The translations under genes were made by a program, and so were the position numbers. From Trileptium ribeirensis (lineage: Eukaryota; Nematoda; Enoplea; Enoplida; Thoracostomopsidae): DNA of 64,000 nucleotides. Positions 1 through 64,000 of the stretch are shown here, one piece after another. Numbering within the stretch: the first letter of the stretch is position 1; each line of letters opens with the position of its first letter. The notes beneath the pieces are model-generated. The model was not told the DNA's origin. It searched no databases and saw only the letters and a program-made list of their open reading frames with translations. The stretch lies in assembly GCA_030248225.1 (NCBI GenBank), contig JASANE010003497.1, forward strand, positions 1 to 64,000, written 5' to 3'.

Positions 1-1282
1 TGAGACAAATCGACTGGCGAGAAATTTATTGGAATCTTTCCCACCGTTAGAAAGATATGAGGGTCCACGTAACCACGATGGGCCGTTCGTTATAACGTTA
101 GAAAAAAGAACAACTTAGAGTTGAGGGTTCGGGGGTACGTCAGCCCCCCGACTTAGACTCAGTGTATGTCTCATCTAAAGACCTTAGGTTAGGATTAGTA
201 TGCCCAGAACGGCATGGCTATTTTATTTCTGCTCCTCAGGTAAGATGGACTCTCAACATTCTAACGGGGGGTACGTTTCCACAAATTACACACCAGTAAT
301 TTGTTTCTTCATGCCGAGTCGAACGGTGCCCAGCATGACCATATTCCGAAGAAAAATTTTGGATTCTCAAAGAGGGATGATTGGGAAATCGTAAAATCAT
401 TTTGTAACATGGGTATTTTCTGAACCTGCTCATCGCGCTGAATCGATTGTTACCAAAAATTTTATCTCTAACATCAAAATTGAAATTCCGGCTGCGGGGG
501 CGTAGGGTGATAACCGAAATGACCCATTAGATTGTTATCTGATCTCGTTATAGGAACAATAATTGGTCGAAATTTATAGCCCGTTATAATATTTATAAGG
601 TGTACCTTGACTTTACGAAGGGTTTGTGACAACTGAAATTATAACGTTTTTATCATTAAAGCCATTGCCTAGCCTCAAGTATCCCTAAAGGGCGTTGCGC
701 TATGGCGTGAAAAGAAATGGCTTAAAGCGGTCCCCTTAGGCGTTATATCGTACAACGAAATATGGTCTACATTTATTAACGTTCGGGGTTACTGTGACCT
801 CGCTTCGTTGGATATAAGGAAATGCTCTGTTAATAGACTGACTGCGCAATAATATACGCAAGTTAAAATTTGACATTTATGAGAATTTTAAGCGCCTTTT
901 TTTCCGTGAATGTCAGTCGTTCACAAATGATGTAGTGTGTGCCTGTCACTTCCTCATATTTTGATACGATACCGTATTCAAGCGCGTGAAAATTGATCAT
1001 GTGCAACCTCGTATACGGTGGATACCTTTCTGAGACTCGCACCTCCCAGCCCTAGCCGCGAATGGCATATTTGACGAATGGTCTGACACTGAAAACATAT
1101 AGGCACAAAGCTTAAGTCCCAGTTCCCGCCTGGCAGGTCCAGCATGCGTTAAATTGGTGTCATATTATGCACAATTTTCAGCATTAAATTTTTAAAACAA
1201 TGTGTCGGGGAATTTCGATATTTTCAAATACATAGATGATCATTTTTCACTGAAGGAGTTTTTGTAGGCTCGCGTACATAAG
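1..1282. other. anonymous sequence, no gene seen
   Basis: Only short open frames occur on both strands (60-65 codons), without recognisable domains or composition change. I see no RNA gene and no clear repeat. Confidence 0.5.
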
Positions 1283-1866
1283 AAAAAAAGGTTCTTTTCC
1301 ATTATCCCACAGTCCGCGTTTGCCCAAACGTGGTCATATTCTGGAAGTTTTGGTACTTTTGTGGCTCTCGATACCTCCCCTGATCATTTCAACCAAAAAA
1401 ATTGAATTTTTAAAATTTTAGATTTTTTTTCAGGTCCCAATGGTGTTCCCTTTGGGAACCCAAAACTTTTTTTCTTAAAAATTGCATTTTTCCACCATTC
1501 GATGCGGTTTGACGAGCTGAATCGAGTGGTGATATTTTTAACGGATCCTAAGTTATAGCCAAAAACTATCGGAGGCTGAGAAGATCAGCAATTGAACAGT
1601 TTTTGGCATAACTTAGGATGCTTTTATCGGTTCCCGTTAAAAATAACAGCATTAGGCTCAGCTCGTCATGCCGCGTCGAATGGTGGGTAAAAATCCAATT
1701 TTTTTAGTTCCCGAGGGGGGAGGCTAACAATCGAAAAAAATCTAAAACTTTAAAAATTCATTTTTTTGTAGGAGGTCAAGAGGATCACAAAAATACCACA
1801 TTTCCAGAATCTGACCATTTTTGGGCGAACGCGGGCAATGGGGGATAATGGAAAAGAACCAAAAAA
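1283..1866. repeat. large foldback (inverted-repeat) element
   Basis: The left half (about 1283-1565) and the reverse complement of the right half (about 1605-1866) match over nearly their whole length with scattered mismatches. Examples are GGTTCTTTTCCATTATCCC on the left against its complement near 1850, and CCTAAGTTAT near 1548 against ATAACTTAGG near 1610. The centre lies near 1570-1600. It has no coding capacity. The size and near-complete palindrome fit a foldback or MITE-like non-autonomous DNA element. A related palindrome occurs at about 12595-12990. Confidence 0.8.
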
Positions 1867-3019
1867 GTACCGACACTACTGATTTACCTGACAGCTGATG
1901 CTTGATTGCTTAAGGAACCTAAGAGCGAATAACAACGTGTGCGCAAACAGTTTTTACACAACGGGTTGCAATATGCGCTAGTGCCAATTGGCAGAGTGGC
2001 ATGAAAGTGTTAAATACCAATGCACCGTAATTGGACATATATATATAAAATTTCTGGTTGGTTATTGAGGTCTTATGTCAGAAGATAAGCAGCGGCTACT
2101 GAAATAAAGGTGTTCTTTGTTGAAAAATGTATATAAATGGAAAGTAGCACGGAAAAACGGAAGTTTAAAAACAAAATTGTCGAATGTGATTAAAATTTTT
2201 AGTATTGTGTAGACTTACTATTAGTTAAACTGGTGTCAAGCTGCCCATCGTCCAAGTGATGCTGGAAACGTATTTATACAATAGACTATGTAATTTAAGT
2301 CTACCATTCAACTGTCGAGCTATTTAGTTTATGATTCGTCGTGGTATATATGGGATACATGCCGGCGGTTTCCATCCCAGCAGGTAAACGGACCGGCGCG
2401 GATAGTGGGATGATGGCCAACCACCAAGGGCTGTAACCCTTTGGGTTTTTTTTGGTGGGGGGGAAGAGATGACGTTATGGATAACCAATCCCGTCCTATA
2501 TCATCCTGTGTCTGCTTAGTTTACTGCTTTTATATGCTCAATACAAACCCCATACCTCTATTCAGTACCGCACCTATTTATTTTCAATATACCATCACGC
2601 AAAACTTTTTGATGCGGCGGAGGAAGGAAGTTATGCTTATGTAACAGGCCCGTTACGTGTAGTTTACATGACTTCGACGTCAAGATAGCCTAAACGCGTC
2701 TAAATCGAACCAGACACAGTTACTGGAACTAAGTTTTCATGTGTTGCCGGGTGCCATGGTCATTGATAATGGCCTTGTTAATATTGTTATCTTGGTACAT
2801 TCATTTTGTTATAAATGTGTTTCTGCCATTATTTTTATGCCTCTGCATGTCTTACTATAATTATGTATCATGACGCACGAGTTTACTCAGGTACTCTGAT
2901 GAGGGCGAAGGTTCAAAGTTCGACAAGAATAGGAAAGAGCCTCAAATTGGCACCGAGATAGAGACTCGAACGGAACTCGACCGTTAGGAAATGTTTCCAC
3001 GCTGAAATTTCAAAATTTA
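1867..3019. other. anonymous sequence, no gene seen
   Basis: No supportable ORF. A small AGGGCTGTAACCCT hairpin followed by a T-run is present near 2427-2456. It resembles a Pol III or bacterial-type terminator but has no gene before it. Confidence 0.45.
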
Positions 3020-4558
3020 GACCGTCCGGGAATAGGAGGCCTTTGACAATTTAAGGGATTGGGAAGTAATCAAAATCAAGACTATCAATTTTACCTGGTT
3101 CAAGCGAACTGTAGCCTAATGGTCACAAAAGTAAGCTGAAACAAATGGGTTACGGTAGTTTCCGATTATTCGGAAATAACGGACCTCGGGCCTGTTTATC
3201 GGCCCGTAACCGTCCAACGGCTCAGATTTACCGAAAATGTCCCGAGTACTTTTAGGTAGAGAATTTTTTGGGCTTTCGAACGAGCTCGAAATATCGCAAA
3301 TCGCTGGAGGAATTCCTGAGATATTCTAGGGACGAACATGCGAAAGTCCAATTAACAGCCATTACTTACGCTAGGTTTGGCTGGTGACCATGGTTCCGAG
3401 TGGACATATCCTAGGCTTATATGGAAATATAGTTATGCATATATGTGTGTGTACTGCCCGACTTTCGTGTCTTGGTACATCTATTTCTCCACCCCCACCG
3501 TACAAAATCTTCCTTTTTATAGCATCCTTTGGCGACCAAGATTGCCTTACCTGTGCCCTAGTAACTGGCTTTTCTTATAACCGTCGGATCATTGGTTGAA
3601 AGTATACGTGTTTTAAGTAGTCTACCCATTTAGGCATCTGACGAGGCCAGGCGGGTCTCGACCTGACCAGTCATCCCGCTGCTATATAACTTATTTCCCT
3701 GTTTTATAATGTACTACGAAAATTCAACATAAAATGCCGCCTGCCTGTAACAACGACGTATTTGACCCTAGACCCTAAATGGGCTCATGCGACCCCTCAT
3801 TCCACTCGCCTGCTATTGGCAAGTACAACGATATCCGGCGGGCCTCCGCCCGACTCCTCGTTAGTTCACTACAACCCGTTAAAGCGCCCCCAATTCGGCA
3901 CACCGACTGAAAGTGGGTACGAACCAGCCGAAAATTCAACCCTAACTCGAAAGTAGGCAAATCGCCCCTCATTGTATTCACGTCGAGACCTCTCCAAAAA
4001 TGCCCGGCGGGCCTCCGTCCCTTGCCCCGTTAACCGGGGACGGCCGACAAAAGCGCCCCCACCACTATCGACATTCTCTCTATCCGTCGTGATTTTAGTG
4101 CCCCTCTATCCGCTGCCGTTAAGGCAGGGAAATCACCCCTCATTTGAATCGCCTTCCCTAGGCGAGTTCAACGATGCCCGGCGAGCGTCGCTCCGCCCAA
4201 CCGTTAGCGCGGGAAAGCCCGCTGAAACCCTGTATACTACTATATGTCGGAACCCGAAATTGGGTCCCGACCCGCCACTGCGTCTACCCCCCCGTGTTTG
4301 GTATCGTTCGGCCCCATTCTTCGTCCTGGGACCGAATTTCGCCCCAGCCCCTCGAAAATCCCTCGGGAACCCCCTGTCCCGACTCCCTTCCCGTGCCCCT
4401 TCTTTTCCGCCTTTTCTTTTTCTTTTCCTCTCTCTAACCGACTTCTTTGGTCGGTTGTCGCTGTTGTTGTCGTCGTGATTGTGTTGTGTTTGTCGTTGTT
4501 GTTGTAGTTGCTGTGTTGTTGTTGTTGTTGTTGTTCTGCGTGTTTCTGGTGTGAACTT

Positions 4559-4578
4559 GAGCGACCTTTCTGTCGCTC
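4559..4578. other. conserved 7-bp hairpin in long repeat A
   Basis: GAGCGAC-CTTTCT-GTCGCTC is a perfect stem with a six-base loop. The same hairpin, extended to nine pairs, occurs at 45301-45324 in copy B, although the flanking T/G-rich and AT-rich stretches differ. It may be an RNA structure of the LTR transcript or a protein-binding palindrome. Confidence 0.55.
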
Positions 4579-6127
4579 AGGTCGCCTGTGTGTCTCATGT
4601 GTAGTGTGTTTATGTGCTCATGAGTATTGTATGTATATGTGTATGTATGTATGGATATAGAGATATATATATGTATATATATATAGTATATAAGGATATG
4701 ACAAAAAACAGGACATATAGGGACAAGACGTACAAAACGACGTTAAATTTATGAGTTTTACGGACGGACTGGACTAGGATAACTAGGAAGGACGGGGGGC
4801 ATGTTTAGGGCCCTCTCGTGGGCTCCGGGAGTTCCTGAATAGGACCCCCGATAGCCCAAAGGATACATGGGAATGTGCCGCACTGCAGACTGCGAAACAA
4901 GCTCATTCCTACCTTCGGTTCCCCCCTTCGGGACGCCTAAAGACGTCCTGTCGGGATATTTGAAAAGCCATTAGCTAGGAACGTTAGGAATGTTTAGCTT
5001 TATCTTTTAGGAATTTGGCGTTAAATCGACGAGTTAGCTGGGGGAAATTTGATGGATAAGGACCAGAAGACAAATCTGTCCTGAAATGAGGACAGATTTC
5101 CAGCTTAATTCGAGCATTTTACATAGAAAAGAAGATTCAAAATTTTAAATTTGACGGGTGACCCAACCATTTGGTAGAACAGTTGGGGGGATAACGGGCG
5201 ATTTAGGATTAGGTAAGAGCTTTAAAAGATCTGAGTGATGATCTTCAGATCTATTTCTGACATAAATTTAAAAGTTACGATGGATGAGGTTCAAGATCTC
5301 GCCAGAAATTAAGCTAAAACTCACAGATGGTCGACCTCCGAGTATTCGGAGGGTTCAAATTTGATGTCGGCGATTTCGATTGAAGCCGACTCTTTCTAAA
5401 GGGGACCCCGGGTTTACGATAGCTGTCAAAAATAAAATCTTGGGAATTTTTCGATTGGGCGCCCGGGTTTGAACTCAAAAAGGTGAGTGTTCACAGACCC
5501 TCTCCGATTGGATGGCGACAAAATCGCTATCCTTCAATATAGGCGAAAATTTTGAGGCGACGACTACCGCGTCGTCTCTTGGAATCAGTTCGACTTCGGC
5601 AGCGCGGAGTTCGGTCGACTCTACTGACCGGCTCCGACGCTTGAGTTTTATAGTTGATTTCACAACAATTTCTGCTTTCCCGTGCTTTTGGTAAATTCGT
5701 GGCGATAAATTACTGTCAGCTGGAAACACACTTGTCAAGCGATCACAATCGCTAAGGTTCCCAATACTACACGCTCGTGGTTAAGTCCAACGGTTAGACC
5801 GAGGAAAAGAGCCTTCCCCTAAAAATGAACTGATAACCTAGTCAGTAACCGTTTCCGGCTAGGGTTAACGTTTGGGAGGTACGCCACGGTACCCCTCGCT
5901 AGAAATAAAACAACAATATCCGAACTCAAATAAAAGTAAATCGCGAACCCCCCCGCAAATCATTTAGACCCCAGACAGAGCGAGTGCAAAACCCCGTTTT
6001 CTTTTTGGAGCGACTTGATCGCTGACTTTAAGCAATTTTATATTTTACCGCTGGTTGCCCGTTAGGCTATGTACTATGTATGCCCTTGCCACATTTTTGC
6101 TGTCTTCCTCTCTCCTTTTTCAATTTC

Positions 6128-6207
6128 CCTTGTCAAGTTTCGATCCTGCACGGGGAATTTAAGCCCGCTGCAGGGATTTCAGTACTAACCACTCGACTAC
6201 CGAGTTC
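6128..6207 (-). other. tRNA-like sequence with A and B boxes (copy A)
   Basis: Read on the minus strand, TAGTCGAGTGG (complement of 6189-6199) fits the Pol III A box and GATCGAAAC (complement of 6137-6145) fits the B box, with a tRNA-like spacing. Between them is a strong CCTGCA/TGCAGG hairpin. The matching block in copy B has the same boxes. It does not fold into a standard cloverleaf, so it is tRNA-derived or tRNA-mimicking rather than a tRNA gene. Confidence 0.4.
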
Positions 6208-7939
6208 CGAGAAAATTCATTAAAATTTCAGTGATAACTCAACTGTACACTTTCGATAGTGCAGTTGAGACACTGTACAATTTCGAAATGTACAGTGTAA
6301 TAAGGACTTAGGATGAGATCGATAGAGAGAGGATAGAGAAAGAAAAGGGAAGAACGACAAAAGCGACACAAGAAAGGAGAGAAAGGAAGCCGACAAGGCA
6401 ACGCCGACCCAAAAGGGACGCAGACGCGTCCGAGGGCGAAACGCCCCTGTTCCCTACGCCAAGACTAAACGCACCCCAGAGTGCGAACCCCGTCCCGATC
6501 ATCGACTAGGCGCGATCACCTGCTCGGAACTGTTAGAACAGCGACATTGGTCGCCTAGGACATCATCCAAAACGGTAATTGCTCTCGCAGGCGACTATTC
6601 TGGCAGGTGAAAAGTCACTAGGGGCGACCCTGCTAAGTGATCAACCTGTATCCCCAGCGAGTATAACGTAGTTCAGTTGGTATTCCACCATCCAAATCAA
6701 CCGCCTCGTCACAAGCCAAGCATTTACGGAATTTCAGGAAATCACTTACGGAATTTTAGGACAAGGGCAGGATCTCAATTCCCTTGGGATGCCGGAGGCA
6801 TCGGAAAAAGGCGATTATCGTTTATCATAAGGTCCGCCGTAAGGACGAAACGTAGTGAGAGACTTGATAAGAATACTAGGCAGTATTCGCGTGACTAGGA
6901 CGACATTGGACGGAGCTTTCAACGTCTGACTACCAAGTTGTTAGCTGTACCATGAGCACTAGCACCTGTTCGCTTATACCCTGAGTAATTATTCACCCTT
7001 TACCGTTTCATGACGAGTATCACAATTGCTTTCATTGGTCTTACAGTGTTTTACCTTGTATTGTATATTCACGTTTTCGTACCACGACTCATGTTCCTTT
7101 GTTTACTGAAACCATACGGTCAAAGAAACGAACCCCCCTCCTTTTCTTGCACAACCGTTGCAAGGCGGATAACCCCGCGCGTGATTGAGAGCGAATTTCG
7201 AAGCACGCCAGAACACCTACCCCGAGCTATAGTTGACTTAGTTAACGCCCTGCACTGGACGTCTCGGGTGTAGATTTTGGCCCGGTATTTCCGGGAACAC
7301 GTTCGCTCGCACCGCCCCGCCCCCGTCTGGACGCGGACAAGGAAATGAACGAGTACGACTGTTTCAATTGTTCTTGGCATTAATGATCCTCTAACTGCCC
7401 ATATATGTCTTGATAGTATAATGTACATTGTGAATAAAATCTTGCAAATCCGACGTTGTGTCCCGCGTTGTTGATATCTTAGCGTAATAAATGCATCCGA
7501 ACGGACGGGCCAACCCTGCGTGCCACGGCTTGACGAAGGGAATATTCCAAGCCTTGACATGTGCGGTTCGCCACCATTGTTCATTATGACGGATACAGAA
7601 TTGCGGCGAGAGTGGTCCACCAAATTACTGATCAAATGTACTGGCTTAATAGTCACGCTCACACAAAAGATAAAATTTACTAGGAAAACATTATCACTAG
7701 ATATTAACACAACCAGATTATTAAGATGTGAACTAAGTAGTCCGACGTTAAACTCTCAGGGACTGTCGGAACCCTGTGGGGGCCACATGGCTACAACGGA
7801 CAAAGTGTTCGGCTTAGGAGAAACTCGGTGGAACTTAAAATTCATATAGTAAACCTCAACCATCACGCGTTTTCACCCTAGGTTACGCTAGATTAAACAA
7901 CTTCCTTTAGATTAGGACAGGGAATATCGGTTTGACATT

Positions 7940-8215
7940 ATGACCTGTGAGCAGGTTTCGGTGTCAACCTCCCTGGGGGACCTCAGTGATCATACCAAGA
8001 TACTAGACACGTGCGCAACCCATCGGGCGGGGTCCGAACACACCCCGTGAAGCGCGCCTGCGGCCTGCTAAGCTCCATAACTTCTTGGGTCTGACCAAGA
8101 AAAGTGGCTAAATCGGAAAACTTAGGGTCCGCCCTTGAGGTTATGATAGCCGGGGTCGTATGGGCATGGTGTCAGGAAGTTGCGCCATGCAGCTGCGTCA
8201 CCGTTATTACACTTA
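7940..8215 (+). other. highly conserved, structured 3' end of long repeat A
   Basis: Bases 8000-8074 match 49474-49548 with a single mismatch, and 8137-8201 match the corresponding part of copy B with about three, while the 5' part of the repeat is far more diverged. Short stems are ACCTG-TGAG-CAGGT, TCCC-TGG-GGGA, GGGGT-CCGAACAC-ACCCC and GCATGG...CCATGC. A diverged third version is at 8845-9110. It is probably an R/U5-type functional region of the LTR or a structured RNA. Confidence 0.5.
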
Positions 8216-8580
8216 TGCTAAGATTATATATTTAGTCGATGCTTGGAAGATAGTGTTATACCATTTCTACCATATAAATTATAAAATGAAATGTAAAGGC
8301 TGTTTAAATGAGCGTAAACAACGCTCACGGCCATAGTATTTTGTTGCATTTCGCGTTGCTGTGGTTATGGCGATTCCAGTAGGAACTCACATCACACACA
8401 TATATGCTGATTGCTGAAGTGAATAAAATGTTGATGTGTCCATTTTAGCCATAAGCGATATGTACTCTTGTCAACTTATAAGACAAGATTTAGGCTAAAT
8501 GCATACGAGAACCAAGGAAGTAATAATTAGACTGTAGCAATTTAAGATAAAATTGTCATAAAAATCTCAATGGATCTAGA

Positions 8581-9110
8581 TTCCCTTCAGGGAATAACAT
8601 GCGTACCCAGCATTCGGTTCGGAGACATACAAACATAGGTGTTCAGTTCTTAACCCGGTGAAGCGTACCCGGACCGGGCGAATGTTCCTAAGATCGGCTC
8701 ATAGTGGACCCTAAACGTCGCCCCGTTTCATGATGGGACTCGGGTTACGTCAATCGGGCGTAACCAAGAGCGGCCCACGCCCATATCACGGGAGAACTGG
8801 AGACCTTAAACGGATAAGGTTCTATGGCAAATGAAAGGCTGGTCAGCCTTATTACCTGTGAGCAGGCTTAAAGGGTGGCCCTCTCTCAGAGGACCTCCAT
8901 ACCACTAGAAGCGTGGGCTTATATAGGGGCCAGGCCGAACACCCTTTTGAAACCGCCGGCGGCCTGCTAAGCTACCCGGTTCCCTCAGGTCAACTAGACT
9001 TCACCGGGAAGCCGGGGTCGTCCTGGCAACGTAGCGGGGAATGGTGCTGTAGCTGGGATCCCTTAGGGCCAGAACTGGTCCTATTACACAAATGCTGCGC
9101 GATTTAAATT
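8581..9110 (+). repeat. third, divergent copy of the long-repeat 3' end
   Basis: It shares the series ACCTGTGAGCAGG, GAGGACCTC, GGCCGAACACCC, GCGGCCTGCTAAGCT and AGCCGGGGTCGT, in the same order as 7950-8160 and 49420-49640. Identity is much lower and the spacing differs. It sits just downstream of copy A in the same orientation. It is probably a related LTR family or an older fragment. Confidence 0.55.
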
Positions 9111-10184
9111 TTAATCGCCGTAACTCAGCAGCGGCTGGTCGGTTCGGTTTTACCTATGGCTCGAAATGTGCTCTTGATGCGTTCTAGAGATCTTGATGTG
9201 GACACATATTTATAAGTCTACACCTCGTCTGATTTTTTCTGTTAAACCGTCTTTTTTGCCATTTTACGTTATGTAAATTTTATATTATTTGCAACAGGAA
9301 TATGTGTGGCATGGATTAACCAATTAGTGATTTTAGTACAATGCTACTTAGGTTCTGCATATACGTGACCATACATTTGACTGCATGAGGTTCTGTTCGT
9401 GAACAATAACTGTTGAATAAAATAAAATTGGGGTGCAATTGGCAAAAATGACGGTGCGACGTGGGCAGGGGGCTAGGAGGAGGTTGCTAATTTTTTGTCA
9501 CTACCCCCCTCCCGACCGCGGTTACCACCCTCCTAAGACCTCGGAGCGTCAGCATGTATGCCATATATTTTCATGCTTGAGTACACATCGTGCGGTGTTA
9601 GTTGGATTTTGACACTTGATGACACTTTGTACGATTGTACTAATCTTATTATTGCATAGTGATTTTGCAATGCTTGTATAGAAGACAAACAACCTCACCA
9701 TCATTGCTTAACCTTAATTTCGTGTTATGCTTTTAAAATATACATTTTAATTTAACGTTTTCAAGCTATTAACATTGAAGCTAGTATGTTCCCAATGGAG
9801 GAAATGCAGTAAACTCAACAGTTACAACGTAGCATCAAGTATCGATATAAATGCTAGTAGTTACTAAGGTAAATTCAATGCTATTTTAGTATTTCTTAGG
9901 TCAGTCAGCACATTGCTCGGCAGTGAATTTCAACAAGCATGGGTGTAGATGCGAAAAAATCTGGGAAGAAGGTACGGTGTGCAGTGCGATCGAAGAAATC
10001 TGGCGGTGACGGGACATACAACATATTGCAACAGTTTACTGTTATATATGCATGCTGGTTTATAAGTAGGAATAATTCATCTGTATTCAATGAGTACACG
10101 AAAACGAAGTGATTGTTATGATTCACTCAAGAAGATAGGTGTTATTCTGAGGGGGTGCGGGTGGACATGTTGAGACGGCCAGAA
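9111..10184. other. anonymous sequence, no gene seen
   Basis: AT-rich. A short G-rich/C-rich inverted patch lies near 9465-9540. The minus-strand open frame at 9905-10126 has no recognisable motif. Confidence 0.45.
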
Positions 10185-11335
10185 TTGATGGATAGGCGTA
10201 CGAGTAGTCGCGGTGAAGGTCGGTAGATGCAGGTTTGTAGCATGCTATCAACCGATATGGGGGACCAGGAAAGACGAGTCCGACCTTTACACAAGCCAGC
10301 TAGAGAACCAGATTTCGAAATGCAACAGCAGCAAAAAATGGTTGATCATCGGTGGCCACTTCAACAGTAGTATTGGGAGCCAACAAACAAGGCGCGGGCA
10401 TCGGGCTCCATAGCGACCGTATGGCCTAAATACAACAAATGACACCGGCCGCAATTTGTTTAGCTGGTGCGAAACGTATGGCCTAGCTTACGGAAATTCC
10501 TTCAACTCCGTGAAACGGTTGGTTGGTGTTGGTGTGAAATGGTACAGTCGACCATGGATGAAATGGTGCGAACTGGACGGCTTTTAGGGGAATCTGTCGC
10601 ACCGATCTCGTCTGTGGCAAGACATCCGGACGGTAAAGGACTACTCGGGCGCTCTCCCGTCACCGGCCAAAACTTGCCGTACTACAACCAAAGAAGAAGC
10701 TCTCCATTATAAAGCCGAAAGAAGGACGACGGGGGCGAGTAATGGACGAAAGATTCAACGACTTGGAAAGGGGAGAAAGTTCAGAGAAAAGTGCGAGCGG
10801 TGGCTACTAGAGATGCCCAATCCGTCGTTGGAGCAGCTGTGCGAAAAAATGCCCGCGCCGCGAGTAAGTGTGTGGCACAGCTACTACGCAAAGTCTGACA
10901 CTGTGGCAGATCGGGAAAGAACGGATAATCTATGAAAGTCGAAGGAACGTCAGCGAAGCATATCAGGAAGCTAAAAAGATCGGAACGTCAACGGAGAATA
11001 CCCCGAACTAACACGGTCAAGTGCTTTGAATGTCGCGTCTGCAAGATGACGGTGCTGGACTGTATGAGGAGCTAGGAAGAATCACGGATAAATTTGTAAA
11101 GGAACCGCGTAGGGCATATGCTTCATCTATCGAGAAGCGAAATCCCAATCAAATGTGGCTCGGTACATTAGGACATGTGCAAGAAACAATGGAGTTGGCC
11201 TGAACCGAATCTCGAGGCCGGACGGAGCCGATGTCGCTGCGGTGAATCCGCAGATTCCTCGAAACGCGTACGTCGCAGCCCAACGGGAATGCCCGACCCG
11301 CGGAAAAATTATACTGCATTCCTTCTGAATCGCTC
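10185..11335 (+). pseudogene. LINE endonuclease relic (RTE-like)
   Basis: Broken plus-strand frames read like the apurinic-type endonuclease of a non-LTR retrotransposon. The first ORF (10213-10413) has YQPIWGTRKDESDLYTSQLE and then WLIIGGHFNSSIG, where the family usually has GGDFN, so a catalytic-loop Asp is replaced by His. Further on, in shifting frames, come GRNLFSWCETYGLAYGNSFN and KWCELDGFL, which fit the RTE-type region before the SDH motif. Stops and frame changes are frequent and no reverse-transcriptase motif follows, so this is a truncated dead copy. The last recognisable coding-like stretch ends near 11330. Confidence 0.6.
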
Positions 11336-11339
11336 ACTG

Positions 11340-12100
11340 TTGACGAACAACTTTACCGTTAATAGGCCGTGTTTATGTATCTCCTTAACTGATAAATTAT
11401 GGCATAAAATTTTCTAACAATGCGTTTTCATGAACTTGCATGTTCTGAATGGAAATATTAATGCTAGTGAGGAAGTTGAACGGGTCATGGGACTCGCAAA
11501 ATCAGTAGTGGCGAACCTACTTCAACCATACATCAAAATTGACAGCGAAATATGTATATGGATTGCTATTTCACATCTCACCATTGACAAAAAGAACTGT
11601 CGAATAATCGGCTAACGTGTACTGGTACAATAAATGCCAGAGTAAGCTGCAGAGAAGTAAGCTGCAATCATGAAGGCTACCATGGTAGAACAAGTCTTCA
11701 GCAAATATTCTTGTGGGATCACAATAATCGAATATTGCTGGCTTCATACTGCCCAACAGAAAACTAACTTTTGAACTCTCTTCACGTAGCGAACCAAGTT
11801 TGCTCCACAACAGCAGGTAGGCAACAACCAACTGTTATTTCGGGCTATAATAATGCAAGGGTGGTGTCGTTATTGTGATTTTCTGTTGGAGGACTTTACG
11901 TGTAAGAGAAAAACTTACCGAAACCCTCTTGTACATTTGTGCAGCATGATTGACATTGCCTAGCACAATGCCTACGTTATCATGGAATTGAATGGTTAAT
12001 GCTAATATCATCATTACTCTTATGACAAATGTTGTCGAACAGTTTAGCTGAAGAAAATATCACCTTATTGTTACAATAACTAGATTTTACTGTCAGTAGA
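11340..12100. other. anonymous sequence, no gene seen
   Basis: Short frames on both strands (for example minus strand 11571-11831), without domains or repeat structure I can identify. Confidence 0.4.
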
Positions 12101-12265
12101 AGATTTCCTCCAAAGACAAAAGCACCTATTCCTGTTGGAGGACAACTATTAAAATTCCAGTCACATGGCTGTCGAAAGCCAAGTAAATTGGGGTGTTCAG
12201 TATGCGGTACGCGAGTATGTAAAGATCACAGATTCCAATGTGTGAAATGCAATGATTGTCAGTGA
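12101..12265 (+). pseudogene. cysteine-rich C-terminal ORF fragment, possibly transposase tail
   Basis: An open stretch ends at TGA 12263-12265 and encodes a compact cysteine/histidine cluster containing GCSVCGTRVCKDHRFQCVKC. The C-x2-C, C-x2-H and C-x2-C spacing resembles the cross-braced zinc tail of piggyBac-type transposases, which also sits at the extreme C-terminus. No DDD catalytic domain can be seen upstream, so this may be an isolated exon or relic. A host zinc-binding exon is the alternative. Confidence 0.3.
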
Positions 12266-12594
12266 GTCATTACTTCCCTTAAATGATACCTGTGTTACAG
12301 GGTTGGAATGGGCCACGGGTGGAACTCCACCATAGCTGTTTATTCTGATTGCCTCAAGCTAGTGTAAAGAAGAAAAGCAGCCGCATATCATGTGTCTGCA
12401 GACATGTGGCGATGATTATTGTGCATGAAACGTACGAAATTTGGAATTTCTGCGTATTTATTTGGACAGGTGTGCAGATTATGAATATATTATAAAATGT
12501 GCCGACCACTTTGATTTTTGCATAGGCTAAAATTGTTCAATATTAAAGAATTAGTGATAATTTTAATACTCGACGAATTGGCTTACAAAATGTT

Positions 12595-12990
12595 CATTTC
12601 GACCAATGTTAGGGCAAACAAATTTTTTGCGATTTTTTGGGTTTCCGATCTGATTCCCATTGGCTCCCCAAATTTTCAAAGAAATTGTATCTTTGTAAAA
12701 TAGCGAGCTGAGTCGAACACTGTAGTAAAATCAAATGAATCGGGTCAAGGGTTAAAGAGTTATTACCATTTATGGTAATCTTAAGCTTAACGTTAAGCCT
12801 GAGCGTTGCCCTAACCCTAACCCGTTAACCCATGAATTACTACCGTTCGATTCAGCTCGTCAGTTCGATTCAAATGATATATAAAATTATGCATTTGAGA
12901 ATTTTTTCAAAATTTTGAATACAGAGGGAAATTATTGGGAAGCCAGGAAAACAAAAATGTTTACCCTAAAAACTGATCCAAATGGATATG
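12595..12990. repeat. second foldback element
   Basis: This is an imperfect palindrome. The left arm has TTAGGGCAAACA near 12608 and GCGAGCTGAGTCGAAC near 12702. The right arm has the complements GTTCGATTCAGCTCGTC near 12845 and TGTTTACCCTAA near 12957. The centre near 12770-12800 contains ACCATTTATGGT. It shares the GAGCTGAATCGA-type motif with the foldback at 1283-1866, so the two probably belong to one family. Confidence 0.6.
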
Positions 12991-13189
12991 TTATGAACAA
13001 GATTATCGGACCTAAGTTGGACGGGATCGAAATTATCAGTGATTTCTTTGAAATACGCCAATTTTGGCCTGGAGACTACAGGAAAAGTCCCAAAATAACT
13101 AACAGCGTTAGCAAAGACATTTTTTTAAACGATAGTCAATATATATCCTATAAATGGTGATACGAGACATCGTGTCGACATCACTTAAT

Positions 13190-13835
13190 TCCTAGAGAAC
13201 TTTCGAAATTTGTGAACCCTAATTATCTCGGGAAACTGGGAATTTTATAAAATGGAAAACTGGGATATGAAGAAACTGGAAATTTGGGATACGCGGAAAC
13301 AGACAGTTTTCAAATTCTCGTGGAAATATAAAACATTGAAACTTCACAAATTATCGGGGAAATGGCAAAACTGTGGAAACCCCATTAACTTGCGAAACTG
13401 TGAATGTGAGAAAATGAAAACTTGAGAAACATTCCGTGAAAGTGTGAAATTTGGAATTCTTAAAATCTCCCGGAGCCGGAGATAAAGATATTCAAATTTT
13501 CCAAATTCTCAAGGGAGATGGGAAAATAATGGAAATTCAATTTAAACTGGGAAACTGAAATTGTGGGGATACTGCGAAAGTGGTAATTTAGGAAAGTGGG
13601 ATTTCGGGAAGCTAGAAATTTGGAAAAATGAAAATTTTAGAAAATGATAAACTGGAAATCGCGAAGCTGGGAAAGTGGAAAACTTGGTACCCGCCGAAAT
13701 TGCCAAAGTTTGAAACCGGAAATTTGGAGAAACTTGAAGTCCTGGTATCTGTCGAAGCCACGAATTGTTAAATGTGCGAATTGAGACTCCGCAGAAATTG
13801 AGAAAGTTTGGTTTTTTCGTCCGACTTAGCATTTG
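13190..13835. repeat. degenerate short tandem repeat, GGAAACTGGGAAATT-like
   Basis: The stretch consists of many imperfect 11-14 base units built on GAAACTGGGAA or GGAAATTTGGGA. No unit is perfectly preserved. The minus-strand open frame through it (13542-13832) is a product of the simple sequence. Confidence 0.6.
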
Positions 13836-14603
13836 GTGTCAGATATGAACTGCGTGGGATATTTCAATTTGCACGAGAATTATGGAAATTAGAACCTAGT
13901 AAATTCAACATGTAATTCGGAAATCAGTATTTAAGATTCATGTGGAATTTGAAATACCTTAGATTCCTGCGATAATTTGGTAAGCTCTTCTGTATACATG
14001 CTTATAATGGCAAGTGGTACCTTTCACGTGAGGCTCCGACCCTTTTGCTAAAGGTCTCGGCTACCCCTGCCCCTTGACAGGTGGTACTAACCCCCCTGTC
14101 GGTGTTGCAGGGGCCAAACACATATGCGCCGTTGGCCACCTCAGTAACTCCGACGACCTGCCGTCTCCACAACTCCCGCGCTTCACCCTCTGAGATGCAT
14201 AAGGCCTTCCCCGGTGTGCCCGGTTACACGCCCCCCCGAAGTTCGGACGTTGAGCGTGTATGCTGCTCGGGTTTTTGCCGCCAAATGGCGGTAATATTAT
14301 GATTGAGATATTTCTATTACCACTGAAATTAAGCAATAAATACTGCTACTAGCTTGCTCGTGGAATCAGTGATAGGGGACTGGTGTTCCGTTTTCGAAAT
14401 TGTACCTTATTCTTTGAGACACCCCGCCGAGAATCATGCGTTACTTCGCTATTTTAAATGTAATGCTATATTTTGTAGTATCACTAGTTGCAAAGGTTTT
14501 CAAGGATGCTAAAACAAGTGGAGTGATAGATTTAAGGCCCAAGTAACCCTGAGGGGCTTCACAAATTCCGAGGATTTCAGAAATAAAAATTCCCAAATTG
14601 TCA
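13836..14603. other. intergenic, with a GC-rich island at about 14020-14300
   Basis: Sequence around 14020-14300 is much more GC-rich than its flanks and is open in two frames on opposite strands (14081-14302 plus, 14061-14336 minus). Neither product is recognisable. It could be an inserted repeat fragment. The rest is anonymous AT-rich DNA. Confidence 0.4.
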
Positions 14604-14909
14604 AACGCTTTTGAATTGATTTGAAATAATATAAGATTGAAGATTATTTTTGTTGATTTTATGTAAATCAGAGAAGTTGATATGAATAGCTAAGTTCATG
14701 GATGAGTGGGTATTGTTCATGAGGTTGTGGTGAAGTTAGGATTGTTAAGTTTTGTGCTGTTAATCTCTCGGTTTTCATGGACATGTATGATTAGAGTGAT
14801 ATTGTTTTTAACCCAACTGCATTCAAGTGGCTCAACCGTTACGCGTCGTTGGTGTAAGCCGTATCGTGTGAGCCTTTTCAGATTGTAGAAGTACTTTGTT
14901 ATCTGCTGA
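14604..14909 (+). promoter_or_regulatory. 5' leader of the LINE (shared repeat start)
   Basis: Starting at CGCTTTTGAATTGATT, about 205 bases match 26217-26425 at high identity. Both copies begin at the same base, which suggests the true 5' end of the element. An internal promoter would be expected here in LINEs, but no specific motif is identified. Confidence 0.5.
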
Positions 14910-16514
14910 ATGCAACGTGTTATGGATATGTTGTCGACGTCTGGAGCCTTAACTGACCGTTCTCTGGACGACCCCGGCGGTGGTTCTTCAAGCAACGCCA
15001 CATCCTACAGCAATGTCGTTACGGGAGCACCGTCAACGAGTGTATCACAAACCAACTCAGCGCATGGGTTGGATCTAAAAAGTGAAGAACTAACGTTAGC
15101 AGACTTTTTAAATACTACTAGAAACGGTTTCGGCCATTTGCTGCTGGGTAAAGTTGCAGCGATAATAAATTCTAATTCATTCAACCCCAAAGTGAATTTT
15201 ATTTTCGGCACCAAAAATCTACATGTTAAACAACCTGTTTTTCACTCGACGAACCATCGTGATTCAGCAGTAGAGAACGGTCTACGAATGGGAAGCACTA
15301 TTGTAAGTGTGGAAACACCGTATACTCCCCCCGAAGGGAAGAAAAGAGTAAATGTTTGACTTAGTAACATACATTTCTTGATAACCGACAATGAAGTAAT
15401 AAATTCCCTTAAGCAACATAATATAGAACCAATAAAACCACAACATTTTACAACATTCCATGAATGTCCTTCAGCGCGTGATGTAGGCCGCCTGTTAACA
15501 GTAGAAATCGATGCGGACTACGACATTCCGGGTTGGATTATGGGACTTTTCTGTGATACTAAAATTGCCGTAAAGCTGTGGTATCTTGGTATTTCATGGT
15601 GGTGCGGCAAGTGTTTCCAGAAAGGACACAAAGATCGGGACTGCCCCGGCAGCAGTACTGTTACGTCACCCTCAATACTCGAATACAACGACGCCAGTAT
15701 TGCCGAAGCTGCTTATGCGGAACTCAACCCTAATGCACCACCTGAGATTTCTACATCATCCAATGTTCCGGTTTACGTCGCACCTAGTTTAACTATTATC
15801 AACGAGTCATCACAGCCTTCGCCATACGATGTGTATCTGAAAGAAGTTGTGTCCTTGAACAAATTAAACAAAGCCATCCCTTTTGACTATAAACATAGGG
15901 ATAATGGTAAATTATCAAATTTCTGGCCGGCAAATTTTACTCTGGACGGTAATCAATACTTTTGTGTCGAGCAATACTACTATCATCAACTAGCGTTAAT
16001 GAATAATGAAACTACTCTAGCTGAATCTATTCTCGAAGCACCCAATAGTCATTCGACGGATGCTTTAGCAATTAAGCGTACTTGTAGACGATTATCCAGG
16101 TGCTCGAAAACAGTTGATATAAAGACAGTATATAATTTGTTGTGGGTGGCAAATGTGGCGAAATTTGAACAGAATCATGATTTAGCTAGACATTTATTCA
16201 ACACAACGGGAACTAGGTTCGTGGAGGTTGAAACAGGGCCGTCTGCGTGGAGTACAGGACTCTTCATGTCAAATCTAGGCGTTTGTCATAAACCAAACTT
16301 TTGGCTGAACGGTTGTCGTAGCATGTTTGGCGATATGCTTTGTTTATTACGATCACACTTAATGGACGGCAATCGTTTAGTTTTTTGGCAAATGACGCTT
16401 TCATGCAGCAACTTAATGACAATTATTTGTGGCCAAGGTGCGACTCAGTTGATAGTGGCACCAAAAAGCGGCGGAAATCTACGACTAATGACAGTTGAAG
16501 TGGTCTATATATAG
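14910..16514 (+). pseudogene. LINE ORF1: RRM-like region, CCHC knuckle and NADAR domain
   Basis: One reading frame is open from ATG 14910 to TAG near 16512, except for a TGA at 15357-15359. The N-terminal part and the stretch after the stop look like the degenerate RRM region of Tx1-type ORF1 proteins, which bind LINE RNA. A perfect CX2CX4HX4C knuckle, CGKCFQKGHKDRDC, is encoded at 15603-15644. About 75 residues later, at roughly 15870-16350, comes a NADAR (YbiA-like) domain: GKLSNFWP, LDGNQYFCVEQYYYHQ, ANVAKFEQNHDLARHLFNTT, FVEVETGPSAWSTG and a final MFGDMLCLLRSH. These match the family landmarks LSNF, dG..y...E.yyq, KF.qn..l...L..T, vE...W..G and G..L...R in order. NADAR proteins act on NAD/ADP-ribose-derived substrates. 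Its role in a retrotransposon is unknown to me. The domain is in frame with the knuckle, so this is one protein. Confidence 0.75.
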
Positions 16515-16538
16515 TTGGTAGGGTTCCTGATTTAATCA

Positions 16539-17280
16539 ATGAACGGGAGTGGTCAGTGTTTCTGTCTTGCAACTTTAAATTGCAGAGGGATTAACAATTT
16601 TAGGAAAGTGTCCGTAATTTATAAAAAGGTCAAAGATCTAGACGTTGTCTGTTTACAGGACACTCATTTCAAAAATAACATTGAGTCCGAGTTTTTTAAC
16701 AGAATTTTTAAGGATACTTTCCTAATTTTTCACACTTACAAGACCGAAAATTGTAAAACAGGAGTATGCTTCTTATTAAGCCGTAGCACAGGCTTATCGG
16801 AAGTAGGCATAGTTTTTGAGATAAATAGCAGAGCTCTACGGATTAAATTTAAGATAGGCGCACTAAATGTCATGTGTTTTGGCTTATATGCTCCTGCTAA
16901 TGCTGATCAAAGACGCCTGTTTTTTGCAGCCTTATGGATCAGATTAATCAAATACAGTGGTATAATAGTAATGAATTGTTTATGCTTGGCGACTTTAATG
17001 TCGTTGAAAATGTCGAATTGGATAGGTCCCGAGCAACTGCGGACCCGCAAATTGGTCTAAATGAATGAAGTGAAGTAATCTATTTATTATGCTTGTATGA
17101 CGTGTATCGGTATAGAAACCCTGCGGTCAAAGGGTTTTATACCTTTTTCTGATATTCATGCAACGCAGTCAAGAATAGATAGAATTTATTCGCCTATTAA
17201 TACTGCCACCAACTTATGTGTACTTTGCGAACTGTAAATTTAAGCGATCATCGTTTGTTTAGAATAAAGGTAAAGATAAC
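16539..17280 (+). pseudogene. LINE ORF2 endonuclease domain
   Basis: The first part (16539-17060) shows the AP-endonuclease landmarks LATLNCRGI, VVCLQDTHF (the LQETH motif with Asp for Glu) and FGLYAPA (NxYAP). After a frame change come LGDFNVVENVELDRS (GDFN) near 16985, SRIDRIYSP near 17172 and LSDHRLF (catalytic SDH) near 17240. All active-site blocks are therefore present in order but spread over several frames, so the gene is broken. The enzyme nicks target DNA to prime reverse transcription. It starts 22 bases after the ORF1 stop, as in two-ORF LINEs. Confidence 0.75.
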
Positions 17281-17723
17281 TGATCTTGATAGAGGTAGCG
17301 GTTTGTGATATACGCTTCTGTTGTCCGACCCATACTCAATAAATTATATACAAGAGTTGTTGGAAACTACTTTCTGCCGAATATTTAGTTAACGGATGGG
17401 AGATTTTTAAAATAGATGTTCATATATTTTTTCAACGTTTAGGGAAACAAAAAGCCAAACAACGAAACTTAAATGGGATAATTATAGAAAGGGAGCTTTT
17501 GGTTACCAAGAATTTACTTCAAGACAATCCAACTGATTCTACTCTGCGAAGTGAGCTAAAATCTTAAAAACAAAACTCGAACTCCAAAACAATTTTTATG
17601 CCGCTGCATGCCGCCACACCACATACTATAATACCTTTGTCAGTGACAAAATCTCTCTTTCTACAGCTAAGTCATTACAACATAAGGAGTGGGAAAAACG
17701 CCATATTCCAGAATTAATCTTAG

Positions 17724-18190
17724 ATGATGGCTCGATTAGAAACGATTCGACGGAGCTTTTGGATGCAACTAAGCTTTACTATATATACAATTCTTTTCAC
17801 GTCCGACGGTGTGTCTAAAAGACATTTAGAGTTTTTCTTTAAAAGTTCAACGATTCCACAACTTGACAGTGTTGACAATAATTACATAGATCAAGAGATA
17901 ACAGTTGATGAAGTGAAACAAGCTATACAGTCCCTACCGGAAGGAAATCACCGAGATCGGACGGTATTCCTGTTGAATTTTATTGGTTACATTGTGATGT
18001 TTTTTTTCTTTTTTTATGTTGCCTATTCAATGAATATGTATCTCAAACACTGGTGAATTCATCAGCATATGAAGGTTTGATTACTTTGATGTATAAAGGG
18101 AAAGGAGAACGGAATAAGTTAGAGAACTGGCGCCCTATAACGCTGTTGAATGTCGACTACAAAAATTCTTGCAAAAAGACTGGAAAAAGT
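17724..18190 (+). pseudogene. LINE reverse transcriptase, N-terminal blocks only
   Basis: IDQEITVDEVKQAIQSLP (about 17890) is the conserved lead-in to the RT fingers, and AYEGLITLMYKGKGERNKLE followed by NWRPITLLNVDYK (18065-18160) is RT block 1-2 of Tx1/L1-like elements. At about 18160 the frame shifts by one base (KILAKRLEKVVGKL continues in the neighbouring frame to about 18200). The following blocks, including the YxDD catalytic box, are absent because sequence jumps to the C-terminal region. Confidence 0.7.
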
Positions 18191-18199
18191 AGTTGGAAA

Positions 18200-19437
18200 A
18201 CTTTAAAACTTTGCCTAGCTGCGGAAAGATATGGAGCCTTCGTCGTGGAAGAATTAAAGACATACGGAATATGGTACAATAAGTATGCGTTAGCCGGCAT
18301 TAAAAATTGGAGTAAATCTTTAGAAGCGGTGGAATCGTTGGAGAGACGGATTCCTCCGTACGGTGTTTCATATTTTGGTAAAATACATTTTGTGTACACC
18401 TATTATCTTTGTAAGCTTAATTTTGTCGTGAAAGTAGGAACGCCTCTGGAAGGGCGTAATGCCAGATTTGAGAGCGCAATACTAAAGTTTCAGACCTATC
18501 CGGCCGCAGGCAGTTTCTTGGGGAATGAAATTCTTTTCCTAGCTCCAGAAGACGGAGGCATAAGTTTTCCACAGTTGGATATTGGATTAAAAGTTAGTAG
18601 ATTAATGTTCTATATCAGGTTCTTGTCACACAAGGAAATTTTGAGCTGGCGTAGATGTTTTACCATTTTTATCATCCAATAGAGAGAGCTAGTAAACGTC
18701 AGCTCAATGACTTTGACGTTCCTACCTTTTTCGAGAGGTTAGATTAGCTGTAATTGAAGCCCGTTTTGTTTGCCAAGGGACCTTCTGTTGGGTTTTTGGA
18801 AAAAAATTCCCAATTTTAGCAATAAATAGTAGAAAGATATATTCGTTATGGATAAAGGAAAAATATATCACAACTATGTCGAATAGAAACGAGCTCTGGT
18901 CTCAGTCTTTAGGTTTAGATCAAGCTTTTATTAAAAAATCTGGGAAGTGGGCAAAAACAAAATTTACGGACGGTAATGCACGGACCATATATTTCCGAGT
19001 CAGACGTATGTCCCTCTTTACCTTCCTCAGATTGTATTTGTCATCGATTGGCAACATTTGCAGATACTCTTGCTTGGTGTCCACTGTGTGCAGAAAGCGA
19101 TATACAAGTGCGAGAAGATAATATCCATGTTTTTGTTTATTGTGTACGTGCTTATGATTTGTACGGTATGATTAGTCCTCTGCTAAAATTAATTGCGGAA
19201 ACAAATACAATCTCGCTAGACGAGCTAGTATTAGGCAAATATTTTACGCAGAAAAATAAGGAAATTACTTTCAATATGATAGTACAACATGCTCAACTCG
19301 CAATTTGGCAAGCAAAAAAGAATAAGGATAGAAATTTTGATAGAGTAGACGCAGCAGAAATTTTAAAAATAAATATTTACCGTAATTTATGTAGAGTTAG
19401 AACTGTAATTAGAAATAATACGTTTTTCAATTTTTGA
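18200..19437 (+). pseudogene. LINE ORF2 C-terminal region with cysteine cluster
   Basis: After the deletion junction, the frame to 18682 reads like the thumb/connection segment of Tx1-type ORF2 (VSYFGKIHFVYTYYLCKLNF, FLAPEDGGISFPQLD). The next frames (18876-19121 and 18976-19437) carry the C-terminal cluster WCPLCAESD...HVFVYC, the CX2C...HX4C motif usual at the end of these proteins. Two frame changes separate the pieces. The last frame ends at TGA near 19435. Confidence 0.65.
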
Positions 19438-19660
19438 ACACCTGGTTTCTCACAATGACTCCGTTATTAGGTTTAAAATGTACGATTTTTAGATGGTGTA
19501 ATATCAGTGATAAGTAACCTTTGTTTTGTTATTCGGTGTTGAATGATCAATATTTTGATTACAAATGTTGGTTGTTTACAAAATTTATTTTCGTAATGCC
19601 TGTAATGTGTTTTTTTCTGCATTAGTTTCTCTTTTGTTAATAAACACGGTGGATAAAAGA

Positions 19661-20214
19661 AGATAATATTTTGGCTTTTTTACTCTATTATTTCGGTAGT
19701 CTAGCCCTTTTCCTACTAATACTCCTGTATAGTTTTGTTTCTCGGGACAACTATAACTTGGGTTTGGTATACAACTTTTGCCCGATGCCTAATACTCACG
19801 GGTCGTCAAAGAAATCTGCCACCTATTCTTAGTGGTAGTACTAAGCCTGTCTCACATGATGCAATAAAAAGTTCGTTGCATTTTCAACTGTTATTGGTGT
19901 AATCCCCAAATCCAAACAAGAGGCACAGGCATCTAAACATACGATCCTAAGCGTAGAAATTATATCGATGAACCCGTAGAATTTGCGGGTTAATACAAAG
20001 TTGACCACCGCCTCAGCAGCGTTATTCGTTGCTAAGCTATTAAGGTTCGCTCGTAGGTTTTACGAAACTGCGCCACCATCGGTCCTAGCGCGATCACTTC
20101 GCTAAGCGCACCCCAGGGCTTTAGACGGGTTGTTACAACAACAACAAAACCGGTCAGTCTCGTTGTAAGCTCGTGATTTTCACGAGTCACCCACAGTAGC
20201 AACAACAACTAGCA
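19661..20214. other. spacer between LINE and Bel/Pao relic
   Basis: No ORF of note. A CTCGTG-ATTTT-CACGAG hairpin lies near 20169-20186, just before the Bel/Pao sequence, and CAACAACAAC runs flank it. I could not find a matching LTR copy downstream of the Bel/Pao relic. Confidence 0.4.
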
Positions 20215-20438
20215 TGGTTGAGCTACAGAAGCAGCAACGCAGGCTGCGGTAGCTGGCCGGTGCTTTGGTTGTCTGAGCAGCATGCGCATGGTCAAAGACT
20301 TGTAACATCTGACCGTGCGCTTATTGTCAACGGACAACGCATCATCGGAGTCTGTGTCGTTCGAAGTTTGGGACGCGGGCACCGCGCGGCGAGTCGCTCG
20401 CTGACGATGCGACGGGCACCGATAGCGGTGACAATTCT

Positions 20439-21803
20439 GTGAACGTAACGTTACTCTTCCAAGGTGAGACGGTGATCTTGCAAACGGCTGTAGCGACACT
20501 AAACGGCTCCTTGTCGGCAGCGGCGGTGGAAGCCCGGCTGCTGTTTGACACTGGAAGTTCTCGAACCTTCATAACGGATGCAACGGCCAAACAAATTTGG
20601 GCGAGACAGATCGGAGACGAGGTCAGTAGTACTGCTGGCGTCTCAGATGTCAAACGTACAACGAAAAAATATCCGATTTTCGAGTTGGACGTTCTCTTAC
20701 TCGACGGGACGCTGAAGACCATCACCGCCAACGGCATTAACAATATCACTTGCCCCATTCAGAAACACCCACTAAACCCTAAAAAGCACCCAATTGTGAA
20801 ACTAGTGTTGGCAGAACCATTGACGACATCCAGCTGCATGGTGAACATTGATGTACTTGTCAGTGCCGACAGTCACTATTATTACGACTTTGTCAGTGCC
20901 GACCGAATCCGCTGCCCTGATGGACTTATTTTTTTATCGTCATCACTCGGTTTCATTGCGACAGGTCGAGTCCCACCGTCCAACAACAGCTGGAATAATA
21001 TTTATGCGCCCTGCTGCACCCACACGAGCGATGTCGTGCAGCCAACGATCAACATTGAGCGATTCTGGAATTTGGAAGATGTAGGCGTCAAGGACAAAAC
21101 GGACTACGACGTCCAGGCTATGAAGAACTTCAACGACACCGTCACCTTTGAAGACGGGTGCCATCACGTTACTTGGTTTTACAAAACGGATGCACCAGTT
21201 CCGCCAACAAATCGAGCACTCGCGGCTGGACGTCTCAACTCGTTGTTGAAGCGGATTGATGACGAGACGTTCCAGGCCTACGATAAGATTCTGCGGGATC
21301 AAGAAGAACGAGGCATCATCGAGCGCGTGCGGAAGGATTCGAAGCCGGACGGCCCGATTTATTATATGCCACATCATTACGTCAAATCCCCGGGAAAAAC
21401 CACCAGCAAACTTCGCTTCGACTACGACGCCTCGGCTAAGGTACGGAAGTCGGACATGGGTTTGAACGAATGCCTTCACCGCGGACCGATGATTTTGTGC
21501 AACTTATGCGGTTTGCTTATGCGATTTCGGCCGAATTCCGAGGGCACTGTTAGCGACATTTAAAAGGCATTCCTCCAGATGGGATTGCTGAAGAATTGTC
21601 GCGACGTCACTCGATTCCTCTGGCTGAATGATCGGAGAAGTTCTCCCCATTGTGACAACCTTGTCACATATCGGTTCGCCCGCGTCCCATTCGGAGTGGT
21701 GGCAAGCCCGTTCGAACTGGCTGCGGTGATCCACTATCATCTTGCGAAGTCATCACACCCTTTGGCGGCGCTGATTGCTAACAACATCTACGTTGATACG
21801 TAA
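20439..21803 (+). pseudogene. Bel/Pao protease and reverse transcriptase
   Basis: LLFDTGSSRTFIT, with the DTG active site at 20547-20555, is the Bel-type aspartic protease. SKLRFDYDASAKVRKSDMGL followed by NECLHRGPMIL is the RT entry motif of Bel/Pao (R..FDASA...LN..L..GP). One frame is open from 20439 to 21563. A TAA at 21561-21563 interrupts the DI-KAFLQ block, and the same frame resumes to 21803 with YRFARVPFGVVASPFEL. The catalytic box at 21789-21800 reads YVDT instead of YVDD, so one catalytic Asp is lost, and a TAA follows at once. The copy cannot encode an active enzyme. Confidence 0.75.
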
Positions 21804-22880
21804 TTGTATCGATACCTTTCTGTGACGACGCGAAGCGCTTCTACACCAGCACCAAGGATATATTTGCGACGGCGTCTATGAACCTACTGGAACGGTTCAT
21901 AAACGATACTGATTTGGCCCAATTCGTCGACAGGAATGATCGTAGTGTTTCAATTGACTCGACAAAGGTACCAGGTTTATTATGGAACACCAATTCCGAC
22001 ACGCTTGCCTACTCCGGGACGCCTGTTAAAACAAACTCGGTCAACACGAAGCGGCTCGTGTTGAAACACATGGTCCTAATCTTTGACCCATGTGGGTGGT
22101 TCTGTCCAATTACAGTCACCAGTAAGTTGCTTACCCAAACGCTCTGGAATGATCAGTGCGGATGGGATGATAAACTGTCGGACGATGTGGTCAACAAATG
22201 GAACGACGTTTGGACACAACTCGAAGAGATTGCAGATCATTCGGTACCACGGTGTGTCGACCCGAAACAACTCGGCGATGACGTGGATATTGAGTACCAT
22301 CTTCATTGGTTTGGTGACGCATCAGCGAAGGCGTATTCCGCGATGGTCTACCTCAAGATACTGTCGAGGCTAGGCGTGACTTCTAAGCTCATCTTGGCAA
22401 AATTGCGTGTGGCACCGATCAAACAGATGACGATCCCGCGATTGGAGCTAATAGCTGCACTCATCGGCTCGATATTGATCAGATTTGTGGAAAGGGAGCT
22501 TCGGATCACGGTGAAACGGAAATGTTTGTGGTCCGATGCTAAATGTGTCCTCCATTGGATATACGGCAAATTAATATCGACTCAATTTATAAAAAACCAA
22601 CTCCGGGAAATCAATTCTCAAGTTTCCAGGGGACGTGCCAAATCAAGTGTTGTTAGACACAGGCCCGCCGTGCCGTATGCTATCGACATCCAACGGTTTT
22701 CTCGGCGCACTTGTCTTTTACGGGTTACCAGCTGGGTGATGCGGTTCATCGGTAACGCACGGACAAGGTGGCGAAAGGCTGGCGAACTGATGCGGAATTG
22801 TCCAATGCGCAGCGGTGGTAGGATGGTCAAGTCCAGCAACAGCATTTTTCCGAGCGCCACCAATGCCCGACCTACCTGAG
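21804..22880 (+). pseudogene. Bel/Pao RT end and RNase H
   Basis: After a frame change near 21803 the main frame (21878-22879) reads the RT-RNase H connection, FDPCGWFCPITVTSKLL and LWNDQCGWDD, then RNase H blocks HWFGDASAKAYSAMVYLK, TIPRLELIAALIGS and LWSDAKCVLHWI. Past about 22620 the sequence is garbled, and the zinc-binding H2C2 N-terminus of integrase is not recognisable, so an internal deletion or heavy decay lies between RNase H and integrase. Confidence 0.7.
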
Positions 22881-23640
22881 TTTCACGTCACCCGGCAAAG
22901 GCCGTTTTCTGTTGTCGGTATCGACAACCTAGGTCCACTGTATATTGCTCCAAAGCGCCAAGACGAACCGCGGACCAAAGTATGGATATGCCTTTTTACC
23001 TGTGCGGTAGTATGTGCGGTACATCTAGAGGTCGTCATGCAAATATCGACAGAACACCTCCTGATGTGTTTTCGGCGGTTCTGTGCCATTTACGGCAAAC
23101 CGTCGATGGTCGTTTCGGACAACGCGAAACAGTTCATAGCGGCCAATGCCACATTCGAGCGGCTTTGGCAAGATGTGGTGACTAGCCCAGCTATCCAGCA
23201 GCGATCTACAACCGAAGGAATTCAGTGGAAGTTCATCACTGAGCTTGCGCCCTGCATGGGAGGATTTTATGAACGTTTGGTCGGGGTGGTAAAGGCTGCA
23301 TTGAAAAGCTCACTGAACTTCCATGCGTGTACCTGGGCGAATTACAAACCATCACGTGTGAAGTCATGAGAGTAGTAAATTCGCGGCCGCTCGTCCATCC
23401 CGAAGCCGATCTATCGACACCGCTATCACCTGCGCATTTCACCGGTGGTTCACGCTGTAGTCTACCATCATTCAGATTGATTGAGGACAACTACAAGCTA
23501 GTGTACTCAAAAGCAGCCGAACTGATACGCCTGTGGCGGCAGACGGAGTCCGTTTTGGACGGATTTTGGCGTACTTGGCGCACTCAGTGCTTTCTAATCC
23601 TTAGGACATCAATCGGGGGTTTAGACAACGAAACGTGAGC
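22815..23640 (+). pseudogene. Bel/Pao integrase core
   Basis: MPDLPEFHVTRQRPFSVVGI then DNLGPLYI carries the first catalytic Asp, VVSDNAKQF the second, and APCMGGFYERLVGVVK the catalytic Glu, all in Bel/Pao form. The frame is open to 23369. The continuation NSRPLVHPEADLSTPLSPAH is in another frame (23327-23638), so one base has been gained or lost near 23330-23360. Confidence 0.7.
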
Positions 23641-23990
23641 GACGCTAAGCCTGATCTAGGATCAGTTGTGCATATCAAGGATAACCTTCCCCGTAATAAA
23701 TGGAAGCTCGGGAGTATTGTGAAACTCAATAATGGTGCAGATGGTAAAGCGAGATCCGCGGTTATTCAGTTAGCTAATAAAAACCATATCTCGCCCCATA
23801 CGATTACTTTACCCTCTAGAGCTTACGGCATCGCGCTCTGGTGAGGGTGGAGACCCTAATGTCCCATCTCAAGAGGGAGGTGTAGACGATCGACCAAGAC
23901 GGAAGGCCGTATGGGCCGCAATAGAGAAGAGTAAAAAGAGTTCGAATAATTGCCGACAAAGCGAATCGTCTTCTGGCGCTTCTGATGAAC
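23635..23990 (+). pseudogene. Bel/Pao integrase C-terminal region
   Basis: The frame 23635-23844 contains PDLGSVVHIKDNLPRNKWKL and IVKLNNGADGKARSAVIQL, the C-terminal module following Bel/Pao integrases (LV...d...pr..W.lg.i....pg.Dg..R...v). A GG- and serine-rich tail can be followed in a neighbouring frame to about 23990. Confidence 0.6.
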
Positions 23991-25060
23991 TATAATTTAT
24001 TCAACTATAAAATGACTGTAAAACTAAGGGTGGATAGTTCCTTCAGCTTCATTAGGATGTGTCTGGGAGTGCGGTTTTCGCTCCTTAACGTGCGCTCCTT
24101 ATCTGTTATCCCGAAACTAAAGAAATCATCTACAATTACAATAGTAACATTATTTATAGGCTATCCTACATGCATATTTTGATCAACGCCAATCATCGAC
24201 TGTTGTTTTATGGTTGCAAAATATCGTCGATCGAACAGATTCGGTAGTACTTTGTAACTCGGTAACGCTTTGCCAATGTGGACATGACGACATTTTCACA
24301 TTAATAATTAATTACATTATATTTAATTTTTGGATAATAATTGGAATATTTTCACTGTTATACTAAACTAATGCTTGTGACACTTTCGTTTCAAAGGTTG
24401 TAATAAACCGCAGAAAAGCTGGGGCCTCGTACCTTCTGTTTATCAGGAAACTTCTATTCCTCAACGCAAAACTATGGAAAATAAGCACATTGACTTCAGA
24501 TTTTGAAGTATAACGCGGCGTAGTTGAAAATGCTTTGAAGCAATTATTCGTTTCAAACGAACTATTGTAGAAAAATATCAGACAGTGACCATCGGAACTA
24601 CATTCTTAGATACGTCAAAAACAGACGATTTGTTAAATCAGGTGCTAGTGCTCTCGAAACAATACACGGCGAATTAAGTAGTAATGACACAATACGTCCA
24701 GATATTCTGGCGAATGCATTATCTCCATATTTTGTTAGGGATAACAGATATGTTGTTCAAACTCAGTATTGTAATGTGCTTTATAACAATATTTAATGAT
24801 TCAATTATATTTGGAATTTAATAATAACATTTAATGATTAACAATATTTGTCGCCGAAATATATAAAACCATACAACAGCCAAACAAACCACCATACTCT
24901 CCCCAACAAACACAAACAAGATTGCGAACAAATAGCCAATTAGAGCGGCACCCAGCTGAGATCAAGGAATGGGTTGCTTCAAGCGGAGCCATTATCCATC
25001 CAGAATGGCTGTTTCGCGCGCGACATATCTACATCGACATAATGCTCCCTCCGTCATCTG
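23991..25060. other. AT-rich spacer, no gene seen
   Basis: No ORF of interest, no matching LTR. A C/A-rich stretch at 24868-24925 is followed by a rise in GC content toward the next entry. Confidence 0.45.
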
Positions 25061-25950
25061 CTGCATCAATCAAGCCCGTTCCATGAAGGCTTCGTTGCTG
25101 CCGTAGATTCGGTTGACAAACCGCTGGGACTGGAGTTTTTGGTGTCGTCTTCGAGCCATGAATGCGTTTGGACGACCGGCTTTCGTCAGGCACAACTGCC
25201 GGCAATAACTTTCCTCGGTTTTAACGGTTTCGGTGAATGTCTCGAGGATCTGGTTGTCCGCTAACTCGTCGGTAATATAAATCCGATCGTCTGAAGTGCT
25301 CAAAACTATATACACGACAACCTAAGGCTCAACCCGCCATACCAAAGGTCTGTGCTGCTACTACCCGACAACCAAGCTCGCCAAATCAGCGACATAGCGG
25401 GCGCTCAAGTAATCTCGGTTTCGGGCGGCACATTCATTTCGTTGGTCCAAGCGGTTCAGCAGCTGCAGATGCAGCCCGTATCCTTTCATATCATCATCGT
25501 CTCTTACGGTGTCATTGACTGCGCAGCGGCCGAAGTCAACACGTCGTAATTCATGGAACCAAATCCAACAGTTTCTACAGGCGCAGCTGCAGCAGTAGTC
25601 TACTCTGCGGGTCATCTTTAGTCTACCGGTGCCGCACCCAAATGTGCCAACTATTGCAGAATATCCTGGATGGATCCAACAGAGACTGTCTGGCATCTCC
25701 GGCATTCGGTGCCTCAACTGGTAAAATCAAAACGAGTGCCCATTCGTAGTGAATGGGCGGCAAAACAGCAACCTATTCGACTTCGACCAGTTTCACCTCA
25801 ACTATTGTGGATTCCGGGAGCTGATTTTGATGTGGGCAACCATGGCACCTGCGAACAAATTCATTCCATTTACGATGACACGGCAACAACGCTCCTTTCG
25901 TCGCGATCATACAGGGCGATTCGTCTAATCCTCGCGTGTAATTAAGGCGA
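25061..25950. pseudogene. coding-like relic, possible SGNH-type fragment
   Basis: This 0.9 kb has higher GC and longer open frames than its surroundings. The plus frame 25352-25549 reads LLLPDNQARQISDIAGAQVI then SVSGGTFISLV...FHIIIVSYGVID. The order of G..I..L and a terminal hydrophobic strand ending in VID (a variant of GxND) recalls SGNH-hydrolase-like domains found in some invertebrate retroelement ORF1 proteins. The diagnostic Ser in GDS is replaced here (PDN), so the match is weak. A minus-strand frame at 25070-25315 and plus frame 25670-25945 are also open. Which strand was coding is uncertain. Confidence 0.25.
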
Positions 25951-26216
25951 CGTCGCCAGTGACAACATTTTTTGTGTGTCTTTCATACGTTTGTTAGCAT
26001 ACGCCTATATCACATGTCGTCAGACGCTCAATTCACAATGTCGACAACATTGGCAACCGCGGCGCTATGGGTATAAATTGAAGATTCCGTGGGTATTTAA
26101 AATGCAATTAAATAGCTACGGTATGTTTTTTGTGTGATATTCACACGACGTCATTAACTAACTTTGGCGACCGATTTTCGGTCGCAATTCGTTATCTTTG
26201 TTTGGCAGGAGTGCCA

Positions 26217-26425
26217 AGCGCTTTTGAATTGATTCGGAATAATATACAATTGAAGATTATTTTTGTTGATTTTATGTAGATCAGAGAAGTTGATGGGAAT
26301 AGCTAAGTTCATGGATGATTGGGTATTGTTCATGGCGTTGTGGTGAAGTTCGGATTGTTAAGTTTTGTGTTGTTAATCTCTCGGTTTTCATGGACATGTA
26401 TGATGAGCGTGATATTATTTCTGCA
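26217..26425 (+). repeat. isolated copy of the LINE 5' leader
   Basis: It matches 14604-14811 at high identity, starting at the same base (CGCTTTTGAATTGATT) and ending near GTGATATT. No ORF1 follows. It is therefore an internally deleted LINE copy or a separate element sharing the same leader. Confidence 0.65.
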
Positions 26426-26869
26426 GATGTCGGATAGTTGTTTCGGAGTGGATTGAAAGTGTGTTAAATATTTACACAAATTCCGGAAATTTTCATAAAA
26501 AAATTGTCATGTCGTTTCCCAATACCGTGACCAAGTCGTGGGGTTGCCAGAGGTGACAAAGCGCATACACGGTCCCATCTCTGGTGATTTTAACCGGCGT
26601 TCTTCGGATTGTAGATTCTCTGGAAACAGTCCAAATTCAGTCACATAAAATTTGTGAAACGCACATTAGCTGGTGATGTATCAGCTAAATACATTTTGTG
26701 ATTTATGTATTTAATTATTCGTAAATATTGGAAATGTTTGAAGATTTTGTGGGTGACAAGTGCTGTATTTTCCTCTGTTTCAGTTTAGGACCACACATGT
26801 CTGTCCGTTCCACTACATTAACATAATACGGTAGGCTTTCGTCGATAATCCGCTGCTTTGATTTATAAT

Positions 26870-27640
26870 ACCTTTATTGCAATTCTCCAGTTTGTAAGAG
26901 CAACATATTCACAATATTATTTGTTTTATTAAAGTTTCCCATGACACCAAAACCAAATTCAAGGTACTTCGTTGGATACAGAAAATTTTGCCATACACTA
27001 AAGTAACTAGAAGGATGTTTTACGAATGTATCACCATAAATATCACCAATTTCCATTTTTTCGCGATTTTCCATTGTCGTCATATATTTCTGGCTCTAGA
27101 GCCGATTCCGGCCCTTGTGACAATTTATCAGCCTCGCTTTACTATTAGCTAAATATATTTGTAGGGTCTAGCTGGGCAGAAAAAATCCCACGCTGGCTAA
27201 TCGCGGCTGTCTAGCATGGCTTCAGAGCTGCGGCAGACTGTGACAAAATCTGACCGTGCTGCACACATCTTAAGGTAAATCATGCATAACTGTCGAAATT
27301 TGAATAAATTATATATATTTCCTAAATCCTATTCTAATTTTAATATACATAGGCCACACATTTTAATATACATAGCCCCCAAATCGCGATAAAGGCTTAA
27401 AATTTCATCCGGCACGTGGGTATGTGTTAGAATTGTTCATTTAAATCTATGCATTGATTGATTATTGATATTTTGAACAGCATCAGAAAATATAATGAAA
27501 ATCTGCCTCAAAATTGCGCTATTTGAGATTTCACTTTAGAGCTTTTACTTTGTTGTTTTCAAAACCTTTGTCAGAAATGATTTTGGAAACATTTCTCACA
27601 AATTTTTACTTGTGCTTTATAAATATTATTTACCCCTGCT
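26870..27640 (+). repeat. direct repeat, first copy
   Basis: Two blocks, 26885-27005 and 27290-27640, recur in order at 28190-28310 and 28318-28650 with about 75-80 percent identity by eye (TTCTCCAGTTTGTAAGAGCAA; GGATAAATTATATATATTT-like; CAAAACCTTTGTCAGAAATG; TATAAATATTATTT). The ~280 bases between the two blocks here are missing from the second copy. It has no coding capacity. Confidence 0.65.
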
Positions 27641-28179
27641 CCCCCTCTGAGACCTTCGCCACCCCGACGACCTCTCCCCACGCCGATTATTTGTTCCCCA
27701 CCCCAAAAGCCGACGGAACTTTGACAACTATGCTCTAAATCTAGTAAACCTTCTCAATACCGGTATTTGCCTAATATCGACACTTCTACGCTCGATTGTA
27801 CAAAACAGTGTCACAAATAGTAATGTTTTACTACATTTTTATATCCAAATGATCAATTATTAAACTATAGAGCTAACTGTTTGGCCCTGCGTGCTGTTAC
27901 AATATTAGCTATGGTCAAAAGCATATTTGTTGGATGCATGTATGAGTTTTCACACTAACAGTCAGTGAGTCGTTGAGGATCGATTACCAATTTTATGCAG
28001 TTTATTCTTTTCTCTAAGGAAAAATTTACCATCTTGGTAAGATACCGCCGCGGATGTCAAATCTGAAGTCAGACAATACATTATATGAATTGCAACCAGG
28101 TTATTGATATATTTTAATTTTTTCTATTGATTGTCTGGTTCACTACATTTAATGCGCAGACAGCTCTGACTTCTAATCC

Positions 28180-28655
28180 TGTCTTTATTTTTATTCTCCA
28201 GTTCGTAAGAGCAACATGTGCACAATATTTAGTTTGTTATAGTTTCGCATGATACAAAACTAATTGCAAGGTACCTCGTTGGCAACACAACATTTTCCCA
28301 TATACTAACGTACCACCCAAAATTTGGATAAATTATATATATTTAGAAACTAAATCATAATCTAAATTGGATATATCGGCCACACGCAGCCCTCCCCCCA
28401 AATAGCGGTAAAGGTTTAAACATTTATCTAATATTTGGTTACGTGTGAAAATCGTTAATTTAAATTATGAATTCATTTATTAGTTTAGACAACACCGGAA
28501 AATATAATAAACGTCTAACGATAAAAATTATGGTATTTTATATGAACTTTAGAGCTTTCACTTTGATTTCAAAACCTTTGTCAGAAATGCTTGTAGCAAC
28601 GATTTGTCATAAATTTTTACTTTTACCTTATAAATATTATTTGCTATCCTAACAA
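28180..28655 (+). repeat. direct repeat, second copy
   Basis: This is the partner of 26870-27640, lacking its middle ~280 bases. The two copies end at the same point (TATAAATATTATTT), suggesting a shared 3' end of an AT-rich non-autonomous element. Confidence 0.6.
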
Positions 28656-29490
28656 ATAATGTCTTCTGTTGTAAATAAAACAATTCTGCTAACGAAACGG
28701 AATTACACGGGCAAGGGCGTTGTGCTACGTAACTCATATTACAAATCTCTGTAATTTCTTGGGTAACTAGATTTTACCGATTACATTGTTACAATATCAT
28801 TAATCAGCGACTTAACTTAAAATGACCCCGCCTACAATCCTATTGTTAAAATTGCCATATTTTTGTAACAGAACGTTTCTTTGTGATTGCATAATGAAGT
28901 AAAAGCCATTTAAGAATAGCAGTAAGATGGTATGAAATGGGTAATTTTTGGTTCGCAAATTCGTTGATAAAATTCACAAATTGTTTAAAACATCATTTTG
29001 TGAGTTTTAAATTCGTGCGTTTTGTTCTTCAACAGTGTTACAAGGAGGCATCGCTCCACACATTCCGTGCAATAACTCAGGGATGGAAACTATTTTAAAC
29101 ACGTTGTTCAACATTTGAAAACAAGAATTTTTAAACTTGTTAGTGAACGCAAACGCATAAAAATACAAATTTTTCACTAACACAAACGTAAGCAAATGTT
29201 GTTCACGAACACAAACGTAGTTCTTAAATAAATTTATTTTTGTGTAGATTATTTTGTCGTAGAGAAATACGCAAGCGACATCACTATGAGCATGTATGAT
29301 TAAAATCACAAAGCATCAAATGTTTCCGAACATATACTTTTTAAAATTAAACTTGCGTTGGAGATAATGATTTATTAATCGTGCTCGCGATGCGTTTGAA
29401 TCTACAAATAATTAGTGAACATTTTATTGGTGAAATTGTTCGCGAACAAGGTTTTTCTATATCGTATTCGACTATGATTGCAGGTTAATA
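28656..29490. other. AT-rich, no gene seen
   Basis: Scattered GTTCACGAAC-like and GTTCGCGAAC-like palindromes occur from about 29100 onward. Otherwise anonymous. Confidence 0.4.
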
Positions 29491-29499
29491 ATTTAATGA

Positions 29500-29885
29500 T
29501 TGTACAAATTTGTTAAAAATTTAAAATATAAAAATTGTTTGTTCACGAATGCTTGAACATTTACAGAACATTTAACTCGTTTTGTGGACAAAAATTTATT
29601 CCATTTCATTCGAGATGGCAATGTTCGCGAATGCTGAAAATTAAAAGCGAATCCTGAATAAGTCAATATTCTAATTAGCAGTGAACCGTTTTCTACTAAT
29701 AAGAAATCGCCAAAATTTTGTTCCGAGACAGTTAGTAATGTCTGGCAGTTAGATTCCACTTTGTCCAATTTTTCTTAACGAAAAACCGTGCCAAATTCCC
29801 TGTTTGTTCCGTAACAATGGTTTCTATTCCACATCGGCTTCGACAAAATAGGATGGCCAACGTGGTCATCTTAAGTTTAGTCGCG
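29500..29885 (-). repeat. dispersed repeat, inverted relative to 42640-42880
   Basis: The reverse complement of 29790-29880 (TAAACTTAAGATGACC...CCATCCTATTTTGT...ATTGTTACGGAAC) matches 42640-42720, and weaker similarity continues through GCGAACATT and ACAAAAATTT segments. It has no coding capacity. Confidence 0.5.
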
Positions 29886-31255
29886 CACAACATGAATTCC
29901 TTTACCTAAATAGATTTACCTGCAGTATTATCAAACATTAATATAGAAAGAAATTTCTTATAGTCCCTGCCCTGAAGGACAAATACGCTGTATTATAGGG
30001 TGGGCAATCATATATTTCTACTAAGAATCATTCACATAGTGTGATATAGTTGTACGCTAAACATGTTCGCAATCAGAAATTAAAATTGTGATGTTTTGAT
30101 ATATATTTAGCACGTGAATTTCCGTTTTGTAAACAGTGAGTTTGGGTAACCAGGTTGAAGCTAGTGTATGCACTGGACCAGGAGTATTATTGAAAAACGC
30201 CATGATGCAAAATAAAGTGATCCTAGACTCGTTATTATCGATTATAACTTGGGTTTCAGTGGACCAAATTGGCTCAGTGTACGGTAAGATGTTGCCTAGT
30301 TTTAAAGTATATCGGTTATGCTTCAATACTGCGCCGAAATTTTGTCCTTGAGTTTTTGTTTTTGAATTTTTGTTTGTGTCTTCATACTTCTTTAATGAAA
30401 GGTCAGTTTTCACAAAATTTGGGAATATTAATTTGTGAGAACCTTTTATATAAGCTATAATAGACGACAAATTAGAGAACTGATTGAAACGCATACTTTT
30501 TTATGCTAATTTGGAAGCTTCCTTCGCATTACACATAAAATGAATATCAGGGCCACATTTTCGGTTAGTACCATTACCAGATTGTAAATCGTCAATTTTA
30601 TAAGTACAGGATCGATGTTGTTTCTATTACATTTAGCTAATTATAGCACTTTAAAAAGCTCACCTTGTATTTACATGCAAATATTTTTCTTCATGGAGCG
30701 AATATATATTTATTATATTGTTACAGTTGTGAAGCAGAGCGAGGAAAGGGAGCGGAGTTTCCTCTTTAGGCACCAAATGGAGAAATCGTGAAAATTTCTT
30801 TTTCGTAGAGTCGCTGATAACTCATCTTCGGCTGGATCGACTTCAATGAAATTGGTTGTTCGGTAACAAAGGTGACAATGAACCCTTTAGTTCAAAGAAC
30901 TCTGGTGTCCATCTTCCAGGTTGAAGTGGGAAAAAACAGGTTTTTAAGGGTTCTTTTACAAAATATGGCCGTGTCAGTAGCAATATTTCGCTGCATATAT
31001 CTCGCGACAAAGGATTCGCATCGAAAAACTTTAACGTCCACAGAATCAGCTGATTGAGATCTATAACTTTCCTGAAGAAAACTTTTATTTGTAGGACCAC
31101 TCCCTTGGTAGCTGTTGGCCCGAATATAGTTTGTCGGTCTTTGACAGACGTACAGATTTTTCAACGTTCGGCATGTTTTGCGTATTTTACGCTACAACGT
31201 GCATCTGTTGGGTGATCACGAACGTCGGATATGGATTTGTTATACGGAGTCTTAC
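29886..31255. other. AT-rich, no gene seen
   Basis: The minus-strand frame 30057-30494 (145 codons) is overlapped by plus frames, has no motif and AT-driven composition, so I do not call it a gene. Confidence 0.4.
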
Positions 31256-31259
31256 TTCA

Positions 31260-31800
31260 GTATAATATACATTTTCACGAGCGTTCTTATGGGGTTTTAA
31301 GGTCAGCGAACTCGATTTTCTAAATGTATTTTTGTTTTCATTTATTTAGTTTTGCGTGCATGGCATTAAGAATGGTCTATGTATAAGTTATTTCGGTGAG
31401 CAAAAAACGATAGTTTGTTTATATAGGGCCCAGCAAAAATATTCCATGCCTTTTCAGAGGACTTCCTTATGTTTAGAGTCGACGAACATGATTTCCAGAA
31501 TATAGTCTGTTTGCATTTGTTTAGTTATGTACTGCATCCAGGGTAGCAAGAATGATCTATATAAAGGTACTTATGAGCGCTGAAAACGATGGTTTGGTCA
31601 CCCAGAGTCCAGTAGGTATATTTCAGGCATAGATTGGGACCAATAAACCTTATCCAAAATATAGTCCGTTTTCAGTTATTTGGTTTCATATTGCTTTCAG
31701 GCATTTAAAACGGTGTATATAGGTGTTTCGGTACTCGAAATACGATGTTATTTTCACCTAGAGTCCAATACTACTGTACGGTTACCGTATTTTTTCAGTA
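31260..31800 (+). repeat. diverged tandem array, ~170-180 bp unit, about 3 units
   Basis: Unit landmarks recur in order: TTT.AGTTATTTGGTTT-like, GATCTATATAAAGG-like, GAAAACGATGGTTT-like, AGAGTCCA and CCAAAATATAGTCCGT-like. Identity between units is about 60-65 percent. Confidence 0.5.
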
Positions 31801-32570
31801 GAGCTAAGGTGGTTTAAGGCCTAACGCAATAATGTCCGCATTAATCGCGCAATGTTTCGAAAATTCATGCCGGCGCCACAGATCGATCCAGTTTTTTTCG
31901 ACCGCAAGGGCCATACCCATACCATGGTGTATCTAACAGCTATTGTTCGGTTTCGTAAAACACACCGTAAAGCAAATGATAACAAACAGCGCACGTCCAG
32001 TCGGCTACGCAAAAAACTCTGTTAGCACAAGAAGTCGAAATACATTGGCTGGATTTGGCCGGCAGTACTAGATTAAACGATTGTCAAATTCTTTGATTAT
32101 TCCTTTAATGACAGAAATAGCTTTACGCATGGTGCAGTATTTAATAAATTCACACCGGCACCGGTTGTTCGATAACGACGGGCATATAGCACTATACCAT
32201 AGTAGCTCCGTTGCTCCATATAGGGACGGGCCATTTGGCATCCAGGGAGCGTGATTTAACCGGGTGGTTTTGGAGCAAAATGTTTTTCTGAATTTCGGCG
32301 GGCGGAAATAGTTATTGGGAATGGTATTTGACCGCAAATTTCGAAAAACTTTCCAAATACCAAATATGTAAAGCAAGCGTGCAAATGCTGTACTAAGCTA
32401 TCAAAATTTAAGAACCGTACTATTATAAGCTGACCGCGCATGGTAAACAACGCTTATCTACCAGTACTTGCAGCAACTGGGAACGGGGCGAGCGCGGATA
32501 GTTTGCTCTGAGTGACCACTGCAAAGTTTCAAACTGAGCTGCTTAGCTCCATTTTAATATCTCCGAATAT
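31801..32570. other. no gene supported, slightly coding-like
   Basis: Frames on both strands (for example 32068-32376 minus, and its plus-strand shadow with few stops) span 31820-32450, where GC is a little higher. I recognise no domain. A worn transposase fragment is possible but unsupported. Confidence 0.35.
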
Positions 32571-32579
32571 TTAGGAAGC

Positions 32580-33215
32580 TTCCCATTTCACGTGGAAATT
32601 TTTATTTATTATATGCACTATGTCTATTAAAATAGACACACACTTTCTTAAAATTCCTCGTATCCTAAAATTTCTCAGGAAACTTGGGAAGCTTCTCATT
32701 TCCCAAAAATTTACCGGATAATTTTGTTAATATTAGGAAAACGAAAGCGCGAAAATTTAATAGAGATCATTGGGAAATGTCTCATTTACCACAAATTTGT
32801 CGGAAAAATTAGAAATTTTTGCGATATCGAAACCATGAGCACCCAGAAAAAATCCAAAAACTGAAAAAGCTTGATTTCACGTTTTCCGAAGTTCCGCTAC
32901 GAGTCCTGGTTTTTCAGTTTCCCAAAATTTATAAGTTTAACATATTTTCCAGAATTTCCTTGAGAAAAGGGAAGACTGAAAAATTTACCTGAGATTATTG
33001 TGAAATGTCTCGGTTACCACAAATTTGCCAGAAAATTTGAAAAGTTTTGTGAAATAGGAAACCATGGGCACCCAGAAAAAATATAAAAAAAACTAAAAAA
33101 GCTTGATTTCACGTTTTCTGAAGTTTCGCTACGGATCCTGGTTTTCCGTTTCCCAAAAGTTATAGGTTTGACGTATTTTCGAAAAGTTCCTAACGATAAT
33201 CTCTCAACTGTCCCA
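32580..33215 (+). repeat. tandem duplication with ~228 bp period
   Basis: The block starting at about 32769 (GAAATGTCTC, TACCACAAATTTG, CACCCAGAAAAAAT, AAGCTTGATTTCACGTTTTC, CGCTACG, CCTGGTTTT) recurs at about 32997 with all landmarks in order. A third, weaker copy starts near 34257 (TTTACCACAAATTTACTG). The flanks consist of GGGAAGCTTCTCATTTCCC-type simple repeats like those at 13190-13835. Confidence 0.65.
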
Positions 33216-34250
33216 TTTTCCAATATTTTCATATAAACAGCCACTGAAATAAACAAAAACTGCTCCTGTGTCTATTTTAAATGGAAACATATTTGTAAAA
33301 TAGAATATTGCCATTTGAAATGGGAAGCCCCTGCAATAGACATGATCCCAGCACAGTAGACATATTTTCTGTTGCTGTGGCCCCTTACACACGGTAAATG
33401 GTGAGCTCGTTTTTAATCCCTATAGGATTCAAATGGCATGCTCACAATGATGATATTATTCCAAAATACCATCGCCAATGATGATGACAAAAGTAAGGCT
33501 TTCGACAAAAGGTGAGGTTTTATTGGCCCATATCAAGTATGGCTTTTGAATGCTTTAGCTCACTTGGCTGAAGTTTTAATGACACATGTGTCCGTCATAA
33601 CCGTAACATGATAGCGAACAGGTTAATTAGGCTCAGAATTGTAGGGTGTACGATACGAGACTATGCGGTGTACCTGTCAAACTGTTATTTAAATATTTTT
33701 GGCAATGGAGTAACAGGATCAATTTCCTTTATTTTGGTCAAAATAAAATTCAAGAGATTAAGTTTTTACCATCTGTAGCTTTGGAAATATTTGACTAAAG
33801 TCATCGCAATGCTAGCAGCTTTACGAAGCGTATGCATGGTACAATTGGTACCACACAACTTAGCTTTTTACAAGTTAATAGAAGGATGGGCCGAAAATAA
33901 ATTTGGCACCACTATCATAGAATTTTTGTCATTTATTTTATATAGACCATTGGTTTGCGTTTGCAACAGTGCAATAGAATTAGATTGCTGGCGCCAGCCT
34001 TCGGTCGTAAAACGTTGCGCGATATGCAAATTACTTCAGGGTATATGAGGCACCTTGAATTTAGCTATAGTGTATAATTCTACCATAATACTTGATCTAT
34101 AAAACATTCGGAGGTCTGTAATTTTCAGAAGCCTCTCTAATGGAATAGATACATACTTCTTTCAGATTTATCATATCTTAAAATTTCCCGCGAATCCGCG
34201 AAACTTATCCATTCCCAAAATGTTACGGAAAATTTCGTTAATGCTGCGAA
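33216..34250. other. no gene seen
   Basis: The frame 33791-34048 has no motif. The rest is AT-rich anonymous DNA. Confidence 0.4.
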
Positions 34251-34709
34251 AAAAATTTGGGAAGTTTCTCGTTTACCACAAATTTACTGAAAAATTTTGG
34301 GGAAACAGAAATTATGATAACTCAGAGAAGGTTTAAAAACTAAAAGCCCTGAGCCTGCTAATTCTGTGATATGGTTGACCTGAAAGTGAATAAATAAAAC
34401 TGTGCTGGTGTGGCAATTTTTTAATCGCTTAGATAGCTTTCAACCGACATATTTTAAACACGGATCGGATTGTGCAGTTCTTCATCTGTACCGCTCCTGG
34501 AATATATATGCATATAATATAATTGCGTGGATAGATGAATTTTTCGATATATAATCGCCTGACAACCCATTAAAGATACCTAAAAGACACTATTCCAAAA
34601 CAGATGGCCATTTTCAGCATGTGTCAATCTATGGAATCCTTTATCTTTCCTTCAGTGAGCAAATAGATGGAAACATATGAAATTTAGAAATTACAAAAAA
34701 TTTTCGGCA

Positions 34710-34777
34710 TCGTCATGGATCGAACCTGGTTTATTTGATTGCAGAGGCGGGCGGACACAACTGAGCTATCTTGGAGC
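34710..34777 (-). other. tRNA-derived sequence (SINE head or decayed tRNA)
   Basis: On the minus strand, TAGCTCAGTTG (complement of 34758-34768) is a good A box and GGTTCGATCC (complement of 34717-34726) a perfect B box, about 31 bases apart, with a CTGCAAT segment where an anticodon loop would be. Stems do not pair well, so it is not a functional tRNA. A diverged sibling, GGATCAAATCTGGTTTGTTCGATG, is at about 34857-34880. Confidence 0.5.
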
Positions 34778-34889
34778 TGTTGGTTGAGAAATTTTTGATT
34801 AATCTTTTAATGTCAAAGTTACTTGGTGCAGCGAGCTATGTTTAAAAAATTCACTGGATCAAATCTGGTTTGTTCGATGCACCAAGGCG

Positions 34890-37380
34890 GTCTTTCTAAA
34901 GATTTTTCTGAACGTTGAATACGGTGGTTGTTAGTTATCTAGACTTCCATACGTATGTTTCACGCTTTTCCAGTAGTATAGAAAAATTTTGCGGAACGTG
35001 TCGACAAATTTGGCAAATATAATGATACGCTGTTGTTTGGATCGCGCCGATCATAGATTTTGTTGTCGAAATTCAACCAAGATAGCTGAACCATGTGGAC
35101 ACAACAATTTACAATTATGCTATAATTTTTACTGAAACGAATAAACAAGTTAATACTAACAAAATAAACTACATCGGCTCAGCAAAGTAATTTTATCCAT
35201 ATAAAAGTTATATTCAAACTTAGTACGACCACATTACTTACTTACCAATTTAGTATAGCACATATTTAATCAATAATCGGTATGCCGCATGTTTAACCCC
35301 TTAACTACAATGGTTGTTCGCTCTTCGCGTTTCAAAGCATTGTATATAATACTAAATTTGCCGTTTATTGTACGATGGCAGTCGTGTGGTTGCTCGCTAA
35401 CTGTGCGGAGACCGTACTTTGCAGATTGCAATCGGTACATGCTTGCGGGTGAGGTGATTCTTCTTGATACTGATTTTAAACAAGGAACATTCCGCGAAAA
35501 ATCCACTGATAATGTTTGTTTAGGATATTATATACGGACATTTAGTTAAACTGAATTTTGGGGTTTATGATTGCGTTATGTAACGAAACGTGTTTAATGA
35601 ATAAACAAGCTGAAAGTACCAATGAACAAACCAGAAAATTAGCTTCTGCATGAAATATAAACAGATGTATTTTGAAGCGCAATAAAGGATAGACCGAAAT
35701 GAGCTACGAGGCAATCATGCGTCAACTACTGTTCTTACGAGAGTCGGTCATAGTGTACCAATACAGGTTGCTTAAAAGCAGTATCGATAAGAATGACGTG
35801 CTAACTTTTATCAACTGCGGTTTGTGATACTTTGCAATAAATTTATAAGGCTAATATTTAATTTGTAACGATAAACGACGTTCTATGGAATTCTGATACT
35901 TTTTACGTTTTGAATTATTGTGATTTATTTGTAGGCTTAATGTTAGCAGTAATTGACTAGGTATATATAACTATATTCCAATTTCTCCAAATGTCAAACA
36001 AGCTCGCTTATTCACGATAACCAGAACATGACGGTATACCATATTAATATTTCGTGAGTTAATAAGTATGTTTTACAAGGAAAAATTATCATGAACCTAC
36101 CAGATACGATAGTCTAGATGTCTATTAATACCCAGGCAAGACACAGTTTAGACAAGACAATTATTGATTCAGCGAAAGAGACCATCGAAATCTAATTTTC
36201 ATCTATGAGCTTTCCAAGCCGAGCCAAGTCGAGGCCAACTGGTAACGCTCCGAGCTGAAATTTGGAATTTTGAGCCGACCAACAAATAAATCGAATCGAC
36301 CCCAGCCGGATTAAATTTGAGTCGAGCCTAGCCTGAAAAATTTGGCTCGTTGTCACCTCTACCATATACATGTGTTATACGGTGGCATAAGTATGTTTAT
36401 GATTTTGCAATTGTTTGTCATTTTTTGCATATTGCATCACTGATTGTTCTGACTTCACCTTAAAATTGATGAGTATCAGACACATATAGAAGTTATGTGA
36501 AGCTGATAAGCCACCTGTCTTAGTACAGCATCTCGCAAATTTCTGAGCGTGATTGATTGTCAAAACATGTTAATAGTTTCTTGGCTGGTGGGCCGGGTCG
36601 TGTACAACAGTACTGCGGTCCTCTCCAAAATTAATTTTGCCAATTTTTTTGTGATACTTTCTGATGTATCTAATTGTGATATTTGCTACATGTAAACCTG
36701 CAATACTCTTTAGGCTGTAATTTATATTACAGTTTAGCAAATACTAAGTACCTGATCTGCGCCAACCAGCCGCCAAATATGGCCCACATTTTAGAGACCG
36801 CAGTTATCTGGTAAAAAAGCGACCGCCCTGGAAGCTCGGCTATCCCAGCCTGTCCGGCCGGTCTGAACACCGGACATCCTGGCCCCCGGAATACCGGTCT
36901 ACCCGGCAGGCCGGCTCTTCCAGAATTTGTGTTTTGGCTTAATTACTGTCTTTAGAACCCACTTCCCAATCTGCACAAATACCACATTTACAAGTCCCTG
37001 ATTGTACATGTTGCCATTTTCACGAATTCATACATTTTTTCAGTTTACTCAAATCCCATAAATTTCGGGTCACTATTTCCAGGTTTCAAGTTCTACAATT
37101 CCAGGTTCAATAATTTCGCTTGCACCCAAATTGTCATGTTTCAAAATGCCAATATTCCAGATTCTATAAATTTCGACATTTTCAAAATGATAATGAGTCG
37201 TTTACGATAAGTTGAGTGCAGCCAGAGTTAGTCTTATCCGACTACCAAAGTAGATTCAATGGACATTGCTATAGCACCAGTAAGCTATACGTGTTTGCCT
37301 TGCAGTCGTACGTAGCTGTCTGGATAATCTGTCTAGTCTAGGCTGAAGATATGCAGTTTTCACAGAAAAATGCGTGCACA
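34890..37380. other. no gene seen
   Basis: Short overlapping frames on opposite strands at 35270-35550 without motifs. A CCGG-rich degenerate patch lies at 36830-36915. Otherwise anonymous. Confidence 0.4.
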
Positions 37381-37384
37381 AACC

Positions 37385-37860
37385 GGGCAGTTTTGTCTCT
37401 TACGGCCGTCCGTAAGAGACAAAAATCTCATAAGGCTGGCTGTATAATATTTTAGTTTCATATAGATTCATATATATTCATAAGGCACTTTTGTCTTTTA
37501 TAGTCAATTGTAAGATATTTTAATCTCTTACAGACAACTGTAAGATATTTTAGTCTCTTAAAGTTGTCTGTAAGAGATTATTGTCTTTTAGAACTGGCCA
37601 GAAGAGATAAAACTTTTTAAAGACTGTCCATACGAGATAAAAATATCTTAAGGACAGCTACAACAGATTTTAGTTTATAATACATTGCAGGTAAAGACAA
37701 AAATCTCTTAAAACCAACCGTAACAGACTTCAAAACCTTACGGATAGCTGTAAGAGACACTTGTCTCTTACAGCTCGTTATAAAAGACAATAGTTTCTTG
37801 CAGCTAGCCGAAACAGACACAAATTTGTTACGGCTAAGTGAAAGAGATTTAAGTCAGAAT
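37385..37860. repeat. tandem repeat of ~38-40 bp palindromic units
   Basis: About a dozen imperfect units of the form GTCTCTTAC-AGCTGTC-GTAAGAGAC separated by AAAAATCT or TTAGT. Each unit is itself an inverted repeat (for example CTTACGGCCGTCCGTAAG near 37397). The two half-sites TCTCTTA and TAAGAGA alternate along the array. Confidence 0.65.
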
Positions 37861-38045
37861 TTAAGATTTAAGGAGCATGGGGGTCGGAGCCTAAAGGGAG
37901 CGGCAATCCCCCACCTCATATGAGCTCGTATGGTTCCGACTTCGTCAATAGTAAGTTTGGCTTCACCTATATTAGCATTTCTCTCCTCAATAAATTTTTG
38001 GCACGTTGTCAAGAAGTGCATAGCTGTTTAATTTTCGTTACAAAG

Positions 38046-38300
38046 TGGGGGCACTAATATCAAACTGGAGGGGAACCAATATCAAACTGAAGAGGACACC
38101 AATATCAAACTGGAGGGGGCACCAATATGAAACTGGGGCACCAATATCAAACTGGAGGGGCATCAATATCAAACTGGAGGTTGCATCAATGTCAAACTGG
38201 AGGAAGAACCAATATCAAACTGGAGGGCTACACCAATATCAAACTGGAGGGGCCACTAATATGAAATTGTAGGGAACACCAATATCAAACTGGTGGGTGT
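38046..38300 (+). repeat. minisatellite, ~21-bp unit ACCAATATCAAACTGGAGGGG
   Basis: About 11-12 tandem copies, with small substitutions and one shortened unit near 38130. The frame through it (38045-38272) is a repeat artefact. Confidence 0.85.
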
Positions 38301-39799
38301 CACTAGAAAGTTAGACATAATTTAGCATTTGTGCTTTATGGCGCACCACTGCAATTTTCTCGTACTCCCGTAGCCCACTACGTCTGCAAATCTAGTGATT
38401 TAATCGGCGTAACAATGAAGTTCTAGCATTACAAGAAACTGAAACTCCAACAAAAGTACCATGATTATGAATTCAGAATTATCAGTGAAAAGTTACAAAA
38501 CTGAATTTTTAGATTAGAACATTACTATACTTTTAAAATGTTGCAAATGATGTTGCTTTTATGTCATCAAGACCCGACGCACAGACGTACACCTCAACCA
38601 GATCCGATAAGAATTCCGCGGACCGACTATCATTGTTTATTTTACATTACAATTCGACGACCACACGGCGTAGTGCGTTTGTTTACGATAAATTCAGACT
38701 GATGACTGCAATTAAAATGTGGATAATTCGTATAATGAAGGCTGAACAAAATATACAAAGTCCGCGTTGATGTATTGTATTAAAAGCAGCGACATTATAT
38801 CATAGATGTCTACAAGGTGTTACATCTATTGGTCGGGGCCACCTAAGGCATAGCTGTCGATAAAATAAGGGGTTACTTTCCTAAGGTTCGGACTCTCCCA
38901 AATCATATTTATTCCCCAGAAGCCTCCGTACACTAGCGCCAGCACACTCCTTAAACCGCGAACGATTTTACCAGAAATTGGTAACAATTATAGTAAAATT
39001 GGCAAAGTTATAGGGGAGGTCTTCCCAGTAGACCCCAACGACTCACACCGCCGACCATCTACCGTTCTTAAGCCGAGGGATCTTCAAAGCATATGACATA
39101 AGCCATATTTACCCTTATAGCGCCGCAACATTACCCATGGGCACCGAATTCTTTCTGAGAATTTTAAGCGATTACTGTGTGATTTACAAAAATTAAGGTA
39201 ACATTGCGAAAAGTTAACAATTTTGGAAAAATTGTAGCATCTCCCTGAAATACCCGCACTGCACTTTCCGCACTGCACCATCTACTATACAACCCTAAGC
39301 CATGGACATTTTTCCATAATTTTGATAATATGGGAATGAATATTGTTTGGTCTTGCTTCAATCATTTTCGGTTTCCGTAATGATGAACTAAATATACGCG
39401 TTGTTTCGATTGCTAGCAGTGTTTATGTTAACATATGTATTTATTAATATCGATCAATTATATATTGTCAAAAATTAAGTTAAACGGATGTAACTGTCGC
39501 CAAGGGGGCATTTGGGGACGTATCTCACACCAGCTTCGCTTGGTGTCCCAGTTTGCAACTTCATAAACAATATTTGCAACTTGCAATTGTCAGAGTGATA
39601 TATTCAGTCGACCCCTACTGCGCGCGCGCCTTTCTACCAAAATTTGCAGATAACGCCCTGCTTTTAAAGATAGTGACGATCCGACAGCCAACGGCCGACT
39701 GACGGGTAACTGTCAAGATGATTTTCTTACAACGATACCCACGTAATATCTGCTAGAAATTACTTCAGTATTTATTAGTAAATTAGTCTCAATTGTAAA
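38301..39799. other. no gene seen
   Basis: Short frames only. A GC-richer patch at 39480-39720 has no recognisable feature. Confidence 0.4.
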
Positions 39800-39804
39800 G
39801 GGCT

Positions 39805-39960
39805 CAGGGGCGTAGCCAGAAAATCCGAACTGGGGGGCACCAAGCCTCTCCGGAGGGGCAAAAATATCTGAACTGGGGTACCAAAGCTTTTTGGAGAGGC
39901 GCAAATCAGCTGCAAATTCGAACTGGGGGGGGGCACCGAGCCAAACTGAGTGGCGACGCC
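39805..39960. repeat. three diverged ~55-bp units around GAACTGGGGGGCACC
   Basis: GAACTGGGG occurs at about 39826, 39869 and 39918, each followed by GCACC or TACC and GGAGAGG-like stretches. The G-rich motif also resembles the core of the 38046-38300 minisatellite (CTGGAGGGGCACC). Confidence 0.5.
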
Positions 39961-41550
39961 TCTGAAAGCGCTTTTCAAACTGTCCAACGCACTGCGAGGC
40001 GTACAAAGTAACGAATATTACACTTAAGCAGACGTACAATAACTAAGCCGTATTTGTGTAGTGTTAAACAACGGCCGGGTTTACAGTATATCACTGAAGG
40101 TTATTGACACCTGTAGTTAAATAAACTTATTATATAAAGAAATATGTATATGGTGCGTAATATGAATAGTAATAACCACACAGGAAATTTATGCTCTCGC
40201 TGCGGGCGCGATAAAATAAACTGCGTACAGCAATAAAAATGTAGACATCCCCAGCGAGATTGCCAATCTACTGCATTTTGCTTGACCTTTTGAACTAAGA
40301 ATTACATATGGAAAATGTGATCACTTCCACTTCCTGTTCTGAGGTGCTTTATAGCTTCGAGAGAAATGAACGTATTGTAACAGAAAGAATTAGACATTGT
40401 ACAACAGTTGTACAAGTTCAGAACGAAATTTATTTTCGATATTGTAAAACATGTTTTCGGTCAAATTAAAGCAACTATGAATAATGCCCAACTACAACAG
40501 TGACAAACACAACTATGCAATTAACACACAGTTCAAAGCCAAATCGTCGTCGCCCCAGAATTCCTTAGTCACGATTTCAATATCTCGAAGAAAAATTCAA
40601 ACATTAGATGCGAAATGTAACCTATAATTCACTAAAGCTACACTCATTCGGCGCATTGTACACGCTTACATACACTTCAGGGTTTGGGGCAGGGAGTCCG
40701 GGCTCCCAGCATTTTCACAAAAAATTCACATTTATTCTGCTTGCGTATCAAGATAGCTATCGGGCCTTCAGAAAATCGTATTGTACCCTAGTTGTAAGGA
40801 TGGATTCGCGCCTGTGGTTACACGTTGTATTGCCCTCTTACTCTGCTTTCATATTGCCGTTTTCGTGTATTTTAGTTCCCATGGGCTCAATTAACAATCT
40901 CGATTGATCTAAGTCATCAGAAAATGAATCAAAAATATTATAGACGGTATTGTAGAGCTTGGCTTTCTCTACAAAAGTAGCCCAACTTGGTTCGGAATAT
41001 TCGTCGAGATATAGTAAAAAGCGAAATTTTTCTTACGCCTTCGTGGCCAGGCCTGAGCATCTTCGGCCCATTTTTTGATGAGGATCTGCAAGAATTGTGC
41101 ATTGCACCCAACAAAAGAGCACAAATAGTGATTTCAAGCTTCAAATGAGCTATCGAGACAATCCGTGCAGCCTAAGTTGTATGTGTTATGCGTGTCATAT
41201 TTCAGCTTCTCCATTTTCAGATGCAAAATAGAAATTGTAATAAAGTAACCGTAACAGCCATCGCGTCATACTGAGGAATTTAGCCATTGCGTTTCAGTAA
41301 AGATAAAACTGTCTGCCTCAACAGAAAATAGTGTCGAAATATCCTTATTTTTAATGTGGGCTTGAAATAATATGCACGAAATGTGCAGCCTGTCTGGTAT
41401 TACACACCTAAATATATACAGGGCCTTTGGCTGACACCTCAAACCAGGCCTTTGACATGATTCACGGCTCGACGAGGATAGTAAATTCAATAATCGATAG
41501 ATAATCGTTGTACTAATGCTAAGGTTAGATAAAAATGACTTTTAATTATT
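39961..41550. other. no gene seen
   Basis: The frame 40608-40907 (99 codons) has no motif. Otherwise AT-rich anonymous sequence. Confidence 0.4.
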
Positions 41551-41556
41551 TTAAAT

Positions 41557-41840
41557 TATTCCTTGACTTAGTTTAATGCTTAATGTTGACCTTAACCACA
41601 CAGCTGCAATGTACATTGTGAAACAGTACTTGAATTTTGCGTGTGCCGTACTGAAAATTCTTGTAAGCTCATTCTTATTGGTTGCTTTTCGAGGTTTCTT
41701 AATGTACCGAATAGCAGCTCCTAGATAAGATTGTTCTGCGGTACGTATCCATAACATGCAATCTGCTGCGTTGACTCTATTCAGGGCGCCGCCTTAACAT
41801 TGTCAAACATTGCGCGACATGTGAATTAGTTACGGAATGA
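41557..41840 (-). repeat. SINE-like repeat, copy 1
   Basis: It aligns with 42285-42560: ACATTGTGAA, GTGTGCCGTAC-like, TTGTTCGCTTTCG/TTGGTTGCTTTTCG, GGTTTCTTAATGTA/GGTTTCCTAAGTAA, GGCGCCG and GTCAAACATTGCGC-like occur in the same order. Size (~280 bp) and lack of coding sequence suit a SINE or MITE. Minus-strand frames through both copies share KPRK..K segments, but I take this to be a by-product of the DNA similarity. Confidence 0.5.
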
Positions 41841-42284
41841 ATGGGTTAAATCCTTCCACGCGACAAGTTTTATGATTTTTCTATAAAGGGCACATTTCTG
41901 CACAGTTATTACGCTAATACAACTGCATTCCTAAATTGCAAATAACTGCATGGTGGCTACTTAACAAATAAGAAATAATTTTTAAAGAAACCTTGGCGGT
42001 CTGGTAAACTTGCTGTAGTGTTCTAGGATAGCAACCCGACGGGTCCTTGGTTAACTCCACTACTGCAGTTGTTTTCGTAGTTTCTTTCCGTAACTTTTGT
42101 AGGTGAGCTGAGGTTTTGTAAAATTCATGGCCCGATCTATAGGATCATACGCTACTATACAATGAACTTCAACTACAGAACATAACCATACGGAGCGTTA
42201 ACAAACATCTCTGTCAGCAGTGCAGTCTCTACATTTTGTTGGGAAACGGCATTCAAAACCCGTCGGTCTCCTGTTAATAGAAAA

Positions 42285-42560
42285 TTAGTCTATCTTTGAC
42301 TAACAGCTTCGCGCCCACAGGGCCACCATAGCGTCAGCGCACATTGTGAACTATTGTGCTGAGTTTGTCGTGCAGCGTACGTTTGTGCTGCGTTTTTTTT
42401 TGTTCGCTTTCGTGGTTTCCTAAGTAACAAAGTAACCGCTTTAAGATATACCATCAGAGGTTTGCGTACGCAACTTTCTTTCATGCTACACGGGTTTGAT
42501 CCCAGGCGCCGGCTTGAGCTCGTCAAACGCTGAGCAATACGTAAATTAAATCCGGATATA
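42285..42560 (-). repeat. SINE-like repeat, copy 2
   Basis: Partner of 41557-41840. It contains GGGTTTGATCCC near 42485, reminiscent of a B box, but no A box at a proper distance on either strand. Confidence 0.45.
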
Positions 42561-42639
42561 AAATACCAGGCGGCTGACGCTTTTTGATGTAACTGTAAAT
42601 AAACATATGATTTGTTTTTATAAGTTCCCTTGCCCGAGT

Positions 42640-42880
42640 AAACTTAAGGTGACCCAACCAACCATCCTATTTTGTACTTCCCTTTAAAAATTGTTACGGA
42701 ACGCAATTTGGTTAATTTAAGTTCGGCGCAACACTCTTCGCGAACACATCGATCTGTGATTGAAATCTAGCCACTTTCCGTTTGCGAACATTCCAGTCAA
42801 AATGCCGAAATTTTTGCAGACAAAAATTTGAATTAAGCTCATTTTTGTTCACGAATTCCAGCAGCTCAACTCCAGTATCG
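42640..42880 (+). repeat. dispersed repeat, inverted partner of 29500-29885
   Basis: Begins TAAACTTAAGGTGACC and contains CCATCCTATTTTGT and ATTGTTACGGAAC, matching the complement of the other copy. Confidence 0.5.
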
Positions 42881-43402
42881 ATTAGTTTATAACGTCACTA
42901 TGATATTACAAGGGTTCGCAAAGGGTGAATAATCCATATTCAAGCTTTACTGACATTAGGAAACCGAATTTCTTCTTAATGAAAATCGTCAAAATTCTGT
43001 AGTAGCACAAGGTATAAATTCTGACATTTGTATTTGATATCACCAATTTTCGGATAGCGAAAATGCGAATGAAATTCAGCATTGCGATTCGGTATCTGTT
43101 ATTACAAATAAGAATAGTTGTCGGGGTCAGCTTAAGTTCACTCACACAAATCGTTTGTTGATTTTGTTAAACTGTTTCAACTGTCTTATTATGCTAATTT
43201 TTGTCACAACCGGACGGCTGCGACATCGTCTTCGACATTTCGGGCTCTGCATTATACGCGGCGTCAAAGATGGGCTCCATATGTACCAGGGCCGCTTCGG
43301 CCCTGTCACGAATATTTCCGGATCTTCGCACTCAAAATTGTATCGGAAAGCGTTGGCCAATGCTGTTGGTAAAGAAAAGGAAATCTCGCTTGTATCCGCC
43401 GA

Positions 43403-43800
43403 CCGTTTTGTGTAAAAATGTAATAAACTATTTTGTATAAAATGTCGTTTACCGTTTTGCATAAAAATGTAATAAACTGCTTGGTATAAAATGTCGTTTA
43501 CCGTTTTGCTTAAAAATGTAATAAACTGTTTGGTATAAAATGTCGTATACCGTTTTGCATAAAAATGTAATAAACTGTTTGGTATAAAATGTCGTATACC
43601 GTTTTGCATAAAAATGTAATAAACTGTTTTGTATAAAATGTCGTATACCGTTTTGCATAAAAATGTAATAAACTGTCTTGTATAAAATGTCGTATACCGT
43701 TTTGCATGGAAATGTCAAGAAACTGTTTTGTATAAAATGTATACCGTTTTGCATAACATGTCGTGCACCGTTTTATCCATTCCGTTTCGTATGACATGTC
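43403..43800 (+). repeat. 49-bp minisatellite, about 8 units
   Basis: The unit starts CCGTTTTGCATAAAAATG and recurs at 43403, 43452, 43501, 43550, 43599, 43648 and 43697, then shortened near 43744 and 43769. Because 49 is not a multiple of three and the unit contains no minus-strand stop in any phase, long open frames with a 49-residue period run across it. These are not evidence of a gene. Confidence 0.9.
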
Positions 43801-45300
43801 GTGCTCCGTGTTGTAATTGCCGAATTTGATCATCGGGACGAGTGTTGGGTGAGGCACGCTGGACGAAATAAAGAAATTAGGTTGATCGAGCCGATTTAGG
43901 ACGCTGGACACTATGCTCCACACCGACCGAAAGTAGGCTTCACGTTGCAACCACAACCAGCCGCCGCTACGCGTTAGAAATGTGACGGTGATGACCGTCC
44001 GGGAATAGGAGGCCCCCGACTGCACGTTCAAGAAACAAGTTTGTTAAGACTGAAATCGAAAATATCAAATCTACTTGGTTTTAGCAATATACTGAGCAAT
44101 GGTTACGGAAAACAACAAGACAGAATAAGCGGAAATCACACTTTTTGTAGTCTTCGCAGGCATGCGGAACGACGGATGCCGGGTTAATTCGAAGGCCCGC
44201 CACCGTCCACGGTGCAATGATCCGGAACATAACCAGAGTAGACGGGTAGAACATGTTGGGGAAGTGTGAGGGGACTTCCAAAACCGCCTCGGACAACGCC
44301 AGAACTTCGCCCGTACTACGTAAAGACAATCGCTACTTAGGTAGGATTGTCAACGTGGAACCCGGACAGTTACCTTCCATATATTTAGGACATATCATAT
44401 ATACAATATGTACATGTATCTATTTATGTGTGTGTCCTGTTGACGACTTTTAGGTAGAACCGCCCTGTTTATGCAGCCTATTGCCGTATACGACTAATGC
44501 AAAACCCCACTTTCCGACGTCCCCGTCGCCGTACCCCGCGTCAGAACCGGCGCATGCGACCCCTTGTTTTGTTCATCGTGACTAGTTGAATCCAACAATA
44601 GGTGTCGAACCTCTCCCCGGGTCCCTGTTAACTCGCGGTAGCCTCGCAAGGATGCCTAGGAAGCAGTTGTCAACCGCTGATGGGCACCGATAAATCGAGA
44701 TTTTTCGCTCAACTCTAAAGGGGGCGAACCGCCCCCCATTGGATTCGTCTCGATGAGACATCTCCAAAAATACCCGGCGGGTCCCGGTCCGCCGCGCCGT
44801 TAACCCGGACGACCGACAAACGCGCCCTCACCATAGCCACGACTCTCTCTAATGGCCGCGATTTTAGTACTGCTTTCACTCCTGCCGCCCTGGTGGCAAT
44901 ATCACCCCTCGTTTGAATCGTCGTTGGACGGCGAGTCCAACGATACCAGGCGGGCGTCGCTCCGCCCAACCGTTAACGCAGGAGAGCCCGCCAAAGCTCC
45001 CCATACTAATACACATCGGAACCCATAAGTGGGTTCCGACCCGCTTCTATGTCTAACCCCCTTGTGTTTGGTGTCAATCGACCCCGTTTTCCGTCCTGGG
45101 GCCGAATCTGACCCCAGCCCTCGAAATTCCCCCGGGATTCCCCTTGTCCCGCTTCCCTTCCCACGCCATCTTCGTGTCCTCGCTGTCCTTTCGCTTTTGT
45201 CCTCGTTCTCTCTCTAACCGACATTTCTAGTCGGTTTTCCTTTGTTCCTCTGTCGTTGTTGATGTTGTTTTTTTTGGTGTGCTATGAGTATGTATTTATC

Positions 45301-45324
45301 CTGAGCGACCTTTCTGTCGCTCAG
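45301..45324. other. conserved 9-bp hairpin in long repeat B
   Basis: CTGAGCGAC-CTTTCT-GTCGCTCAG is a perfect stem, with the same core and loop as 4559-4578. The A copy keeps seven pairs. Confidence 0.55.
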
Positions 45325-47845
45325 GACGCCGTTGTGTCTACTGTGTGTAGTATGTGTATGTGTCTGCGTGTGTATATGTATCATATTTACATGTAAGTAT
45401 CTATACATATACATATGTATATATATTTATAAGGACACGACATGAACGAGGACGACCGAGGACAAAACATACAAAAATTGCTAAAATTTCAGAGTTTTAC
45501 GGACGGACAAAACGTGGACTGATAAGACGAACGGGGGGGCGACTTTAGGGCCCTCCCCCGGATCCCAGGGGCCTTGGAGTAGGCCCCGGATCAATTAAGA
45601 GTACGTTAGGGTTCGCCCCGTCTCTGACCTCGAGACGGGCTTTCTTTCGTTGTCGGTTTTCCCCCGGCGAGACTTCGAACTACCGGCATTCACATACAAA
45701 TTTCAAATTGGCTCGGTTCTTTTCGACGTTTTTGGCTGTCCTCAGGAACGAGGGTCATCTGCTAAGTTAGATTTAGCTTAATTAGGATGGCGGCAGGTCG
45801 AGGACAACAAAGACCAAGTCGATCGCCGCCGAGTTAGGATGAGATGGGAAGACCGAACAATCAAAATTCAAACAGATTGACACGCTAATTGGGGTTGAAG
45901 AAGGAAGTTGCGTGTCCCGAAAGTAGTTGTAATAGTTTGAGTTAAGTTGGGACCGGAAATTGTTCGAACATTGTGAGGTTAGGATCCAATTTCGCTGGAC
46001 ATCCGGCGATGAAGACGGGAAATAGGGACTTCAAAATCTACTTTTCTTGGGAAAATTTGGACAAAAATCACAGATAGTCAACTTCCGAGTACTCGGAAGA
46101 TTCAAACTTAAAGTCGGCAAATTTAATTGAAGCCGACTCTCTTTAAGGACATCGATGGTGTACGGTAGCCGTCGAGATTCAAATTTCCGGAAGTGTCCCC
46201 AATTGGACACTGGACAGAAAACCCAAAAAAGTGGGCGTCAAGAAATCGCCAACGTTTGGACGGCGACAAAATCGCCATCGTAACATACAGGCAGGAATTT
46301 CGAGGTTACGACCACCGCGTCGAATCTTGGAATCAGTTCGATTTCGACAGCGCGGAGTTCGGTCGACTTTACTGACCGGCTCCGACGCACTGTTTTAATG
46401 TGTTTAGTTTTCACGCCGCTCTGTTGGTTTTCGCATTTCGTTTGCCTCGGATCGACTCGATGGGCGAAGATTTCCGCGTAGGTGTATGCCTCGCGAAGGG
46501 GGGTTCAGCTGGTGCTGCCCCAAGGATCAACATTCGTAAGTATGAGGAAGGTCTGGCGATCACAGGGGTTTATTTTCCCTGTTAACTGAAGAGTAACAGA
46601 CTATTCGTTTAGCTTCCCCGGAATGTAGCGCACCCTTCGTACTTAGGTAGAAACATTTTAATTTCCGGGTTCCCTAAGAAATGCTGCACACAACCCATTT
46701 CTGGAATCAATCATTAAAATCGGGTTCCGACGTAGGAGACGTTAGGCGATTCGGGATGTACCTGTATAGAGTGCAGTGAGGACTGATCAAACCAATGCGA
46801 AGTCTTTCTGATTCCCCGTGGTCATAGGTAGAAAACACCGAAATGGACGCTTCACGTCCAGACTTTACATGACTTGTTTCTTTTGAGTTAGGTTAAATAA
46901 ATTTTCCTGAGCCGACCACGGTAAAATCCTTGAACGTGCACACCACTAAATAAGGACTTGGTCGATGATTTGTTTTGATGGTTTTCAAATTTGCAGCTTA
47001 GTGGATTGTCCAACGCCCATGCCGTGTTTGGGCTTGGACAGAAATGCAGATTAGGGACGGAGGACTAGCTTCCGTCGGGTTTTAGGAAACCCTTAAAATT
47101 TCATTTTGTTCTTGAGCTAAGAAAATTTGGGAACGCAAAAGACAGATCAAATTCTAGGTACTACCACTTGAGCTTAAGGTGTTTGCTACTTACGCTGAAT
47201 GATGCTTAAGGATAGTCTCAGTTTGATTGCTTGACACCAACCCTATGGTGTTTTCACAAAGTTAGCTGGTATCTTGCCTAGGTACAAGTTTTGTTGCGAC
47301 GACTGACCGAATTAACTTTAGACGCCCCTCTAGACCCCGCCTTATTCCAAAAAACGAGCTGGAGGAGCAAACCCCCAGCTGAACAAAATTTAGCCGACCT
47401 CGACCTAGGACGATGACGCTTCGTTCTGTGGTAATACACAAGTTTTGGACCCAAATAAGAACGTGATCAAAACGATTAAATTTACCGGTGTTCGCCATTG
47501 CCCTACGCAATGGTCTTCTCTCGAGGCCATTGTTTAAAGGACTACAATTAAGGCTTGCCCTCGAGCCATCATTAGATACCGCCGTTACGGGAGAAACGCT
47601 TCGCGTACCCGCCTTCAAATAAAATTTTAGGATTTTCAAAATTTAAGGAAAACTTACCCCCTCGCCCTGGCCATTCCGGCCCCATACCGGGCGAGTGCAA
47701 AACCCCTTTTTCTTTTTAGAGCGAGTTGATCGCTGAGTTTAGTTTTTTGATTTTAGCTCGGTTTGCCCGTTAGGCTATATACTATGTATGCCAGGTTTCT
47801 CTTTTCCTATATTTTTAGTGTCAGCCAGTATATTTTCCCAGTTCG

Positions 47846-47915
47846 TGAGTTGATCCTGCACGGAGAATTCAAGTCCGCTGCAGTTTCATTAGTCTTAACC
47901 ACTCAGCCATAGAAG
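47846..47915 (-). other. tRNA-like sequence with A and B boxes (copy B)
   Basis: On the minus strand TGGCTGAGTGG (complement of 47899-47909) fits the A box of Ser/Leu-type tRNAs and GATCAACTC (complement of 47847-47855) fits the B box. CGGACTTGAATT between them looks like an anticodon arm. Extra bases after the A box and unpaired ends exclude a normal tRNA. Both boxes are conserved in the A copy despite base changes between them. Confidence 0.4.
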
Positions 47916-49409
47916 CACACCAACATCTACTATTAAGTTGGTAATAACTCAACTGAACTATAGGGCAGTCGAGACACTGCATACGGCAGTGTATTAGGAC
48001 GACAAAATCGTCGTTAGAGAGGCAAAAGACAAACGACCAAAGAGAAAACAAAGGACGCTGACGCGTCCCGGGCCGATCGCCCATGGCCCTATAATTCCAA
48101 ACGGCCCCAAAATGCGGGAATAAGGCCGAGTTACCTTTCGACTCGACGCGTTGAGCCTGTAAAACCTGTCCCCATCAAAATTCTAGTAGGAAAATGGGAC
48201 AGTGAACTAAATAAAATTATAAAACGAAAACTAAATAACCAGGCCTGCCCCGTAGGGGCTGCGTCGTAAGTTGCATGGGAGGACGCGTCGTGCCGTTTAG
48301 TTCCCCGATCACATTTAACCGGCCGAACGCCGACGCATTGATTGATCCCCCCTTTGTTTGTTTTTCTTCTCTAGTTTTCGGTTCGGTCAGTCGTACTACT
48401 ACGTAGGTCAGGATGTCAAACGCACTAGAGCAAATTCAGGCGTACGCACAAATGCGAGCATGTTCTGAGGACAAAGTTCCAGGCATCCCTTGTCACCTGT
48501 AAGAGTCGGTATCGCCCGACGTTACGTTACAGCAATGCAAGCGAGCTCACGCTGTCAGTTCGGAGCACTACTTCTCCTTCTGTCCCGCCGTATTATTCGT
48601 CGCCTCGAGCGACCGGCATTACAGAGCATTTTCCGAAGCACTCTAGGACCCCTGCTTAAGGTACTGCATAGCTGATCAACTCGCTAACATTGAGTCGAAG
48701 TAGGGATAACCGCCCCTAGGCCACGCTCGCGCGTGCATCTGCATACTTCGTACATGTTTCCCGTTTCTGTCTTGCACCCCAAAATCCACCGAACGGAAGC
48801 GACCGCTGTGAGCTGCTGCTAGGCATCCCCGGCATGGTCACGAACACTCGTCCCCTGATAAGACATAATTATTAAAATAAACTTTGTATTCTAAACTCTA
48901 TGTTCAGACTTAACTCAATCCGAGACGCTAGGAATTTTCTACTTGCTTCATGGTTTGTCCGTCCGGACGAGCAGGCACTGCTCGCTATGGCTTGTGCGCG
49001 AGAATGCCGCAAGCCCTGACGAGTATGGCCTTCCATCTAATTTATTTGGCGTTTTACTGGAAGCAAGGATTAATACCTAAAGAACACAGTCGAAAAGTTA
49101 CCTCGTCTCCATCCGTAATTCGAAAAGTTCAATAGGGATTTTTGAATACTTTCATCGAAATAGGATTTATTGAAAAGCGCAGGCCACGCCATTGATAATG
49201 CGACAATAAACACTCAGGGCTTGTAGGAACCCTGTGGGGGGCACATAGGGCAATGCTCTATCACGGAGCATACAGCGATCTTAACTAGGTCAATCAACTT
49301 GAGCTCCAAATTTTTCTAGGGACTTTTTTCATATTTTATTTCAAAACTTATCACGCTAAAATAGAACTAAACAACTTCCGATGAGTCTAAGATAGGGAAT
49401 AGCGGCTAC

Positions 49410-49685
49410 GCTCCATGACCTGCGAGCAGGTGTCGGTGTTAGCCTCCATGGGGGACCTCAGAAATCATACCCGATACTAGACACGTGCGCAACCCTTCGG
49501 GCGGGGTCCGAACACACCCCGTGAAGCGCGCCTGCGGCCTGCTAAGCTGCGTAGCTTCTTGGGTCTGACCAAGGATAGGTTCAAAATTTTGTAATCACGG
49601 TCCACCCTTGAGGTTACGATAGCCGGGGTCGTATGGGAATGGTGTTAGGAAGTTGCGCCATGCAGCTGCGTCACTGGTTATTACA
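49410..49685 (+). other. highly conserved, structured 3' end of long repeat B
   Basis: The counterpart of 7940-8215: 75 bases from 49474 with one mismatch, plus the final ~65 bases with about three. Stems ACCTG-CGAG-CAGGT and GGGGT-CCGAACAC-ACCCC are kept. This end abuts the putative primer-binding site. Confidence 0.5.
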
Positions 49686-51127
49686 ACGTATGGGTGCTAC
49701 GCCGTGAGCCGGCGTAAATTCTCATTTGAACCCCACGTAGTGAGTTTAAAATTTTGTCCAAACCTTATGTCGTGAACAGCTAATTTTGTTCAACCCCCAC
49801 GATATGAGTTTGAGTTTCCGTTCAACCCTAGCGCTGCGCAGCTAGTTGAGGCAGCTTCCTAGATACTATTGTAGACTTACTGACAACGGCTGTGTCTAAG
49901 ATATTTACGAGAACTATAGACGCAAATTTTATTTAGGAACAGGACCTCTCGCACATTGCGTTCGAAGAGAACGTCTGCTCGTATAACTCATGTATCATGC
50001 TTACTTACCTGCTTTTTGACGTTTTGGATGTGCTTTGTTATATTGTGCCCTATCTATGTTGATTCTAGAACACTTGGTGCTGTCACACGTTAATCTCTGG
50101 ACTACTTTCGTTGCAGTGGAGGTGTAATACTTTACCCTATGCGTACGTTGAGTGGGCACTTTTTCAGGAACTGTGCGTTAACTAACTACTGCGTTTTATC
50201 TACTTAATATCCTAATTGACTATCATTCGTAACTATAATCGAGTTCCCTGACCAAATTATTACTGTCAACCGAATTGGATCGACGCCTTCATTTACCGGA
50301 ACACTACGTTAGCAACACCCGTTGGACTGGTCTCAACCTATTGAACTTGCATTGATTGGGAATTGGACTGTTAATTACGGCTGGTATTGTACTCGTCTAC
50401 CTGTTGCACCGCAACCGTACGCCGTATATTTGGGACTTTTGCGAACTGCGTGTTAGTGGACTTTTACGAGACCGTTCGGGACCGTCTGTCTGCGAATAAT
50501 TTACGCTGTGGCCGTGTCGCACTGTTTGGATTGTGATTGCCGCACCGCTACCGTGTCTGCTGCTCTCGTTTTCGTACGACTCGATATTTGGGTCTGGTAT
50601 TTCGCTGCTACTGCTGCCGGTTTGGACGTTGACGCTGCGTGGATCGAACGTGACGTACCGTGGAGCGATATTGATTGCTGGACATTTGATTTGGACTTGG
50701 CCGCCGTTGAACAATTAGACACTGTAATTTGCTTTCGTATAATTTTCTTTTGTTTCTATACTTTCTTTGCCTTGATTATTTGTCTAAATCTAATTGGTAA
50801 CGTTGTGCTGTTCTAACCTGCTGTTCTGTATTTATAATTCTGGTCGCCGACTCGTTATATATCTATATATACTGCTTGATTCGGTGCTGACTAGGACCGT
50901 GGAGTTTCCTATTGATAACGAGTTCATGCGATTTGTCTCACATACTCTTGATTTCTGACAAAGGGAGTGTAGAGTATTTCCAAGTCTAAGCGTTACACCC
51001 GACTGATAATAATAGTTGTAATTTTCTTGCCAACCTTAAGCGCCTACCTGATAACTCTTTCTGGATCGTATTGGAACCGAGTCTTACCCGTTACGTCTAT
51101 ACATATCGCGAAACAACAACAGCGTAA
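49686..51127 (+). promoter_or_regulatory. 5' leader of the gypsy-like element with candidate PBS
   Basis: Five bases after the repeat end, TGGGTGCTACGCCGTGAG (49691-49708) begins with the TGG expected of a primer-binding site that pairs with a tRNA 3' CCA. I cannot assign the tRNA. The remaining ~1.4 kb is non-coding as far as I can see. It has short open frames near 50500-50810 on both strands, with no motif. Packaging signals and a splice donor would be expected here but are not identifiable. Confidence 0.35.
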
Positions 51128-53138
51128 ATGGACCCTAATAGTAATCACAACGGAGACTTGGAGACTAGTGATTTCTTCGGTGTGACTGATGGACCGATGG
51201 AGGACACCGTACGGACTAGAACTCGACCGGCCGCAACTGCAGGCGAGCGACCGTTGACGCCGCCACCACCCCGACCGACTGGACACTCGCGTCGCGGAGA
51301 ATTTGCCGAAGCGCTCGGCGCGGACGCGAGTGCCACGAACGCGATTTTACACCACTTAACCACCCAGTCCACTGGTCCTCCAATGATACCGTTAAGGGAC
51401 ATGCCGACCTTTGATGGGAAACCTGGAGGTCAAGATTTCGAGGATTGGGTTCGTATGTATAACCGTCTCGCCAACGCCAATGGTTGGGACGATCGTCGGA
51501 AGTTGATTTGTGTACCTGCCCTCTTGCGTGGACCGGCAAGGGAGGTAGGCCTTCCACCGGCGAAGCGCCAAAGCTTTCTAGGACTCGTCGCTAACTTACG
51601 CTTCTTGTTTTCGTCCTCTCGTAGACCTGAGAAATCACTATCAGGACTTTGCACTAGTCAACAAGGAGCCAATGAACCAGTTGCGATGTACGGATTAGAA
51701 CTACAGAAGTTGTGTGATCGTGCCTTCCCCGACATGGAGGATGAGCAAAGGGACACCATGTTGCGAATGTTCTTTCAGAGGGGCTTACGACCCGAGGTGC
51801 GCAGGCAAGTCCTTAACCAGATTCACGAGCGCGAGACGTTACGTGACACGGTAGCTGTCGCTAAGCGGTATGAAGACAAACGCTGCTTGCCCTGACCCAG
51901 ACGCTTCGGTTACTAGCAAGCCCCGCACTAAAACAGTGAGCTCACTTCTTGAGGAAGGAGGCGAAGGACTGATCACACAACTCCAGACCATGATTGAAGA
52001 ACACCGCAAGGCAAACAATAGTAATAGTGACACGATTAGCAGGTTGTTAGACGTAATTGACAAACGAGCTGAAAACACGCGCCAACTAAATGCACTCGCG
52101 CCGCCGTTCGTGCCAGGCTCGCCTGCTGCGCCACCGTGTCTGCCGATACCGCATATCACTTGCTATCGCTGTGGAGAAGTAGGACACGTTATGCGCGACT
52201 GCCCGCATCCCGCACGCTATCCGCCCGCCGCTATCAACGCGCCGCGCAACGCCGAACCTGCACCAGTTTATGCCTCTGGCGCCATACGTCGAGAGCCAAT
52301 GCAGTACCAACCGAGGAACTACGGAGGAGCCTATCCATGAAACGATAACTATCCTATGGGCCGTGGAGGTCCTCAGCAGCCTCCGCCTCGTCGTTTCGAG
52401 ACCGCAGCTGGATACCGAAATAATCTAGGATGGAATAGTGGAGGAAATCGCCCGGGTTTAAATCAACCTGGATATCAGTCTAACCGTCCACCCCCAGGTT
52501 TTGTTAATAATGTTCGAGGAAACGGAGACTACGCAAGTAACCGACAACCCGCTATGCATAACAACCGGCCAGGACCGACCAATGGATACCAGAGAGTCGC
52601 GAATGAGCGACCCCCGTTTGAGCGCAGTACAGGTCCACCGCAACAGGTAAATCGTCCCTATGCAGGAAACGGAGGAAATAGGAACGGAGGTGCAGTAGAG
52701 CGCCGCAGATATCAACTAAACTGTAGTGCTTCGCAAACAAAAGGTAATCGTGACCCTAGCCCAGCCACCACCCATCGTTTAGATGTACTCAGTCGCGAAC
52801 TCGGCATGATCCAGGGTAAGTTAGGGTATAGCGCGCCGACTGGACGAGTGAACGCCATTGCAATTGCAGACGAACCGCAGTATGACGATGACGGATATGA
52901 AATGAACCGAGACGACGATGACATGGACTTTTCTGAGATGACAGAGGGATTTGCTGAGAGACATTTGAATGTGATTACGACCGCTCCTTGGGCTGACGCC
53001 GCGCGTCTTCCTCGGAGTTGTGGTCCATTCACGCCGATCGACAGTCCCGAAGTGAGCACATTGACTCAACGGACGCCGACCATGAACAGCACTTGGACGA
53101 TAGCACCAGCACTGTATTATATAGCACCGAAAATATAA
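51128..53138 (+). CDS. gag: Gag: capsid region, CCHC knuckle, RG/N-rich tail
   Basis: The ATG at 51128 starts a 255-codon frame. Its second half is a retrotransposon gag (capsid) domain: MPTFDGKPGGQDFEDWVRMY, ALLRGPA and then LRMFFQRGLRPEVR, the conserved C-terminal capsid block. At 51870-51895 the reading moves to the next frame (+1), which carries a coiled-coil-like segment and the nucleocapsid knuckle CYRCGEVGHVMRDC (CX2CX4HX4C, 52161-52202). An in-frame TGA at 52338-52340 interrupts it, after which the same frame runs to 53138 through a Gly/Arg/Asn/Pro-rich tail (MGRGGPQQPPPRR and similar), probably RNA-binding. Gag assembles particles and packages element RNA. The +1 change and the stop may be mutations, assembly errors or recoding sites. 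Confidence 0.8.
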
Positions 53139-55630
53139 AATGTCGAAAAGAGGGTTATTTGGGAGAGGGAATGTACATGTCATGTGTGGACGTGCCTAGC
53201 GCAGGTTTTGATCCACCTGTATATATATCTGCGAGCGACTTAGAGAGAGAACCGCAAGGCGAGCGGCCGATCGATCAATCAAACTGTCCGGCCATACGTG
53301 GGCCCGGAATGAACCAACCAACTTTGATTGCATCAGGAGGTAATAATGATAGTGTTGAGATTTGTGAAGAAGTGGAAACTGGTTATGCGGAAAATTATAG
53401 GTTAAGTGAGTATAAGGAAAGTGATGATTTTATTGCCGGTAGTCCCCAGGGAATCACCTCAAGGGGGAATTCCGGAACCCCCAGCTCTTTGGAGATAACT
53501 GCGAGGAATGTGGATGATGATGTTGATGTAATTGAGCCATTGTTATTATTATTTTCCTCCTCTGTGGCTGGCCATCCGATGGAGAGTGTGGTTGGTGTTG
53601 TTGATGATTATTCCGGCAGGGAAGCCGAGGACGTTGATATGGCTCAGGAAGATATGAATCGATTCGGGTCGTCGTCTGAGACACCCATGGAGCTTTTAGA
53701 GACCGATGGAAGGTCAGGAACGATGGAGGCTGAGACGTACGATGTTAGGGCCCTCTCGGAGTCGTCCAGTCCTAGTTTCGTTCTAAATTATAGGTCGTAT
53801 GATGTAGTATGTGGGTCGGACCGCCGCGCGGGTCGTCCCTTGTGTGATGATGAGAATTGTGTGTCGTATGAACTTGCTGATTTGCCTAGGTTAGGTCGCG
53901 CTTGCAGTCTTAATGAATTATTGGCGGATAATGATGGATGTGATATTGATGTAATTGAGTGCTATTTTGAACCGGCCAATTATAGCACCGATGGACTTGA
54001 GGTGACTTTCCCGACCTCATTGGCAAGGGGTTCCACGGTCATTGGGTCCTTCCTTGATGCTGACCCGGGTCGCCCTTGTCACCCGTATCCAAGCAGAGGT
54101 AGCAGCGTTTTCACGACCGTTCGCACCGATGAAGCGTGTATGATCGTTGGGGCTGAAAGTATTGCCCGGGGTCTGCCCAGATACAGGGATGTAGATGGCG
54201 GAGTGGCAAATAAAGGCCGTCCATCGCATTGTGAGGCTTCCGTTGTGCCAACCGTTGCTGAAGCGCGCAGTAACGTTCCCCATCCTGATTTAAGTTTTTT
54301 CAATGACTTGCTTGATGAAGTTGATACGGTTAATGATGTTGTTTAGCAGAAGTGTATTGAATCGAGGGAGCCGGTTGAGCTCCTATTTGAACGAAACGGA
54401 TCCGAAGCGAGCGATGCGAACTGCTCAGGCGATGCGAATAAGTGTTATCTAAGTCAGGGCGCCCTATCAGATGCTAGTGCTAATGATATGATACCGGGAA
54501 AAGAGCGTAAGTGCGAAATGGTGAGTGCACCCGAAGAACTGATCGACAGTTGTAGTGAGGACAGTGATGATGAACTCGACGAGGAACAACTATTGAGCGA
54601 CGAAGAGTTCTGGGCGAATTGGGAAGATCCGCACGCCGACTGGTACAGACGTGAGCCTGCCCCCGACGTACGAGAGTGGCACCGTGAAGGGGCGTAGGAA
54701 ACGCGCCGAAATAACGTGTTACAGCGAGTACTGTCGGACGAAGGTGTTGACTTGAGCCTGCGAACGAGTCATTTGTCGATCCGCTCCGAAGACGCTGATG
54801 ATAACACCAGCGAGAATGAGGAGAATGAGACCGCCGAAGAAGATAGCGATGAGAATGAGTCGTTGGACGCGAGCGAGTTGAGATTGGATCATTGGGACGA
54901 CAATGTAAGGGAGGATCCTATCGAAGGGTCGCCGCGTATGCGCCCGGATAATTTAGGTGAATCCACTGACACGTTGTCCAGTTTTTCTAGCAGTATTCTG
55001 GGATCCGTCGAAGAGGTGCCTTGTATGCCCTCGGGTAATTCGGATAGCCCACCTAAGAAATCTAAGCTACCTGAGGACGAATCCGTCGAAGGGAGACCAA
55101 GTATGTCCCCGGGTAATTTGGAGGAATCCGTAGTCATAGTAAGTGAACATTCAGACGCATGTATGGGACGAAGACAGTTACTTGACTTTGTGCAGGACGC
55201 TAACGACGAACGATCACGCCGACTGGATGAGCAATTGCATAGCATGTATGGACTTTATCTTATTAACGACCTTCCGATTGAACGAGGACACATTCGCCCG
55301 TTGACGGCGAATGAACGGAATCGTATTGTGGGAACGGACACATTGTTTACTATCTCTACCGATCATGCCGAGACTTCGAACTATCAATATCCGCGCATCG
55401 AAATAACTGAAAATTCGAATCCCTTTGTAGCGGAATGTCTTATTCCGATTAACTTTAGAGCAGGTGAGATAAACCCTAGCTTCGGACAATCTGTGGTCTT
55501 ACAACCCCAGGCTCTTTTCTATAGAAGAGTTGTGTTAGCTATGGAACAATTGAACAACCTGAGTAGGCTTTTCGACGTTCGTTTCGAATGTAGTGAGGAC
55601 GCAACGCTTCAAGAGATTCTGCCATGTTGA
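53018..55630 (+). CDS. acidic accessory frame, unknown function, two in-frame TAGs
   Basis: A single reading frame, overlapping the end of the gag frame, is open for about 870 codons except for TAG at 54344-54346 and 54695-54697. No upstream ATG is needed if it is reached by frameshift from gag. The product is strikingly acidic and Ser/Asp/Glu-rich (SEDSDDELDEEQLLSDEEFW near 54560; ENEENETAEEDSDENE near 54810). Near 54900-55130 three related segments repeat: EGSPRMRPDNLGES, EEVPCMPSGNSDSP and EGRPSMSPGNLEES. The last ~150 codons look folded rather than disordered. I recognise no family. Position suggests a Gag-linked accessory or matrix-like protein. It ends in ATGTTGA overlapping the next start. 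Confidence 0.55.
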
Positions 55631-56562
55631 GCAGCATTCTAGGTATGGCGTCCCCTATCGACCACCGTGTAACTGGATTGTACCTTGATCCAGTGGCTCT
55701 CGCTTCGTTGGAACTCCTCATGGAATTGTTGGGTCAATGCGTGAATGGCCACACGCTCCAGCAAGTCATGGAGAAGGAATTTGAAGCAGAGCTGAGCAAG
55801 TACCCAATGTGCCAAGAGTGTAGGAGGAGTCATAGCCGACCAACATCGAGCGTTGATCCTTGCTGTTATTTTGTCGGACACCACGGAAAATGGAATTATC
55901 GAGGTACTCTAAGCACGGCTTGCGCGCCTATCCGCATTGATGGGTATATAATAGCTAACTGGCGTTACTATATTGGTATTCAGACACCCAAAATGCAACG
56001 ACTCTCCCGTGCAGCTAACATCGACTTGCATGAGATGCTGAGCGAAGCGCCCCAGCTGTTGGAATTTATCTACTGCAATCAGTGCAGCGAAGGAGTCCCA
56101 ATAACTACTTTTGTCCAGTACGCAATGAACCACATGGAGTTTACCGACGAGTCCCATAGACGGGACCGACTAGTGCTCTTGTGCGCGCGTTTGAGACTCC
56201 TGAGACGTCCTGCAAGTGTTAATCTGCTCCAAATCGAGTGCGGTATGACCATAGGTGAGCACGTAGAAGTAGACTACCTGATTTCGGAACCGTGTTCACT
56301 CCGACGCAGCAGTATCACTAGTTCTACTCAAGACCTGGATGAGCAGCTGGCCCTAGCAATGGCCGACTGTTTAAACTCTTCCGAAGAGGATCTTGGTGAG
56401 CAGAATGAACCAACGATAGAGGATGCCCGACCAGCTGATAGGGAAACCCCCAGCGGAACCGATGAACCAATAGTAAATGGTGAGGATGAATCACAGCCTC
56501 CCCGAAAGATGGCTCGATCCTCTTCACCCGGCCTAAACAATGGCCCAGGTCAAACTACAGGT
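55624..56562 (+). CDS. N-terminal cysteine-cluster domain upstream of env, unknown
   Basis: ATG 55624 overlaps the TGA of the previous frame. The first ~235 residues contain MCQECRRSH, PCCYFVGHH and YCNQCSEG, a spacing that could bind zinc, in a helical-looking context (LELLMELLGQCVNGHTLQQV). An acidic/Pro linker (about residues 235-313) then leads, without a stop, into the signal peptide of the envelope-like part. It may be the C-terminal continuation of the accessory protein after a -1 frame change, with the envelope made from its own start at 56563 on a spliced or internally initiated RNA. No family recognised. Confidence 0.5.
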
Positions 56563-57534
56563 ATGCGGAAAGTTTGTACCATCTTACTGTTACTTTGGCT
56601 TTCGACGCTAAGCTCTACGCACGCCACGCTCTCGCCTTTTAGTGACGCGATTTCGCGACTAGGTGCATTTGTAAACCGTCAGGTAGGTGTTGTTGTCGAA
56701 CCGCAGGGTTTGGTCATTACATCTGATCAGACCACGCACTTGCCAGTGGTCCTGCAACTATCATTGCGAGATTGGAAACGAAAATCGAACCCCTACGCAA
56801 GCAAAGTTTGCCCACCATATGAAGCTAACGGATCCTGCCGAGCTGATTGCCGCAGGAAGGCGAACTGTACTGAGTACCGGCAGCTACACACAACCTTGAG
56901 CGCATTAGAACGCGAACTGGACGATGCCTACCACGGCATACTAGACACTAATTACTACTCGCTGCTTGTGCATTCCTTCTGCGTGGAAAACGAGCACCTA
57001 TGTGACCTTACCAACCGCCGAGAAAAACGCTTCGCAAGCCTAATCGCCGCCGCTGCCGGCGCCGTTTCTGGTTTTCTAGGCTTAGGAATGGCCTTTGCTA
57101 ACGGCGTTCATATTAATAACGTACGTCAGCAAGTGACCGTTCTCGAAAAATTCATGCGCGAGACGAATGATGTCTCTTTTCGGAACACTAAAGCAATAAA
57201 GCAATTAACCCGCGCCAATGAGGACATTTATGCATTTCTACACCACAGCATGCAGGAGGTAGTCTCCATGATTGAGCAGGTCCGATGTGCTGACCAGAAA
57301 GAGGTCACACACGTACACCATCAGCTGATTGACCATATACTTCGAGCGAACATGCGCTCGTCGGTACAGGCCATTATGGAGTCCATGTTAAATGGTGAAC
57401 TTTCCCCTGCTGTTATCGATGTCTTCATGCTACGACGACTCTTCGCAATGGATCTCCGCATTTCTAAAACCATTCTGATGCTAGAATCCAGTCTCGCATA
57501 TCAATTTGGTCGAGTGATGCCCTTAAATGTGTAG
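56563..57534 (+). CDS. env: envelope-like glycoprotein, N-terminal part (signal peptide, cleavage site, fusion-peptide-like segment)
   Basis: An internal Met at 56563 starts a signal peptide (MRKVCTILLLLWLS, then small residues and THA). A ~130-residue cysteine-rich subunit with N-glycosylation sequons (NGS, NCT) ends in RREKR at 57016-57030, a furin-type site. It is followed by a hydrophobic Ala/Gly-rich stretch (FASLIAAAAGAVSGFLGLG) and a heptad-like helical segment (VRQQVTVLEKF, IKQLTRANEDIYAFL). Short N-terminal subunit, furin site, fusion peptide and coiled coil are the layout of class I fusion proteins such as errantivirus Env and baculovirus F. The frame stops at TAG 57532-57534. The rest of the protein continues in the next frame from 57570. 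Described as found; no family search was possible. Confidence 0.7.
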   Translation: MRKVCTILLLLWLSTLSSTHATLSPFSDAISRLGAFVNRQVGVVVEPQGLVITSDQTTHLPVVLQLSLRDWKRKSNPYASKVCPPYEANGSCRADCRRKANCTEYRQLHTTLSALERELDDAYHGILDTNYYSLLVHSFCVENEHLCDLTNRREKRFASLIAAAAGAVSGFLGLGMAFANGVHINNVRQQVTVLEKFMRETNDVSFRNTKAIKQLTRANEDIYAFLHHSMQEVVSMIEQVRCADQKEVTHVHHQLIDHILRANMRSSVQAIMESMLNGELSPAVIDVFMLRRLFAMDLRISKTILMLESSLAYQFGRVMPLNV

Positions 57535-57569
57535 ATTTAACATGATTTCGCTTTGGCTTTATTTTGCAG
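57529..57569 (+). other. candidate 41-base intron or frame-breaking insertion inside env
   Basis: The 41 bases begin with GTGTAG and end with a pyrimidine-rich CTTTATTTTGCAG, a strong 3' splice-site look-alike, with TTTAAC as a possible branch point. They contain the TAG that ends the first env frame. Removal would connect phase 0 to phase 0 between the two env frames. An unspliced genomic RNA would keep it, so it could regulate env expression. The donor is weak, and a simple indel is the alternative. Confidence 0.35.
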
Positions 57570-59240
57570 CTACCTTTGCCTAAACGCAGCGATGTTCGAC
57601 CATATTTTCGAGTCTACAACACTGGTTGGAACGCTCCCGACACGCTAACGCAGTTGAGACTACCGCTACCGCAATATGCAGCCAGACTGGGACATGTGCG
57701 CTTCGAGTCGCTGAATCTAGGAGCATGCAAGCACAGACCCGGAATTGCTTTTTGTGCACCCCACGCGTTGCTAACTGATCACAGTACAAATTGCCTAGAA
57801 TGGATCATTGCGGGTGAATTCGGGCCTGAATCCACCAAACACGCATGCAGCAACCGCACGCTTATCGGCCCACTCGCCAACGATACAGCTGTACACACAA
57901 CTATTCAAGGTGTTCTAATTAGGACTAGTGAGCCTGAGGTCATACTGACTAATTGTAGACAGCTCGCGCATGTAACCTTAGGCAAGGCCATTAAAGTCCC
58001 GCCTAACGGAATTCTATGGTTCCCCCATGGAAATTATACGCAGTTAGTAGTAGGTTCGATCGTACTAACAAGCATGCTAAAGCCAGAGGAAATCACAATC
58101 AAATTTGGACCGAATGTTACTATTGACCGGTTCTCCGGCCTCAAATTAAGACCTTTAACCTGGAGTTCAGTCGACGATGCCAAAGCGACAAACTTACAAG
58201 TAGCACAAATAGCCAAGGAACAAGTACAAAAGATAGTTAATTTTCCTGCTTTAGAGTACACCGGACTTTCGCCTTACTTTATAATGACCATCATCGTTAG
58301 TGTAATTAGTCTGATCTACTGCATGACCAAGTGTAAGGTCTCTCCTAAGTACGCGTACTATCTACCCCGATGGCTACCATGCCGCGGGAGACTGATAAAA
58401 ACGGACGGAAAACCCCGAAAAGCAATTAGGTGTATTAGAGCCGACAAAAGAGGCCCAAGTGCACCACCTGAGGAGGACAATACACCCCGAGTTTCGCCGA
58501 CCGAGGTTTCGATTGTACCTTCGGGGATGCCGCGCGTGTCCGTTGTGTCCAATCGTGCCCCGCGTCGTTCTAATCGACTATTGACCACCCGTGCTTCGTC
58601 CGAAGAGGAACTTGTATTTATTGAAGACGACGAATTATTCGCTGCCCCTACTCGTGACTTGCGCCGTGGACCTCGCCAAGGTATGTTCACCAGACAAATA
58701 AACACGATGAATGCAGGCAATACGCCGCTACTCATCAACGCAACCATACTCGGTACTCCCGTCACGACACTTGTAGACACAGGAGCTGACGTTTCAATCA
58801 TGTCACAAGCCCTAGCTGCCCGTCTAGGTTTAGTACCCCGAGATACTAACACTACCCGCATTGTATCAGCTACACAACAGGAACTGACCATCAGTGGAGT
58901 AGTGAAAGCACCAATTACTATAGGCTCGCTAAGCACTCCATGCGACTTCCAAGTAACTACCGACACACCGTATGAATGCATCTTGGGTACAGACTTCATG
59001 GCCCTACTACCGTATGTGGCCATAAATTTCAAGGACCGTTGTCTGGATTTATCGAACGGAACTGAAAATTGTTCAGCTCCCTTTGCCGATCAAGGTGAGT
59101 ATCGACCGCCAGTCATTAACGTAGTATCCCGGGAAATACACACAGATACCGCCGAACACCGAACTATTCATCAATGCGATCCCCGAGATCACTCAACCGC
59201 CCACTGGCCAAGCACTATTTGTACCGGATCCCTTCATTAG
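57564..59240 (+). CDS. envelope-like C-terminal part with membrane anchor, continuous with aspartic protease
   Basis: In one open frame, the first ~230 residues are ectodomain-like: many cysteines and sequons (NRT, NDT, NYT, NVT). Then comes a single membrane segment, YFIMTIIVSVISLIYCMTKC (58275-58334), and a basic/Pro/Ser-rich tail. About 130 residues after the membrane segment is a retropepsin: LLINATILGTPVTTL, DTGADVSIM (active site at 58776) and ILGTDFMALL, which corresponds to the protease's second hydrophobic-Gly block. Envelope anchor and protease thus share a frame with no stop or start between them. The usual Ty3/gypsy order has protease after gag and env after integrase. The frame ends at TAG 59238-59240, and the protease-RT linker continues in the +1 frame from 59125. 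Confidence 0.75.
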   Translation: MQLPLPKRSDVRPYFRVYNTGWNAPDTLTQLRLPLPQYAARLGHVRFESLNLGACKHRPGIAFCAPHALLTDHSTNCLEWIIAGEFGPESTKHACSNRTLIGPLANDTAVHTTIQGVLIRTSEPEVILTNCRQLAHVTLGKAIKVPPNGILWFPHGNYTQLVVGSIVLTSMLKPEEITIKFGPNVTIDRFSGLKLRPLTWSSVDDAKATNLQVAQIAKEQVQKIVNFPALEYTGLSPYFIMTIIVSVISLIYCMTKCKVSPKYAYYLPRWLPCRGRLIKTDGKPRKAIRCIRADKRGPSAPPEEDNTPRVSPTEVSIVPSGMPRVSVVSNRAPRRSNRLLTTRASSEEELVFIEDDELFAAPTRDLRRGPRQGMFTRQINTMNAGNTPLLINATILGTPVTTLVDTGADVSIMSQALAARLGLVPRDTNTTRIVSATQQELTISGVVKAPITIGSLSTPCDFQVTTDTPYECILGTDFMALLPYVAINFKDRCLDLSNGTENCSAPFADQGEYRPPVINVVSREIHTDTAEHRTIHQCDPRDHSTAHWPSTICTGSLH

Positions 59241-61809
59241 AGACATCGCCATCGCACACGCCCTAGTACTCACTGGTCAACGCATGATTCCAGTAGCAAT
59301 GATGAACTTTGGAAACTTACCAGTTGCCATACACGCAGGACAAACAATCGGACACATCGAGATGCTTGATGACAACGAGGTCGAGCTCTTGTACGACAGC
59401 AACAAACGTCTGCTCCAGCTCGGACCTCCCCAGCACACTAAACAGTGCAACCGCATAGGAGTTACACGAGATAACGTGGTGCAGGTCATAAACGACCAAA
59501 AGAAGACAATCGACACGGAACGATCCATACAGGTATTAAGCAAAATTGATTTTGGACAAACCACACTTAACCCCTACGAACTAAAACAATTGAAAACCAC
59601 TATTTCCGAAAATGCCGACATATTCAGTGTGCACCCGTTCGACCTAGGTAGGTGCGGTGTACACCAGCATATGATAACTACAGGGGATGCGAAACCCATA
59701 AAACAAGTGCCCTACCGACTGGCACACTCTCTACGCGAACCCTTGAGGGAAGAACTAAACAACATGGTAGAAGCAGGCCTTGTAACACCATCAGATTCAC
59801 CATGGGGTTCCCCCATAGTGTACGTCACTAAGAGTGACGGCACTTTACGCTTGTGCGTTGACTTCCGCAAGCTCAACGTAGTGGCTGAACGCGACTTGTA
59901 CCCGTTACCCCGCATAGACGACATATTAGGCTGCCTGCGAAACACAAAATTCATGTCTAGTTTGGATCTAAACAAGGGGTTTTGGCAATTAGAATTAGAC
60001 ACCGAGACCAAGGAAAAGACTTCCTTTGTCACTGTCCATGGACAATACGAATACAATGTTCTACTCTTTGGCTTAAATTCTTGCCCAGGCGCCTTCCAAA
60101 GGTGCATGTCAATCATCTTAAAAGGCCTAGAATGGGAGAGATGCCTTATTTACATAGACGACATATTAGTCTTCTCGCCCACATTAGAACAACACTTAGC
60201 AGATCTCATCACAGTCTTTGATAGGTTCCGTAAGGCCAACCTCAAGCTAAAACCCTCCAAATGCCAATTCGGACAGAAACAACTAAAGTATTTCGGACAT
60301 ATCATTAGCTCTGAAGGAGTTAAACCTGACCCCGAGAAAACAGCCGCAATATATAACTACAAACGCCCTGAGACACTCAAACAATTACAGAGCTTCCTAG
60401 GACTTGTAGGCTGCTACCACAAATTCATACCACACTATTCCGAAATTTGTGAACCACTCAACGCCCTCCGACGTAAGGACAACGAATTTAAGTGGACATC
60501 GCAATGCGAGGAAGCATTCGGAAAGCTACGCAAAGCCCTAGTACAAGAACCACTACTTATCTACCCGGACTTTTCCAAACCCTTCATACTACAAACGGAC
60601 GCTTCAGGATACGCTTTAGGAGCTGTACTCTCGCAAAAGACCGACAAAGGGACATTGCCTATCGCCTACGCAAGCAAATCACTAGTGGACTACCAACGCC
60701 GATACCCCGCCATTGAAACTGAAGCCCTCGCTATTCGATGGGCCGCGTTACATTTCAGGCATTACCTGCTTGGACACGAATTCCATGTCGAGACGGACCA
60801 TAAGCCGCTTAACGCACTATTTGAGATACCACCGAGAAATTCACGCCTAGCTCAATGTCGTAAAGAGTTACTCATGGAATTCGGTGGTTTCAATATTGAA
60901 TATCGACCTGGTAAGGCTAATGCCAACGCCGATGGACTTTCACGCGATCCCCGACACGACGTGGACTTCTCCGACTCGGCTGACGAAGCCGAATACGACG
61001 AGCAGGACCATACTCGAATGGTTGCTGTAGCCGTAAAAGGAGAGGATCGTGGCAAGGGCAAAGCTCCTGCCAAACCACCGCGGAGACTTCCTACCGAAGA
61101 AGCTTGGAAACGACTTACGCGACAGTTAATGGGACTTCCCCCGGACGCTCCCGTTAACCTCCCACCCGAGCACGTTAGGGAACGCTTTTATCGCATGTTC
61201 GGAGGACCCGGATATGATCCCCTACCGGACCCAACGCGTTTTATTTTCTGTGAAGACATCGACGACCCATGGCCCGAAGGAGTCGAGATGCCCTGGAGGC
61301 GCTCGACCGCTCCTAGACCGCCGACTGAACCAGCCTCAACTCGAGAACATGTGAGTGACTCAGCCCCTGGACCTTCTTTAGCCCCTGACCCATTCATTAT
61401 ACCTACGCCACCACAAGAACCCCCGACTGCTCCGACACCGCCCGCCCCTGGCGCGGCCAGCGAAAGTTCAACCCGTGCCACTGCTGGCACGCCCGATCCC
61501 ACTAGACCCCAGACACTACCGACGACTGCTAGGAAGAGATATGGTGGGTTATCGGAAGTCGAGGAATTCGATACCTTAATTAGGGTCGCCTACGCATGTG
61601 GATCACGAGTACGACTACAACGCCCTGAACAGGTTTATGACACTGGTGAACACATATACTTACCACACTTCCAACAGTATGAAGGACGAAATCTCATCAA
61701 TTACATACCTTACACCAACGTAGAGACAAACAATTTGGGCCCATGTGGTGGTACTTGCACACTCGACAACCACCAGCAGACGAAAAGGCAGCGACTGCAC
61801 TCAAATTAG
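59125..61809 (+). CDS. pol: Pol: reverse transcriptase and RNase H, proline-rich extension
   Basis: The frame is open from 59125. The first ATG (59284) is not the natural start, because the upstream part (FINAIPEITQPPTGQALFVP) already reads as pol linker. RT: EAGLVTPSDSPWGSPIVYV, LRLCVDFRKLN, FMSSLDLNKGFWQLEL and the catalytic YIDDILVFSPT (YIDD at 60151-60162), then KPSKCQFGQKQLKYFGHIIS, a Ty3/gypsy signature. RNase H: LQTDASGYALGAVLSQK, ETEALAIRWA, VETDHKPLNALF and ANADGLSRDP. All catalytic acids are present. From about 60955 a ~260-residue acidic then Pro-rich stretch follows (PPTAPTPPAPGAASES), absent from ordinary gypsy Pol. It makes cDNA from element RNA inside particles. Confidence 0.9.
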   Translation, partial: YPGKYTQIPPNTELFINAIPEITQPPTGQALFVPDPFIRDIAIAHALVLTGQRMIPVAMMNFGNLPVAIHAGQTIGHIEMLDDNEVELLYDSNKRLLQLGPPQHTKQCNRIGVTRDNVVQVINDQKKTIDTERSIQVLSKIDFGQTTLNPYELKQLKTTISENADIFSVHPFDLGRCGVHQHMITTGDAKPIKQVPYRLAHSLREPLREELNNMVEAGLVTPSDSPWGSPIVYVTKSDGTLRLCVDFRKLNVVAERDLYPLPRIDDILGCLRNTKFMSSLDLNKGFWQLELDTETKEKTSFVTVHGQYEYNVLLFGLNSCPGAFQRCMSIILKGLEWERCLIYIDDILVFSPTLEQHLADLITVFDRFRKANLKLKPSKCQFGQKQLKYFGHIISSEGVKPDPEKTAAIYNYKRPETLKQLQSFLGLVGCYHKFIPHYSEICEPLNALRRKDNEFKWTSQCEEAFGKLRKALVQEPLLIYPDFSKPFILQTDASGYALGAVLSQKTDKGTLPIAYASKSLVDYQRRYPAIETEALAIRWAALHFRHYLLGHEFHVETDHKPLNALFEIPPRNSRLAQCRKELLMEFGGFNIEYRPGKANANADGLSRDPRHDVDFSDSADEAEYDEQDHTRMVAVAVKGEDRGKGKAPAKPPRRLPTEEAWKRLTRQLMGLPPDAPVNLPPEHVRERFYRMFGGPGYDPLPDPTRFIFCEDIDDPWPEGVEMPWRRSTAPRPPTEPASTREHVSDSAPGPSLAPDPFIIPTPPQEPPTAPTPPAPGAASESSTRATAGTPDPTRPQTLPTTARKRYGGLSEVEEFDTLIRVAYACGSRVRLQRPEQVYDTGEHIYLPHFQQYEGRNLINYIPYTNVETNNLGPCGGTCTLDNHQQTKRQRLHSN

Positions 61810-62134
61810 AGGCTCACCACTATCGTCTCTGTCCCGACACTGCCATTCTTTACCTACATCCCATTATGCCTCACGATCACAGACCCAAATTATGTGTGCC
61901 CCGACTACTTATACGACAGATACTCAAACACGAACATGATACTCTATTCGGTGGACACCCAGGTAGGGATCGTCTACTAAGCAAACTTAAACAATTCTAT
62001 TATTGGGAGACCATGGGTAAGGACGTGGACGAATATGTAAAACGATGCGTGCTTTGCCAGCGATCACGAAATTTACCTCAAAATGTTGAGCCGCGCTCGG
62101 AGATAACCCGCTGGCCAGTGCCCCAATGCACGGC
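61743..62134 (+). CDS. integrase N-terminal zinc-binding (H2C2) domain
   Basis: In the frame one base back from the RT frame, with a 67-base overlap, the sequence reads the integrase lead-in and then HEHDTLFGGHPGRDRLLSKL and VDEYVKRCVLCQRSRNLP, the H-x-H...C-x2-C zinc domain (about 61929-62062). The frame is open to 62264, but the catalytic core lies in another frame from about 62090-62135, so the real boundary is near 62125. Two one-base changes around this small domain suggest mutation or assembly error, though the overlap with the RT frame would also suit -1 frameshifting. Confidence 0.7.
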
Positions 62135-64000
62135 ATGTCCGTCGACATATTGGACACTCGGGTTTTGTCCCGAAAGGGAAATAGGTACGTTATCGCCTTC
62201 ATTGACCAATTCACTAAGTTGGTCATCGCTGCCGCATTGCCTGACCAAACAGCTAAGAGTGTAGCTCGAGTTTTCGTCGAAGACGTAGTGTGCCGCTATG
62301 GCGCTCCCGAGCAACTCGTTTTCGACCGACGAGGATGCTTCGTTTCAGAAGTCATGGAAGCCCTATGCGCTAGGCTACACACTTTTAAGCGAGAAACTTT
62401 GAGTTACAATCCGAAAGCCAATGGAGAAATCGAACGTTTCAACCGCACACTTTTATTCCTCTTAAGAGTAGCTTTACCTGAGAATGATCATACAACTTGG
62501 GACGAAGTTCTACCCTACTGCATAATGTCCTACAATTCCGCAGTACACGCTTCTACCCATTACCCACCTTTCATGCTCATGCACGGATTCCAACCCCGTG
62601 TACCGGGTGGAATCGAGACACAGACTGATTGGGGACGCTATCCCGGAGCAGAAGCTTATCGTGCTAACGTACAACGATGGTTAGCCACGATTAGAGATCG
62701 AGCCTATCGCTCCATGGAATCCGCCAAGGAATACAGAAAACGTTACTACAATCGCAAAATTAAGGTCCCAGACTACCGAGTTAACGACCATGTTTGGGTC
62801 TACCGATACTATACAACACCTGGACTATCACGCAAGCTGGAACGCAGATGGTGTGGACCGTATCAGATTACTAAGATAATGTTGCCCTGCATCTGTGTCA
62901 AACTCCCACCACAACCCAACGCCTCTGACCACGTAGTCCATGTCAATCGCACCAAACCATGTTATAGACCACTTAGTAGTTTTCCGGACATGGCCGACTT
63001 ATTGAAAGCTGTGCCTCCCGCTTACATTGAAGCCGCACTACAGGAACCCGGAGAAACTATCCTTGCCGATAAATATTTCGCTAGGGAGTTACAGGCTGCC
63101 GACCCAGAGGCAGTCGACCGACTGCGCCAAGACATCGACGGCGCGTCCGATACAACTAGTGTAGAAATTGGCGATCCTAATCTAGTATACACGCAAGCTC
63201 AGGCTGACATACACCGCGCCGTAGTGGAACAATTAGCCATTCAGGCCCCAGTTCAAGGTTCATCTGGAGCTCCGCAACAAAACAGACTACCTATTTGTGA
63301 TCCCGATAGAACTCCCGACACCGAATGGCGCGCTATCTCGCAGGAACTCGCTACACAAGACCTCGCTAAGCTGCCGTACGCGCTTGGTAGGCCCCCAGGC
63401 TCATTCTCTCCAGAATACAGACGACATACTGCCCCAGTTACCATACGGGAACACGAGCGATCCGTCAGAACGGAGGAACCAACTAGACCTTTAGCCCTGC
63501 CACGCTCAGGAAATGGTCGATCACTAGGCCCATTTAACGTCAACGACTTAGGCCTCGTCGAACTACTTGCCTCGCAGGATCCAGACGAGCCCTCACCTCA
63601 TACTCCCGAATCAGCTATATCTCCTACCTCAGCCGTACAACACGCCGTCCAGACTTCGCCGCTTACGCCTGCCCAGCGCCGCGCCGCAGTCGCTACACAA
63701 ACCTGCCGCAGTCCCCGTTCGCAACGCTTAGTCTCTGACTCGGACAAACCACTGGTACCGTACCGCCCCCGTCGCGAATCTCCTGAGCTACATGAACTGC
63801 GATACCCCAAACCCCGACACGCTTATTCCGCTCCACCTACTCCGCTCCCACACACGCCGCTAATGCCTCTAGGATTCGAAGCTACGCTAGAAGAGTATAC
63901 CCCAGATGAATGGATTACACCGTACTCGACACCTCCTAGACCACCACCTACGCAATCCGCACCAGTGTATAGCCAGCCTCCCGTAGAACCAGCTCCAACT
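62090..64000 (+). CDS. integrase catalytic core, GPY/F-like module and long C-terminal tail (runs off window)
   Basis: The frame opens at 62090 and has no stop through 64000. SVDIL gives the first catalytic Asp (62144), VFDRRGCF the second (62324) and NPKANGEIERFNRTL the Glu (62432), with exactly 35 residues between the last two, as in the DD35E family. YYNRKIKVPDYRVNDHVWVY, then RRWCGPYQI, is the GPY/F module, ending at VVHVNRTKP (about 62960). It then continues for at least 345 residues of Pro/Ser/acidic low-complexity sequence. Integrase inserts the cDNA into the genome. The tail is much longer than usual and no chromodomain is seen in the part available. Confidence 0.85.

Follow-up and report, generated by a model that had tools for sequence, protein, structure and literature searches.

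The plus strand of the window, by which we mean the whole stretch of 64,000 nucleotides that was analysed, carries from 51.1 kb to the window end at 64000 one retroelement in which an envelope-like segment lies between gag and protease. We consider it probable, if well short of certain, that this locus represents a large provirus-like element of Ty3/gypsy (Metaviridae-like) type in a partly decayed copy. Its plan would be that of Burro: a long LTR is followed by gag, an accessory region, an envelope of class-I-fusion type and then protease-RT-RNase H-integrase. Support for this reading comes from the domains and their order, the open frame that leads from the envelope anchor into the protease, the rare furin-site layout, the lack of nested-LTR repeats, the shared LTR-like flank and the published order of Burro. 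Our confidence is slightly lowered by the negative codon score over the leader and tail of the envelope-like segment, and by an extra sequence match beyond the end of the presumed solo LTR. The envelope identity rests on architecture rather than on a homologue, and the segment is a candidate class-I-fusion-type protein.

Domain order of the element

The features of the element and its 5' flank are as follows.

43993..49685, + strand: LTR-like 5' flank, with its right end at ...TTATTACA (49685)
51128..51895, + strand: Gag capsid-like frame, ORF of 255 aa; Retrotrans_gag E 0.084, under the Pfam cut-off; coding score positive, but not independent since this frame belonged to the codon-score training set
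51870..52340, + strand: nucleocapsid with one CCHC knuckle (52161-52202); Pfam zf-CCHC 1.8e-8
52356..53138, + strand: Arg/Gly/Pro-rich, then acidic continuation of the Gag frame past an in-frame stop; no Pfam family at E 1
53018..55630, + strand: acidic frames 53018-54346, open stretch 54350-54694, and 54716-55630, separated by two in-frame stops
55624..56562, + strand: Cys-rich region directly upstream of the envelope leader and in the same frame; 313 open codons (0/20000 by chance)
56563..57534, + strand: envelope-like first half, with leader, RREKR, fusion-peptide-like stretch, heptad-like region and stop codon
57564..58340, + strand: envelope-like second half in a different frame, with Cys cluster, 4 sequons and anchor (58266-58322)
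58323..58733, + strand: tail from anchor to protease, open in the protease frame; 137 stop-free codons, codon score partly negative
58734..59000, + strand: DTG retropepsin; Pfam gag-asp_proteas 6.9e-14
59284..61809, + strand: RT and RNase H in a frame that differs from that of the protease; RVT_1 (59827-60306) 5e-29, RNase H (60493-60870) 5e-36, also 2.5e-32 within the RT/RNase H frame
61743..62264, + strand: integrase zinc-binding domain; Pfam Integrase_H2C2 5.4e-21
62126..64000, + strand: integrase core and long Pro/Ser-rich C-terminal frame; rve 4.7e-9; ORF still open at 64000

The succession of protease, RT, RNase H and integrase, all with gypsy-type domains, is that of Ty3/gypsy (Metaviridae) elements. 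A first-pass annotation of this DNA had proposed an envelope-like gene between gag and protease, and the order of the Pfam domains bears this out, with the envelope identity being architectural only. It had also described a DTG protease followed by RT; that order holds, while the RT turned out to lie in another frame than the protease. The top PDB match of the protease was DDI1 homolog 2 (6.4e-8). For the nucleocapsid, a single C-x2-C-x4-H-x4-C match was found in the three plus-strand frames of 51001-64000.

The 6.5 kb that separate the knuckle (52.2 kb) from the protease (58.7 kb) are taken up by mostly open frames, which comprise in this order the Arg/Gly-rich Gag continuation, the acidic frames, the Cys-rich region and the envelope-like segment. 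The acidic frames contain 19-22% D+E, and stop-free stretches of their lengths arose by chance in 0, 17 and 0 of 20000 sequences for the three in order. Their codon score was around zero or negative across much of 53.0-54.3 kb. Pfam gave nothing above its cut-off for these frames and no family for the Cys-rich region. The envelope-like gene is placed upstream of pol; the element extends past the window end, so that another gene may follow the integrase there. A Pro/Ser/Thr-rich extension follows the integrase in frame (62600-64000, + strand) and runs past the window end.

Architecture of the envelope-like segment

The RREKR site at 57016-57030 is immediately followed by FASLIAAAAGAVSGFLGLGMAF (19-residue KD 1.89), which opens a fusion-peptide-like Ala/Gly-rich hydrophobic stretch at 57031-57105. 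When the residues of the first envelope half were shuffled 20000 times, 60 shuffles had a furin-like motif with such a hydrophobic stretch directly behind it, and none of 55 control frames of at least 100 aa, taken from the plus strand at 1-50900 and from the whole minus strand, showed this layout. The presumed surface part has 2 sequons between the leader and RREKR, 4 more lie between 57570 and the anchor, and a single hydrophobic anchor (KD 2.02) occupies 58266-58322. The cleavage site, Ala/Gly-rich segment, sequons and membrane anchor noted in the first-pass annotation are all present. Heptad periodicity after the fusion-peptide-like stretch was scored over three lengths: out of 5000 shuffles, 102 reached it over the first 40 residues, 22 over 60 and 346 over 80.

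Other features of the segment are less distinctive. The leader, MRKVCTILLLLWLSTLSSTHA, was judged by a hydropathy cut-off, and its 12-residue KD of 2.26 falls slightly short of our chosen value of 2.3. The codon score is for the most part positive in the envelope frames. It falls to strongly negative values at the leader, ~ -10 for the two 150-base windows that start at 56525 and 56600, and is negative in part of the tail (-4.5 at 58475). Of the signal peptide proposed earlier, what stands is a hydrophobic leader, below the cut-off and with a negative codon score. An anchor of the observed strength or more was reached in 1676 of 20000 shuffles, which means that composition alone can give such an anchor. 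Given a leader that is under the cut-off, an anchor that its composition readily allows, and a codon score that turns negative over the leader and in part of the tail, it is the order of the features that carries the case for an envelope.

Searches for sequence relatives of the segment were negative within their reach. Word-based phmmer, run with each envelope half at E up to 10, gave 0 matches among 831 and 6020 candidates, these being limited to proteins of 0.55-1.75 times the length of the query frame that share 5-residue words with it. Matches of the halves in Pfam, PHROGs and PDB were at chance level, the best being APP_E2 at 0.011, under the cut-off, and neither Pfam nor phmmer matched them to errantivirus or baculovirus F proteins. 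An AlphaFold comparison had been suggested for 56563-58340; the prediction was run for each half alone, and the mean pLDDT values of 39.2 and 34.0 make these models unusable for a fold comparison.

The missing homologue, like the ease with which shuffles yield an anchor, would also fit another secreted or membrane protein that was captured by the element and is no envelope at all. We give this explanation a rather slim chance, because the features run as they do in class I fusion proteins: a leader, a furin site directly followed by the Ala/Gly-rich hydrophobic stretch, a heptad-like region, a Cys cluster, sequons and a single anchor near the C-terminus. The Env of TelKA is described with a similar layout (PMC5408684).

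Reading frames, flanks and alternative origins

The first-pass annotation treated 55624-59240 as a single open frame. Read in one frame, this stretch contains 45 stops: the first envelope half stops at 57534, and 55624-57534 and 57564-59240 are in different frames. The second half, anchor, tail and protease do share one open frame (57564-59240), so that the proposed in-frame fusion of env to protease holds for this part and fails for the first half. A stop-free run as long as the 137 codons from anchor to protease was found in 22 of 20000 Markov sequences, and this open connection looks real and unlikely to be due to chance.

Since no overlap exists between the open parts of the two envelope frames, joining them takes more than one small change, or an intron, at the border. 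An intron is the basis of a different account, in which a small spliceosomal intron lies in the envelope: genomic RNA would stop in mid-envelope, spliced mRNA would join Env to the protease, and Gag, Env and Pol would be made from different RNAs. A single-base slip cannot bridge the non-overlapping frames, an acceptor-like pyrimidine-rich GCAG is present at their border, and in Cer1 of C. elegans the protein CERV is reported to be made from spliced mRNA (PMC10309623). Set against this, frame-compatible GT..AG pairs at this border number 15, and of the 12 that were listed even the best have weak donors, which agree with only 5 of 9 consensus positions. We regard splicing of this kind as unlikely, though deserving of some weight.

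From Gag to integrase there are about seven frame changes and three in-frame stops, and consequently no single polyprotein can be read from this copy. Genuine borders between ORFs may account for some of the changes, and decay, assembly error and splicing may leave the same traces here. We infer damage or an error of assembly, and not biology, behind the frame changes, in keeping with the preferred reading of a partly decayed copy.

The flank upstream of gag (~44-49.7 kb) and 3020-8211 of the window are largely collinear, at 60-85% identity in blocks. The left edge of the flank is at 44549 by the main alignment block or at 43993 by a weak block, and in both places the alignments end at most 7 bases past TTATTACA. 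From these alignments we read 43993-49685 as a putative 5' LTR of ~5 kb and 3020-8211 as a putative related solo LTR of the same element family. This reading is not a clean one: a weak match (66%) links 49415-49548 to 8851-8973, which lies 640 bases beyond where the solo copy ends. By eye, no primer-binding site was recognised, and around the putative solo LTR there was no convincing target-site duplication (two 4-base candidates, none of 5 or 6 bases). The 3' LTR would fall outside the window. A tandem array with a period of ~49 bases (43402-43756) adjoins the left side of the LTR-like flank.

An ungapped search of 50000-64000 found no direct or inverted repeats of at least 25 bases. The absence of such repeats at the borders of the envelope block speaks against the nested insertion that had been named as fatal to the original proposal, as far as a nested LTR element or one with long terminal inverted repeats is concerned, and leaves room for other rearrangements. 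A further account has the accessory and envelope block enter the gag-pol junction in this copy alone, by insertion or recombination, or has two elements joined by the assembly. The frames are broken, the codon score is weak in 53.0-54.3 kb, and the copy is the only one seen: tblastn of ten element pieces against window bases 1-50900 gave seven chance-level rows (E 0.24-0.93) and no second coding copy. A private event nevertheless appears unlikely to us in view of the lack of LTR-like or long inverted-repeat borders, the frame that stays open from the anchor into the protease, and the publication of the same order for Burro (PMC6431247).

Burro, other known systems and further features of the window

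Arkhipova and Yushenova (2019; PMC6431247) describe giant gypsy-like elements of planarians, named Burro, in which env sits between gag and pol and is in frame with them. The order is thus already described and not new in itself, which overturns the earlier remark that no described element with it was known. Burro is reported from Schmidtea mediterranea and Dugesia tigrina, with an internal part of up to 25 kb, more than 30 kb overall, and an Env-homologous region between BCL2 and PR within one polyprotein; Dugesia japonica contains decaying Burro fragments with stops and frameshifts (PMC6431247). The likeness that we see is drawn from this published description. As in Burro, Gag with CCHC comes first, followed by an accessory region, an Env-like segment before PR and then PR-RT-RH-IN, in a very large element. 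The position between Gag and PR is shared, subject to the architectural nature of our Env assignment. The single Env-Pol ORF of Burro has a partial counterpart: the second envelope half with its anchor and tail is in the PR frame, whereas the first half and RT are in other frames. Further differences from the description are that Burro forms one ORF (4,873 and 5,140 aa in two species) where we find split frames, and that it has two or three CCHC knuckles where we find one. BIR/BCL2/MATH/ankyrin or midasin-like domains are described for Burro and none appeared here by Pfam; the scanned pieces gave no match to BIR, BCL2, MATH, ankyrin or dUTPase domains, with Pfam being less sensitive than the HHpred used in that paper. 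The GC content of the window is ~43%, and the S. mediterranea genome is reported to be >70% A/T (PMC11410931), which makes S. mediterranea an improbable source of the window. Among the listed papers that we read, Burro alone is described with env between gag and pol; the literature search was not aimed throughout at gene order, and a phrase search gave no paper, not even the one on the env of Burro, so that its empty result carries no weight as a negative.

Errantiviruses (gypsy) also combine a Ty3/gypsy pol with a furin-cleaved Env of class I type. Their env is a separate ORF downstream of pol. The same combination is described for TelKA of bdelloid rotifers, whose Env resembles paramyxovirus F and which differs from our element in that Env is a separate ORF3 downstream of pol (PMC5408684). 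Cer1 is likewise a Gypsy/Ty3 element that gains an extra gene via splicing, but CERV is a nuclear RNA-export protein whose C-terminal part corresponds to the polyprotein's end (PMC10309623). MDG1-group elements with an sORF2 fusogen share a fusogen gene that does not follow pol; there, it is a small FAST-like protein upstream of gag and no class I Env (PMC11952523).

We infer the translation, topology and processing of an Env-Pol precursor as follows. In a functional relative, the Pol precursor would include the envelope, or translation would continue from the envelope into it. Directed by the hydrophobic leader, the ectodomain of the envelope would enter the ER lumen; signal peptidase would detach the Gag side upstream, and RREKR would be cleaved by furin. 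With the anchor in the membrane, the tail and Pol would stay in the cytosol, where Gag would also be, and the protease there would release itself. One precursor could in this way supply Gag, Env and Pol after the action of signal peptidase, furin and its own protease, with Env sitting in the membrane between cytosolic Gag and Pol parts. Under the preferred reading, the locus would add to Burro a second instance in which an envelope-like gene separates gag from pol, in a host that is probably not S. mediterranea, and if relatives with whole frames exist, it would become testable how one precursor can serve capsid, membrane fusion and replication. Alternatively, the element might belong to a lineage apart from Burro that made its own placement of a different envelope in the gag-pol junction, with Pol produced as a membrane-tethered Env-Pol fusion, perhaps only from spliced RNA; we consider such a separate origin doubtful.

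RT relatives numbered 3773. Among the 120 listed, the closest by identity were P0001 (67% over 53% of the query) and P0017 (63%); their contigs are short (4643 and 3378 bases), and their proteins start at or inside RT. Upstream of RT, hydrophobic stretches were present in 2 of the 120 (P0070 and P0112) and furin-like motifs in 9, and P0112 was the only one with both, 108 residues apart; this screen says little, since 87 of the 120 had any residue scanned, only 6 had at least 600, and 2 lacked a recognised RT motif. Scans of viral contigs and genome contigs confirmed no relative. By tblastn, the second envelope half with protease gave no match in phage records, and the RT frame gave three in plasmid records at <60% identity. 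Scans of the window for tRNAs and Rfam families found none.

Two further features were observed elsewhere in the window. A broken BEL/Pao element lies at 20439-23369 (+ strand), with a Pao peptidase A17 match of 8.9e-45 and with aspartyl protease (0.0011) and integrase core (1.2e-4) pieces under the cut-off. A plus-strand frame at 15378-16514 combines a zinc-knuckle-like stretch, recognised by eye, with a NADAR domain (Pfam PF08719, 6.2e-14). An endonuclease frame (16539-17060) that we read as LINE-like, with no Pfam match at 0.01, follows directly downstream, and the frame at 15378-16514 is possibly the ORF1 of a LINE, carrying a NADAR domain.
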